From the IMG/VR virus record IMGVR_UViG_3300009620_000008, positions 1-45,290 of that record: DNA of 45,290 bases; one strand, written 5' to 3'. The position numbers were made by a program, and so were the translations under genes. Source of the stretch: a virus. Shown one piece after another: positions 1-45,290 of the stretch. A model generated the notes under the pieces. That model was not told where the DNA came from and did no database searches. It saw nothing but the letters and a program-made list of their open reading frames with translations. The first letter of the stretch is position 1. The number at the start of each line of letters is the position of its first letter.

Positions 1-123
1 CGCACGAGTCCGAGCCTTGCCGCCGATGCCCATCATCCTGGCAAACTTCCTAGTAGCCTCCGGCCCCTCACCAACCAGTGCCTTGATTTCCGGGGAAGAC
101 ATGGAAAGTTCGGAAGTGCCAAC
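1..123. repeat. Direct terminal repeat, left copy
   Basis: These 123 bases recur exactly at 45168-45290. The repeat lies inside the coding sequence of the giant polyvalent gene, and the reading frame is continuous when the two ends are joined. This is the usual signature of a circular assembly of a circularly permuted or circular genome. A true short terminal repeat is possible but less likely, because it would cut a gene in the middle. Confidence 0.97.
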
Positions 124-3100
124 CCTCTCCAGTTTCCATATCTCTGCCTTGGGCTTTTCGGGCTGGCCCCACCTGTCCACCTTCCGCCTGTATGCCTCAC
201 CGGGCTGAGTACCAACAGGCCTGCCCTCTCCGGCCTCACGAGGCATACCCCTTAGGGCTTTTAATCCACCCGGAGTCCCCGCCATCTTGGCCCTGGTAGC
301 CGCCTCTCCTGCCGCAGGATCACCGAAGGGAGCACCAACGGGATCCCATACTGGACCCCTAGCGGAGATGAAGACAGGCGGAAGTGACTCAGCCTTGGAC
401 TTATCAATGGTTCTCTGGACGGGCTCACCTGCTACAAACTCAGGCCTTGTAGCCTCAACTCCACTTGCTGTAGTGACGGGCACGTCCACCGTAGTACCCT
501 CTTCAGTAACACGAGTACCCAGTTCAGGAGTCTCTTGCCCAAGAGTTCTCTCTCTCTTCTCTTTATAGGCGGACTCAAGTTCCTCGTTGCTGAGGATGTA
601 CATCTCCTTCTTAGCCCGAGCACCAAGATCAAGTCTCCGCTGTTGATCAGCACTTAGTTTATGATTGCTAACCCTGGGGATCTTGCTCTGTGCCCCGAGA
701 TCCTTCTTGTACCCAAGGTGGGATTGGTCAATGGGGCCACCCAGTGTTTCACGCAGAAGTTCTACTGCCTCTGCATGTGTAACCTGCTTGCCACCAACTA
801 TCTCAGCGTCATAAGGAAGAGTTATCTTCCCGTATTCCATGCCAATAACGCCCTTGGTATCTGTGCTGTCATACACAGGCTTGCCATCCTTTGTCCTCAT
901 AGAGGCCAGCGGATGCTTGTTGGCCGGGAGAAGGAGGAACTGCTCACCACCCATGAACAGCGGCGAGAACTTGCTCTTCCCTCTGTAGGCATGAGCATCT
1001 TTACTAAACAGGGGGAGTTGTTCGGGCTCTACCCAGTGAATGGGAACTCTAATCTCGCCACCCTTTCTCTCCGCTTCAGGATGAGTGTCGAGGGTTATCT
1101 TCATCGATCCCTTGCTCTCGGGGACAGACTTGTCATAGATCTTAGGAAGATCCTCTTCCCTCCACGCCTTCTCAAGGCGCTCTCTGACTTCCCTTTTGTT
1201 CTCGGGCTTATCAAGATGATCCATTGTCTCGGTGATGACTCCGCGAACATCTTGATGCTTTGCCCACTTGCTACCCGATAGGCCAACGGCAATGTCCTCA
1301 CGGATCATGCCCTGCTCCACCAGCATGTCCCCTAGTTCAGATAGTTTGTCGTGGAGTTTGGACTCCCACTTGCCAACCCATCCTTCACCGAGAGCCTTGT
1401 CATAGGCCCTGGCCAGGGTCAGCACTGTGTTGTAGACAATGTGGTTGTCCACAGGATCTCTCAATCCTAGGGGCCTGCGCTCTCCCTCCCAATCTGACTG
1501 ACTATCCTTGCCTCTTCTTCTGACCTTACCGAGAACCTCTTCAACGAATTTGATCTGAACCGATTCGGTCCACTTGCTCTTGTCGAGAAGAACGTCTCTC
1601 CCCTGTACTCCCATAGGCTCGGTCATTGCTCGGCCAAGCACGGCAAGATGTCTAGCGGTTACGCCCGTAATCGGAGACATCTCTTTAGATGCCAGCCATC
1701 TCAGCACGGGGCTGACTTGATTCAGACCAAGCAGATTCTTCAGTTGCTCTGTTGCCCTGCCTTCACCTCTTCCCAGATAGGAAGCAATGTCATTGACATT
1801 CTGCATCCCAAGGGACTCGCTATATCGACCAACAATCTCTGCCAGATCGAAGATCGATCCCGCAGACCTAGCATTAGTAGCCCCCTCTTCTCCCATTCCA
1901 TCCCACAGAGAGCGCATGTCTGAGGCCATCTCATTGATGCGTTCGGTAATAAGATCCTTGATGACCCCTGAGTGCCCTTCCTTCTCTGCTCTAGGGTGCC
2001 CTGCTAGTTCGAAAAGATCCCAGGTACTTACATCTCTCAGATTATCCCTTGCCGATTCTCCAGATCTAAGAGCATGCTCAAAATTGATGAGGATCTTCAG
2101 GCCCTTGTGGCTGGCCATGTCATGGGCACGGAAGGCAGATGATCCACCATCCTTTACATGAACGGCACTACCAGGAACATATCTCCTGGCACCACCAGGG
2201 TTCTCGCCATGAGCCTTCTCTTGGACGAGTACCTTTGTCTCGCCGACCTCACCTGCAAGACCAAAGAACCCCTTAGGGATATGGAATTGTTCATGGGCAT
2301 ATGCGTCATGGACAGTAGCCGCTACATGAAGTCCATCTAACTTGCTTCCAGCCGTAGGGTTGGAGGATGAACGGACAGTAATCTGGCTATCAATAGGCAC
2401 GGCCTCATGCCCAGGCTTGGGAGAGAACGCCTTGCCCTTGTTGATTATGCCGCCGTAGTGCTTATTGAATTTGCTCTCGGCTGAACCTTGCTGGTCATGA
2501 GCATTGCCACTCTCTGGACTAGCAGGCCTAAGGGCCATGGCCCGGATGGTTCCACCACCATCAGCCCCAGCCTTATTGGATTCTCTGGTCCTTGGGAATC
2601 CCCTTTGCATAGCATCGAGAAGGGGTTCCATCAGTGCATCCACTTCACCATGGCCAAGTTTCTTGGACTGAACGATGAAGCCCTTTCGAGCCTTGACCCG
2701 CTCAATAGCGGCTGTCCACTTATCTCTGAAATGCTTTACGGTCACCCTAGCACTGCGGCCCTTCGGCAACTTCTTGGTGACGATGTACTCAGCGAAGGCT
2801 CCAGCAAGCCACTCCCTAGCATTGGATACTAGGTGGGGGATACCTTCACCTCCCGGTCCTTCAGCACCCATGGCGAAGTACCGCTCCCTATCCTCCTTGC
2901 TCAGTCCGTCGAATATCTCAACGATCCCTGCTTGCCATTCGGCAGGCATCTTCGCCCATTCAACATGAGAAAACTCATGCAGAACAACCATCGTGCCATC
3001 GAGAGCCGCTTGCTCTTTGGCAGTAAGTTCTGGACCACCAGCCCGCTCCCTGATACGAGCATGCTTCTGGAGATCTGAGGACAACATGATCCGCATATCC

Positions 3101-5778
3101 TTCCAGTTGCTTACGGCGGCTGTGTATTTGGCGGGGGCGTCGCCGGGTGCTGTGATGAGTTTGGATAGTTCCCTCATTACTGTCGGGGTAAGCCATCCCA
3201 TGCTGTACTCGCCTAGCACCTGAGTATCTGTAGGACGGAAGGCCTCCTTGAGCAGTGCTGTATGCCAATGGGTGAGGAGATCCTTCTGAACAGCCTGATC
3301 AAGTATCCCCCCCATCTTGGCGTGTCCTTCACCCAGGTACTCAAACCTAATCCGATGGCCAGAAGGGGAGGTCGGATCAGGCTCCCACTTGCCTGCACCC
3401 CTTAGGGTCGGTTGCGACTCAAGCATGCCACCCTCTACACCGCTGGCAATAGCCTCCTCAATAATCTCTTCTTGCCTACGGGCGTCCCTTTTCTGTGCCT
3501 CTACCGACTCATGGATTGAGTATCGCTCAATGATCTCACGGGCCTCTCGATCAGCGGGAGTTTCGCTCTCCCTTGATGCCATCATCTCCCAACCGAATGA
3601 TTGCTGTTGTGCCTCATCCGGCCCCTTCTCCCTTTCACCACCTGGGAGGCGAACAGTAGGCTGACGGATCTCTCCCGTCTCTCTATCTATCACGCCAAGA
3701 TCAAAGGCAAGTTCTCTCATGTCCTTGCTGATATCGATCATGTCCGCTACAGCCACATCATCAGGCAATCGGAACTCAGCAAGTTGTACTCTCAGGCGGA
3801 AGAGTTTCTCTGCCTTTGTTCTTGCTGGCTGACCCATATGCTGAGCAAGCATTGCGAAGTGAACGGCCCTTAGTTCATTACCCTGACCCCTTGCATAGTC
3901 AGAAGCATCAAGCAGAGTCTTAACAAACTCGGGAGTCTGCTTTCCAAAGACAGGAGTCTTGCCTGCTGGCCCAATGAGTTTTGCATATGCATCTAGGTTT
4001 CTTGCCTTGTCCCAGTGGCTACCCGGCTTCACTGGGTCAGTGAATGAACTCGGGAACGGGGGAGGCTCTGACTCAGTGCCCAGCGCCTCTGACTGCTGAG
4101 CAACGGGATCCTCCATCCTGACTGCTTCTTCGGCATACCGCTCGGCAATCTCATCTTCACGCGGTTCAAGGCGGTCCTCTAGAGATTCAGCCTTCTCTTC
4201 TTCTGTCGCCTTGTTGACCTGCTCTTCGACTACCTCCTTCCCCTTCTTGACCATCTCAATCCAAGACTCTACATCTTTGGCACGTTCCTCAATCTTATGC
4301 ATACGCTTTAAGACTGCTTCACTGCCAGTACGGATGTGCTCCTCCTGCGCCTGACGCCATCCAGTACGGAGAGACTCAAGATCCTTCTCCCATTTGTCAA
4401 TCTTGAGTTGACTCTTGACCCAGTTCTTCTTGCCAGTTGCCTGCCTTTGGCTGGCATACAAACCACCAGCATGGGGCAACAGGGCAACGCCAGTACTGAT
4501 ACCAAACTCAAGAGCGGTATGAGGATCTAGGAAGGAATCCCTCATGGCCCCCCATAGGCTCACGGGCTCACCAGTTTCAGGATCGCCGTTCTCCCACATA
4601 TCGATAGCCCTGCCGCCATATGACAGAGCCATAAACTCTGCGGCTGTACCCAGTGCTTCACGCATTCGGGTAGGACCGAACTGCTCAAGGAAGGTTGGGT
4701 CTTGGAATCCAAACTTCATCCTTCCTGATTTAGTAAGAGGCTGACCGCGAACAGCAGTACCCGCCGTCTTCATGAGTCCAAATAGCCCAGCACTAACCCC
4801 CGTGTTCTTGGCCGCCTGACCTAGACGCTCTCCCTTTCCAATATCAAAGTAGGGATGATCGGGATTGATCGGACCCATTTCCGGGTTGGCCTGCTCCATA
4901 GAGAATGCGGCCATGTAGTTCTTGGAGAGACTGAACGGATCATCAAGCCCTCGATCAGTAGCCCACTTCATGTAGTCTTCGTACTGACCAGTGGCCTTCA
5001 GGCCCTCCTTCATGGCAGTACGGTTCTTTCCGATAGCAGGCAGATTCCCCAGAATCTCATGCATTGCTGTGATGCCGCCACCAGTTATTGCGGCCTCAGC
5101 CATGTCACCAATGAAGCCACCTACCTTGGAGTACTCGGCAGACCCAGTGGCATACCTAGACATTCTGGCTCCAGATCCGTGGGTTCTTCCGAGGAATAGG
5201 CCAACGGGAGTCTTACTCGCCAGATTGACTCCCTTTCCAATAATACCCCGACCCTTCTGGATCTTTTCCATGCTCTTGATTGCCTTGAGCATTTCGATTG
5301 TGGGTGCCTTGCCTGCTGACAGTGCCGCCTGTGCGGCCTTGCCAGCCCTTAGGGTGCCTACTGCGGCACCAGGACCAAGGAATCCAACGGTGCCGCCAGC
5401 GATATCACCAACGGTCTTGGCCATACCACCAGAGATATCTTCGTCATAGAGAAGAGTCTCTCTCAGTTCATCATTAGCACCAGCAAGACGATACATCCCA
5501 CTTCGGATGTCATCAGGAGTCAGGGCACCGAACAGGGCGGTGCTTATGGCTGAGGTACCAGCGGCCTCAACACCACGCAGTGCATCCCACCACAAGGGAG
5601 TGTCGATAGGCTGATCTTGTATGGTCGGCCTTTGCCATGACTTTGCGCCTGACCGAATGGCCTTGGCTAACTTGTCATCGATGTTCCCAGCGTGGAGGCC
5701 CCTGGAGACAGCGAATGCCCTCTCATGCTTATCAAGCCCCCACGGGTTGTAGGAAAGGTCTTGGGGATCTTGCGGCAT
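1..5778 (-). CDS. Giant polyvalent ejection protein, N-terminal part (about residues 1-1926 of 2468)
   Basis: The ATG at 5778 overlaps the upstream stop as TAATG, and the frame stays open to base 1. It then continues through the circular junction to the stop at 43539, giving 7407 nt and 2468 residues. Visible features: a Gly/Ala-rich hydrophobic stretch near residues 105-150, a long charged coiled-coil-like segment near 470-560, and a zinc metallopeptidase motif HEFSH (H934, E935, H938) with downstream AREWLAGAFAEY (E989, E997) able to supply a third metal ligand. A second HExxH-like string (HEQFH) occurs near 2285-2300. Large multidomain phage proteins of this type are known as polyvalent proteins and are thought to be packaged and injected with DNA. 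The neighbours are also ejection-type proteins. The N-terminal part matches no family I can name. It could process virion or host proteins; that is inference. Confidence 0.85.
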   Translation of the reverse strand, partial: MPQDPQDLSYNPWGLDKHERAFAVSRGLHAGNIDDKLAKAIRSGAKSWQRPTIQDQPIDTPLWWDALRGVEAAGTSAISTALFGALTPDDIRSGMYRLAGANDELRETLLYDEDISGGMAKTVGDIAGGTVGFLGPGAAVGTLRAGKAAQAALSAGKAPTIEMLKAIKSMEKIQKGRGIIGKGVNLASKTPVGLFLGRTHGSGARMSRYATGSAEYSKVGGFIGDMAEAAITGGGITAMHEILGNLPAIGKNRTAMKEGLKATGQYEDYMKWATDRGLDDPFSLSKNYMAAFSMEQANPEMGPINPDHPYFDIGKGERLGQAAKNTGVSAGLFGLMKTAGTAVRGQPLTKSGRMKFGFQDPTFLEQFGPTRMREALGTAAEFMALSYGGRAIDMWENGDPETGEPVSLWGAMRDSFLDPHTALEFGISTGVALLPHAGGLYASQRQATGKKNWVKSQLKIDKWEKDLESLRTGWRQAQEEHIRTGSEAVLKRMHKIEERAKDVESWIEMVKKGKEVVEEQVNKATEEEKAESLEDRLEPREDEIAERYAEEAVRMEDPVAQQSEALGTESEPPPFPSSFTDPVKPGSHWDKARNLDAYAKLIGPAGKTPVFGKQTPEFVKTLLDASDYARGQGNELRAVHFAMLAQHMGQPARTKAEKLFRLRVQLAEFRLPDDVAVADMIDISKDMRELAFDLGVIDRETGEIRQPTVRLPGGEREKGPDEAQQQSFGWEMMASRESETPADREAREIIERYSIHESVEAQKRDARRQEEIIEEAIASGVEGGMLESQPTLRGAGKWEPDPTSPSGHRIRFEYLGEGHAKMGGILDQAVQKDLLTHWHTALLKEAFRPTDTQVLGEYSMGWLTPTVMRELSKLITAPGDAPAKYTAAVSNWKDMRIMLSSDLQKHARIRERAGGPELTAKEQAALDGTMVVLHEFSHVEWAKMPAEWQAGIVEIFDGLSKEDRERYFAMGAEGPGGEGIPHLVSNAREWLAGAFAEYIVTKKLPKGRSARVTVKHFRDKWTAAIERVKARKGFIVQSKKLGHGEVDALMEPLLDAMQRGFPRTRESNKAGADGGGTIRAMALRPASPESGNAHDQQGSAESKFNKHYGGIINKGKAFSPKPGHEAVPIDSQITVRSSSNPTAGSKLDGLHVAATVHDAYAHEQFHIPKGFFGLAGEVGETKVLVQEKAHGENPGGARRYVPGSAVHVKDGGSSAFRAHDMASHKGLKILINFEHALRSGESARDNLRDVSTWDLFELAGHPRAEKEGHSGVIKDLITERINEMASDMRSLWDGMGEEGATNARSAGSIFDLAEIVGRYSESLGMQNVNDIASYLGRGEGRATEQLKNLLGLNQVSPVLRWLASKEMSPITGVTARHLAVLGRAMTEPMGVQGRDVLLDKSKWTESVQIKFVEEVLGKVRRRGKDSQSDWEGERRPLGLRDPVDNHIVYNTVLTLARAYDKALGEGWVGKWESKLHDKLSELGDMLVEQGMIREDIAVGLSGSKWAKHQDVRGVITETMDHLDKPENKREVRERLEKAWREEDLPKIYDKSVPESKGSMKITLDTHPEAERKGGEIRVPIHWVEPEQLPLFSKDAHAYRGKSKFSPLFMGGEQFLLLPANKHPLASMRTKDGKPVYDSTDTKGVIGMEYGKITLPYDAEIVGGKQVTHAEAVELLRETLGGPIDQSHLGYKKDLGAQSKIPRVSNHKLSADQQRRLDLGARAKKEMYILSNEELESAYKEKRERTLGQETPELGTRVTEEGTTVDVPVTTASGVEATRPEFVAGEPVQRTIDKSKAESLPPVFISARGPVWDPVGAPFGDPAAGEAATRAKMAGTPGGLKALRGMPREAGEGRPVGTQPGEAYRRKVDRWGQPEKPKAEIWKLERVGTSELSMSSPEIKALVGEGPEATRKFARMMGIGGKARTRA

Positions 5779-7640
5779 TACTGGTTGAAGAGCCAGCCCA
5801 TGTCAGCCGGGGCCTGCTCATGTGTGAAGGTTCTCTGAGGGGAAGCAGGCTGAGTTATCGGAGCGGGCTGAGGATAGGTACCAGTATGTTCCGGCTGACT
5901 CCCAGGCGTCCAGAAGGACCTGAGCGGTCCTCTGGCATCTTGACCAAAGCCTCCGCCAACATACGGCTCGTTGACGGTCTTGCCCGGCCTCAGCCTAGAT
6001 TCTCTTATTCTCCGTGGTTCGCCTTGACGGCCAACCTCATGCTCAGGCTGAGGCAAGCCTGACAGAGCAAACTCATCAGTCTCTACATCAATAATGTCAT
6101 CTGCGAATTCGTCGCCCCAAGTGATCCGAGGGCCTTCGGTTATCGAAGAAGGAGAATGACCCCTCATGATGTTGAGCAATCCATCCACCAGCGGGATGGT
6201 TCCGGGGACAATACCTGATAGCCCCAACTGAAGATCAGCATCCGTAAGAATGGCATTCACACCCTGAGTTACTCTCTCTGTTCTCTGTGCCGTTGAGAGG
6301 TGTGGGTTTGTCAGGACGCGTTGGAGGGCTTCAAGTTGTCCGGCGATACCACCACCATGAGTTGCGGCAATCGAGGCTATATCCTGGGGCGTTAGCAGGT
6401 TTGCTCCCGCTTGAAGTTGGGTCTGTCCCTGTGCGATAGCCCTGGTTATCGCATTGTTTCCCTGTGCTGGTGAAGTCTGGCCAGGGGCAGGCGCTGAAGG
6501 CCCCAATGGGCCTCTAGGCGTTCGGCCTAGTCCCAGGCCTCTATTCATGAGGGTCTGGATTCGACTGGCACTGGTAACACCCGGCGAAGCCTTACCCGGC
6601 TTGCCTGGGGTAACGGGAGCACCAGACCCAGACCTGCCAATCTGAGAGGCTAGAAGATCATCTCGATTGGCATGAACGGTTGTCCAGTCATTAGATGAAA
6701 ACGGATCGGTATTGAATCTCTTTCCGAAGATATCTCGCCCAGCAGATCTAGTGGACTTTGCCACAGCAGATCTTGCACCTTTGAATCCGTTATTCCCAAT
6801 AGATGTACCGAAGTTACGAATACGGTTTAGAGCATCGCCAACCTCATTGGAGTAATCACTCGCCTGATCTCCGTCATCATGGTCTGTCTTTGGGATACGG
6901 AGATACAACTCGATCATCCCGCGCACATCTTCATTCTTGGCTAGAGCCCTCATGGCCAGACGAGAGCGTCCTCTGGGAACTCCCCAGTTACCTGCCCGGT
7001 TGTAGTAGGAGAGGAACGGAGCATACCCACCGGGTTGACCAGCAGTTTGGAATGAGGATGTTGCTGTTCTAGCCAGCCTTTGATTGGCAGTCGTGGGCGC
7101 ATTGCCCATTCTCCCCGTGCCCTGGCCTGTCCACAGAGATGCAGGATCATCAGAGTCTGCATCAGGATCGACAGCCCTACCTTGTGCTATCTGCTGTGGT
7201 GTCTTCTTGGTTGCCTCTGTTGCTTCTTCAAGGAGTTTGTATTGCCAATGATCGATTACCCCTTGTGCAGTACGGGGCATCTCTGCAAAAGGGTCACTCG
7301 AAGAAGGATCCTGTTGGCCGTGATGAACCTCTTCTGCGGCATCAGCAAGCAGGCTCCACATACTGCCGTTCTCACCGAACTGACGAACTAGAGTAGTCAG
7401 CCCCTTGCCATCCTGTGCCTTGGCCGCGTCATTGAATGACCTCAGATCTCGATACCCCATTGCCTTGATCAGATCAGGCTGGCTCTCCCACAGGCCCCTT
7501 GCCTCGGAACTGATAGTCATATCAAGGGCTCTCTCTCTCCTCCCACCGCTAGTCTCGGTGGGCCTGAGAGCCATGATCGCCTGGATTATTCCAGTACCCG
7601 AGGCTTGATACTGACCCCAGGGGTCGCCTTCAATTGCCAT
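5778..7640 (-). CDS. Internal virion/ejection protein, 620 aa
   Basis: The start ATG overlaps the stop of the upstream gene as TAATG, and its own stop overlaps the giant gene's start the same way. The protein is polar and low in cysteine. Its N-terminal third is helical, the middle is rich in Gly/Ser/Pro (near residues 330-400), and the C-terminus is rich in Pro/Gln. I recognise no enzymatic motif. Position between a Met/Gly-rich 316-aa protein and the 2468-aa polyvalent protein matches the ejection-protein trio found after the tail genes in many short-tailed phages. The functional call comes from context; the sequence itself does not identify a family. Confidence 0.65.
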   Translation of the reverse strand: MAIEGDPWGQYQASGTGIIQAIMALRPTETSGGRRERALDMTISSEARGLWESQPDLIKAMGYRDLRSFNDAAKAQDGKGLTTLVRQFGENGSMWSLLADAAEEVHHGQQDPSSSDPFAEMPRTAQGVIDHWQYKLLEEATEATKKTPQQIAQGRAVDPDADSDDPASLWTGQGTGRMGNAPTTANQRLARTATSSFQTAGQPGGYAPFLSYYNRAGNWGVPRGRSRLAMRALAKNEDVRGMIELYLRIPKTDHDDGDQASDYSNEVGDALNRIRNFGTSIGNNGFKGARSAVAKSTRSAGRDIFGKRFNTDPFSSNDWTTVHANRDDLLASQIGRSGSGAPVTPGKPGKASPGVTSASRIQTLMNRGLGLGRTPRGPLGPSAPAPGQTSPAQGNNAITRAIAQGQTQLQAGANLLTPQDIASIAATHGGGIAGQLEALQRVLTNPHLSTAQRTERVTQGVNAILTDADLQLGLSGIVPGTIPLVDGLLNIMRGHSPSSITEGPRITWGDEFADDIIDVETDEFALSGLPQPEHEVGRQGEPRRIRESRLRPGKTVNEPYVGGGFGQDARGPLRSFWTPGSQPEHTGTYPQPAPITQPASPQRTFTHEQAPADMGWLFNQ

Positions 7641-8590
7641 TAGCGCATGCCTTGGGCCAGAGCCATCAGCATCGGATCATTGGTAACACCAGTAGGCTGA
7701 CCAAGACCCCACAGGCTTTGCATCATTTGCTGTTGAAGGGCCTGCTGTTGCATCGATGCAGTCATCATGTTCATGATTGTCTCGGCATCTGAGTGCTGAC
7801 CAGCCTTGATTGCCTTGGACAACTGGCCGGACAGGTCACCCATAAGGCCCGCACTCATCATGCCGCCCATGACCCCACCCCCACCCATGGGGCTCATTGC
7901 TCCGAGCATGCTACCCGCCTTGTTTACCAATCCGCCTAGGCCCATGAATCCAGAACTTCCAGCGGTAGCAGGAATCGACAACGGAACTCCACCTGGAAGC
8001 ATCCCAGAGATGGCCGGTGTTGCGGCCTTGAATCCAAGGCTAGATCCTAACTTACCCAGGATGGCAGGACCAAACAGCATGGCACCCAGTGAGGCTAGAC
8101 CGAAGCGCCTCCTCTTCTTGGCAAGCCTGCGCTGTCTTTCCATCTCAAGGCGCATCAACTCTTCACGCCTCTTCTGTCCTGCTTCTTGCATCAGACCGGG
8201 CAGGACCATCTGGCTACCGATCTGTTGGGCTACATTGAATCCCATTTGCTGGGTGTTTCTCTGGGCGGCGGCGGCTTGCTCACCTGCCTGTTGTGCACCT
8301 TGGGCACCGATAGCGGACATGGCCGTGGGGCTTATCCCTGTCTCAGCACTCCTCTCTTGGAGTCCCTTCAGTGCGGCGGCTTGGCCCGAACGAAGCCCTT
8401 CCACCTGAGAGGTGAAGGCTTGAGGGAGATTCATCTGCTCATAGATGTTTCTGCCCAACTGGATCCCAATCTTTCCAGGCTCATAGTTGGTAGCCATCTG
8501 GTTCATGTCAACTCCACCAACGCCAGCCGCAGGCTGACCACCATAGGAGATTCCAGACAGAAGGTTTTCGAAAGGATTATATGTAACCAT
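7640..8590 (-). CDS. Small ejection/internal virion protein, 316 aa, Met/Gly/Ala-rich
   Basis: Residues 60-135 are an Ala/Gln-rich helical segment, followed by a basic cluster (RRLAKKRRRF, about 155-164). A long hydrophobic Gly/Met-rich stretch follows (about 165-245), containing GGGGVMGGMM. The Gln/Met-rich C-terminus includes QQQALQQQMMQ. This composition, with amphipathic membrane-active segments beside a basic patch, resembles small ejection proteins of P22- and T7-like phages, which help form a DNA conduit through the envelope. The start is ATG at 8590, two bases after the fibre gene's stop, and translation is probably coupled. No family-specific motif is visible, so the name is by composition and neighbourhood. 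Confidence 0.65.
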   Translation of the reverse strand: MVTYNPFENLLSGISYGGQPAAGVGGVDMNQMATNYEPGKIGIQLGRNIYEQMNLPQAFTSQVEGLRSGQAAALKGLQERSAETGISPTAMSAIGAQGAQQAGEQAAAAQRNTQQMGFNVAQQIGSQMVLPGLMQEAGQKRREELMRLEMERQRRLAKKRRRFGLASLGAMLFGPAILGKLGSSLGFKAATPAISGMLPGGVPLSIPATAGSSGFMGLGGLVNKAGSMLGAMSPMGGGGVMGGMMSAGLMGDLSGQLSKAIKAGQHSDAETIMNMMTASMQQQALQQQMMQSLWGLGQPTGVTNDPMLMALAQGMR

Positions 8591-8592
8591 GA

Positions 8593-9792
8593 TTAGCCCA
8601 TTATAAAGTCTAAATGACCTGATCCGATCTTAGCGCGATTGGCCAACAGCACCGTTCGCTTGTGATTAATATTGTTCCAAGTAACCCGGACTAGACCCCA
8701 GTTGGTAGGGCCGGATTCATATGAAACACCGAATGAGGTCCAGGGTTCATTCGCAGAAGATAACAATACAGGCGGCCTGCCTATCACGCCAGCGGCTGGA
8801 GTACTTTCGGTGTGATTTGGAGGCCCATCAGTCTTAGATCCCTGGCCTGAATAGTTCACAGTATCTCCAGATCTTGCTAGATAGGCGAAGCCTGAAAAGT
8901 GAGTCTCCGTTGTGACCATGCTGTCGTAGACCCATTCTGGCAACGCATCGTACAATGAACTCACATTGGTATTACCAGTAGTAGAAGAGTGAGATCCAGA
9001 ATGCTCAAGCCTATTGACGAGTTGTTCGATCTCATCTTTGGTTTCGCCAAGTATGGGCAGGAAACGTATGGCGGCCTCGGGCCACTCATCTCCATGGCCC
9101 CACGGTGAGAACTCTGCATTCTGTCCAGCACCAGCACCATTCCCCGTCATCGGATAGTAGATAGGGTAACTGGCGCTATCCCAGGATGTGTCATGGTTAT
9201 GAACAACCTTCACATCTCCACCCGATCCTTCGCCTCTGGCTCCACCCTGCCATAGCATTCCACTTGGGATACGACCAAGGTTGTGGGGAATGCCAATAAC
9301 TATTGCCCCCCAATACTGGGCAAATGCATTGTGATATGAGTTATCACTACTGGTCGCACGATCCAGCGCGATCTTCCATCCAGTTAGATCAAGTGATCTA
9401 ATCCTGAATCTCTGGAAGCCCTCTCCCGGCACCATACCATCGCCTACTACCCCGGCGACTCTTCTGATTCTTGGATCAAGGCTCTTGCCGAACTCGGCAA
9501 TGTCCAATACAGGATCTGTGATATGGAGGGTCTTGTAGACATCGTGGTCAGGCCATGAGAAGCCACCAGTAATAGAGAGTTTATCTCTAGTAATTGACCT
9601 GTCTCTGATGTGAACAGTGCCTACCCCATTCTGTCTGAGGTTGATATTCCCATCGGCAACGGAAGACAGGTATAGGCCAATCTTTCTCAGGGCTACCTCG
9701 ATAGATGCTTCGGCATTATCGGCATCCCATTCATCTTCAAACCCATCAAACCTGATAGGGAAGTTGATGGGGATATTATCTGCTTCACTCAT
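8593..9792 (-). CDS. Putative tail fibre / receptor-binding protein, 399 aa
   Basis: The ATG at 9792 overlaps the stop of the 2381-aa tail gene as ATGA. The N-terminal 60 residues could be a virion-anchoring segment. They are followed by INLRQNGVGTVHIRDRSIT, a pattern common in the shaft-attachment part of phage fibres. The remainder is rich in Gly, Ser, Thr, Trp and aromatic residues and looks beta-structured. Neither a lyase nor a deacetylase motif is visible. Its location directly after the large tail protein and before the ejection genes fits a fibre or a side-tail appendage. Host-range relevance is inferred. Confidence 0.6.
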   Translation of the reverse strand: MSEADNIPINFPIRFDGFEDEWDADNAEASIEVALRKIGLYLSSVADGNINLRQNGVGTVHIRDRSITRDKLSITGGFSWPDHDVYKTLHITDPVLDIAEFGKSLDPRIRRVAGVVGDGMVPGEGFQRFRIRSLDLTGWKIALDRATSSDNSYHNAFAQYWGAIVIGIPHNLGRIPSGMLWQGGARGEGSGGDVKVVHNHDTSWDSASYPIYYPMTGNGAGAGQNAEFSPWGHGDEWPEAAIRFLPILGETKDEIEQLVNRLEHSGSHSSTTGNTNVSSLYDALPEWVYDSMVTTETHFSGFAYLARSGDTVNYSGQGSKTDGPPNHTESTPAAGVIGRPPVLLSSANEPWTSFGVSYESGPTNWGLVRVTWNNINHKRTVLLANRAKIGSGHLDFIMG

Positions 9793-12700
9793 CGCTGATC
9801 AGCCGGGATGAAGTTGATGCTTATATCGAACACTTCCATTGGAAGGGGAGGGGCACCCGCAGTATCAAGAACAAACTTGACTAACTGCGCCCGTAGGCCC
9901 TTCAAGTGGAATTCAAGGAATCCACTGCTGGCATCGACTATCTCTGTAAAGACAGCGGTAGCGTCATCAAAGTCTACGTATGCGCGTACTCTGATATTGC
10001 CTGAGTTCTTTCCATGCGTGATGGTTACGCCATGCCAGAACTTCCTCTTGTCGGGAAGGCCAGCATCGAACCATCGAGAAGACCAACTAGACTCAAAGCC
10101 TCCAATATGAATTACATCCGTATTGGCTGACCCAGAAGGAGTTTCTGTTGGAGTAATGGTGGTTGTTCCACCAGACTCGGAGTAGGAGTGAATTACACCA
10201 GTACCAGTCTTCACTCCGGTCGAATCGACTGTGATGTACGGCACATCTGTCATATCACCCTTCAGGGTTAGGCCAGTAGCCGCAAGCGTAGTAGAGGGTG
10301 TACCAGATACTGCACCCAGTAGATCACCATACAGGGCTTCAGGGTTAGTCATCCGGTGGGTGCCACTGTCATATCTGACAACATAACCACCCGGAGTTCC
10401 CATGATCGGAACGGGTCTATCTGTTTCCAGATCATCCATCGAAGCCAGAAGATCTACTCCCTGCTCTACGGTATGAAGGCTGAAGACCATGTTCACGCCT
10501 TCGGGTGCCTGCCGTATCTCCAGGGCCATGATCTTGTCAGAACCAAGTGTGAATAAGATCTGCTCCCTACTGCGATGATACGCAGTACTAGATCTCTTCA
10601 GGTATGTCACATCCTGAGAGAGGAAGGTTGCCTCAATCGGGTGACTCAGATACCTAACACGATTCCCACCAGACCATGAGTACAGTCCCTTCTCGCTAAT
10701 GAAGTAGAGGACATTCTCGACTTCCATGAGGCTTGCATGGCTCACTGCCCCAATACCAGACTCAATACGATCAAGCAGGAAGGCCCCGGTAGCCGTGGTA
10801 TTACGGAACAGGCTGTCTCTCTTGAAGATCACTGCGTCCCCAAAGACAACCGATAGGCCAGATACGGGGTTGCCCTCGGGCGACTCAAGTACCAGTTCAT
10901 TCAGACCCGGCACTTCCCCCGGCTGGAATGCATCTGAATACCTAACTGTCAGAGGGGCCTCCTTGATCCCGCCATAGAACATCCTGACTTCCGAAGGTGC
11001 CAGGAATTCACAGACAGGCGGGGGATAGTTGTCAATCTCAAGAATCTTCTGTGCACCAAGCGATACTTGGCTCGGCTCCAGAAGAACCTCCCTAGTTAGA
11101 TTGTCCTCAACCTCCTTGGCGAGGAAATACAGACCGCCATCCGTAAGAGTCTTATACAGCCGCCGATACACATCACGATTCCTAAAGGGAGCAATAGGCA
11201 GATCAGACAGAACAAAAGGGTTAGAGGCGACAAGGGTCGATTCTTCATCAGTAGTTCCCTCCGAGTTGATGAATACTTCAGGCCCAGGATTGGATTCAAC
11301 CCCAGTATTTGGATCATAGAATGTCACTCGGAACTTATGCTTTCCAACTGGCTGGAGTTTATCTCCTGCCAAAGCCAGGGTTCCGGGGGGAGCCGAATCA
11401 TCTGAATCAGAATCCTTGTTGATCAACACTCCACTATCGGTATCAAACCTAAACGAGATAGTCGGCTTCCCTGTTGCCCCAGCCCCCGTAGACTCACTAG
11501 CAGTTGTTCCGAAGTCCAAAGGAGGAAGGCTATAGAGGTTGGTATCTGTCGGCCCACGGAATTTGGTTTGAGCGGCCATACAGTCTGCGGTACCACCACC
11601 AGTACCAGGGGCTAGATCAACGATCTTTATCGCCAGATCATCAACGTCACACTTCGCATTACGAAGGGCTAGGCCCTCGGTGATGCTCATACTGGTACCC
11701 AGCATATGGATGTGAGCGGTTGATTCAGTGGGATGATCGTCATCTCCAACAGGATTTGTCCCCTGCACCAAGAGTGTCGGAATTGCCGAAGTGTTCCCGG
11801 TAGCGTTGGCATGATGGCCAGGGACGGTAGCCGTATCCACCTTCCCAGTCGGGAAGTAGATTACATATTCCAGGTTGGTAGCACCTACCGTTGCGGCTCC
11901 ACCGCCATCAGCCCCAAGAGCGGGATCATCCGATAGCGTAAGGTCATTGCCGCCGTTTACATCAACTGAGTCAATATCTGCGCTTGTAGGGGTTGCTCCC
12001 CATCCTGCGTCATCTGTAACTCCTAGATCTTCAATCGCAAAGATTCTATTGAGATTAGGATTGCCAGCAGGACCAGTGATCTTCAGTAGCATTGCCCTGC
12101 TGGGGGCACAGAATGTACGGTTATTCCCTGTAGCGGCAATGAGTTCAGTACCTTCTGCGGCGGCAAGGTGAGGACTACTTCCTCCGGCCCCGTCGCCACC
12201 AGAGGTGGGAGTCTTGTGCCTGAATCTGCTAAGCCATCTGGGGAAATGAAAATTGTTAGTTTGATCTTGTGCGTGATATAGCCGCCTTGATCCAACAGTA
12301 GTCTGCTCTAAGAGATCAAGTTCCCCGCCAGATATGAAGACACTCCCGTTGTGATCTGGAGTACCGATACCCGGTGTTACATAGGGAGCAGATAGGAGTG
12401 CTCCAGTATTTCCCAGTTCGGTACTTCTACCCATATGTGTATTCGTCTGGTCAAAGCAACTATGGCAACCAGGGGCTACGAGGAAGGCATCAGCAGGGTT
12501 CTTTCCTTCCAAGGCCCAGCACCAGAGGCCATCACGATAGTTGCTACCTGACCCACGAGGAGCAGTAGCCCCGGTATCGCTGTACCAATAACGGCTGTCA
12601 TACTCCCAGCCACCAGATGTATCCATCTGGCAGGTACCCTGCTTCTTGAACTTGTATCGGAAGCGGAAGAAGTACCACTCATCAGTTGTAAAAATTCGAC

Positions 12701-15700
12701 CAGTAGTTTCGATAGATCTTTCTTTGCCCAACGATTCATCGAAGAACTTGAATCGAACCTTTCCTTCATTGAACATCTCAATGACATATGAAGAAGAGGT
12801 AAGGCTATCTCTGCGCTGGAGAATCGGGATTGTTTGGTCGCCATCAGTAACCAGATCGGTCCACCTGATGTAGCACATGAAGTCGAGCACCTTGTCTACA
12901 CCCACATCTAGAGTGGAGGTAGGAACGATGTCGATGTAATGATTACCTTCGAAGTGAAGGGCCTTCTCGTTATCAGTACCTGTAGCAGGAGTACCATCAC
13001 CATCCTGAATCAGCCGGATATCTGAGTAAGGAGTATTGGACTTCAGGCCAGCAATAGCCGCTTCTAGTTCAGCGGTTGTGGGCGTAGCACCAAGGGATGC
13101 TTCAAACAGCATGACCGATGTGCTATCTGCCTTCTGATAGGCGGTAGGTACGGGATAGAGCCGCGCCTCTGTAGCGTCAACAATAGAGGCAATTGTCCCC
13201 ACATACTCCTTCTGGCCCCAGGGGTTTGAGGAAGCCCTTCCTCTGGATGCCGCACCAACTACCAGCCACCCAACCATGTCCTCTGTAAGACCAGTAGCAG
13301 TATCCAACTCAGGGGTACCGCTATCCAACTTCACGCCAGTCAACAGTGTGTGGTATCCGGCTTGATGAATATCCTGTGCTACTGATTCCTGCGTGATATT
13401 CGGAGTAGTAAGCGGACCTTGAAGTCCAGCCTCTACTAGAGTCTCACCGTCATAGCGGAACGGCATGCTCTTCCCATTAGTCCCATACAGCCTGTTATGG
13501 AACATGGCGAAGGAATAAGGAGAGTCCTCGTCTGAGTATCTGACCCTGCCTAGCCCACGCTTGAGCGGAACCATATGCCTGGAAAGAGACGTAATGGTGT
13601 CAGCCTCGGCAGTAGGACTGAAGTCGAAGTAGATGTCCTTGCCTTCCTGCATATCAGCAGTGAAGAGAGTTCCAGTAGGCCCATCCCCAGTGATTACAGC
13701 CGGAAGGATATTCGCAGAGGTTGAATAGCCACCACCACTGGTGATGTCTAGCATCCTGAATCCACACATCAGCCCATCAAGAGTGTCCTTTCTGGTAATA
13801 GCAGGACTGCCTGCGGCTGATCCATATGCCCCAATGATCAGGCTCGGCTCAGGACTGAAGGTAGGAATGTCAGCACAGGCTAACCGTGATGTTTCCTTTT
13901 CAACTAGATCATGCCACACCCCATTAATAGCCACCTTGCCTGTGGCATTTACAGGGGTGGCATCTAGATGGAATACCAGATGAACCCACTCACCCGCCTT
14001 GACTGCCCTCTTCCCTGCCAAGAGCCTTATGAATTTGGGTGTGCCGCTATTATCAGCAAGATAGATCGTTGGCATCCCATTCCGAATGAACAGGTGATGA
14101 TTGATCTTTAGGTCACCAGTTGCATTCTGAATAACAGACGCAACAGTGTGAGTTCCATCCGTCTTGCTGAGATTGACCCATGCCTCCCACTGGTAGATCC
14201 CATCGTTAACAACTTGGAAACTCTTGCCAGACTTGGGGACTACCTCAATTCCATCCTCGATATAGCGATCTGTATATTCAGGCAGGAGATTGCGAATACG
14301 GTACGAGTATCCGCCGCTTGTGAGAGTCGGATGGTCAACATCCCACCGATCATCTACATGGTAAACCGTACCTCTACTGGCACTTATAAGTTGCCTGTCT
14401 CCTTCTGCGGTTTTGTATTGGCCAAGACCGTCTATGTGGGGCCTGGAGGCTGTTGTAAGCCCATCCCACCAGTACGGATGGAACTGCTCATACGGATGGC
14501 CAGGACGCGCTGGGAAGGAACACAGGCCCCACTCACCACCCAGTGGCCCCATGTCCGTGAAGACATTCGGTGTCTTCCCCATAGTGCTATCAGTTTCAAT
14601 GACTGCGTTGTATCTCGGATACCCAGAGTAGGACAGATCTGTAAAGGAGAGCATGATCGGGACTCTCGCCCTAACACCACTCCTAGTTCTGTTATTCCAG
14701 TTCCTAGATAAAGTCAGGCTATCAGCCGCGTGAGTGTCAACAACACGCACGGTGTCATATTCAATAGCAGGCTTATTGAGATCCTCTTCTACAAACTTGT
14801 CATCTCCAAAGACGATTGGCCATTTGGTGAGATTGATCTCGTCAGTTGGGAATTTACCACCGCTTGTGGAGACAACAGATGCGCTTCCATCTGTAAGATC
14901 TACAATCTTTGAGTCTCCGCCAAGATCCCTCCAGAAGGTGTCCTTATCAATCGTGGGCTCTTCAAGGATAATCAGTTCGTTGGTAGCGGCATTGTCGAGA
15001 GTACCCAGGCTCCAGCCAACCTCCTTCAGGGCAAGCACAGACGGGGCATGGCCAGGATTTCCATCAGCCTGCGGACGGCCACCAATAACCAGACGGCTCT
15101 TCAGGATGTCAAATGGATCTCTATCCGAAGGAGCCGTGTCGGTAGCAGTCAGGTCGAACCGAGAGGAGGGATCATCTGCTGTCCCATGCATATAGAAGGT
15201 TGTTACTTTGCCAACCGTTTTGAATCCCAGGTAAAAGGTAATCTCTTCGCCTGGGTTGTACAGAGCGGCAGTGACAGCCTCAGTGTTCACTTCTCCAGTG
15301 GCACTGACAAATGATCTGAGGAATAGCATCCGACTGCTGGTGGTCTGAGTAAGCCTCCCGCTAACAGACCCCTCAAAGAGAGGATTCCACGATCCATCGT
15401 CAGCCTCTGTATCCCATGAGAACAAGGTGTGCAGGTTGTCGTATGTTCCTGCCGCCTTCAGTCCTGCTGGGGTATTTCCTATAGACGTCTTTAGCCTGAC
15501 AAATGCATACCAGTCTTTGTCATTGGCAGGCCCACCAAGCAGATCGAGCAGATCCTTGGTCAGATTGGCTGTGCTGAAATCCAAGTACACACCAGTACTT
15601 GTTCCATCTAGGTAGAAGCCACCATCATCACTACGGGCTACAGCCCCAGGAGCCAAGAAGCCATGATCCTTTAGAGGACCAATATCATAAACAACGTTTC

Positions 15701-16934
15701 CACCGTCATCGTTGCAAGGCCAGTAAGCAACAAGTGCCTTCTTTTCGGCATCAGTGAGAAGATTATACGGGGATGCATCTGTCTGTTTCTCGTAGAGTTC
15801 TTTGCCCATGAGGGCCTGGATTCTGCTGGCACTATCAGCCAGTTCATGCCATAGCCTTACTTCACCAATGGTGGTCGAATGAAGTACGGGCCTCCATCTC
15901 GGCTGGATACGCACCTTATCGGTAGACTCAGGCCACGCGACAGTGAGGGTCGTGACATTCGATGTGTCATCCCAATTACTGATATATCGGAATAGCGGAT
16001 TATCAGCAGTATCTGTGTCATCCACCATCAGATAGTTCTCTAGAGACTCATCATCAATACCGTAGAGGTCAGCATCGATAATTGTCTCGGAGGCACTATC
16101 CAGCGGAGTGGTATCAGCACTGGTGATATTGAGCCCTTCGTCCTCTTGAAAGCCCCAAGTTGATCTATCCGTATAGTGTCTGGATGTCCTGGTTTGGCCG
16201 CCAGTATCCGGTACACGGAGCAGATACATAGCATTTTTGGGGCCACCAGCAGTCAGTTCTAGATTTGTAGTAAGCGGCAGAGTTCCATCAATGCCTGTGG
16301 CTTCCGAGGCATTTAGCGCAACTCCATTCAGGTAGATCTTGCTGTTGGAAGTAGAGGTCTTGTCAAATCGGGCAGATAGGTGGTAATCAACACCGGGACT
16401 CAATTTGGCAGAAGAGTCTCCCGTTCTCCAGAACTTCAGCCTTCTCTTCGAATTGTCCCACCACAGGAGGCAGGGGTATACCTCATCTGTATTGGTTGAA
16501 CTGAGATCCCTGGCATACCCAAGGCTCCACCAGAAGTGCTCGGTAGGCCCACCACCAGAGGAGAGAAGAGATACAAACTCTCCAGGCTTCAGCCCCGGAC
16601 CTTCAATCCTGAAGGAGATATCCCACTGCCATGACTTGGTAGAGTCAAATAGGGTCTGCTTGTAGGGCAGAACTACAAACCCACCCACGGGAGGTTGTGA
16701 CTCCAGCGGAGTCATGTTGTCCTTCCCGTTAGTCGTATCAACCCTAAGCCCCGCCGACTTGGGGGGATCACGGTTGATCTTGGTATGGCCTGATGCCGAC
16801 GCGATTGAGAGTTTGTCGAACTCTACATTCGATAGGTCTGATGCCGTATCGTCGGCAATGAGGAGAGGGTTTACCTCATCGTTCAGGCCGCCAGCAACAG
16901 GTCGAATCCTGAAGGTTTTGTACGGTGCGGCCAT
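9789..16934 (-). CDS. Giant tail-hub/appendage protein with multiple LamG-like domains, 2381 aa
   Basis: The N-terminus (GGLNDEVNPLLIADDTASDL) resembles the start of phage tail-hub or stabilisation proteins. At least four concanavalin/LamG-like units can be read, near residues 85-265, 470-660, 915-1065 and 1350-1430. Each has the typical motif of a Trp/Phe strand, a ...G.W..L.. strand and a YLNG/INGV-type strand (KIYLNGVAL, VAINGVWHDL). Between about 2010 and 2105 is a propeller-like segment with VVFGDAVIFKRDSLFR and GLYSWSGGNRVRYLS, as seen in tail-plug or stabilisation proteins. The C-terminus (about 2280-2381) has RKFWHGVTITHG. LamG folds commonly bind glycans, so host-surface recognition is a reasonable inference. 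Few tail-hub proteins are this long. The start lies 3 nt after the preceding stop. Confidence 0.75.
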   Translation of the reverse strand: MAAPYKTFRIRPVAGGLNDEVNPLLIADDTASDLSNVEFDKLSIASASGHTKINRDPPKSAGLRVDTTNGKDNMTPLESQPPVGGFVVLPYKQTLFDSTKSWQWDISFRIEGPGLKPGEFVSLLSSGGGPTEHFWWSLGYARDLSSTNTDEVYPCLLWWDNSKRRLKFWRTGDSSAKLSPGVDYHLSARFDKTSTSNSKIYLNGVALNASEATGIDGTLPLTTNLELTAGGPKNAMYLLRVPDTGGQTRTSRHYTDRSTWGFQEDEGLNITSADTTPLDSASETIIDADLYGIDDESLENYLMVDDTDTADNPLFRYISNWDDTSNVTTLTVAWPESTDKVRIQPRWRPVLHSTTIGEVRLWHELADSASRIQALMGKELYEKQTDASPYNLLTDAEKKALVAYWPCNDDGGNVVYDIGPLKDHGFLAPGAVARSDDGGFYLDGTSTGVYLDFSTANLTKDLLDLLGGPANDKDWYAFVRLKTSIGNTPAGLKAAGTYDNLHTLFSWDTEADDGSWNPLFEGSVSGRLTQTTSSRMLFLRSFVSATGEVNTEAVTAALYNPGEEITFYLGFKTVGKVTTFYMHGTADDPSSRFDLTATDTAPSDRDPFDILKSRLVIGGRPQADGNPGHAPSVLALKEVGWSLGTLDNAATNELIILEEPTIDKDTFWRDLGGDSKIVDLTDGSASVVSTSGGKFPTDEINLTKWPIVFGDDKFVEEDLNKPAIEYDTVRVVDTHAADSLTLSRNWNNRTRSGVRARVPIMLSFTDLSYSGYPRYNAVIETDSTMGKTPNVFTDMGPLGGEWGLCSFPARPGHPYEQFHPYWWDGLTTASRPHIDGLGQYKTAEGDRQLISASRGTVYHVDDRWDVDHPTLTSGGYSYRIRNLLPEYTDRYIEDGIEVVPKSGKSFQVVNDGIYQWEAWVNLSKTDGTHTVASVIQNATGDLKINHHLFIRNGMPTIYLADNSGTPKFIRLLAGKRAVKAGEWVHLVFHLDATPVNATGKVAINGVWHDLVEKETSRLACADIPTFSPEPSLIIGAYGSAAGSPAITRKDTLDGLMCGFRMLDITSGGGYSTSANILPAVITGDGPTGTLFTADMQEGKDIYFDFSPTAEADTITSLSRHMVPLKRGLGRVRYSDEDSPYSFAMFHNRLYGTNGKSMPFRYDGETLVEAGLQGPLTTPNITQESVAQDIHQAGYHTLLTGVKLDSGTPELDTATGLTEDMVGWLVVGAASRGRASSNPWGQKEYVGTIASIVDATEARLYPVPTAYQKADSTSVMLFEASLGATPTTAELEAAIAGLKSNTPYSDIRLIQDGDGTPATGTDNEKALHFEGNHYIDIVPTSTLDVGVDKVLDFMCYIRWTDLVTDGDQTIPILQRRDSLTSSSYVIEMFNEGKVRFKFFDESLGKERSIETTGRIFTTDEWYFFRFRYKFKKQGTCQMDTSGGWEYDSRYWYSDTGATAPRGSGSNYRDGLWCWALEGKNPADAFLVAPGCHSCFDQTNTHMGRSTELGNTGALLSAPYVTPGIGTPDHNGSVFISGGELDLLEQTTVGSRRLYHAQDQTNNFHFPRWLSRFRHKTPTSGGDGAGGSSPHLAAAEGTELIAATGNNRTFCAPSRAMLLKITGPAGNPNLNRIFAIEDLGVTDDAGWGATPTSADIDSVDVNGGNDLTLSDDPALGADGGGAATVGATNLEYVIYFPTGKVDTATVPGHHANATGNTSAIPTLLVQGTNPVGDDDHPTESTAHIHMLGTSMSITEGLALRNAKCDVDDLAIKIVDLAPGTGGGTADCMAAQTKFRGPTDTNLYSLPPLDFGTTASESTGAGATGKPTISFRFDTDSGVLINKDSDSDDSAPPGTLALAGDKLQPVGKHKFRVTFYDPNTGVESNPGPEVFINSEGTTDEESTLVASNPFVLSDLPIAPFRNRDVYRRLYKTLTDGGLYFLAKEVEDNLTREVLLEPSQVSLGAQKILEIDNYPPPVCEFLAPSEVRMFYGGIKEAPLTVRYSDAFQPGEVPGLNELVLESPEGNPVSGLSVVFGDAVIFKRDSLFRNTTATGAFLLDRIESGIGAVSHASLMEVENVLYFISEKGLYSWSGGNRVRYLSHPIEATFLSQDVTYLKRSSTAYHRSREQILFTLGSDKIMALEIRQAPEGVNMVFSLHTVEQGVDLLASMDDLETDRPVPIMGTPGGYVVRYDSGTHRMTNPEALYGDLLGAVSGTPSTTLAATGLTLKGDMTDVPYITVDSTGVKTGTGVIHSYSESGGTTTITPTETPSGSANTDVIHIGGFESSWSSRWFDAGLPDKRKFWHGVTITHGKNSGNIRVRAYVDFDDATAVFTEIVDASSGFLEFHLKGLRAQLVKFVLDTAGAPPLPMEVFDISINFIPADQR

Positions 16935-16937
16935 TCA

Positions 16938-17381
16938 CTATGTAGTTGGAACCCCGGACGCATCAACGGACTTTTTAACCACGGCATAAGAGAGGTGGCC
17001 ATTGACATCGGTACTGGCCGGATTTGTTGCCCCGACAGTCTGAACACTCCACTTAAACCCGTAGGGCATTTCAATCGGTTGAGGCACAGCCGAAGTTTCT
17101 CCACCCCAAGCCGTAATGGAAATAGGAGCATCGGTTGCTGAAGGAGCGGGACCGCCAGTAGGAGAAGCCTTGATCAGTTCGCCATCTGAACCTTTCGGCC
17201 AGAGTTTCAAGACAGCATGCTTTGCGGCGCTAAAGGTCATAATGTTTGTAATACTTGCCGCATCAATGACACAGCCATCGTCAGTCTCATCAACGGTTGT
17301 TTCCCCGGCGGCGGCTGGCCCTTCGGTAATGGAGATCTCAATCCCATAGCGGCCTTGCAATTTGGAGTATTTGAGGGTCAT
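16938..17381 (-). CDS. Unknown structural protein, 147 aa
   Basis: The start ATG directly abuts the stop of the 52-aa basic protein gene. The protein is rich in Ala, Thr, Gly and Val, with acidic N-terminal and neutral C-terminal halves, and is probably beta-rich. No catalytic motif, signal peptide or membrane segment is evident. Its place between a connector candidate and the giant tail protein suggests a head-tail joining, decoration or tail component. I do not recognise the family. Confidence 0.6.
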   Translation of the reverse strand: MTLKYSKLQGRYGIEISITEGPAAAGETTVDETDDGCVIDAASITNIMTFSAAKHAVLKLWPKGSDGELIKASPTGGPAPSATDAPISITAWGGETSAVPQPIEMPYGFKWSVQTVGATNPASTDVNGHLSYAVVKKSVDASGVPTT

Positions 17382-17540
17382 CTACCTGCCACCAGCCCTG
17401 CTCTTGCGCTTGCGACCGCCACCCTTTTTGGATGCATAGGGAACGAAGCCCTTCGGCTTACCCTTTGAGCCCTTGCCCTTGCCTGCGGTCTTGGACTTCT
17501 TAGTGACGGGCTTGCGCCTCTTCTTTGACTTCTTTGCCAT
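17382..17540 (-). CDS. Protamine/histone-H1-like basic protein, 52 aa
   Basis: The chosen start is ATG 17540, which overlaps the stop of the connector gene as TAATG. A longer frame reaching 17681 would only read through that gene out of frame. The product begins MAKKSKKRRKPV and ends GGRKRKSRAGGR. It contains no Asp or Glu, about half its residues are Lys or Arg, and Gly/Ser/Pro fill the spaces between. This is the composition of H1 tails, protamines and DNA-condensing phage core peptides. It sits among connector and tail genes, so it is probably made late and may be packaged. DNA or RNA binding is inferred from charge alone. No structured domain is expected. Confidence 0.75.
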   Translation of the reverse strand: MAKKSKKRRKPVTKKSKTAGKGKGSKGKPKGFVPYASKKGGGRKRKSRAGGR

Positions 17541-18418
17541 TATCGATCCTCTGTGTAGTTCACATATCGAGGTGCTTGATCTTGCCGTCTCTCCTGGGTG
17601 TTTACAAGAGTCCGAGAGAGTTCGGAAGATACCTGGGAAATTACCTGCTTCTGAGTCACATTGCCTTCCTTGTCGAGACACCTGTTGGCGGCGCGGTAGG
17701 CGAGTACCTCATGCATTGATTCCTCAAAGAGGGGGACACTCCACAGAACATCGGAGTTATCCAGGCCTGTTGCTGATTCCACTACACAAGTAGTAGAAGT
17801 AGATCCCGTACAGAAGAACAGGGTTCCACCTGATGCATCTGTAGCATTTTGGAATCTGGTATTCCGCATAGCATCAGTCAATCCAGGCCATGCGGGGGTC
17901 AGGCCAGAGGCCACAACAGTAGGCGTGAAGGTCAGGGAGGTCAGGCTAGATACGGTTACACCCACAAGCGGTGGCCATCTCCGCTGAAACCAGATACGCC
18001 ACTGAGTTGCATCATCAATACCATCCTTGTCGATGTTCAAATAGAGATGGCGATCCCCTCCGAAGAACCATGTATCACCCCTGAGGAACTGTCTCCTAGC
18101 ATGGGCATGGGTATTCAGGTGCAGGGGATTTACGGAAGATCCAGGGGTATCCTCTTGTAGGCCGTTCTCTACCCTAACGATCTTCGTAACGTAAGGCTCC
18201 AGGGTGACCTTGGTTATGCCGCCGCTAGCCGAGGCATATGTCAGTTCGCTTAGAAGTTTACTATCTAAGCCAGTGGTCGAATCTGTCTGAGAGAGATCAC
18301 CCTGAAGTTGACTATAGGTACGATTGATGTGGCGATAGATCTCATCATTGCTCCATATCCGAGCCGTAGGCTCTTCAATGATCTCTCGGACCTGGGCATG
18401 GATCTCACTCAGATTCAT
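17540..18418 (-). CDS. Head-tail connector/adaptor candidate, 292 aa
   Basis: The N-terminal helix VREIIEEPTARIWSNDEIYRHINRTY resembles phage adaptor proteins, in which a helical N-terminus docks on the portal ring and asks for W-S-N/D-x-E-I-x-x-x-I-N. The middle is beta-rich (TFTPTVVASGL, GTLFFCTGS), and the C-terminal helix contains FEESMHEVLAYRAANRCLDKEGN, a common closing element of these adaptors. The start ATG overlaps the preceding stop as TGATG. The gene lies after the capsid and paralogue block and before the tail genes, as expected for a connector. Confidence 0.65.
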   Translation of the reverse strand: MNLSEIHAQVREIIEEPTARIWSNDEIYRHINRTYSQLQGDLSQTDSTTGLDSKLLSELTYASASGGITKVTLEPYVTKIVRVENGLQEDTPGSSVNPLHLNTHAHARRQFLRGDTWFFGGDRHLYLNIDKDGIDDATQWRIWFQRRWPPLVGVTVSSLTSLTFTPTVVASGLTPAWPGLTDAMRNTRFQNATDASGGTLFFCTGSTSTTCVVESATGLDNSDVLWSVPLFEESMHEVLAYRAANRCLDKEGNVTQKQVISQVSSELSRTLVNTQERRQDQAPRYVNYTEDR

Positions 18419-18945
18419 CAGGCGTTACAGTTCTTGGTCCAGTAGGTGCCATCATCGTTGATGCCAACCTCTCCTTCTGTTGCATGATCCATCATGTGAG
18501 AGGCCTCCTTCTTTGTTTCGGAGACTGCGATCATATGCTCAGCCATGTCCATATTGGTGCGATGGCTGAAGTAGGGACGCTTCTTGATCATGTGCCTGAG
18601 TTGGGCATAGCCCTCAAGGATCTCTTCCTTCCTGGCTTGTTCTTGCTGTGCCCTAATTGCCTCGCCAGGGGCATCAAGTTTCTCTAGTTCCTTTGCCGCC
18701 TGACGGGCTGTGATATCCCTACCGAATCTGCGCCACACATCAATCTTCTTTAGATACTCAATGGTGCGAGTATCGAACGGCCTGAACCCACCATCAGGCT
18801 CAGTGATATTCATCACATGCAGAAACGTTCCATTCCTCGCCCTACGCATGACCTGGAATCTGTCGATTCTCTTGTTCCAGATGACATCCAGAGCACGATC
18901 ATATCTCTGGAGTTTCGACAGATAACGATGATCTACTGCTACCAC
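18418..18945 (-). CDS. Hypothetical late protein, 175 aa
   Basis: It starts with GTG at 18945, which shares its first G with the upstream TAG stop (TAGTG). Translation is therefore likely coupled, because no good ribosome-binding site is seen. The protein is highly charged and helical: MRRARNGTF early, then AAKELEKLDAPGEAIRAQQEQARKEEI in the middle. It is His/Met-rich near the end (MDMAEHMIAVSET, ASHMMDHA). No known domain is recognised. Position between the paralogue block and the adaptor suggests a virion-assembly or structural role. Confidence 0.6.
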   Translation of the reverse strand: MVAVDHRYLSKLQRYDRALDVIWNKRIDRFQVMRRARNGTFLHVMNITEPDGGFRPFDTRTIEYLKKIDVWRRFGRDITARQAAKELEKLDAPGEAIRAQQEQARKEEILEGYAQLRHMIKKRPYFSHRTNMDMAEHMIAVSETKKEASHMMDHATEGEVGINDDGTYWTKNCNA

Positions 18946-19589
18946 TACTTGGGTGTCCCAGGCAGGAAGTTAGTGAATACGCAGTAGGTAGCGGCAGTAA
19001 ACTGACCCGACGATGCAACACCGTAGATGGTGCTATTGGCAACATCAATTCGGACATGCGTATCCGGGGTCATTACTGTGCCATCACTCTCGATCACACT
19101 CAGAATGTCAGAGGTATCATCAGGCTTGTAACCAGTGGTACCTGCAACCATACGGGTATAGGCCAGTTTGACGGGCAAACCTACGGCACTAATCTCAGCC
19201 AGGGTAGTACCGATATTCAAAGTACTGCCACTACCATCCTTTGCTGTCGGCATTATCTTTGAAACCTTGTCGAAAGCCTTGACCGTAACCCCATCGGTTG
19301 AGGCTGTGGCAGATACAGTTTCAGTGATCTCTTTGCGAAACTGGTCTTCACCAGTGATTTCAACAGTAATCGTACTGTCTCCACCACCAGCAAGGCCCAC
19401 GGACACTGACTGGGGAGATCCAGCAGGCCATGACGCATTATTACTCAGGTCAAGCGCGGTATCAGCAGTCACGGCAGACATGGCTCCAGTGAAGTAACGG
19501 GTTGCCGCGTTTACCTTGGTAATGATGATCGGGCTGGCATTCGGATGAGGCCAGCGCGTGTGATCTAGATTCTTAGTTTTGATGCCCAT
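18945..19589 (-). CDS. Tandem structural paralogue 5, 214 aa
   Basis: Member of a five-gene tandem family (18945-22228). It keeps the family landmarks in order: WPHPN near residue 14, TGEDQFRKEITE, AVGLPVKL and VANSTIYGV. An SD-like AAGGA lies 8 nt before the ATG at 19589, so this copy has its own ribosome site; an 11-nt gap separates it from paralogue 4. The product is beta-rich with many Thr/Ala/Val/Gly residues. A virion decoration, head-fibre or tail-ring role fits the position directly downstream of the capsid gene, but no family name can be assigned. Confidence 0.75.
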   Translation of the reverse strand: MGIKTKNLDHTRWPHPNASPIIITKVNAATRYFTGAMSAVTADTALDLSNNASWPAGSPQSVSVGLAGGGDSTITVEITGEDQFRKEITETVSATASTDGVTVKAFDKVSKIMPTAKDGSGSTLNIGTTLAEISAVGLPVKLAYTRMVAGTTGYKPDDTSDILSVIESDGTVMTPDTHVRIDVANSTIYGVASSGQFTAATYCVFTNFLPGTPK

Positions 19590-19600
19590 TGGTAGGTTCC

Positions 19601-20335
19601 TTACATGTCCCGTTTGAAGGGGACTCTCATCTTGAGAAACAGTGTACGGCCAGTCAGGCCAGTAGCGTCGATTAGATAGATAGAGTTATTCTCGGTATCG
19701 ATCTTCCAGTTCGGATTCACTGCCATGTTACTTCCGTCCAGAACTTCAAGGATTTCGGCAGTAGGCTCAGGAGTACTGGCTCCACCGATACCCGGCTCAC
19801 TAAGTCTGAACGGTGTGCCATACCGTACATTAGACATAGCACCCGGCCCCTCACCCGCCTGATATGGATTCTGATCACCAGAGTGAATTCCAATATTGAA
19901 CGCACCACTACCGATTGTGGTGACTTCGAGCCATTCCAGCCTAAAGACCTTTCTAAATGGCTTGATTCCCCAGGTATCACACCCAGCAGGATTCACCTTT
20001 AGAGTGGAAGGAGAGACATTTTGAATCGGAATGTCTTCGGTTTGGGGGTTGCCGAACTGATCCTCTCCATGGAACCTAGCCAACGTATCGATGGCCCCTG
20101 ATACGGACCCAACGCCATCGATAAAAATGGACTGCGGAGTGAGGTGGCATGTAGTCCCTTGGTTCATCTCAACAATTCCACCAGCAACAGCCCCTTCACC
20201 ATCGGTGAATAGGGAGCCCGTACTGTGATAATTGTTTATCCCACCGGTTATCGTGCTGGAGAGTACCAGCGGGACCATCACCGTATCAGGATGAGGGTAC
20301 TGGTTCCGATCAATGCTTCTAGACCGTAGACCCAT
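19601..20335 (-). CDS. Tandem structural paralogue 4, 244 aa
   Basis: The longest of the five paralogues. Landmarks: YPHPD, HGEDQFGNPQTE, VRYGTPFRL and TENNSIYLI. Compared with its siblings it has an extra loop around DQNPYQAGEGPGAMS. The ATG overlaps the stop of paralogue 3 as TAATG. Its function is unknown; the shared fold suggests a common structural unit that may form a hetero-oligomer with the siblings. Confidence 0.75.
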   Translation of the reverse strand: MGLRSRSIDRNQYPHPDTVMVPLVLSSTITGGINNYHSTGSLFTDGEGAVAGGIVEMNQGTTCHLTPQSIFIDGVGSVSGAIDTLARFHGEDQFGNPQTEDIPIQNVSPSTLKVNPAGCDTWGIKPFRKVFRLEWLEVTTIGSGAFNIGIHSGDQNPYQAGEGPGAMSNVRYGTPFRLSEPGIGGASTPEPTAEILEVLDGSNMAVNPNWKIDTENNSIYLIDATGLTGRTLFLKMRVPFKRDM

Positions 20336-20985
20336 TAGACTTCTCTTCCCCTGGGGAAGTTGAACTTGACCAGCCTGTGAGGATTGGCCGTAATTTCCCC
20401 CAGATTGTAGATGGACGAATTCTCAGCATCAACGCGCCAGTCGGTATCGAAGGTTGCATCAAGGTAGACCACGCCCCTAATCTCCACATCGGGATATTCC
20501 GTACTTCCCTCTATACCAACATTGACATCCCGCAGTTTGAAGGGCAGGCCATATCGAGCATTGCCATTTCTGAGATGACCGATGGACATCGTTTTTGATG
20601 ATCCTGCGGCGGCATTGGTTACCGTTTCAATCCTTCTAACCATACGAAAGATCTTTGTTCCAGTTACCGCAACGCCATCCCATAGCCCAGAAAAGGTTTC
20701 AGAGACAGGCTCTCCAAACTGATTCTCTCCATAAACCTTGATGCTCCACGCCGCATCAGCGTCATCTTCGGGAGTAATAGTAAGGTTCTGAGGGGTACCC
20801 CTACTTACCTGAGGAAGCCAAGTGGCATTCCAAATACCAGGAACACCACCAGGGGTCATGGTATTTGTTTCTTGGGCAATTCCATTGGTGAATCTCCCTG
20901 TACCGCTCATGCAGTAAATCAGATGAAGTCCGGCATTCGGATGGAGATAGCCGGGAAGATCAATTGCCCTTGTTCGAATAGCCAT
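20335..20985 (-). CDS. Tandem structural paralogue 3, 216 aa
   Basis: Landmarks: YLHPN near residue 14, YGENQFGEPVSE, ARYGLPFKL and AENSSIYNL. It opens MAIRTRAIDL, nearly the same as paralogue 2 (MAIRLQDFD) and paralogue 4 (MGLRSRSID). The start overlaps the previous stop as TAATG and its stop overlaps the next start. Proposed as a virion surface or tail component from its place between the capsid and connector genes. Confidence 0.75.
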   Translation of the reverse strand: MAIRTRAIDLPGYLHPNAGLHLIYCMSGTGRFTNGIAQETNTMTPGGVPGIWNATWLPQVSRGTPQNLTITPEDDADAAWSIKVYGENQFGEPVSETFSGLWDGVAVTGTKIFRMVRRIETVTNAAAGSSKTMSIGHLRNGNARYGLPFKLRDVNVGIEGSTEYPDVEIRGVVYLDATFDTDWRVDAENSSIYNLGEITANPHRLVKFNFPRGREV

Positions 20986-21602
20986 TATCTTGTAGTCCTA
21001 CTAGGCCTGAGTTGGAAGAAGCAGGAGTGTAATCCCGCTGTCCATGTTAAGTTATCGAGAACCGTACTGGTCTTGGGATCAACGTCAGTTGGCCCGACAT
21101 TGCCACCACCATATTCATTATTGATCTCGATCAATTCGGCATTATTGGTAGACCATGTATACCCAGACTGATTGATCTTGATGGGCAGGCCAACCCTCTG
21201 GCCAGACCCCAAGACGAAGCCCACATCAAACCCATCCGCATGAGGACTACCAGGAAGGGAGGTAATCGTCATGCTAGTAAGCACACTAAAGGCGTTCTTG
21301 GTAAAGGTTGCCGCTGTTGCCGCCTGAAAAGTAAGACTCTCTTCAATCGGCTCTTGGAACTGATTCAGCCCCTTCACGATGAATCCTCCTCCAGCCGTAG
21401 TATCAGCGGTATTGCTAATAATCTGGAGTGATCTGGCAGAACCAATCATCCTGTTCTTCAGGAGCGCCACATCTCCAACAGCAAATGTAGCCCCATCAAC
21501 AAAGTGATTGGTCACAGGGGCCGCTAGGCAGAAGTGAATCAATGACCCCGTATTGGGATGAGGGTATGTATTCGGATCAAAATCTTGAAGTCTGATAGCC
21601 AT
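20985..21602 (-). CDS. Tandem structural paralogue 2, 205 aa
   Basis: Landmarks: YPHPN, KGLNQFQEPIEE and QRVGLPIKI. The fourth landmark (S-S/T-I-Y) is degraded here to a TSTVLDNLTW segment. The start ATG at 21602 overlaps the stop of paralogue 1 as TAATG. It is beta-rich and low in charge. It diverges strongly from its siblings outside the motifs, so the duplication is old. Confidence 0.75.
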   Translation of the reverse strand: MAIRLQDFDPNTYPHPNTGSLIHFCLAAPVTNHFVDGATFAVGDVALLKNRMIGSARSLQIISNTADTTAGGGFIVKGLNQFQEPIEESLTFQAATAATFTKNAFSVLTSMTITSLPGSPHADGFDVGFVLGSGQRVGLPIKINQSGYTWSTNNAELIEINNEYGGGNVGPTDVDPKTSTVLDNLTWTAGLHSCFFQLRPSRTTR

Positions 21603-22228
21603 TAGAAGCCACTTAGTTTTTGAAGATTGACGAACACCCAGTTCAGTTCAGCACTCCACGCGCCCGGAGCGGTATTCCGAATACTGCTGTATTTGGCAGA
21701 AAGAGTCATATCTGTTTTCGCATGAACAACGCCATCATAGCGGGTAACTGCGATAATCTCATCCCCAAAGGATTCACTACTAAACTTGAAGGGAAGACCG
21801 ATAGGGATCTGATCCCCATGGTTGCTTAGATTGATAGTTCCATTGCCCGCTCCAGTATCAACAATGTCATCTATGGTGACCCTGTGAATCTCTGTCCAAG
21901 TCATCATCCCCATATGACTGCCCTGATTGGTCGTATAACTGAACCTCTTTGTGGCATCCAGTTGATCGCCAAACTGATCACGACCTTCTACTGTAATAGT
22001 AAATGATCTTACAGAGCCACTGTCTGTATCCGGAGCATTGACCTGAAGGGTACCGGGAGAGCCAAGAATCCTATTCGTCAGAAGCGGCAATTCTTGTCCG
22101 TTGGTCAGGCTGGCCAGAGTGGTCGAAGCCATGAAGTACTCCGCCTTGGCTACAGGCAGAAGAGGGATGGCCGTCACATTCGGATGCGGCCAGTGATCCT
22201 TGTCCCAGTCACCTACTTTGACGGTCAT
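21602..22228 (-). CDS. Tandem structural paralogue 1, 208 aa
   Basis: First of the five in transcription order. It begins MTVKVGDWDKDHWPHPN and keeps EGRDQFGDQLD, IPIGLPFKF and KYSSIRN. A good SD (GAGGA) lies 6 nt before the ATG, after a 91-nt gap with two hairpins behind the capsid gene, so this is where ribosomes probably enter the paralogue block. The family is not one I recognise. Confidence 0.75.
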   Translation of the reverse strand: MTVKVGDWDKDHWPHPNVTAIPLLPVAKAEYFMASTTLASLTNGQELPLLTNRILGSPGTLQVNAPDTDSGSVRSFTITVEGRDQFGDQLDATKRFSYTTNQGSHMGMMTWTEIHRVTIDDIVDTGAGNGTINLSNHGDQIPIGLPFKFSSESFGDEIIAVTRYDGVVHAKTDMTLSAKYSSIRNTAPGAWSAELNWVFVNLQKLSGF

Positions 22229-22319
22229 TTCCAGTCCTCATAGTTTGCCCCCCCGTAGGGGATACTGCGGAAACAGAACTAGGGGGAGTTGTACACCCCC
22301 CCTAATTCCTAATCAATAC
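22229..22319 (-). other. Intergenic gap between capsid and paralogue block
   Basis: No gene. Read on the minus strand it holds two G/C-tract hairpins: one with a 7-bp TAGGGGG/CCCCCTA stem (22280-22304) and one short CCCC-TAC-GGGG element (about 22247-22262). The SD for paralogue 1 follows. The first stem is followed only by GTTCTGTTT, so it would be a weak terminator; it may act as an attenuator or mRNA-stabilising structure. Confidence 0.55.
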
Positions 22320-23708
22320 CTATTCTTGGATATCAAGGATGGCGGCGTTGGCATTCCGGCGGGTCACACCGAAGTCACCAAAGTAGGCAAGCGTGGCCTG
22401 CCAGTCATGGGTGTCTTCTCTGCGATGCCAGATAGAGCCATCGTCATCCAACCAGTTGAAGTCCTGCATCCTGTACATCTGGAATGTGGATTCATCCAGG
22501 AAGTACATGATGCCTGCTTGGCAATCCTTGTCTACGACAAGGGGATGACCGTTGTAGTCGAGTGCGGTGTAACCGCCAGTCAGTTTGGTGGTATTCGGGT
22601 ACCGCTTATCAGCCGCCAGCAGGTCGTAGAAAGCCTGACGAACACCATAGGTGGTCATGATCAGGCTAGTACTTCCCGTGCCGTACTCTTCCGTAAGGTC
22701 AAGTGCCTGTTGCATCAGGTCTTCGCTCAGGTTCTGGGGAACGTTACCGTTGGCGATGATCTGAGACTGCCAGAGCGAATCGGTAACTGAGTACAGTTCC
22801 GCTTCGGTTCCAGCAGATCCAAGAACCTTGCCATCGGTGGAGTGCGCCCAGGTATCAGCACTTCCTGTCGGAGAGCCGACCACCAGACCCAGCAGGCCCT
22901 GGCATTCGTTGCCCCAAGAGGTTTCAGAGTCAGCATCGGTCAGAGCCTTAGCGGTCTGGCCAGATGCCGTTGTCACTGCCGTGCTACCCGGACCCTTCGC
23001 GTGAACGAAGAATTCCACAGTCTTGGCCATGGTGTCAGCAAGCGTGATCGTTCTGGCGGAAATGTCCACCGAGTTGATCTTGCTTACGCCAGCAAATTTG
23101 CCGACTGCTCCACCACCACCTGAGTTACCAATATCGTTGTTCAGCGAGACGCCACCCACATAGCGGCCAGGACCGAAATACTTCAGTCGAGAACCAACTT
23201 CTGCGGTGTCACCCCATTGGCGAACGGTAAAGGTAGCCGTGTCGGAACCGGGAACTGTGTCCACGGAGCCAAGGATGCCAGTTCCATCATTGAAGTACAT
23301 CCGGTTCATGTCATGCTTGAAATCATTCATGACACCAGAGACTTCCGAGTCGATGGCGCGAACGAAACTACCAAGGTCAGACTTGGTAGCCGCGATCACC
23401 ACACCACCGATGTGGACACGAGCGTAGAGATACTTCACATAGTGCTCAATCGTTGTGAACTGTTGCTCTTGGGGATACGGGAGAATCCCGCCTTCCTGTA
23501 CAGCACCAAATCCATACGATCTTCCAGTGTGCAAGGGCATGATGATCTTGCGGCCTTCGACATTCTGATCATTCCGGTCGATCCGGCTCATCAGGATTGT
23601 CTCTGAGTTCAATTGCTCACGAATAGGCCCAAGATAAATGTCCTTCAGAACCTTGTCATAATCAGTCAGGCTCAGAACACTGGCGTTGTTAATTGCAGAC
23701 GTAGCCAT
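22320..23708 (-). CDS. Major capsid protein candidate, 462 aa
   Basis: The length, the place directly downstream of a scaffold-like gene and the absence of enzyme motifs fit an HK97-fold major capsid protein. Supporting segments are the N-terminal helix LTDYDKVLKDIYLGPIREQL, an E-loop-like region GRKIIMPLHTGRSYGFGA, the helix KSDLGSFVRAIDSEVSGVM, and the C-terminal REDTHDWQATLAYFGDFGV typical of phage coat proteins. An AGG lies 11 nt before the ATG. A protease-cleaved N-terminus is not evident. It is the only good coat candidate in the window. Confidence 0.85.
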   Translation of the reverse strand: MATSAINNASVLSLTDYDKVLKDIYLGPIREQLNSETILMSRIDRNDQNVEGRKIIMPLHTGRSYGFGAVQEGGILPYPQEQQFTTIEHYVKYLYARVHIGGVVIAATKSDLGSFVRAIDSEVSGVMNDFKHDMNRMYFNDGTGILGSVDTVPGSDTATFTVRQWGDTAEVGSRLKYFGPGRYVGGVSLNNDIGNSGGGGAVGKFAGVSKINSVDISARTITLADTMAKTVEFFVHAKGPGSTAVTTASGQTAKALTDADSETSWGNECQGLLGLVVGSPTGSADTWAHSTDGKVLGSAGTEAELYSVTDSLWQSQIIANGNVPQNLSEDLMQQALDLTEEYGTGSTSLIMTTYGVRQAFYDLLAADKRYPNTTKLTGGYTALDYNGHPLVVDKDCQAGIMYFLDESTFQMYRMQDFNWLDDDGSIWHRREDTHDWQATLAYFGDFGVTRRNANAAILDIQE

Positions 23709-23721
23709 TTTTTGTTGTTAC

Positions 23722-24525
23722 CTAGTGGCCACCCATCAAACCTTGCAGATATTCCACTGCGGCTTTATGAGTGCCACCCTTTTTCATATCTTCGGCAGAG
23801 AGGTTAGGAATGTCAGGGGTAGAACCCGCCGCCGCTCCTCCACTCTCTGTGCCAAACCTGGCTCTATCCCGAAGGCCTGCTTCAATTTGATCAGCGGTTG
23901 GATTCTCGATGATCTTGTTGAAGGTAGATTCAAGGTGCTTGACCAAGATCTCTAAGTCCTGGGACGGGTCGCGGGCCATCTCTTGGAAGAGATTGTTCAC
24001 TGCGTGAGCAGATGACCTAGATAGGACTGGACTCTGTGAGACTGCACCTTCGACCTTAGTTCTGAGTGTTTCCAACTGAGAGTGCTGGAGGCTTTCCTGT
24101 TGCTGGGCCATCAGAGACTTCAACTGGTTTTCCAATTGCATGACCTTCAGATCGGACGAGTTGCCACTCGGCATCTCGCCATCAAAATCGTTAGAGTCAA
24201 TCATTGTTTCACCAGTAATAATTCTCTGAATTGCCGCCGCCTTATCAGGGTTACCTTCCAAGAACGATTGGAATTCATCTAGGCCTGTGAGTTGGGTAGA
24301 TCGCTCTTCCAAGAGCCTTCTCTGTTCCGACAACTCAGCAGTCTTCTTTTCGTAGTCATAGCCCTTCTGTGCCAGTTCTGTAACCTTGTCAAGTGTCAGG
24401 TCGATATCCTCGCCCCTCCACTTAATGCTTACAGACTGACTGCCAGGGTCGATGTTCTCTTGAGTCGCGGACTCGGTACCCGCTTGGTTAGCGGCCTCGT
24501 CCCCGGTGCTTTCGATACTTGTCAT
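23722..24525 (-). CDS. Scaffolding protein candidate, 267 aa
   Basis: An acidic, Gln/Glu/Ser-rich, helical protein lies between the portal and capsid genes, the standard scaffold position. It has coiled-coil-like segments (YDYEKKTAELSEQRRLLEER; LKVMQLENQLKSLMAQQQE) and a His/Gly-tipped C-terminus ending LQGLMGGH. ATG 24525 is preferred over the adjacent GTG at 24528 because AAGGA sits 5 nt before the ATG. I see no serine-protease motif, so a separate prohead protease is not suggested by this gene. Confidence 0.8.
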   Translation of the reverse strand: MTSIESTGDEAANQAGTESATQENIDPGSQSVSIKWRGEDIDLTLDKVTELAQKGYDYEKKTAELSEQRRLLEERSTQLTGLDEFQSFLEGNPDKAAAIQRIITGETMIDSNDFDGEMPSGNSSDLKVMQLENQLKSLMAQQQESLQHSQLETLRTKVEGAVSQSPVLSRSSAHAVNNLFQEMARDPSQDLEILVKHLESTFNKIIENPTADQIEAGLRDRARFGTESGGAAAGSTPDIPNLSAEDMKKGGTHKAAVEYLQGLMGGH

Positions 24526-24559
24526 CACGATCCTTTGTATTAATTACACGAATAAGCCT

Positions 24560-26593
24560 TCACTGTGAAGGCCCTTCCTCTTGACGCTTGGGCCTACTTC
24601 CGGTGCCAGTTTCACCGGGAGCCCCGCGCTGTGCCTGCATCATCTCCATCTGAGCCTGATACTGCTGTTGGAGAATCTGATTGTGCTGTGCCACATGACT
24701 GTCAATCAACTGCTGATGTTCAGGAGTGAGAGCGTCATAGTCGGCAGAGTTCTGTAGATCCGAGTGTGTCTTCACATGGATCTGATGTTCGTGGAATTCC
24801 CTGACCAGCGGCAACTGAGGAGGCATGGACTTCATAAGGAAGTTCTCCTTCTCTGCTACTCGGTAGTGCTGAGCCATTGAATGAGTAGCACCCTGGACAT
24901 CGAACAATTCGAAGCCTTCCAAGATTGCCTTCATATGCTCGGGATTTTGGGGATTTAAGAATCCAGCACCCATCAGGTCCAAGAGGTCTTGCCTTCTCGT
25001 TGCTGTTGATTCAGTACCAGATGAGGGCACAACTCTCACATCGAAGTTGTTGCGTATGTCAGCGCCCTTCCACATCTGAACCTGCCATGAGTAGTCGCTG
25101 GATAGCGTCTTCACACTTCTGGGAACATCCCAGTTGACCGACGCCAATTTCAGCATTAGCCGGGAACTAGCCTTCACCGAGTCAATGATCCTGTTTCTGA
25201 ACAGGCTCATTACTGAGATGTCCTGCTCCATTAGCATCTGGATGGCCGTTCCACTCCTCACAGATGAAGGAGCCCGAGCCTGGGTAACGTCACTCTGGGC
25301 CGCAATAACCTGCATCTCTTTGAAGAGATCGGTTACGTGGGCCGTGATGTACGCGGGTAGGGGTGAGGGCGGGACTACCTGAGGAGGGAGTGAGGTGCCA
25401 TTGTAGAAAATGACTTCCCCAGGCTCGGAAGTTATGGCTGTTTCTGCAATGCCTGCTCCACGCGGCACCAGCCATTTGGGCTTAGACATCAAGTTCTTCG
25501 ACTCGATGATCTGTGATCTTGTGATGTTGTACTCTCGCTGTGGCCCCATCAGGTTCTCAACGAGTCCCATACCCCAGAAGCGGTTGGGCATCTCGATGTA
25601 GTTCATGTGAATATAGGGCGACCATACGCCAAGGTCTGTGGCGTAATGGTTGCTCCTAGATTCCAGAACTGTCCCACCCGCCATGACCGCATAGCGGCCC
25701 TTCGGATAATCAGGACTGGGCTTATCCCACATCTCATAGACGATGGCCGTATCCGTGGCTTTATTAGGATCACCTCCCCAGTAGTTCTTTCCGATCAGGG
25801 ATTTGAGCCTGCGCTCCATCCAACTGTGAGGCTTGCCCGCCTCAGCGGTAACAGTCTTGCCTCTCTTTGGCCATCTATCTTTGATATATGAGAGAGGGCG
25901 TTCTGTTGCCTCTATAATCCATGTAGCCGACCCGAACCCTGGAGAAGCGTCCGTAGCATCGGTGTACATCTTGAAGGGAGATACTGATTCCACAGCGATC
26001 TCACCCAGATTCTGAGCGAGCAGAGAAGCCCGACCGCGAATGGCTTCATTCCTTACCTCTCCAACTTCCGACTCTTCGATAATGTCCCTGTCATCCAGGG
26101 AAACTACATCTCCAACTGTGGGTCCAGCGGTGATATCCCAATGAACCTTCAGGAATCCAGTTCCAGTGAGCGTAGCCCACTTGACGGCTCTCCTGAGTTC
26201 CTCATCAAACTCTGTTATTTCAAACAGATGCTCGATGATGCGGGTGCCCACCCTTGCACCGCCCATATCCTCACGGTCTGGAGTCTTAGGAGCGACAACT
26301 ACTCTAGGCCTATCTGCTGTTACTTTAGATACAGCCCTCTGCACCATGGGCAGAATCAGATTGGCCGTATATCTGGCCCGCCAGGGCGGGGCAGGCGGCT
26401 CCTCTAGGGAATTAGAAGTACTATTCCATTTGACATATTGATGGCCAGAGAAGAATGAGACGCATTCAAACCAGATGCGCTCCAGCGACATCTTGAATGC
26501 ATTCCGACCCTCATCGCCCTGACGAGTTTCGAAATCTCTGAGTAGATCTTTGTCTTGCTCAGATAGTCTTACAGGCTTTATAGCCGCAGGCAT
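24560..26593 (-). CDS. Portal protein, 677 aa
   Basis: Forms the dodecameric DNA-entry vertex of the head and docks the terminase. Portal-like features include an N-terminal helical wing, PPWRARYTANLILPMVQRAVSK, the segment NRFWGMGLVENLMGPQREYN (a conserved portal block), KWLVPRGAG, and SSVRSGTAIQMLMEQDISVMS ahead of a long C-terminal helix. The C-terminal tail is Gln/Met-rich. Length and layout resemble P22/T7-type portals of short-tailed phages. The start overlaps the previous stop as TGATG. Confidence 0.92.
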   Translation of the reverse strand: MPAAIKPVRLSEQDKDLLRDFETRQGDEGRNAFKMSLERIWFECVSFFSGHQYVKWNSTSNSLEEPPAPPWRARYTANLILPMVQRAVSKVTADRPRVVVAPKTPDREDMGGARVGTRIIEHLFEITEFDEELRRAVKWATLTGTGFLKVHWDITAGPTVGDVVSLDDRDIIEESEVGEVRNEAIRGRASLLAQNLGEIAVESVSPFKMYTDATDASPGFGSATWIIEATERPLSYIKDRWPKRGKTVTAEAGKPHSWMERRLKSLIGKNYWGGDPNKATDTAIVYEMWDKPSPDYPKGRYAVMAGGTVLESRSNHYATDLGVWSPYIHMNYIEMPNRFWGMGLVENLMGPQREYNITRSQIIESKNLMSKPKWLVPRGAGIAETAITSEPGEVIFYNGTSLPPQVVPPSPLPAYITAHVTDLFKEMQVIAAQSDVTQARAPSSVRSGTAIQMLMEQDISVMSLFRNRIIDSVKASSRLMLKLASVNWDVPRSVKTLSSDYSWQVQMWKGADIRNNFDVRVVPSSGTESTATRRQDLLDLMGAGFLNPQNPEHMKAILEGFELFDVQGATHSMAQHYRVAEKENFLMKSMPPQLPLVREFHEHQIHVKTHSDLQNSADYDALTPEHQQLIDSHVAQHNQILQQQYQAQMEMMQAQRGAPGETGTGSRPKRQEEGPSQ

Positions 26594-27018
26594 CAGGCAG
26601 TGATGCGATCATAGTCAGGCATATGCTTGACTAGTTCAGTTTCCAGAGGCTTGAGGGCAGTCTTGATCGAGGCTTCCTCGGCTGTAGCCGCAGTCACATC
26701 CTTCTTGGCAGATGTAACCTCTTTCTTGGCGGCAGTCAGTTGGGCCTTCAGCGCCGTCACGCCAGCCTCGGCCTCGGAGATAGCGGTATTCAGTTTTGCG
26801 ACCGAAGCCTCCTTGGTGGCGAGGACGGTTCCGACATCACCGAGATGGATCCTGGCATCCATCAGTTCGTTAACCTTCTCTCTGACGGGGGCTTCCGCCT
26901 CATACATCTTCTTCTGCGCCGCAACCTTCTTCTTATGGGCAGTGACTAGTTTTTTGACATCACTAGACTTCACTGACTCCTGTGTGCGCTTGACGGACTT
27001 CTTATCGAAGTAACTCAT
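26593..27018 (-). CDS. Coiled-coil protein, 141 aa
   Basis: Nearly the whole protein is helical and rich in Lys/Ala/Glu (AHKKKVAAQKKMYEAE; ALKAQLTAAKKEVTSAKKDV), with heptad-like spacing. The start ATG overlaps the previous stop as ATGA. There is no membrane segment or cysteine. It sits between the terminase and portal genes, so it could be a packaging, scaffold or portal accessory protein. The family is not recognised. Confidence 0.7.
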   Translation of the reverse strand: MSYFDKKSVKRTQESVKSSDVKKLVTAHKKKVAAQKKMYEAEAPVREKVNELMDARIHLGDVGTVLATKEASVAKLNTAISEAEAGVTALKAQLTAAKKEVTSAKKDVTAATAEEASIKTALKPLETELVKHMPDYDRITA

Positions 27019-27284
27019 TCTTGGTTCCTCATAAGATTGCTGATGTATTCAGCCCCTGCGATCTGCGATTCTGTCTCATCAGATCTTGACCATGTTTGAT
27101 CCCCATTCTGGGGCATAGCCGCACTGCTGAGAGCATAAGTAGCCACCGCCTGTTGTGATGCCATGGCCATGATCTTCGTTTCTAGCCTATCCAACTGTCC
27201 GAGAAGCGCCCGCTTCTCGAATCCTTGGACCAGCGCCTGAACGGTGATCACAATACCCAGGACTACGATGATTGTTGATTCCAT
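27015..27284 (-). CDS. Small membrane-anchored helical protein, 89 aa
   Basis: An N-terminal hydrophobic segment (STIIVVLGIVITVQALV) forms one likely membrane helix. A charged amphipathic coil (EKRALLGQLDRLETKIMAMA) and a polar tail follow. The start overlaps the terminase stop as TAATG. The topology resembles small holin-like or inner-membrane phage proteins, but the location next to terminase is unusual for a lysis gene. Function unknown. Confidence 0.65.
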   Translation of the reverse strand: MESTIIVVLGIVITVQALVQGFEKRALLGQLDRLETKIMAMASQQAVATYALSSAAMPQNGDQTWSRSDETESQIAGAEYISNLMRNQE

Positions 27285-28006
27285 TACCAGTCATTCCCAT
27301 ACTTATAGTTCGTCTCAGCGATGAGTTTATGCTCATCTTCAAATCGATCAGATACCATATCCCATACCCAGGAGTCAACATTCCTGTCTGGATTCACCTT
27401 CGCAGGGGGATGCTCAAAGAAGACTGCTTCTCTTGCCTGAAGAGCAATCATCCATGCCATAACCCTATCATCGGTAGATCCTTTCCTGGCTTCAGCAACC
27501 CCGCGCTCTGTGACCATAAAGGTCCGCATCTCACGGAGAAGTTCTTCTGAGTTGATCTTCGCATCGCCTTCCCTGAGCACCTGCCTAGCGTGATCAAGCA
27601 ATAAGGCCTTTGTCTTTGTAGTGGTCTGCCAACCAATACGGTTCACTGGCTTGTGCTGTACCTGATCGAATGCCTTCCTCGTATACAGGTGCCAGTAACC
27701 CAGATCTCTGATTCTGTTGACCACGGCCAGACCGTGCATATTGATCTCTACTGCTACGAAAGCGTTGTCATAAAATTCTCCTAGTTTTACAACCTCTTCC
27801 GCAAAGAGATAGGGATCGATTCGGTCTGTCCACTCTGCGACTTGCTCCATTGTTTCAACGTCAATGACACAAGCAACTGAGTTGTCTCCGAATCCAAACC
27901 CTTCAGCCGTATCGACCCCCATGGCGTAGCGATGTCCAGTAACCGGGGTAGCCCACAATCGCAACGGTCCTCGGGGGTTTGGGTCATAGAGCAGTTCGTC
28001 GGTCAT
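27284..28006 (-). CDS. terL (C-terminal part): Terminase large subunit, nuclease half, 240 aa
   Basis: Carries the RNase-H-fold nuclease that cuts concatemeric DNA during packaging. Visible motifs: YAMGVDTAEGFGFGD (D32), FVAVEINMHG (E87) and GSTDDRVMAWMIAL (D179/D180), which together form the expected two-metal acidic site. The ATG at 28006 overlaps the stop of the preceding 50-aa gene as ATGA. The N-terminal residues DPNPRGPLRLWATPV match the linker that normally follows the ATPase domain, so this is the second half of an otherwise ordinary TerL. An AGG/GTA-rich upstream frame without an ATG continues a little further. Confidence 0.9.
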   Translation of the reverse strand: MTDELLYDPNPRGPLRLWATPVTGHRYAMGVDTAEGFGFGDNSVACVIDVETMEQVAEWTDRIDPYLFAEEVVKLGEFYDNAFVAVEINMHGLAVVNRIRDLGYWHLYTRKAFDQVQHKPVNRIGWQTTTKTKALLLDHARQVLREGDAKINSEELLREMRTFMVTERGVAEARKGSTDDRVMAWMIALQAREAVFFEHPPAKVNPDRNVDSWVWDMVSDRFEDEHKLIAETNYKYGNDW

Positions 28007-28155
28007 ACGCTTACGGCGCTGGGCTTGCTCTTCGGCACACTCATCTTGCCAGCAGTAAGCACTGCGGCGGCATGCAGTAGTGCACCGTCATCTACATTGC
28101 ATCGCCTGATCTCTTTTACAGACTTCCTGAGTCTCAAAAAGTAGGTCCACATCAT
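28003..28155 (-). CDS. Small ORF between the two terminase halves, 50 aa
   Basis: Begins with two ATG codons (28155, 28152) after an AAGGA placed 8 nt upstream. Its TGA overlaps the ATG of the nuclease-half gene. The product is MMWTYFLRLRKSVKEIRRCN followed by DDGALLHAAAVLTAG and a basic tail. It starts hydrophobic/aromatic and then becomes amphipathic. It has no recognised domain. It could tether the two halves, be an independent small protein, or be the remnant of an element that split terL. Confidence 0.6.
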   Translation of the reverse strand: MMWTYFLRLRKSVKEIRRCNVDDGALLHAAAVLTAGKMSVPKSKPSAVSV

Positions 28156-28165
28156 TTCAACATCC

Positions 28166-29209
28166 TTATCCATTGTCGATAACTCCGTTTACTAGGTTGC
28201 CCCGTGCGGGGTCCGTACATCCTCCATTGAGGATGTTATCAATAAGTTCCAATTGGAATGCTGGCCGACCGGAAGCCTGGAATGCCTCGTGGGGCGTTGC
28301 AGGATACTCCTGCATGAACTGCACCATGTTGCCATTGCATTCGTTTGCGATGGTGGACCGCCGCCACGCTATCTGGCCTGCGGACCACCCAAAAAGTTCA
28401 CAACCTTCCAGTTCAGAATCATCAAGAGAGGACGTGATCCTATCCGTGTCCTCCTCTGATAGTCCAAAAGAATACTCAGGGTTCTCATGCCACGGCAGGA
28501 AGACTGGCGTGAAATCGTTTGTCCCGTCTATCGCTGACCACCACATATCGTGGAAGTACCCTCCAACCCCGTTGGCCGTACTTTCTAGGATTACCATCGT
28601 CTCTGGAACCTTAGGCACCGACTGCATAAGCCCCAGCATGGTCTGCTCAGGGCTAGGCCAGAATGCTACCTCGCTGGCGTGTACATACTGGTTCGTCATG
28701 CCACGACCGGCATCCTTGTTCTCGGCGCTCTCGATTCTCATCTTGGAGTTCATCGGAGGAGCCAGAACGATCTCTCGCCTGTTGGAATAGTCGCACTTCG
28801 GTTGGAACGGCAAGTTCTCAAAGAAGAACCTGGACATGGCGAACAGTTCAGCCGCACTGTCACCCTTATGGGCAATGACCAAGGCATTCCCGTTCTCCTG
28901 TGTAATCGTGCGTTCGAACAGCCGAGCCTCAGACCAAGTGCTAACTCCCTGCTGTCTTGCCTTCAAGACGATCAATCTAACAGGACGATTCTGAGCCTTG
29001 AGGTCCGTCGTGACCACGTTCAGTCTCTCCTGAACGGTGTTCCACCTCAGATCCTCAACCTCCTGCTTCTTGGTCTTGATCTTCAGAAGTGCCTCGCACC
29101 ACCTCTCTGGTGCCCCAAGGGCCTCACTCAGAGCCCTTAGAGCATCGTCATCCGTCACTACGTCCCCACCACTCAGGGACTCGACGGCCTTCGTAAGGAA
29201 GTCAGACAC
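28166..29209 (-). CDS. terL (N-terminal part): Terminase large subunit, ATPase half, 347 aa
   Basis: The packaging motor ATPase. Walker A KARQQGVST is at residues 83-91, Walker B QYVHASEVAFW at 174-184 (E180), and the coupling motif ESTANG at 209-214. The segment EYPATPHEAFQASGRPAF follows, after which intact TerLs enter the nuclease linker. Here the frame stops after LVNGVIDNG. The start is GTG (29209), placed inside a small hairpin formed with the preceding bases. The ATPase and nuclease halves together (about 587 aa) make a normal-sized terminase. Confidence 0.92.
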   Translation of the reverse strand: MSDFLTKAVESLSGGDVVTDDDALRALSEALGAPERWCEALLKIKTKKQEVEDLRWNTVQERLNVVTTDLKAQNRPVRLIVLKARQQGVSTWSEARLFERTITQENGNALVIAHKGDSAAELFAMSRFFFENLPFQPKCDYSNRREIVLAPPMNSKMRIESAENKDAGRGMTNQYVHASEVAFWPSPEQTMLGLMQSVPKVPETMVILESTANGVGGYFHDMWWSAIDGTNDFTPVFLPWHENPEYSFGLSEEDTDRITSSLDDSELEGCELFGWSAGQIAWRRSTIANECNGNMVQFMQEYPATPHEAFQASGRPAFQLELIDNILNGGCTDPARGNLVNGVIDNG

Positions 29210-29219
29210 TAAAAGTGTC
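29205..29219 (-). promoter_or_regulatory. Hairpin enclosing the terL GTG start codon
   Basis: On the minus strand the sequence GACACT-TTT-AGTGTC forms a 6-bp stem with a 3-nt loop. The GTG start codon lies in the 3' arm, just after the GGGGACAC segment. A stem here could limit initiation until a ribosome or partner opens it. The structure is short and its role is inferred. Confidence 0.45.
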
Positions 29220-29299
29220 CCCTAAGAACCACACTTGATTTATCTCGCTTTCTGTGCAAACCTGCGGGGACGGCGGGCGAAGGATGGTACCCCACTGAA
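29210..29299 (-). other. Gap between terminase small- and large-subunit genes
   Basis: About 90 nt. I see a G/C-rich stretch and no long ORF or T-run terminator. A 28-codon frame ends in TAGTG at the terL start, but it has no ribosome site and is probably chance. Confidence 0.4.
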
Positions 29300-29701
29300 C
29301 TACGCTTCCTCGATCTCTATCCTATGAGTCTCCGTACCACCGTCACCAAGAACGCTGATCTTCTCAAGTACCGCCTTAAGTCGCCCTAGCGACTCCTCAG
29401 CGGCATCAGACTTCTTCCTGTTCTTACCTTTCAACGAGAACGCCTCCATCAGAAGGTCTGCCGCCTTCATACGAAACATAGGTCTTGGACCGCTCAGTTC
29501 ATTAAACAAAGCCGCCAAGATAACCTTCTCCGCTCCAGAGACATCACCCTCGTCCAGGATCTTCTTGGACATCGACTCACTAGCACTAGTGATGTCCTCC
29601 CTGCGTGACATCTCCGCCCCTAGCCTAGCCTCTCTCTGTACCAGCAAATCAGCCTCACCCGCTGACATATTGCCCGATCCGAGATCTGTGAAATTACCCA
29701 T
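29300..29701 (-). CDS. Terminase small subunit candidate, 133 aa
   Basis: ATG 29701 has GGAGA 9 nt upstream and is preferred over an earlier in-frame ATG at 29791, whose leader codes an unlikely peptide. It is the first gene of the late operon, directly before the ATPase half of terminase, where small subunits (DNA recognition) normally sit. The protein is helical and acidic: a Met/Gly-rich start, then LLVQREARLGAEMSRREDI and a basic KGKNRKKSDAA near the end. No helix-turn-helix can be clearly read. The call is from position and size. Confidence 0.55.
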   Translation of the reverse strand: MGNFTDLGSGNMSAGEADLLVQREARLGAEMSRREDITSASESMSKKILDEGDVSGAEKVILAALFNELSGPRPMFRMKAADLLMEAFSLKGKNRKKSDAAEESLGRLKAVLEKISVLGDGGTETHRIEIEEA

Positions 29702-29772
29702 TAGAAGAAGTCTCCATAAAACGAAAAAAATTGTGTGTGACGCCTTTGCTTCTGGACAACCCTGAGTGATGG

Positions 29773-29799
29773 CACCCCTCCCCCCCCGCATAGGGGGTG
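29773..29799. repeat. G/C-tract hairpin in control region
   Basis: A CACCCC (29773-29778) pairs with GGGGTG (29794-29799), with a C-rich interior that allows alternative C-tract pairings with the G-run. It lies about 80 bp upstream of the terminase small-subunit start. It may be an attenuator or protective element in the late leader. Confidence 0.5.
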
Positions 29800-29924
29800 G
29801 TTATCTTCTAACGCGCTCAAGGACGGTCACCCTTACCCTTCTTCTACCATTTCTTTCATACATCTCACAAGTACGTCACCTCACAATTATCTCACTTCTT
29901 TACCTTCTTCTATCATTCACCCCC

Positions 29925-29953
29925 CCGAAGGGGGCGGGTGAATTCTCGTCCCA
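29925..29953. repeat. Strong 12-bp hairpin in control region
   Basis: ATTCACCC (29925-29932) pairs with GGGTGAAT (29946-29953), extended by CCCC/GGGG with one bulged C and a GAAG loop. No T-run follows on either strand at a usual distance. It may insulate the two divergent operons. Confidence 0.6.
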
Positions 29954-29964
29954 CTACTACATCT

Positions 29965-29989
29965 GAATAACCTGATACATCAGTTATTC
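29965..29989. promoter_or_regulatory. Imperfect inverted repeat, operator candidate
   Basis: The left arm GAATAACCTGAT and right arm ATCAGTTATTC are complementary over 11 bases with one extra C and a 2-base centre. It is 54 bp before the first early gene, in A/T-rich DNA. This arrangement is typical of a dimeric regulator site. No regulator gene was recognised in the genome, so the protein could be of host or virion origin. Confidence 0.5.
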
Positions 29990-30002
29990 TCTGTAAACTT
30001 TC

Positions 30003-30018
30003 TACTTACTTACTTACT
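30003..30018. repeat. (TACT)x4 microsatellite
   Basis: Four TACT units directly upstream of the SD of the first early gene. Such runs can vary in copy number and change promoter or leader spacing. No functional evidence beyond the repeat. Confidence 0.7.
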
Positions 30019-30042
30019 TTTATCTTTCTGGAGTTTGTTTCT

Positions 30043-30591
30043 ATGCCCAACTCACACTGTTACCAATGTTCTGGGTCAGGTGTTGTCTTCTGCGACGAAG
30101 AGAACCACCACGAGCCGTGCGACTGCTGTAATCCCGGTGGGAAACTGCATCCGTCCCCCGAGGACATGGCCTGGAACTGTACCTGTTTCGTTCCTTCCGA
30201 TGAGTTCGAAAGCGATCTCCTCCGTGATGCTCTTGACAACGATGACTTCGGTGACGCATGGCTCATCTGGGAGTTTGCCATTGGTTCCATCCTCGACCGT
30301 TCTAGGGAGCAAGTGCTTCTAGCAAATGCAGAGGAGGAGAACCGGGCAGTTGACGAGGCTTGGGCGGAGACGCACGACACTCCCCTGCGGGACTGGTCAG
30401 AGACTGAGGATCATCAGCCTCACCCGGACTGCGAGCCCACACTGCGGGCGGTAGTTGCTGACATTGCGTGGCACGACGAGACTGGCTTCACACTCGTCAC
30501 ACACGACGGCGATGACTTTGAGGAGCATCAGCCCCACCCGGACTGCGAGTCCACACTCCATGCTATCCGGGCGGTTCAGCCCCCCTTCTAG
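30043..30591 (+). CDS. Zinc-finger, acidic protein with duplicated HQPHPDCE motif, 182 aa
   Basis: First early gene, with GGAG 9 nt before the ATG. The N-terminal DnaJ-like zinc-binding region is C6-x2-C9-SGSG, then C26-D-C28-C29-NPGG. The middle is helical and acidic (residues 48-120). Two in-frame direct repeats of HQPHPDCE start at residues 124 and 162; their DNA (30412-30443 and 30526-30557) matches at 30 of 32 bases. The protein ends VQPPF, like the SSB tail. A role in protein or nucleic-acid binding, possibly competing for SSB partners, is inferred. Confidence 0.75.
   Translation: MPNSHCYQCSGSGVVFCDEENHHEPCDCCNPGGKLHPSPEDMAWNCTCFVPSDEFESDLLRDALDNDDFGDAWLIWEFAIGSILDRSREQVLLANAEEENRAVDEAWAETHDTPLRDWSETEDHQPHPDCEPTLRAVVADIAWHDETGFTLVTHDGDDFEEHQPHPDCESTLHAIRAVQPPF
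30412..30443 (+). repeat. In-frame direct repeat, copy 1 (HQPHPDCE)
   Basis: Matches 30526-30557 at 30 of 32 bases. Copies are 114 bp (38 codons) apart, so the duplication is in frame and recent or conserved. Confidence 0.9.
30526..30557 (+). repeat. In-frame direct repeat, copy 2 (HQPHPDCE)
   Basis: Second copy of the 32-bp repeat inside the first early gene. The two differences are at codon third or first positions and give a Pro/Ser change. Confidence 0.9.
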
Positions 30592-30612
30592 GCACCAAGG
30601 GGATTAGTCGTC

Positions 30613-30635
30613 GCCTCCGCCTGAGGGGCGGCGGC
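30613..30635 (+). ncRNA. UGAGG-loop hairpin 1
   Basis: CCGCC-TGAGG-GGCGG with a 1x1 mismatch (T/C) and a GCC/GGC basal stem. It lies between the first early gene and the DUF4326 gene (which starts at 30689). It shares loop and architecture with hairpins at 31119 and 32251, while the stem sequence differs. No T-run follows, so a simple terminator is unlikely. Confidence 0.65.
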
Positions 30636-30688
30636 TTCTCCCTCGTTCCATAGTATTTGTTTAGACACCCCAACAAGGAGGTACGACA

Positions 30689-31036
30689 GTGACTGAGACA
30701 ATCAACATCCGCAACGTTACGCAACTCGATGATGTTGTGTACATCGGGCGACCCGGCAATGGACGATCAGGCTTCTTCGGTAGCCCAATCGTAATCGGCA
30801 AGCCGTGTCCCATCTGCAATAAGAAGCATCGCAAGGCAGGAACTACACTTCCCTGCTTCGAGGCATACGCAAGGCATCGCATTGCCACCGACCCCATCTA
30901 CCGTAAGGGTGTCGCAACCCTGATAGGCAGGACGCTAGGCTGTTTCTGCAAGCCCGGTCCCTGTCACGGTGACGTACTGTCACAGTTGGCAGACGAACTG
31001 ACCCTCGCTGACCCGTCTCCCTGGGACAGGTACTAG
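30689..31036 (+). CDS. DUF4326-like protein, 115 aa
   Basis: Starts with GTG after AGGAGG and a 7-nt spacer. The protein has VVYIGRPGNGRSGFFGSP near residue 16 and LGCFCKPGPCHGDVL near 83-97, both typical of the DUF4326 family found in phages and bacteria. A possible zinc site, CPICNKKHRKAG-TTLPC, is inserted in the middle. The biochemical activity of the family is not known to me. It precedes ssb in the early operon, with a UGAGG-loop hairpin on either side. Confidence 0.75.
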   Translation: MTETINIRNVTQLDDVVYIGRPGNGRSGFFGSPIVIGKPCPICNKKHRKAGTTLPCFEAYARHRIATDPIYRKGVATLIGRTLGCFCKPGPCHGDVLSQLADELTLADPSPWDRY

Positions 31037-31049
31037 GAGGGTCAGGGCT

Positions 31050-31069
31050 TGGGCCTAACTTGCACCGCA
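31050..31069. repeat. 20-bp direct repeat, copy 1
   Basis: Matches 31939-31958 at 19 of 20 bases (core TGGGCCTAACTTG). Both copies are followed by a TGTA within a few bases. They flank ssb at a distance of about 890 bp. May be a promoter, regulator site or recombination trace. Confidence 0.8.
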
Positions 31070-31118
31070 ATGTACCCCCGTTCAAGTCATAGTCACTGGT
31101 GTCCGTAGCACATCGCAC

Positions 31119-31141
31119 GGCCACCTCTGAGGGAGGCGGCC
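31119..31141 (+). ncRNA. UGAGG-loop hairpin 2
   Basis: CCTC-TGAGG-GAGG, a 1x1 mismatch (A/C), and GGCC/GGCC basal pairs. It is 71-88 nt before the ssb start. Its stem is different from hairpin 1 and both are fully paired, which supports RNA-level conservation. Confidence 0.65.
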
Positions 31142-31211
31142 TCGCTCATCTGACATTTAGTCAGTCGAGGTCGTGTCCCAACCCAACGTCACTAACCACA
31201 GGAGGTTTATC

Positions 31212-31667
31212 GTGACAATCAACAACTGGAGTGGAGTCGGTTATCTTACTGCTGACCCCGAGATCAAGGAGGTCGGTGAGGGCGACAAGGCTCGTGAGGT
31301 TGTCAACTTCTCCATCGGAATCAACACCCGATGGGGCAAGGAAGACAGTCAGTCACGTGTTGACTTCATCAACATCACGGCGTGGAACGGCATGGCTAAG
31401 TTCCTCGGCAAGTTCTTCAAGAAGGGTCACAAGATCGAAGTGACTGGCTCCCTTCGTACTGACAAGTACAAGAAGCAGGGCGATGACAAGCACACGTACA
31501 AGACATACGTGCTTGCTAACACCCTCGACTTCGGTAGCACCAAGGCCGAGAAGAACCTGGACGCAACTCAGCCGTCCGAGAACACGCACCTCCCTAAGAC
31601 TGAGCCTAAGGCAGAGCCTGAGCAGGCTGTCTTGGTTGGCAATACCGAGGAGGAACCCCCCTTCTAG
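31212..31667 (+). CDS. ssb: Single-stranded DNA-binding protein, 151 aa
   Basis: Binds and protects single-stranded DNA during replication and recombination. GTG 31212 is chosen because AGGAGG lies 6 nt before it; an earlier in-frame GTG at 31173 lacks a good site. The OB-fold pattern is clear: GVGYLTADPEIKEVG, VVNFSIGINTRWG, RVDFINITAWNGMAKFLGKF and KGHKIEVTGSLRTDKY. The disordered acidic tail ends EEEPPF, a good SSB C-terminal interaction tip. It sits in an early module with a nuclease, an annealing protein and a resolvase. Confidence 0.93.
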   Translation: MTINNWSGVGYLTADPEIKEVGEGDKAREVVNFSIGINTRWGKEDSQSRVDFINITAWNGMAKFLGKFFKKGHKIEVTGSLRTDKYKKQGDDKHTYKTYVLANTLDFGSTKAEKNLDATQPSENTHLPKTEPKAEPEQAVLVGNTEEEPPF

Positions 31668-31684
31668 GCACACACAATAGCCTC

Positions 31685-31711
31685 GCCCGGTGGCGTTACA
31701 AGTAACCGGGC
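31685..31711 (+). terminator. Hairpin after ssb
   Basis: 7-bp GCCCGGT/ACCGGGC stem beginning 17 nt past the ssb stop, with a 13-nt loop. It is followed by TCTTACATTC, so no clear T-run. It may be a weak terminator or an mRNA-end stabiliser. Confidence 0.45.
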
Positions 31712-31736
31712 TCTTACATTCAACCAGTGAAGAACG

Positions 31737-31754
31737 GCAGGCACATGTACCTGC
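31737..31754. promoter_or_regulatory. 18-bp near-perfect palindrome
   Basis: GCAGGCACATGTACCTGC has 8 of 9 matching pairs around an ACATGT centre. It lies in a non-coding stretch after ssb and looks like a dimer-binding operator. Its regulator is unknown. Confidence 0.45.
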
Positions 31755-31890
31755 TTAGTAGTGTCAATCTGGGAGACCAAGCGTCGAGATCTGCGTGACT
31801 AACACACTCCTTCCTGTTCTCAAGTACACGGGGCAGGTAAATCAGTACCGTAAGGTAGGTAGTCTGAGGAGTTAGACCATCTCTAGGCCC

Positions 31891-31927
31891 GGTGGAGCCT
31901 ATCAGCAATCCACCATTCCTTTTTTTT
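31891..31927 (+). terminator. Intrinsic terminator
   Basis: GGTGGA (31891-31896) pairs with TCCACC (31909-31914), followed by ATTCC and a run of eight T residues (31920-31927). It likely ends the transcript containing DUF4326 and ssb. Confidence 0.65.
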
Positions 31928-31938
31928 GTCGAGGGGCC

Positions 31939-31958
31939 TGGGCCTAACTTGGACCGCA
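31939..31958. repeat. 20-bp direct repeat, copy 2
   Basis: Matches 31050-31069 with one difference (G for C in TTGGA versus TTGCA). The change creates a GGA placed 8 nt before the ATG of the micropeptide at 31962. Confidence 0.8.
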
Positions 31959-31961
31959 TCA

Positions 31962-32045
31962 ATGTATGAACGACTAGAACGACAAGGATGGGGCGTACTC
32001 ATAGTACTGAGTATCTACGGCCTCATGGTATGGCTAATCAATTAG
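31962..32045 (+). CDS. Possible membrane micropeptide, 27 aa
   Basis: ATG is 8 nt after GGA in the repeat element. The product begins MYERLERQGW and has one hydrophobic helix GVLIVLSIYGLMVWLI. It is too short for family recognition. Similar small membrane peptides are common in phage early regions, but chance is possible. Confidence 0.35.
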   Translation: MYERLERQGWGVLIVLSIYGLMVWLIN

Positions 32046-32091
32046 CATTTCGTTTCGAAACATAGGGTATTATTTTCTTGGAGGTTATATC

Positions 32092-32235
32092 ATGCCCGAC
32101 TTCTGTCACGTCTGTGAAGCACAGTTAGTAGAGGGTATGTGTCCCGCTCGGTCGAGGCACACTGCCATATATCGAGGATGGTTTCTCGATTTCATTGTCA
32201 CTATTCTGGTGGCAATGCCTCTCTTTCTGCTATAG
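32092..32235 (+). CDS. Zinc-ribbon plus membrane-anchor micro-protein, 47 aa
   Basis: GGAGG lies 7 nt before the ATG, an excellent SD. Residues 1-20 are MPDFCHVCEAQLVEGMCPAR, containing C5-x2-C8 and C17. The C-terminal half (FLDFIVTILVAMPLFLL) is one membrane helix. A cytoplasmic zinc motif tethered to the membrane would suit an early anti-host protein, but there is no direct evidence. The stop is followed 18 nt later by UGAGG hairpin 3. Confidence 0.65.
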   Translation: MPDFCHVCEAQLVEGMCPARSRHTAIYRGWFLDFIVTILVAMPLFLL

Positions 32236-32250
32236 TAAACCCCCTTCGCC

Positions 32251-32269
32251 CCCCGTCTGAGGGACGGGG
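32251..32269 (+). ncRNA. UGAGG-loop hairpin 3
   Basis: CCCCGTC-TGAGG-GACGGGG, a 7-bp continuous stem, 45 nt before the SD-led 142-aa gene. It shares the same UGAGG loop with hairpins 1 and 2, while all stems differ. Confidence 0.65.
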
Positions 32270-32313
32270 CTCTCGGAGGGTACGCATTAACTACAACCAA
32301 TGGAGGTTACACC

Positions 32314-32742
32314 ATGGGCGCATGGAAAAAGGTAGACATGGAAGACAAAGCACGACAGGCACTGGATCTCTCAACGATGAGCGATGAAGAGATCACTGCC
32401 AAGCACACAGTAGATGTTCTCAACAAGGTTGAGGAATCAATCGAGCAAAGCAAGGAGTATGCAACGAGATGTGCGGTAGCACACCTAGCCCAAGGGCTTG
32501 AGCATGACCTCGACGAGATCCTCAAGACTGCTGACCACCACGATGTGGTCTGGCTTGAAGAGTTCTTCAGGCATCACGCCGCTATCTGTCACGCCAAGGC
32601 AGAGAACATGGTTGATGAGGCAAGAGATGCCAACATCGATCCCCTTCCTGGCATGGAAGAAGAGGGAGAGGACTTGCTTAGCATCACTGATGATGATCAG
32701 ACTCTCATCATCCATGGCGAGGATGACAATGGGCCTTTCTGA
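32314..32742 (+). CDS. Acidic early protein with SSB-tail-like C-terminus, 142 aa
   Basis: GGAGG with a 7-nt spacer precedes the ATG. The protein is helical (SIEQSKEYATRCAVAHLAQGL; HHDVVWLEEFFRHHAAICHAK) and His/Cys containing. An acidic linker ends HGEDDNGPF, close to the DDxxPF tip used by SSB to recruit partners. It could mimic SSB or compete for its partners. No known domain. The next gene overlaps by 14 bp. Confidence 0.7.
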   Translation: MGAWKKVDMEDKARQALDLSTMSDEEITAKHTVDVLNKVEESIEQSKEYATRCAVAHLAQGLEHDLDEILKTADHHDVVWLEEFFRHHAAICHAKAENMVDEARDANIDPLPGMEEEGEDLLSITDDDQTLIIHGEDDNGPF

Positions 32743-33148
32743 TGAACTTGATGCCTGTGGTACCAAGCCTGTTCACTATCAATCAGTGACACAGTATACG
32801 GACACACGACAACGATGGCACATCTTTCAATATCGTGAGTTCCTTACCCTTCTTATACAGAGAAGGATAGGCATTCCTGTTGAAGTAACCAACGACTATG
32901 TGTGTCACACATACTGCACACACTGCGATGGTACTGGCTATATCTACAGGGACAATGGAACCAACAACCCTGCGTGTGACCACTGCTATGGTGACGGCGA
33001 AGGCTCAAGCGAAGCCGAGCATGTCCTTGCTAACTTCTATTACAATGGCAAGAACAGGAAGTGGTGTACATACTGCTGGAGATTCTTCGAAGAGGAGGAA
33101 TCACCATCAGCATTGTCAATCGTACTCTTCTCGGAGGAGGAAGAATGA
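32729..33148 (+). CDS. DnaJ-type zinc-finger protein, 139 aa
   Basis: ATG 32729 is chosen because GAGG lies 7 nt upstream; longer upstream frames overlap the previous gene completely. It has two CxxCxGxG units, C63-x2-C66 (CTHCDGTG) and C83-x2-C86 (CDHCYGDG), plus C113-x2-C116. These are the zinc-binding modules of DnaJ's central domain. No J-domain is present. The end is very acidic (FSEEEE). Possible role in protein binding or folding. Confidence 0.75.
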   Translation: MGLSDELDACGTKPVHYQSVTQYTDTRQRWHIFQYREFLTLLIQRRIGIPVEVTNDYVCHTYCTHCDGTGYIYRDNGTNNPACDHCYGDGEGSSEAEHVLANFYYNGKNRKWCTYCWRFFEEEESPSALSIVLFSEEEE

Positions 33149-33324
33149 TGAACAAGTATAGAGTAGAAGTCTGTTATTTTGTCACTCGCACTTGGATTGC
33201 TGAAGCGGCAGATGGGGCCTCGGCAGAAGAGTATGCGTGGGATCATTGGGAGGAGGGGGTTGAGGAAGATTGCGATTATCCCAAACCTGAGATGGAAGTA
33301 ACTCCTTGGGAGGAGGAAGAATGA
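33148..33324 (+). CDS. Small acidic protein, 58 aa
   Basis: AGGAGG lies 7 nt before ATG 33148; an adjacent ATG at 33145 is too close for that SD. The product is beta-like early (NKYRVEVCYFVTRTWIAEA) and ends with EMEVTPWEEEE, so it is strongly acidic. Its stop overlaps the nuclease start as ATGA. Acidic small phage proteins are often DNA mimics, but no evidence distinguishes that here. Confidence 0.65.
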   Translation: MNKYRVEVCYFVTRTWIAEAADGASAEEYAWDHWEEGVEEDCDYPKPEMEVTPWEEEE

Positions 33325-34148
33325 TTGTTGAGGCTATGAGTCCTAGTAGGCTAAACACTCATCGAGATTGCGAAGCCAGATACTATTTCCACTATCACGA
33401 AGGACTCAACTCGCCTCCGTCCATGGCTATGGTACGAGGTACTGTCATCGACGAAGCCAGTAACAACACACTCACTGGTGTAATCGAAGGCCACCTCACA
33501 TCACGAGAGGACATCGTAGAACAGACAGTACACGATTGGGATGCAAGATCTGACGAGATCGAGTGGGACTTTGCCAGGGATGGCAAGCCCTCTCTTGTCC
33601 GTGAGTCTATCCCCAAGGGTACACGCCTAGCCTACGATGACCTATGGATGGAACTTGAACCGAAGGAGGTACAGCCCCGCATCCGCTATGACATAGAGGA
33701 TGAGGGGTTTGTCCTCCCCATTCAGGGGTACGCCGATGTCATTGAATCCAATGGCACCATACGTGACCTGAAAACGGCAAGCCGCAAGTGGAATAGAGGC
33801 AGAGAGTTCAATGAAACACAGGCTAAGGTGTACGTTGGACAAACATTTCATGAACTAAAAGATGTAAACAAAGCACCATTCGTTTATGATATTCTAGTCA
33901 TGACCCCAGCGGGTCGGAAGGTCTACCTCGATCAGCGAGAGTTGACCGTGACTAGAGAGCAGGTCGAGTTTGTTTGGAGAGAGATGATCATCAGGGCTAA
34001 GCGTGTACTGCACACCATGGACATGCTTGAACATGGTAGCCCACGTGATGCCATCATCCCTAACCGTGAATCGTTTCTGTGTTCCCAAAGACACTGTGGT
34101 TTCTGGGAACTTTGTGTAACTGAGTTTGGAGGTACCGTCCGTGAATGA
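33321..34148 (+). CDS. Cas4/RecB-like Fe-S PD-(D/E)XK nuclease, 275 aa
   Basis: Probable 5'-3' DNA exonuclease that prepares single-stranded ends. The motifs are RGTVID (39-44), GYADVIE (D139), IRDLKTA (D149, K151) and a Q-rich helix after it. Four cysteines (C17 and C254, C259, C265) fit the iron-sulfur cluster of Cas4/AddB nucleases. ATG 33321 overlaps the prior stop (ATGA) with GGAGG upstream. It is directly followed by a RAD52-like annealing protein, an exonuclease/annealase pair as in lambda Red but with a Cas4-like enzyme. Confidence 0.85.
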   Translation: MIVEAMSPSRLNTHRDCEARYYFHYHEGLNSPPSMAMVRGTVIDEASNNTLTGVIEGHLTSREDIVEQTVHDWDARSDEIEWDFARDGKPSLVRESIPKGTRLAYDDLWMELEPKEVQPRIRYDIEDEGFVLPIQGYADVIESNGTIRDLKTASRKWNRGREFNETQAKVYVGQTFHELKDVNKAPFVYDILVMTPAGRKVYLDQRELTVTREQVEFVWREMIIRAKRVLHTMDMLEHGSPRDAIIPNRESFLCSQRHCGFWELCVTEFGGTVRE

Positions 34149-34884
34149 TCTAGGAAATCTAACTGCGCCTTTCCCCAAGGAACAGTGGAGTTATAAGAAA
34201 GGTAGAGGTGGACACAACGAGACATGGGTTGAATCTCATTGGCTCATTGACCGCCTCAACACAGTAGTAGGCGTAGGTAATTGGGACTTCACCATCCGCA
34301 AGGTTGATCAAGAACCTTCCAAGATGGGCAGTCACAAGGCAACCAAGGCCACTGCTCATTGCACTGTCAGGGTATGGACTAACGATTCATTCAGAAACTA
34401 TGACGGCATCGGATCTATCACCATGATGGGTGACGATGCAGTCAAAGGTGCTGTGTCGGTAGCCATGCGTCAGTGCTGTAAGTACATGGGCATCGCTCTC
34501 CACTTGTGGACACACCCAGGAGTTGATATGTCTAACGGATCGGTGTCTTCACCTAACCCTACGCCGAACACGCAGAAGGTTGAGCATGTCGCTCAGCCAA
34601 AGGTGGAGGCACCGTCTTCTCGTAAGCAGATCGGTACCATCCTTGCTGAGTTTGGCGAGGCACTGGTACCTGATCTATTCACCGAAGAAGACATGATGCT
34701 TCCGATGGGATTCGGTAAGCATAGTGCTGAGACATGGCACGATGTCTTCATCACACAGCAGGGATATCTCAAATGGCTGGTCAAATCAGACTATGAGAAG
34801 ATCGGTGCTGACTTCATTAACCTAGGTGCCAACGCTCAGAAGGCGGCATGGGCACTAACCTTCTACGGAAAGGATCAGTCATGA
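34141..34884 (+). CDS. RAD52-like single-strand annealing protein, 247 aa
   Basis: GTG 34141 is selected because GGAGG lies 8 nt upstream; a TTG at 34126 is in frame but has no SD. The RAD52/Sak-like core includes HWLIDRLNTVVGVGNWDFTI, an AHCTVRVW strand and DDAVKGAVSVAMRQCCKYMGIALHLW. It likely anneals complementary strands produced by the adjacent nuclease. The C-terminal half is variable and helical. It overlaps the nuclease gene by 8 bp. Confidence 0.8.
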   Translation: MNDLGNLTAPFPKEQWSYKKGRGGHNETWVESHWLIDRLNTVVGVGNWDFTIRKVDQEPSKMGSHKATKATAHCTVRVWTNDSFRNYDGIGSITMMGDDAVKGAVSVAMRQCCKYMGIALHLWTHPGVDMSNGSVSSPNPTPNTQKVEHVAQPKVEAPSSRKQIGTILAEFGEALVPDLFTEEDMMLPMGFGKHSAETWHDVFITQQGYLKWLVKSDYEKIGADFINLGANAQKAAWALTFYGKDQS

Positions 34885-35168
34885 TTGTTTATAAGTTGGA
34901 CTACGAAGGCGACCTTCGGGCAACGGCTCACGGGCTCGCATCCACCATGGTCTCTCACTATTTTCCCAGTGAAACCAAAGCAAAGGAGGCCGCACGTGCC
35001 CTTACGAGAAAGCAGAATGATCCTGATGCAGAAGCCTTCGTTTGTCGCGTTGAGTTAAAGGATCTTCCTCATAAGAAGATGATCCTTGCCGCTCTTAATA
35101 ACGACAAGGATCTTCGTATCTCATCTGAATGTATCGGCGTCTTCGTCCTGGGTAGGAAGAAGCGATGA
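34881..35168 (+). CDS. Unknown early protein, 95 aa
   Basis: ATG overlaps the annealing-protein stop (ATGA). The protein is mixed alpha/beta and basic at its C-terminus (LGRKKR). Segments LDYEGDLRATAHGLASTMV and AKEAARALTRKQND are visible. No known motif. Its place inside the recombination module suggests a helper role only by context. Confidence 0.65.
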   Translation: MIVYKLDYEGDLRATAHGLASTMVSHYFPSETKAKEAARALTRKQNDPDAEAFVCRVELKDLPHKKMILAALNNDKDLRISSECIGVFVLGRKKR

Positions 35169-35401
35169 GTGCACACAAGAAGAAGAGATGCTCACGGTGC
35201 AAGACATACAAGACAACTAGATGCTTCGGTCCTATCAAGGACTACTCTCGGGTACCTGCTAAGGAATCCTTCTTGACATGTACCATGTGTCGCCAAGCGG
35301 CACAGGTACGGCGATGGAGGAGGCGTGGTGTCTGGCTACCTCACATCTCACTTGAACTATTCGGGTGGGGACTTGGTATCTTCCGTAAGACTAATGGGTA
35401 G
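35165..35401 (+). CDS. Small basic zinc-finger protein, 78 aa
   Basis: ATG overlaps the prior stop (ATGA). C9-SRC12 and C39/C42 (TCTMC) make a C-x2-C plus C-x2-C zinc pair, followed by a basic segment RRWRRRG. The C-terminal third is hydrophobic. A nucleic-acid-binding role is plausible. The next gene overlaps by 8 bp. Confidence 0.65.
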   Translation: MSAHKKKRCSRCKTYKTTRCFGPIKDYSRVPAKESFLTCTMCRQAAQVRRWRRRGVWLPHISLELFGWGLGIFRKTNG

Positions 35402-35777
35402 GAAGTCACGCACCAAAGGCGCTCACTATGAGCGAGAGGTTGGCAACCTATGGAAGAGAGCAGGGATCTCTTTCAAGAGGAATCCACAGGGAGCAGGGGC
35501 AGACAGGCAAGGCCCTGACATTGAGCCTGTCACCCCACTGCCCTTCATGAGTACCGAGATTCAGACGGTACGGATCTGGCTGGCCCACTGTCTCTGGCAT
35601 GAATGCAAGAGACGGGCTAAGCAGTTCAGTACCCCTGATATTTATCGGGCACTAGAGGAGGCCAGCGCCCCAGCAGGGAGGCGCGGCCTCCTCCCGTCAG
35701 TCACTTTACGACTTGATGGGAAACCATCCCTGCTAGTAATAAATCTGGAGGATTTAATCGAATGGGATATGAAGTAA
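35394..35777 (+). CDS. Hjc-like Holliday-junction resolvase candidate, 127 aa
   Basis: PD-(D/E)XK pattern as in Hjc/VRR-type resolvases: KGAHYEREVGNLWKRAG (E15), then GADRQGPDIE (D41), then HECKRRAKQF (E-C-K). The basic start RKSRTKG is typical. ATG 35394 overlaps the prior gene. It would resolve branched DNA formed by the annealing protein and during packaging. An archaeal-type resolvase in a phage recombination module is notable but known in other phages. Confidence 0.7.
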   Translation: MGRKSRTKGAHYEREVGNLWKRAGISFKRNPQGAGADRQGPDIEPVTPLPFMSTEIQTVRIWLAHCLWHECKRRAKQFSTPDIYRALEEASAPAGRRGLLPSVTLRLDGKPSLLVINLEDLIEWDMK

Positions 35778-36502
35778 TTACTGACAATGACCTTCTCTCA
35801 GCACGACTGGAGGAGATCACTGTCCCCGAACCGACTGATACTCACATGCCTGTGGCATACGAGGATCTGATCGGGTGGGCACTCAAGGCTCTCAACGTTA
35901 ATGAGTTCGATACTGAACTCAAGAGTGTTGAGTTTGTCCGTGGTGGTGCCCAGATGTTTGGCACATGGACGGTAACCTCACCTGATATTACTGGTGATGA
36001 TTACAGTAGAGTGCTAGGCATCAGAAGTTCCTACGACAAGACACTCCCTTGCGGAATTGTCATGGGACTTCAAGTAATGGTGTGCTCCAACCTAATGTTT
36101 AGCGGTGACACTAAAACTGTCCGCCGTCAAACCAAGGGTGTATATGGAGATCTACCTTGGGAGATTCATAAGATGGTAGAGCGCTATCTTCTGAGCACCC
36201 ACACAGATGTTGAGTTCATGGAGTCCCTCAAGGAAGTAGAGGGCCGCAGACATAAGGTCAATGACTTTGTTGTCGAATCCATGAAGGCCGATGTCATTCC
36301 CAGTAGCCACATCAAGCGGGTACTGGATGAATGGAAGGCTCCAACATATGAAGCATTTGCTGAGCATCGTGAAGATCTGTATGGTCTTCACAATGCCTAC
36401 ACCCATGTCCTCAAGAAGGTCAACCCTACCTCTATCGTTCAGAGGAACGCTAGGTTGGTTGAGCAGATGAAGAAGGCATGGCCTGTACTTAACACGGCAT
36501 AG
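35762..36502 (+). CDS. DUF932-like protein, 246 aa
   Basis: GGAGG 10 nt before the ATG. The DUF932 signature is LGIRSSYDKTLPCGIVMGLQVMVCSNLMFSGD, with the S-x-D and V-x-C-N-x-x pattern of this phage/plasmid family. The C-terminal half is helical (MKKAWPVL). The biochemical role of DUF932 is not established. It is the last gene before the pseudoknot/terminator element. Confidence 0.75.
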   Translation: MGYEVITDNDLLSARLEEITVPEPTDTHMPVAYEDLIGWALKALNVNEFDTELKSVEFVRGGAQMFGTWTVTSPDITGDDYSRVLGIRSSYDKTLPCGIVMGLQVMVCSNLMFSGDTKTVRRQTKGVYGDLPWEIHKMVERYLLSTHTDVEFMESLKEVEGRRHKVNDFVVESMKADVIPSSHIKRVLDEWKAPTYEAFAEHREDLYGLHNAYTHVLKKVNPTSIVQRNARLVEQMKKAWPVLNTA

Positions 36503-36512
36503 TCCGTTACTT

Positions 36513-36595
36513 GTCGCTGTTCAATCTCCTTGTAACCCTTAGCCGGGGCGGGGGACAGCGACCTATCACTCTACACACCCGCCCCGGTTTTTTTT
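36513..36595 (+). promoter_or_regulatory. Pseudoknot/attenuator-like element with terminator
   Basis: Two interleaved stems can form. GTCGCTGT (36513-36520) pairs with ACAGCGAC (36555-36562), and CCGGGGCGGG (36543-36552) pairs with CCCGCCCCGG (36578-36587) before T8 (36588-36595). The first pair lies partly in the loop of the second, giving pseudoknot topology or alternative states. The second alone is a strong intrinsic terminator. It could control transcription of the ATPase operon downstream. Confidence 0.65.
36543..36595 (+). terminator. Strong intrinsic terminator
   Basis: 10-bp G/C stem CCGGGGCGGG/CCCGCCCCGG with a 25-nt loop and eight T residues. It ends the DUF932 transcript unless the upstream alternative pairing prevents it. 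Confidence 0.85.
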
Positions 36596-36610
36596 CTGGA
36601 GATTTTTTAG

Positions 36611-36847
36611 ATGTCACAGGGTATAGACAACGCAGTTGCCTACATGAAGCAGGCAGATGCACTCATGAAGAAGGTAGTAGAGGCACGTTCATCACACGTG
36701 TTGAACACCAAGGAACTATGTCGCCTCTTCAAACTGGTAAAGGATAGGAACGAGCACGTTTCGGAGTTGAGAGAACTCATGAAACGCGCAACGGAACTGG
36801 AGAATGAGTCGATGAGGTTACTGAAGAAGGAAGGGTTGGTACTGTGA
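36611..36847 (+). CDS. Coiled-coil protein, 78 aa
   Basis: GGAG with a 9-nt spacer follows the terminator, so translation restarts here. Nearly all residues fit one long helix (AVAYMKQADALMKKVVEAR; ELRELMKRATELENESMRLL). Its stop overlaps the ATPase start as GTGA. It may be a partner or loader for the ATPase. Confidence 0.7.
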   Translation: MSQGIDNAVAYMKQADALMKKVVEARSSHVLNTKELCRLFKLVKDRNEHVSELRELMKRATELENESMRLLKKEGLVL

Positions 36848-38028
36848 GTTGGCTCAAGGACTATCAGGACTGGTGCATCTCATGTACCGACGCACCTAAG
36901 AAGTTCCATCACTGGACAGGGCTGAGTCTTCTTGGCTCAGTGGTAGGCAGTAAGGTCTACCTTCCTGTCGGGATGAACAACATCTATCCCAACCTATGGC
37001 TGGTATTGGTAGCACCATCCTCTTCATTCAGGAAATCCACATGCGTATCCATCGCCAAGAACACACTGATGGGCGTGGATCACGAGAAGGTTTTGCCTGA
37101 AGAGTGGAGTGCGGAGAGCCTGCTTGCCCTCCTTGAGAGGACACCCGCCTCTACTCTCTACTCATCAGAGTTCTACTCCTTCACCGCCATGCTTAACCGT
37201 GGCTATATGGAAGCGGCCAAGCCTCTGCTCACTGACATCTATGATGTACCGGGCAGATTGATTCGTCACCTGAACAGCAGGATTATCGAGATCAATAGGC
37301 CTGCGCTGTCCATCCTATCAGCCACTACGGTTGAATGGATGCTGACTCGTATGCAAGAGGATGACTTTGCTGGTGGGTTCATTCCCCGGTTCATTGTCAT
37401 CCCTGCTAAGAATAAGGAGAAGACGGTTGCATTGCCTGATGAGGCAGACAAGGTGGAACACGCTCATCTCATCAAGAGATTAGAGAACATCGGCAAGAGA
37501 GAGGGTGCTATCCGTATCGATGACGATGCTACTTATATCTATGAGAAGTGGTATCGATCTATCGAAGAGCAGTACCTACACGGACAGGAACTAAACATCC
37601 TATTCAGTGGGTACTTTCATAGGCTGATGACATCGTGCTTGAAGATTGCTCTTCTTCTCCTTCTCGATACTGAGGATGATTCAAGAACTACAATCACAGA
37701 GCGAGAGATGATCAGCGCCACGAACATCTGCTCCCAGGTGTTCAGGGATTCAACTGAACTATTCGAACAGGATGTAGCCTTCACTCCCTATCAGAGAGAT
37801 CGTAGGTCTGTACTGAGATCCATCAGGGGCGCGGCTACTGGCATCTCTCGTACTAACCTGATGAGACATACCCGCCTACCTGCACATCGCCTTGACGGTG
37901 TACTGAAGGGGCTTGAGCAGGAAGACAGGGTTGAAGTTGGTAAAGTAGATGGAGGTAATGGCAGGGCTGTTACCTGGTATTCCGCAATAGGAACTAATAA
38001 CACTGGAGATACAGATGGATCAGAATGA
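36844..38028 (+). CDS. DUF3987-like P-loop ATPase/primase-helicase-type protein, 394 aa
   Basis: GTG start, overlapping the prior stop (GTGA). N-terminus FHHWTGLSLLGSVVGSKVYL and NLWLVLVAPSSSFRKST (K64, S65) resemble DUF3987/YfjI proteins, which have a divergent Walker A. A Walker-B-like pattern is not obvious (RPALSILSATTVEWM). The C-terminal winged-helix-like segment is RTNLMRHTRLPAHRLDGVLKGL. In phages these proteins are linked to replication initiation or DNA-dependent ATPase functions. No primase catalytic motif is clear. Confidence 0.7.
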   Translation: MSWLKDYQDWCISCTDAPKKFHHWTGLSLLGSVVGSKVYLPVGMNNIYPNLWLVLVAPSSSFRKSTCVSIAKNTLMGVDHEKVLPEEWSAESLLALLERTPASTLYSSEFYSFTAMLNRGYMEAAKPLLTDIYDVPGRLIRHLNSRIIEINRPALSILSATTVEWMLTRMQEDDFAGGFIPRFIVIPAKNKEKTVALPDEADKVEHAHLIKRLENIGKREGAIRIDDDATYIYEKWYRSIEEQYLHGQELNILFSGYFHRLMTSCLKIALLLLLDTEDDSRTTITEREMISATNICSQVFRDSTELFEQDVAFTPYQRDRRSVLRSIRGAATGISRTNLMRHTRLPAHRLDGVLKGLEQEDRVEVGKVDGGNGRAVTWYSAIGTNNTGDTDGSE

Positions 38029-38302
38029 TGTAACCGAGGAAACCCAACGTGAGGCAATAGCATTTGCCAACTCACTTCGTGGGAACTTCATCACAGCGAA
38101 GGCACTCTACTTCGGAATCAAGTCTCTTGATTCGGTAAGGGATCACACGAGAGAATCGTCGGACCTAAAAGACATGCAGTTCATGTTTGACAATCTCTTC
38201 CCTGGCCTTGGCCGATTGATTGAGAATCAATACAACGGGGAGAACTTGCCCAGAGAGATGACACACCGTGAGTTCATGGCGATGCTCGGAGAAGAGGAGT
38301 GA
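38015..38302 (+). CDS. Unknown early protein, 95 aa
   Basis: GGAG 6 nt before the ATG. It overlaps the ATPase gene by 14 bp. The protein is helical and acidic (EETQREAIAFANSL; DNLFPGLGRLIENQY). No known motif. Confidence 0.65.
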   Translation: MDQNDVTEETQREAIAFANSLRGNFITAKALYFGIKSLDSVRDHTRESSDLKDMQFMFDNLFPGLGRLIENQYNGENLPREMTHREFMAMLGEEE

Positions 38303-38499
38303 GTATAAAACTAAGGAAGGAGTTAGATGACGAGTACTGCGAGGGATCTAGATTACTTAGGTTAGATCCAACTGGTGAGATGTACTACCAGTACCTCATA
38401 CGTAAGCAAGCGTGGCGAAAGATACAGGAGGCAGACAATGACCGAGCAACCCGGAAGGAAAGGGAAGCATCAACCCCAAACGACAATCACTCCGGGTGA
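38299..38499 (+). CDS. Unknown basic protein, 66 aa
   Basis: GTG start overlapping the prior stop (GTGA) with GAGG upstream. Lys/Arg- and Glu-rich helix (IRKQAWRKIQEADNDRATR). The last third is overlapped by the next gene. No motif. Confidence 0.6.
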   Translation: MSIKLRKELDDEYCEGSRLLRLDPTGEMYYQYLIRKQAWRKIQEADNDRATRKEREASTPNDNHSG

Positions 38500-38701
38500 G
38501 CGGGAACGATTACTTCTTAGAGTTCAAACAGCCGCAAGGTATCAAGCCCATACCCTGGATGATATGGAAGATCTGTGCGGACGATTGACATGGGCACTCG
38601 GTACTGTTACCCGAGTACTAAAAGAATTGGATCGAGTGGAGAATATTACTGGCGTAATGGCTGAAGAGATCAGTAGGCTTCGAGGGTCTGACTCTCCCTG
38701 A
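38438..38701 (+). CDS. Unknown early protein, 87 aa
   Basis: GGAGG 6 nt before ATG 38438; an earlier in-frame ATG (38375) lies deep in the previous gene. The first 20 residues are polar, then a helix-rich segment (RLLLRVQTAARYQAHTLDDM; VLKELDRVENITGVMAEE). It overlaps the previous gene by 62 bp. Last early gene before the terminator. Confidence 0.65.
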   Translation: MTEQPGRKGKHQPQTTITPGERERLLLRVQTAARYQAHTLDDMEDLCGRLTWALGTVTRVLKELDRVENITGVMAEEISRLRGSDSP

Positions 38702-38730
38702 TCGTCTCAGACAAACCTCCAGAAACTGAA

Positions 38731-38766
38731 AGGGGTACTATCGCTTACTGGTAGTGCCCCTTTTTT
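38731..38766 (+). terminator. Terminator of early operon
   Basis: AGGGGTACTA (38731-38740) pairs with TAGTGCCCCT (38752-38761) by 10 bp including one G-T pair, followed by T6 (38761-38766). It is 30 nt past the last early gene. Confidence 0.8.
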
Positions 38767-38776
38767 CTACAACTTA

Positions 38777-38877
38777 ACCTGACACCGTGGGCATTGTGTA
38801 GCACCCAGTCCATGGCTGGGCAATGCGCTCAATAAGGTTGCGAAGCGTCCTAGGCGTGAACGCCCCACGGGTCAGGT
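38777..38877 (-). ncRNA. Multibranched structured RNA candidate after late operon
   Basis: The closing stem pairs ACCTGAC (38777-38783) with GTCAGGT (38871-38877), and CCGTGGG (38785-38791) with CCCACGG (38864-38870); one A bulges. Inside, GCATTG/CAATGC (38791-38796/38821-38826) with a 7-nt bulge carries CCCAG/CTGGG (38804-38808/38816-38820). Weaker CGCT/AGCG and GGCG/CGCC hairpins follow. On the minus strand it begins 7 nt after the stop of the last late gene. Strand is inferred. Confidence 0.55.
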
Positions 38878-38884
38878 CTTTTCC

Positions 38885-39097
38885 TTACTTCTTCTTGGTC
38901 GGTAGCGTGGACCCAGGGTCACGCACTGTATAGCCAAGGATCAGGCTACTGCCGATGCCCACCAAGGGCCACATGGCTGACTCAGAGATGCCGAACATCT
39001 CATTGCATACCACCACCATGGCCACAGCCACAGCAGTCCATGCTCTCTTGCTTAACTTGGGAAGCAACCCCTTCATCGATGCATACATTGCGTCCAT
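38885..39097 (-). CDS. Holin-like membrane protein, 70 aa
   Basis: The last late gene. Its start ATG overlaps the previous stop as TGATG. Two likely membrane segments are WTAVAVAMVVVCNEMFGI and MWPLVGIGSSLILGYTV, with a basic end (PTKKK). This is the usual shape of a small class II-type holin. The call is by topology and cassette context. Confidence 0.6.
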   Translation of the reverse strand: MDAMYASMKGLLPKLSKRAWTAVAVAMVVVCNEMFGISESAMWPLVGIGSSLILGYTVRDPGSTLPTKKK

Positions 39098-39405
39098 CAG
39101 AATCCTTCCTTTGCCACCTTGAATGGATACAGGATGGCATCGACCGCCCCGTGCATAGCCCAGGATAGTCCGTCATATACACCGCCACGCACCATGTTCA
39201 TGGCACTAGACATAGCGGGTACATCCTCAACAACCTTGGCCACGGCTTCTACTACCGGGGGCGTATCGCCACCTAGCAAGCCGTCGATCAACCCGAACTG
39301 GTCAACCGCCAGTAGGCCACCACCACCCATCGCCACCAAGGCTACCTTGGCCAGCATCCCTGCTAGGGGAGGCGAGGCGGGCTTACTCTCTGCTGTGTCA
39401 GTCAT
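39097..39405 (-). CDS. Small hydrophobic late protein, 102 aa
   Basis: ATG 39405 overlaps the spanin-like gene's stop (ATGA); an upstream in-frame ATG (39426) is less likely. Hydrophobic Gly-rich segments MLAKVALVAMGGGGLLAVD and GVYDGLSWAMHGAVDAILYPF suggest one or two membrane-associated helices. It may be a holin, antiholin or pinholin-like partner in the lysis cassette. No family motif. Confidence 0.55.
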   Translation of the reverse strand: MTDTAESKPASPPLAGMLAKVALVAMGGGGLLAVDQFGLIDGLLGGDTPPVVEAVAKVVEDVPAMSSAMNMVRGGVYDGLSWAMHGAVDAILYPFKVAKEGF

Positions 39406-39647
39406 TTCTTTCCTTCTCCATTCCATATCTTTTCAACAGAGGAATCCAAGAAATGCATCTGACCCTCAAGGGTAGCGATTCTTTGAGCCTGGGATTGGAG
39501 GGCAGGCACATGCGGATCCTCTTGTGAGGAGAGGCATGATATCCGCTCATTGAGTGTGTCAACTTTCTTTTCTAGACAGAACAATGCGCTGAACATAAAC
39601 CCCATCATGAGAACGAAAACTATCCTGTCACTTCTTCTCATTCCCAT
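39402..39647 (-). CDS. i-spanin-like protein, 81 aa
   Basis: Start ATG 39647 is preferred because AAAGGA lies 6 nt upstream; ATGs at 39653 and 39641 are alternatives. One N-terminal membrane helix (IVFVLMMGFMFSALFC) is followed by a coiled-coil segment (LEKKVDTLNERI; AQRIATLEGQM), the layout of inner-membrane spanins. It lies next to a lipoprotein-like gene, the usual o-spanin partner. It overlaps that gene by 20 bp. Confidence 0.6.
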   Translation of the reverse strand: MGMRRSDRIVFVLMMGFMFSALFCLEKKVDTLNERISCLSSQEDPHVPALQSQAQRIATLEGQMHFLDSSVEKIWNGEGKK

Positions 39648-40125
39648 TGCCATTCCTTTTCTTTTGGATTACACGATAGCCCAAGAAGGTAAGCAGGGTA
39701 CCGATGGCACCAGTCAGTGCCTCAGTTGCGCCGAACTCATAGGTCACAGCGCCTGTCTCTTCATCTACCACTTGGGTCACAGTTACGAAGCCCTCGCTCT
39801 TGGGCTTGAAATCATCCATGAATCTATTCCGCATCCCTGCGAAGGATGTACGCCCACCTCCATTGAAGGAAGGCAAGTCCCATTCTACCCAGGCGTTGGC
39901 CATCACTAGGTCATCAAGCGTCCCGTCTATTCTCCCTGCCTCTGTTAGGCCTAAACCTGGAGCGAACGTCTCCATGGATCCGCCGAAGGCACCTGTCCCC
40001 TTACTGGTACCAATGCCAAAACGATCAGGCGCTCCAATCTCTGACAGCCCTCCCATCACCCCACACCCAAGTACAGATAGGGTGACGAGTAACTGGAAGA
40101 TGTGTATCGGTACTAGCCGTTTCAT
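39628..40125 (-). CDS. Lipoprotein-like late protein, 165 aa
   Basis: ATG 40125 overlaps the stop of the 1130-aa gene (ATGA). An upstream ATG at 40242 would lie inside that gene. The N-terminus MKRLVPIHIFQLLVTLSVLGCG is a signal-peptide-like stretch with an imperfect lipobox ending in Cys. A C-terminal membrane helix (ALTGAIGTLLTFLGY) precedes a basic tail. It could be an o-spanin or another envelope protein; at 165 aa it is larger than typical o-spanins. Confidence 0.55.
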   Translation of the reverse strand: MKRLVPIHIFQLLVTLSVLGCGVMGGLSEIGAPDRFGIGTSKGTGAFGGSMETFAPGLGLTEAGRIDGTLDDLVMANAWVEWDLPSFNGGGRTSFAGMRNRFMDDFKPKSEGFVTVTQVVDEETGAVTYEFGATEALTGAIGTLLTFLGYRVIQKKRNGNGNEKK

Positions 40126-43100
40126 TCTGCTACCCCTGTGAATCGTGCTTGTCTTTGCTTGTAGGCCTGACCCCTTCCTACCGTGGGGAACTTGCGAGCC
40201 TGCGTACCAAACGCTTTCTTCATTGCCTGTTGCCATAGCCACAGGGGATCATTGCCAATGATGTCATTCATAAACACTGGCTCTGCATCAGGATGATTGG
40301 CATTCCATGAGGGGAGAATCTCTCTCTCTAGGTCAGTCAACATCTTGATCAATGCTGGGTTCTGAACGTACACCCTGTTCTTGAATTGTTCAGGTGTCTC
40401 ACCCGGTATCTCAACACCCATCTCCTTGCTGATGACATCGCTCAGTTCTTCTTGAGATGAGTAGATCACATCCTGATAGACACGCTCATTCCACATCCGG
40501 TTGTTGATGCGGATCTTTGTTTCATCTACAGGATCAGGACGATACCCAAAGATGGATGCCAGCCACACATTGCGGAGGTACTTGGACTCCATGCCCTTGG
40601 TCCCTGCTTGCTCATCCTTGCGCCTAGCCCTAGCGAACTTGCCCTCGTCAAAGATGTAGTCACTCATCGTGGCTTCAAGGTCAGGGGGAACAAAGATGCC
40701 TGTGATGGCCGCCATAGCCTTGGCCTGATTGTAGTCATGGGTGCCATCGGGAAGTTTCTCATCGATGTACCCATATGCCATGCTCATGTCATCTCCCCTC
40801 AACTCCACCAGTCTGGCGAAGAAGGGGTTCATGGCCTGGGCTACAGCACCAAGCCCACTCTCTGTCATCCCTGACTTGCGCTCACCGACCATGCCCCTGA
40901 ACCCTTCAAGGAATTGGATACCCTTATCTGCGATAGCCTGCTCAGGGAATACCCTGGCCAGCAGGTTTGTGAACGTAGGCTGACCGTTACCGTCTAGGCC
41001 CATATACATTTCGCCTGAGGTTCTGATCTCTGTCTCTACCGAACCCATGCTCGGGTTGACATAGAACCAATTGTTCCGGTCACGGATGTAATCATCCTCA
41101 TCATTCTCAGGATTGTCCTGCAAGTACATCATCAAACTGACAGCAGGTATTACCGAGTGGTACATCAGCATCCTGCTGACCACCCTCATGGGGTTGTACT
41201 TGGCCATTGCCTTGAGTGTCCGTGCTTCCATGTAAGGGAAGGACACGTAGGCGAATGATCTACCGCCAGCCTTCAGCCACTTAGGCAGGGTGGAGTAGTC
41301 ATAGGAGGCACCAACGATCTCATATGTTTCAGCCTCTGAATACCCATTGTTCCTAAGCCATGTCCACATGGCCGTCTTGGACATGCGATCCTGTGCCGCA
41401 TAGAACTTGCGGGCTCCGATCATGCTGACATCGGAGATCTTCTTGTCAGCATTCATGTACTGAACACCAATGCCTTCGTACATAGTCTCAAGCAATCCAG
41501 GCAGGGTGCCCTTGTTCTGGATGTTCTCCTTCATATTCCTGAAGCCCCGGTAATGGAAGCCCGGAGGCTTAGAGGCCCACTCATCCGCTAGTTCTTTTTC
41601 CCACCTACGCTTTTCGAACACGTCGGTGCCAGCCATGTAATGGATCTCATCGTTCTTGAACATCCCCCTCTTGGTCATCTCTTGGACGTACTTGGGAAGT
41701 TCATCCCACTCTCTCGCTGTCTCCATTCGTTTCAGTTGTTCCAGTGCATCTACATTCACAGGAAGCATGTCTTTCCACGGCACACCGACAGCATTCTGCT
41801 TGAAGAAGTTGCCAGTAATCTGAATGAAGTGGCCAGCGGGACGGCCTGCTACCCCAAGCCAGTTAGCATGCTGGATTAGTCCTCTGATCTCCTTCCATGC
41901 ACGGGTGGCCTCACCCATCGGAACCCCGGTACGCATGTGATAGATGTCTGCAATCTCATTGACCGCATACTTAGGCATCCACTTGCCTACCAGTGACCAC
42001 GGCTCAGTAGGACTACCGAAGATCTTGTGGTTCCTAGAGGTATCTTCTACCTGTACCCAGCCCTCAGCCTCGGCCCGCTCCTTCCCCACTTTAGTCTTAA
42101 TGTCCTTGGCTATGCCAATGCCACCTTCCTTCCTGGGCTGAATGAGGTATCTCTGGAAGTCTCGGTTGGATGCAACAGCATTCTCCATCCGCATGATGTC
42201 CATGTGTGCATGTGCAGGAGTAGCCAACTTGTCTACATTGCGTAGTACTTCGGCAGGCTCCAGCACTCGCTTGGGACCAAGGCCACCTGCGATCTGATCC
42301 ATGTGGCTCATGATGTCATCGAGGGACTTAGAGTAGTTGCCGTCATTGTCCCTCTTCACGGCTTCCCTGATGAACTCAACATCAGAACTGGACAGCCCCG
42401 GCTTGTACCCGCTACGAGCATCCTTGGGATCCTGCGCCTCTCTTGTGCCAATACCCTCCAAGGCATCCAGCCAGTTGCGGCTGATGTATGCACTACCACC
42501 AGCATCCTTGTACTCATCGGGAGTTAGCACACCAAGGTCAACGAGCCTCTTGCCAATCTTCCCCCCCATCCTAAGTATCACATCACCTACAGTCTGAGAA
42601 TCAGCCTCACGGAGGAGTCTATAGATACCCGTTGCTTCAGACTGAGGACCAGCCTTTCTGTCATTGCCCGCCCTATGCTCTTCCCAGGCCCTGAACACAG
42701 TATCGGGAACAATCTCATCAGCCTCTGTGGGATGCAGGCGGAGCAACCTTTGATATTCTTCTGGGTGACGATTCTTGTGAGCCTCTACGTAGAGTGAAGT
42801 CAACTCCGCAGGGTTATTAGCCGCAGTCACCAGACGCATCAGCAGTACCTCATCCCTTGACTTGGGATTACGTACGTCTAGTTCTCGCAGTAACTTGGAA
42901 CTCATTTCGATATCAAAATTGATCTCATGATATAGAGCAGAGTTCTCTTTCCACTCACTCTTCATAGCCGCGAGCGGCCCAGGCGTAAGGAACCTCTTAA
43001 GGATCTGGCTGATCCATTTGGGCGCAGTACTCAGGCCCATCTTTCTCTTGTTGGCATCCCAGTCCTTGGCATCCCAATTCAATTCATGGAGAGCACTGGT

Positions 43101-43514
43101 ATCACCGTGTGCCAGTAGTCGTAGAGATTCTTTATTTCGTTGGGACTCTTCACTCAGTTTGTATTGGGCAGACTTGACCGCCTCATCGATCCTCTTGTAT
43201 CCCTTCTTCTTGAGTTCCCTGGTTGTCTTGAATCCCTCGGCAATATGTGCAGTTGCCCGCAAGCCAGCATAGGCCGCACCCATGGGAGACTTCATCATGT
43301 CAACCAGGAGTGAGGGGTCAGCGGCCAATGCCCTTGCCGCATCGGGACCGCCCGTCATGGCCATGAAGTTGAGATGCGTATCAGCACTGTAGTACTTCCC
43401 TGCATCTACATCCCACCCAGCCTTCTTTATCAGATCCCTCTTGCGGGCCTCTAGTTCATAGAACTTGTCAACATAGTTGAATCGATTACCAGCCTTGGCT
43501 TCGAACCTCTGCAT
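40122..43514 (-). CDS. Large ejection/polyvalent protein, 1130 aa
   Basis: It begins 24 nt after the giant gene stop. The first half is helical and charged. A central block (about residues 750-830) has SFAYVSFPYMEARTLKAMAK and NPMRVVSRMLMYHSVIPAVS, a pattern I associate with LPD-type domains of large polyvalent phage proteins. The remainder includes KEMGVEIPGETPEQFKNRV and an end VGRGQAYKQRQARFTGVAE. No enzymatic motif. It is likely packaged and injected. Confidence 0.7.
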   Translation of the reverse strand: MQRFEAKAGNRFNYVDKFYELEARKRDLIKKAGWDVDAGKYYSADTHLNFMAMTGGPDAARALAADPSLLVDMMKSPMGAAYAGLRATAHIAEGFKTTRELKKKGYKRIDEAVKSAQYKLSEESQRNKESLRLLAHGDTSALHELNWDAKDWDANKRKMGLSTAPKWISQILKRFLTPGPLAAMKSEWKENSALYHEINFDIEMSSKLLRELDVRNPKSRDEVLLMRLVTAANNPAELTSLYVEAHKNRHPEEYQRLLRLHPTEADEIVPDTVFRAWEEHRAGNDRKAGPQSEATGIYRLLREADSQTVGDVILRMGGKIGKRLVDLGVLTPDEYKDAGGSAYISRNWLDALEGIGTREAQDPKDARSGYKPGLSSSDVEFIREAVKRDNDGNYSKSLDDIMSHMDQIAGGLGPKRVLEPAEVLRNVDKLATPAHAHMDIMRMENAVASNRDFQRYLIQPRKEGGIGIAKDIKTKVGKERAEAEGWVQVEDTSRNHKIFGSPTEPWSLVGKWMPKYAVNEIADIYHMRTGVPMGEATRAWKEIRGLIQHANWLGVAGRPAGHFIQITGNFFKQNAVGVPWKDMLPVNVDALEQLKRMETAREWDELPKYVQEMTKRGMFKNDEIHYMAGTDVFEKRRWEKELADEWASKPPGFHYRGFRNMKENIQNKGTLPGLLETMYEGIGVQYMNADKKISDVSMIGARKFYAAQDRMSKTAMWTWLRNNGYSEAETYEIVGASYDYSTLPKWLKAGGRSFAYVSFPYMEARTLKAMAKYNPMRVVSRMLMYHSVIPAVSLMMYLQDNPENDEDDYIRDRNNWFYVNPSMGSVETEIRTSGEMYMGLDGNGQPTFTNLLARVFPEQAIADKGIQFLEGFRGMVGERKSGMTESGLGAVAQAMNPFFARLVELRGDDMSMAYGYIDEKLPDGTHDYNQAKAMAAITGIFVPPDLEATMSDYIFDEGKFARARRKDEQAGTKGMESKYLRNVWLASIFGYRPDPVDETKIRINNRMWNERVYQDVIYSSQEELSDVISKEMGVEIPGETPEQFKNRVYVQNPALIKMLTDLEREILPSWNANHPDAEPVFMNDIIGNDPLWLWQQAMKKAFGTQARKFPTVGRGQAYKQRQARFTGVAE

Positions 43515-43538
43515 GCCAGCAAGTAACGGACTTCTAAT

Positions 43539-45290
43539 CTAATGCTGAACATCGGGACTGATGTGAACGTTCACACCACGCGCTTCCCTTGCCAGTGCCT
43601 TCATTAGGCTAAAGCCAAATGTCTCTATCAGTTCCGGCTCGGGGACATAGGGCTTGGTCGGATCGGGCACACCCTCTTTCTTCCCGAGTTCACCCAGCAT
43701 CCCAGGAGCAATCAGGATGTCCTTTGCTCCACGCTTTGATGCAGTTCTCGCTACGAAGGTGGCCCTCCTGCCGGGATCAGAGACACCCCTGTAATCCTTC
43801 AGGGCCTTCAGGTCACGGATCTTGCCGCCCTCCCCCTGGCTCTTGGGAGTCGCACCCATTCGGATGGCTTCTTCCTTGTGCTTTATCTGGTAAAGCGGAT
43901 GACTTCCACCAATAGGATCAGCAAGAGTCAGCGTAGGATCACCACGATCAGCCAACTCATCGGGCACGAAGTCTTCAAAGGACACACGCCCCTTCCTCTT
44001 GAAGATCTTCTTTGCTTCCTCAACATGCTTGTTGATCTCCTTTACCACCTCGGGAGACATCTTCTCAAAGATCTCAATGCTGGCATTGAAGTAGGCATGG
44101 TTGGCCTTCTGCATTGCAATCGCATCTATTTGTGCCTCCCTCGTAGGCACAGGCATCTTGGTGGCAAGCCTAGTGATCTGCTCACTGGACCTAATGTCAT
44201 AATCACCTGACTTGAATCCGTCTCTCAGGATCTCGTCATAGATGATTTCAGCACTCTTGTTGAAGATCGTCTCTAACTCGGCATCAACCGCGCCATGGTC
44301 ATCCCATTGCCTCTTGTCTCGCAACTGGTTGCGGACCCGCTTCATGTTGTTGCCCTGACGAACCAGAACCTTCAGCCATTCACTGGGATCTGTCTGCGTC
44401 AGTGTGCCACGATCAGCCAACTCCTGAAGGGTTGCATCAGAAACAGCCTGATCATGGAGAACATCCTCTCTCGACTTCCTTCCAGTTAGGACTTCTAGGA
44501 TCTCATGCTGAGAGAATAGATCACCACGGTGTTGGAATACCTCGGGGATGGTGTTGTAGAGATACTGAGTCATCGTCCACCTGGGCATGCTTGTGACTGA
44601 CCTGCCCTGCAACTTGACTAGGTAGCCCTTGCCGCCATCATGGAACCAGTTCTCTGCATGCGCCTCCTGCTTGGACGGTGACCACCGATACTCACCATAT
44701 TTAGCAGGGACCAACTTGTAGACATAGGACTTGGCCTTGCCCATCAGGAAGTCACTCTCACTCGCGGTAACAGCGAGAGCACTGTCACGAATCTCACTAA
44801 GGATCTTCGGGAAGTTCTTAGCCCAGAAGGGATCCTTGACAGGATGTGTAATCTTCCCTGACTTCCGAAGGGCTACTGCAAATCTGGGAACCTGCCTAGC
44901 CTTCTCACTGAGGATCTCCTTCATCAGGTCGTAGGTGACGGCCCGATCCGTCTCTACCTTCCTGCCCACCAACTTGGCCGTGGGGCCATCAATGGTCTCA
45001 AAGCCTTCAACATAGACACCAGACTTGTGAGCCTGATATGCCCCTTCTGCCGTCTTGAATCGCCTGCCCCTGAAGTCGAAGGGTGCGGTATATAGATTGG
45101 ACAGGACAGGGTTGTGGCTCTTGCCAGCGGCATCACTGAATAGAACCTTGGTCGTACCCGTGCCAGTCGCACGAGTCCGAGCCTTGCCGCCGATGCCCAT
45201 CATCCTGGCAAACTTCCTAGTAGCCTCCGGCCCCTCACCAACCAGTGCCTTGATTTCCGGGGAAGACATGGAAAGTTCGGAAGTGCCAAC
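43539..45290 (-). CDS. Giant polyvalent ejection protein, C-terminal part with NADAR-like domain
   Basis: This is the continuation of the gene starting at 5778; the right edge of the window is mid-gene. At about residues 1933-2054 of the full protein there is a NADAR/YbiA-like pattern: LSNLYTAPF, then TAEGAYQAHK (E1967), then KLVGRK (GR at 1994-1995), then DPFWAKNFPKILSEIR. NADAR proteins act on NAD- or ADP-ribose-linked N-glycosides and recur in phage-host conflict systems. Downstream are a helical linker and a basic C-terminal region ending SPDVQH. The stop is followed by a 24-nt gap before the 1130-aa gene. An injected NADAR domain could counter ADP-ribosylation-based defence; that role is inferred. 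The match rests on motif reading only. Confidence 0.8.
   Translation of the reverse strand, partial: VGTSELSMSSPEIKALVGEGPEATRKFARMMGIGGKARTRATGTGTTKVLFSDAAGKSHNPVLSNLYTAPFDFRGRRFKTAEGAYQAHKSGVYVEGFETIDGPTAKLVGRKVETDRAVTYDLMKEILSEKARQVPRFAVALRKSGKITHPVKDPFWAKNFPKILSEIRDSALAVTASESDFLMGKAKSYVYKLVPAKYGEYRWSPSKQEAHAENWFHDGGKGYLVKLQGRSVTSMPRWTMTQYLYNTIPEVFQHRGDLFSQHEILEVLTGRKSREDVLHDQAVSDATLQELADRGTLTQTDPSEWLKVLVRQGNNMKRVRNQLRDKRQWDDHGAVDAELETIFNKSAEIIYDEILRDGFKSGDYDIRSSEQITRLATKMPVPTREAQIDAIAMQKANHAYFNASIEIFEKMSPEVVKEINKHVEEAKKIFKRKGRVSFEDFVPDELADRGDPTLTLADPIGGSHPLYQIKHKEEAIRMGATPKSQGEGGKIRDLKALKDYRGVSDPGRRATFVARTASKRGAKDILIAPGMLGELGKKEGVPDPTKPYVPEPELIETFGFSLMKALAREARGVNVHISPDVQH
45168..45290. 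repeat. Direct terminal repeat, right copy
   Basis: Identical to bases 1-123. Removing one copy leaves a 45,167-bp circle. The minus-strand gene entering the window at its right edge continues at window position 5778-1 in the same frame. Confidence 0.97.

Follow-up and report, generated by a model that had tools for sequence, protein, structure and literature searches.

The question raised by this locus is why a phage should carry, immediately behind the gene for its major capsid protein (MCP), a run of five small genes that look like strongly diverged versions of one another. The window, that is, the whole stretch of DNA analysed here, comprises 45,290 nucleotides (IMG/VR virus record IMGVR_UViG_3300009620_000008) and belongs to a short-tailed, metagenome-derived phage. 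The first-pass annotation had described five adjacent paralogous genes of 205-244 aa at 18945-22228, and open reading frames are found at exactly these coordinates, all on the minus strand (Table 1). The reading that we favor, with a probability of about 0.6, is that a post-capsid gene family has expanded from one member to five in this lineage, that its products are probably decoration or head-fibre proteins on the outside of the capsid, and that the five copies have diverged into a division of labour.

Table 1. Coordinates of the array, here called p1 to p5, and of the features around it in the window
Feature	Position	Strand	Description
Portal, P22/SU10 type	24560..26593	minus	PF16510 E 4.4e-22, PF23899 E 1.7e-17
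Scaffold-like protein	23722..24528	minus	phrog_3927 E 0.0043; lies between the portal and MCP genes
Major capsid protein, 462 aa	22320..23708	minus	phrog_14242 major head protein E 6.8e-65; related MCPs in Shocker and others
15-bp RNA hairpin, MCP-p1 gap	22275..22309	minus	RNA fold
p1	21602..22228	minus	208 aa; first array member, directly after MCP
p2	20985..21602	minus	205 aa; one-base overlap (TAATG) of its start with the p1 stop
p3	20335..20985	minus	216 aa; one-base overlap (TAATG) of its start with the p2 stop
p4	19601..20335	minus	244 aa, extra loops; one-base overlap (TAATG) of its start with the p3 stop
p5	18945..19589	minus	214 aa; 11-base gap to p4; one-base overlap of its stop with the next gene
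175-aa protein, non-family, directly after array	18418..18945	minus	phrog_17018 E 5e-4, unknown function
292-aa protein, adaptor position	17540..18418	minus	no Pfam/PHROG match; adaptor role presumed from position

The array lies within an apparent structural module, transcribed in the order terminase (two ORFs, 29209-27284), small genes, portal, scaffold-like gene, MCP and p1-p5, followed by genes for proteins of 175, 292 and 147 aa and then for a protein of 2381 aa. The overlapping starts and stops attributed to the array are present at three of its four internal junctions, the exception being p4/p5. Likewise, three of the four landmarks said to recur in order, xHP[ND], Gx[ND]QF and G[LT]Px[KR], do so in all five proteins and in none of 20,000 shuffled versions, while the fourth, S-x-I-Y, is confined to p3, p4 and p5, with SSIR at its position in p1 and no match in p2. 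Among the 7,519 ORFs searched, just one other has the same three landmarks in order, and it is a member of the family described below.

That the five are indeed paralogues is borne out by their sequences, which are 20-33% identical in pairs, with BLASTP E values from 9e-18 (p3/p5) to 0.008 (p1/p4). All ten pairs score far above shuffled sequences in global alignment (z 6.7 to 16.6, against 100 shuffles), whereas comparison of p1-p5 with the 175-, 292- and 147-aa neighbours, the MCP and the scaffold gave z values of about -1.4 to 2.3, indicating no similarity. The three neighbours were accordingly rejected as hidden sixth members of the array. The array is also no assembly duplicate, since its copies share merely 20-33% identity.

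Used singly, the window's array proteins found no match in Pfam, PHROGs, PDB, the named phages, IMG/VR or GTDB contigs; weak matches in RR1-A and Epa33 were rejected, being sited in DNA-metabolism regions, and a DNA pattern taken from the N-terminal part matched only the reverse strand of portal genes. Relatives were instead fetched from IMG/VR by a degenerate DNA pattern for G-x-D-Q-F-G-x-P-x-x-E, which yielded 30 loci, including four full-length relatives (E 3e-17 to 8e-10), and a second search, seeded with three full-length relatives, led to a set of 15 contigs of uncultured phages (L111 and L131-L144). A profile of these 15 outside sequences, run against the 195 ORFs of the window, picked out exactly the five array genes (E 9.6e-13 for p1, 1.6e-10 for p2, 8.2e-14 for p3, 6.6e-5 for p4 and 3.7e-8 for p5), the next ORF having an E value of 0.04. 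As the profile was built without any window sequence, this is the strongest single test of the family, with the caveat that the pattern that fetched the first relatives came from window motifs. The markers of the wider family are GxDQFG and GLPx[KR]; xHP[ND] marks the window array and is present in just one of the 15 outside members. Searches of the named phages with proteins from L111, L106, L134 and L121 gave no relatives, and matches to Pfam families PapG_C and Big_3_3, each in one family member, were below cut-off and were set aside. The array thus leads to a family that has no name and no Pfam or PHROG match, here seen in 16 uncultured phages and always at a conserved site within the head module. 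Three further contigs encode larger proteins (321-420 aa) with a diverged GxDQFG...GLP core (L121 2753-4000, L107 11893-12858 and L129 13190-14452), the one in L121 lying directly after the MCP gene (phrog_9953 major head protein).

All 15 outside contigs carry the family gene in a single copy over the available record, several of these records being fragments; the window, with five copies, stands apart from them, and the description of its long post-capsid tandem array as unusual is well founded. No other tandem set of five was found in the genomes examined or in the literature searched. The MCPs of the window and the 15 outside contigs belong to one superfamily, joined by a shared iterated profile, and the family gene follows the MCP gene directly in L111, L135 and L144, the other twelve having one gene of 108-144 aa in between. 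In L144 the family gene comes between the MCP gene and that of an SU10-type adaptor (PF24175, E 1.6e-14), which places the family in the post-capsid slot as something distinct from the adaptor; no family member matches the PF24175 profile. The outside members thus resemble those of the array in length, in the GxDQFG and GLPxK core, in post-MCP place and in predicted beta fold, and differ from them in being single-copy in each genome and in lacking, in 14 of 15 cases, the xHP[ND] start motif. Some outside phages have FkbM methyltransferase and/or glycosyltransferase genes (Pfam) behind the family gene (L131 10706-13674, L134 10704-11363, L111 1915-2712), as if a part of the virion were glycosylated. 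Just downstream of the capsid cluster, chaperonin genes are seen in L134 (12582-14593) and L143 (11940-13804), which have both GroES (Cpn10) and GroEL (Cpn60), and in L140 (11927-12184), which has GroES.

In a maximum-likelihood tree of the 20 members, the five window genes fall on one branch (support 97/94), which suggests that one ancestral post-capsid gene was duplicated in the window lineage. Tandem neighbours also group together in the tree, as (p1,p2) and (p5,(p3,p4)). On the inferred root, the simplest account is four tandem duplications starting from one gene; with the root placed the other way, loss from a larger ancestral set would be a less parsimonious alternative, as it needs more events. 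The AU tests, made on sets of four paralogues, are uninformative on the five-gene branch. Branches are long, such that the distance between one paralogue and another nearly equals that between the window set and L111. Despite divergence that is nearly family-wide, all five frames are intact and the core motifs are kept, which argues that every copy is in use.

The window's MCP and portal have distant counterparts (about 20-32% identity) in Microbacterium phage Shocker, in Arthrobacter phages such as Jasmine, in Cellulosimicrobium phage DS1 and in the Manatee Spring podoviruses. None of these relatives has such an array, and the genes behind their MCPs are annotated as spikes, hydrolases, esterases or hypothetical proteins. 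More broadly, the family was found in none of 83 loci selected solely by a related MCP (HMM), 71 of which extend at least 1.5 kb downstream, and the genes behind the MCP in these family-less loci matched the family with an hhalign probability of at most 3%. Absence from these 83 loci indicates that the family is dispensable for the core particle of this capsid type; since capsid relatives with a portal and downstream tail genes lack it, the family is, as judged from sequence comparison, an accessory and not a core part of the neck. Two features expected of a decoration protein are thereby seen in p1-p5, namely a gene in the head module beside the MCP and absence from relatives with the same type of MCP.

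AlphaFold2 models were made of p1 and p3; with the same five array sequences as input, the two are not fully independent. Both models are all beta with a similar strand order (pLDDT 64.8 and pTM 0.61 for p1; 50.6 and 0.51 for p3), and the GxDQF motif is placed at a turn between two long strands. An all-beta fold is thus predicted for the family, from models of low to moderate confidence. The best match of both models in a viral structure library is A0A0F7L2V0 (E 2.7e-9 for p1, 1.3e-4 for p3), with A0A6J5SB67 next in both lists and A0A6J5RIF5 and A0A3G8F5U8 near the top of both. These BFVD entries are uncharacterised viral proteins of about 200-270 aa, and are fold neighbours matched by model alone. 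Among solved structures (PDB), known decoration proteins included, there was no significant match to the family by sequence or, with models of this confidence, by fold; the IBDV coat, CBM22 and picornavirus coats appeared among the fold matches of p1, were not significant and were discarded.

In considering what the five proteins might do, one of the nearest known systems is phage SU10 (Kuravirus), which has the same slot occupied by a small beta protein between an MCP and an SU10-type adaptor, the window's portal being of the P22/SU10 type as well. The SU10 protein, gp10, is Ig-like and was likened by its authors to gp10 of Epsilon15, a minor capsid protein, and to the N-terminal domain of the phi29 head fibre (PMC9509320). 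It differs from the array in being present in one copy, 132 aa long and BIG2-like, and hhalign gives no sequence relation to the family (probability 0.06%). The head resolved by cryo-EM did not show gp10 (PMC9509320), so that the analogy both supports the reading and counsels caution. The failure to see gp10 in the mature head would be in keeping with p1-p5 serving as assembly or maturation factors outside the finished virion, as would the GroEL and GroES genes near the cluster in some phages of the family; however, a morphogenesis helper would not normally be expected as five diverged copies with an all-beta fold, no family member has a catalytic motif or a chaperone match, and we regard such a role as very improbable.

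The suggestions made for the array at the outset included a hetero-oligomeric head decoration, a collar, a tail ring and a five-part fibre set. The head decoration or fibre agrees with the constant location of the gene and with the prediction of a beta-rich fold; the collar and the tail ring fare badly. Beta-rich proteins do build rings in many phage necks, and the array lies between the MCP and the downstream tail genes, where a collar, neck or tail ring might be encoded. We nevertheless consider a ring of p1-p5 quite unlikely, given that the L144 gene sits between the MCP and an adaptor of its own, that an FkbM methyltransferase gene, and not neck genes, comes next after the family gene in L131 and L134, and that the family is missing in related phages possessing portal and tail genes. 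More plausible, if still doubtful, is that the five are separate head fibres, anchored to the capsid and each binding its own receptor or glycan, forming a broad-adhesion set and not a mixed oligomer. This would accord with the annotation of the post-MCP slot in related phages as tail spike, esterase, glycoside hydrolase or lipase, with weak matches of the p1 model to jelly-roll and CBM-like folds, and with a weak match to the head fiber protein phrog_5711 in one of 20 family members (E 0.19). Those fold matches are, however, without significance, no fibre-like repeat or coiled coil is seen, and the core motifs GxDQFG and GLPxK are conserved along the whole length of the proteins, which have no obvious separate, variable tip domain.

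The capsid-surface accessory reading draws together the head-module position, the predicted beta fold, the absence from capsid relatives and the precedent of SU10; the location on the capsid and the division of labour among p1-p5 are what we infer from these. The family protein would most likely bind the exterior of the head as a decoration or head fibre, and on the capsid the diverged copies might take up separate sites or combine into mixed oligomers, or they might present distinct binding surfaces. A hetero-oligomer and a five-part set would both be compatible with the translational coupling of the five genes and with their having been kept for so long. In a stricter form of the proposal, p1-p5 would make up an obligate hetero-oligomeric capsid layer or spike with each copy at a fixed quasi-equivalent position; we hold this to be rather unlikely. 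If true, it would mean that a tailed phage uses separate genes, and not one flexible decoration protein, to encode the various environments within its lattice. Decoration proteins are usually encoded by one or two genes per phage. More generally, if the proteins are on the capsid, a fivefold set of diverged copies kept for so long would offer a natural case in which to study how a symmetric shell becomes divided into different parts by gene duplication.

Partial parallels exist for such site selection. The capsid of Agrobacterium phage Milano carries the minor capsid protein gp10 and the linking proteins LP1 and LP2, and two of its decorating proteins are alike in their N-terminal strand and lie at quasi-equivalent sites (PMC10491603). 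Milano, likened here by description, thus has several small capsid-dressing proteins, but three of them and no five-gene tandem. The Dec protein of phage L, an OB-fold decoration protein on a P22-like capsid, selects between quasi-equivalent sites (PMC6449081); it would share with the family a functional class only, Dec being an OB-fold present as one species and the family having no sequence match in PDB.

Expression of the five genes would probably be coupled on a single transcript, with a candidate attenuating hairpin ahead of p1. The p1 start lies 91 bases past the MCP gene, and the RNA fold of this 91-nt gap has a z of -2.57, with 2 of 200 shuffles folding equally well; in a scan for terminator-like elements, the total for the region was not clearly above that of shuffles. 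The hairpin is thus a candidate attenuator or RNA 3'-end element, which may keep the dosage of p1-p5 below that of the MCP.

Elsewhere in the window, the terminase large subunit is split (27284-29209) into an ATPase part at 28166-29209 (phrog_2) and a nuclease part at 27284-28006 (phrog_24361, phrog_38407), with a 56-aa ORF in between. The same split is seen in L129 (4591-5676 and 5673-6497), and ctLwi270 (L004) has two CDS annotated as terminase large subunit, so that the division looks like a trait of the lineage and not an error. In the 2381-aa protein (9789-16934), a region around residues 916-1006 is laminin-G/concanavalin-like and another, around residues 1991-2107, gives a weak virion-structural match; the protein may be a nozzle-like component of the tail that carries large lectin-like insertions. 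A 576-aa protein at 43539-45269 matches phrog_1017 (2.6e-7; unknown function) and, weakly and below cut-off, NADAR, and may possibly have a role related to NAD or ADP-ribose.
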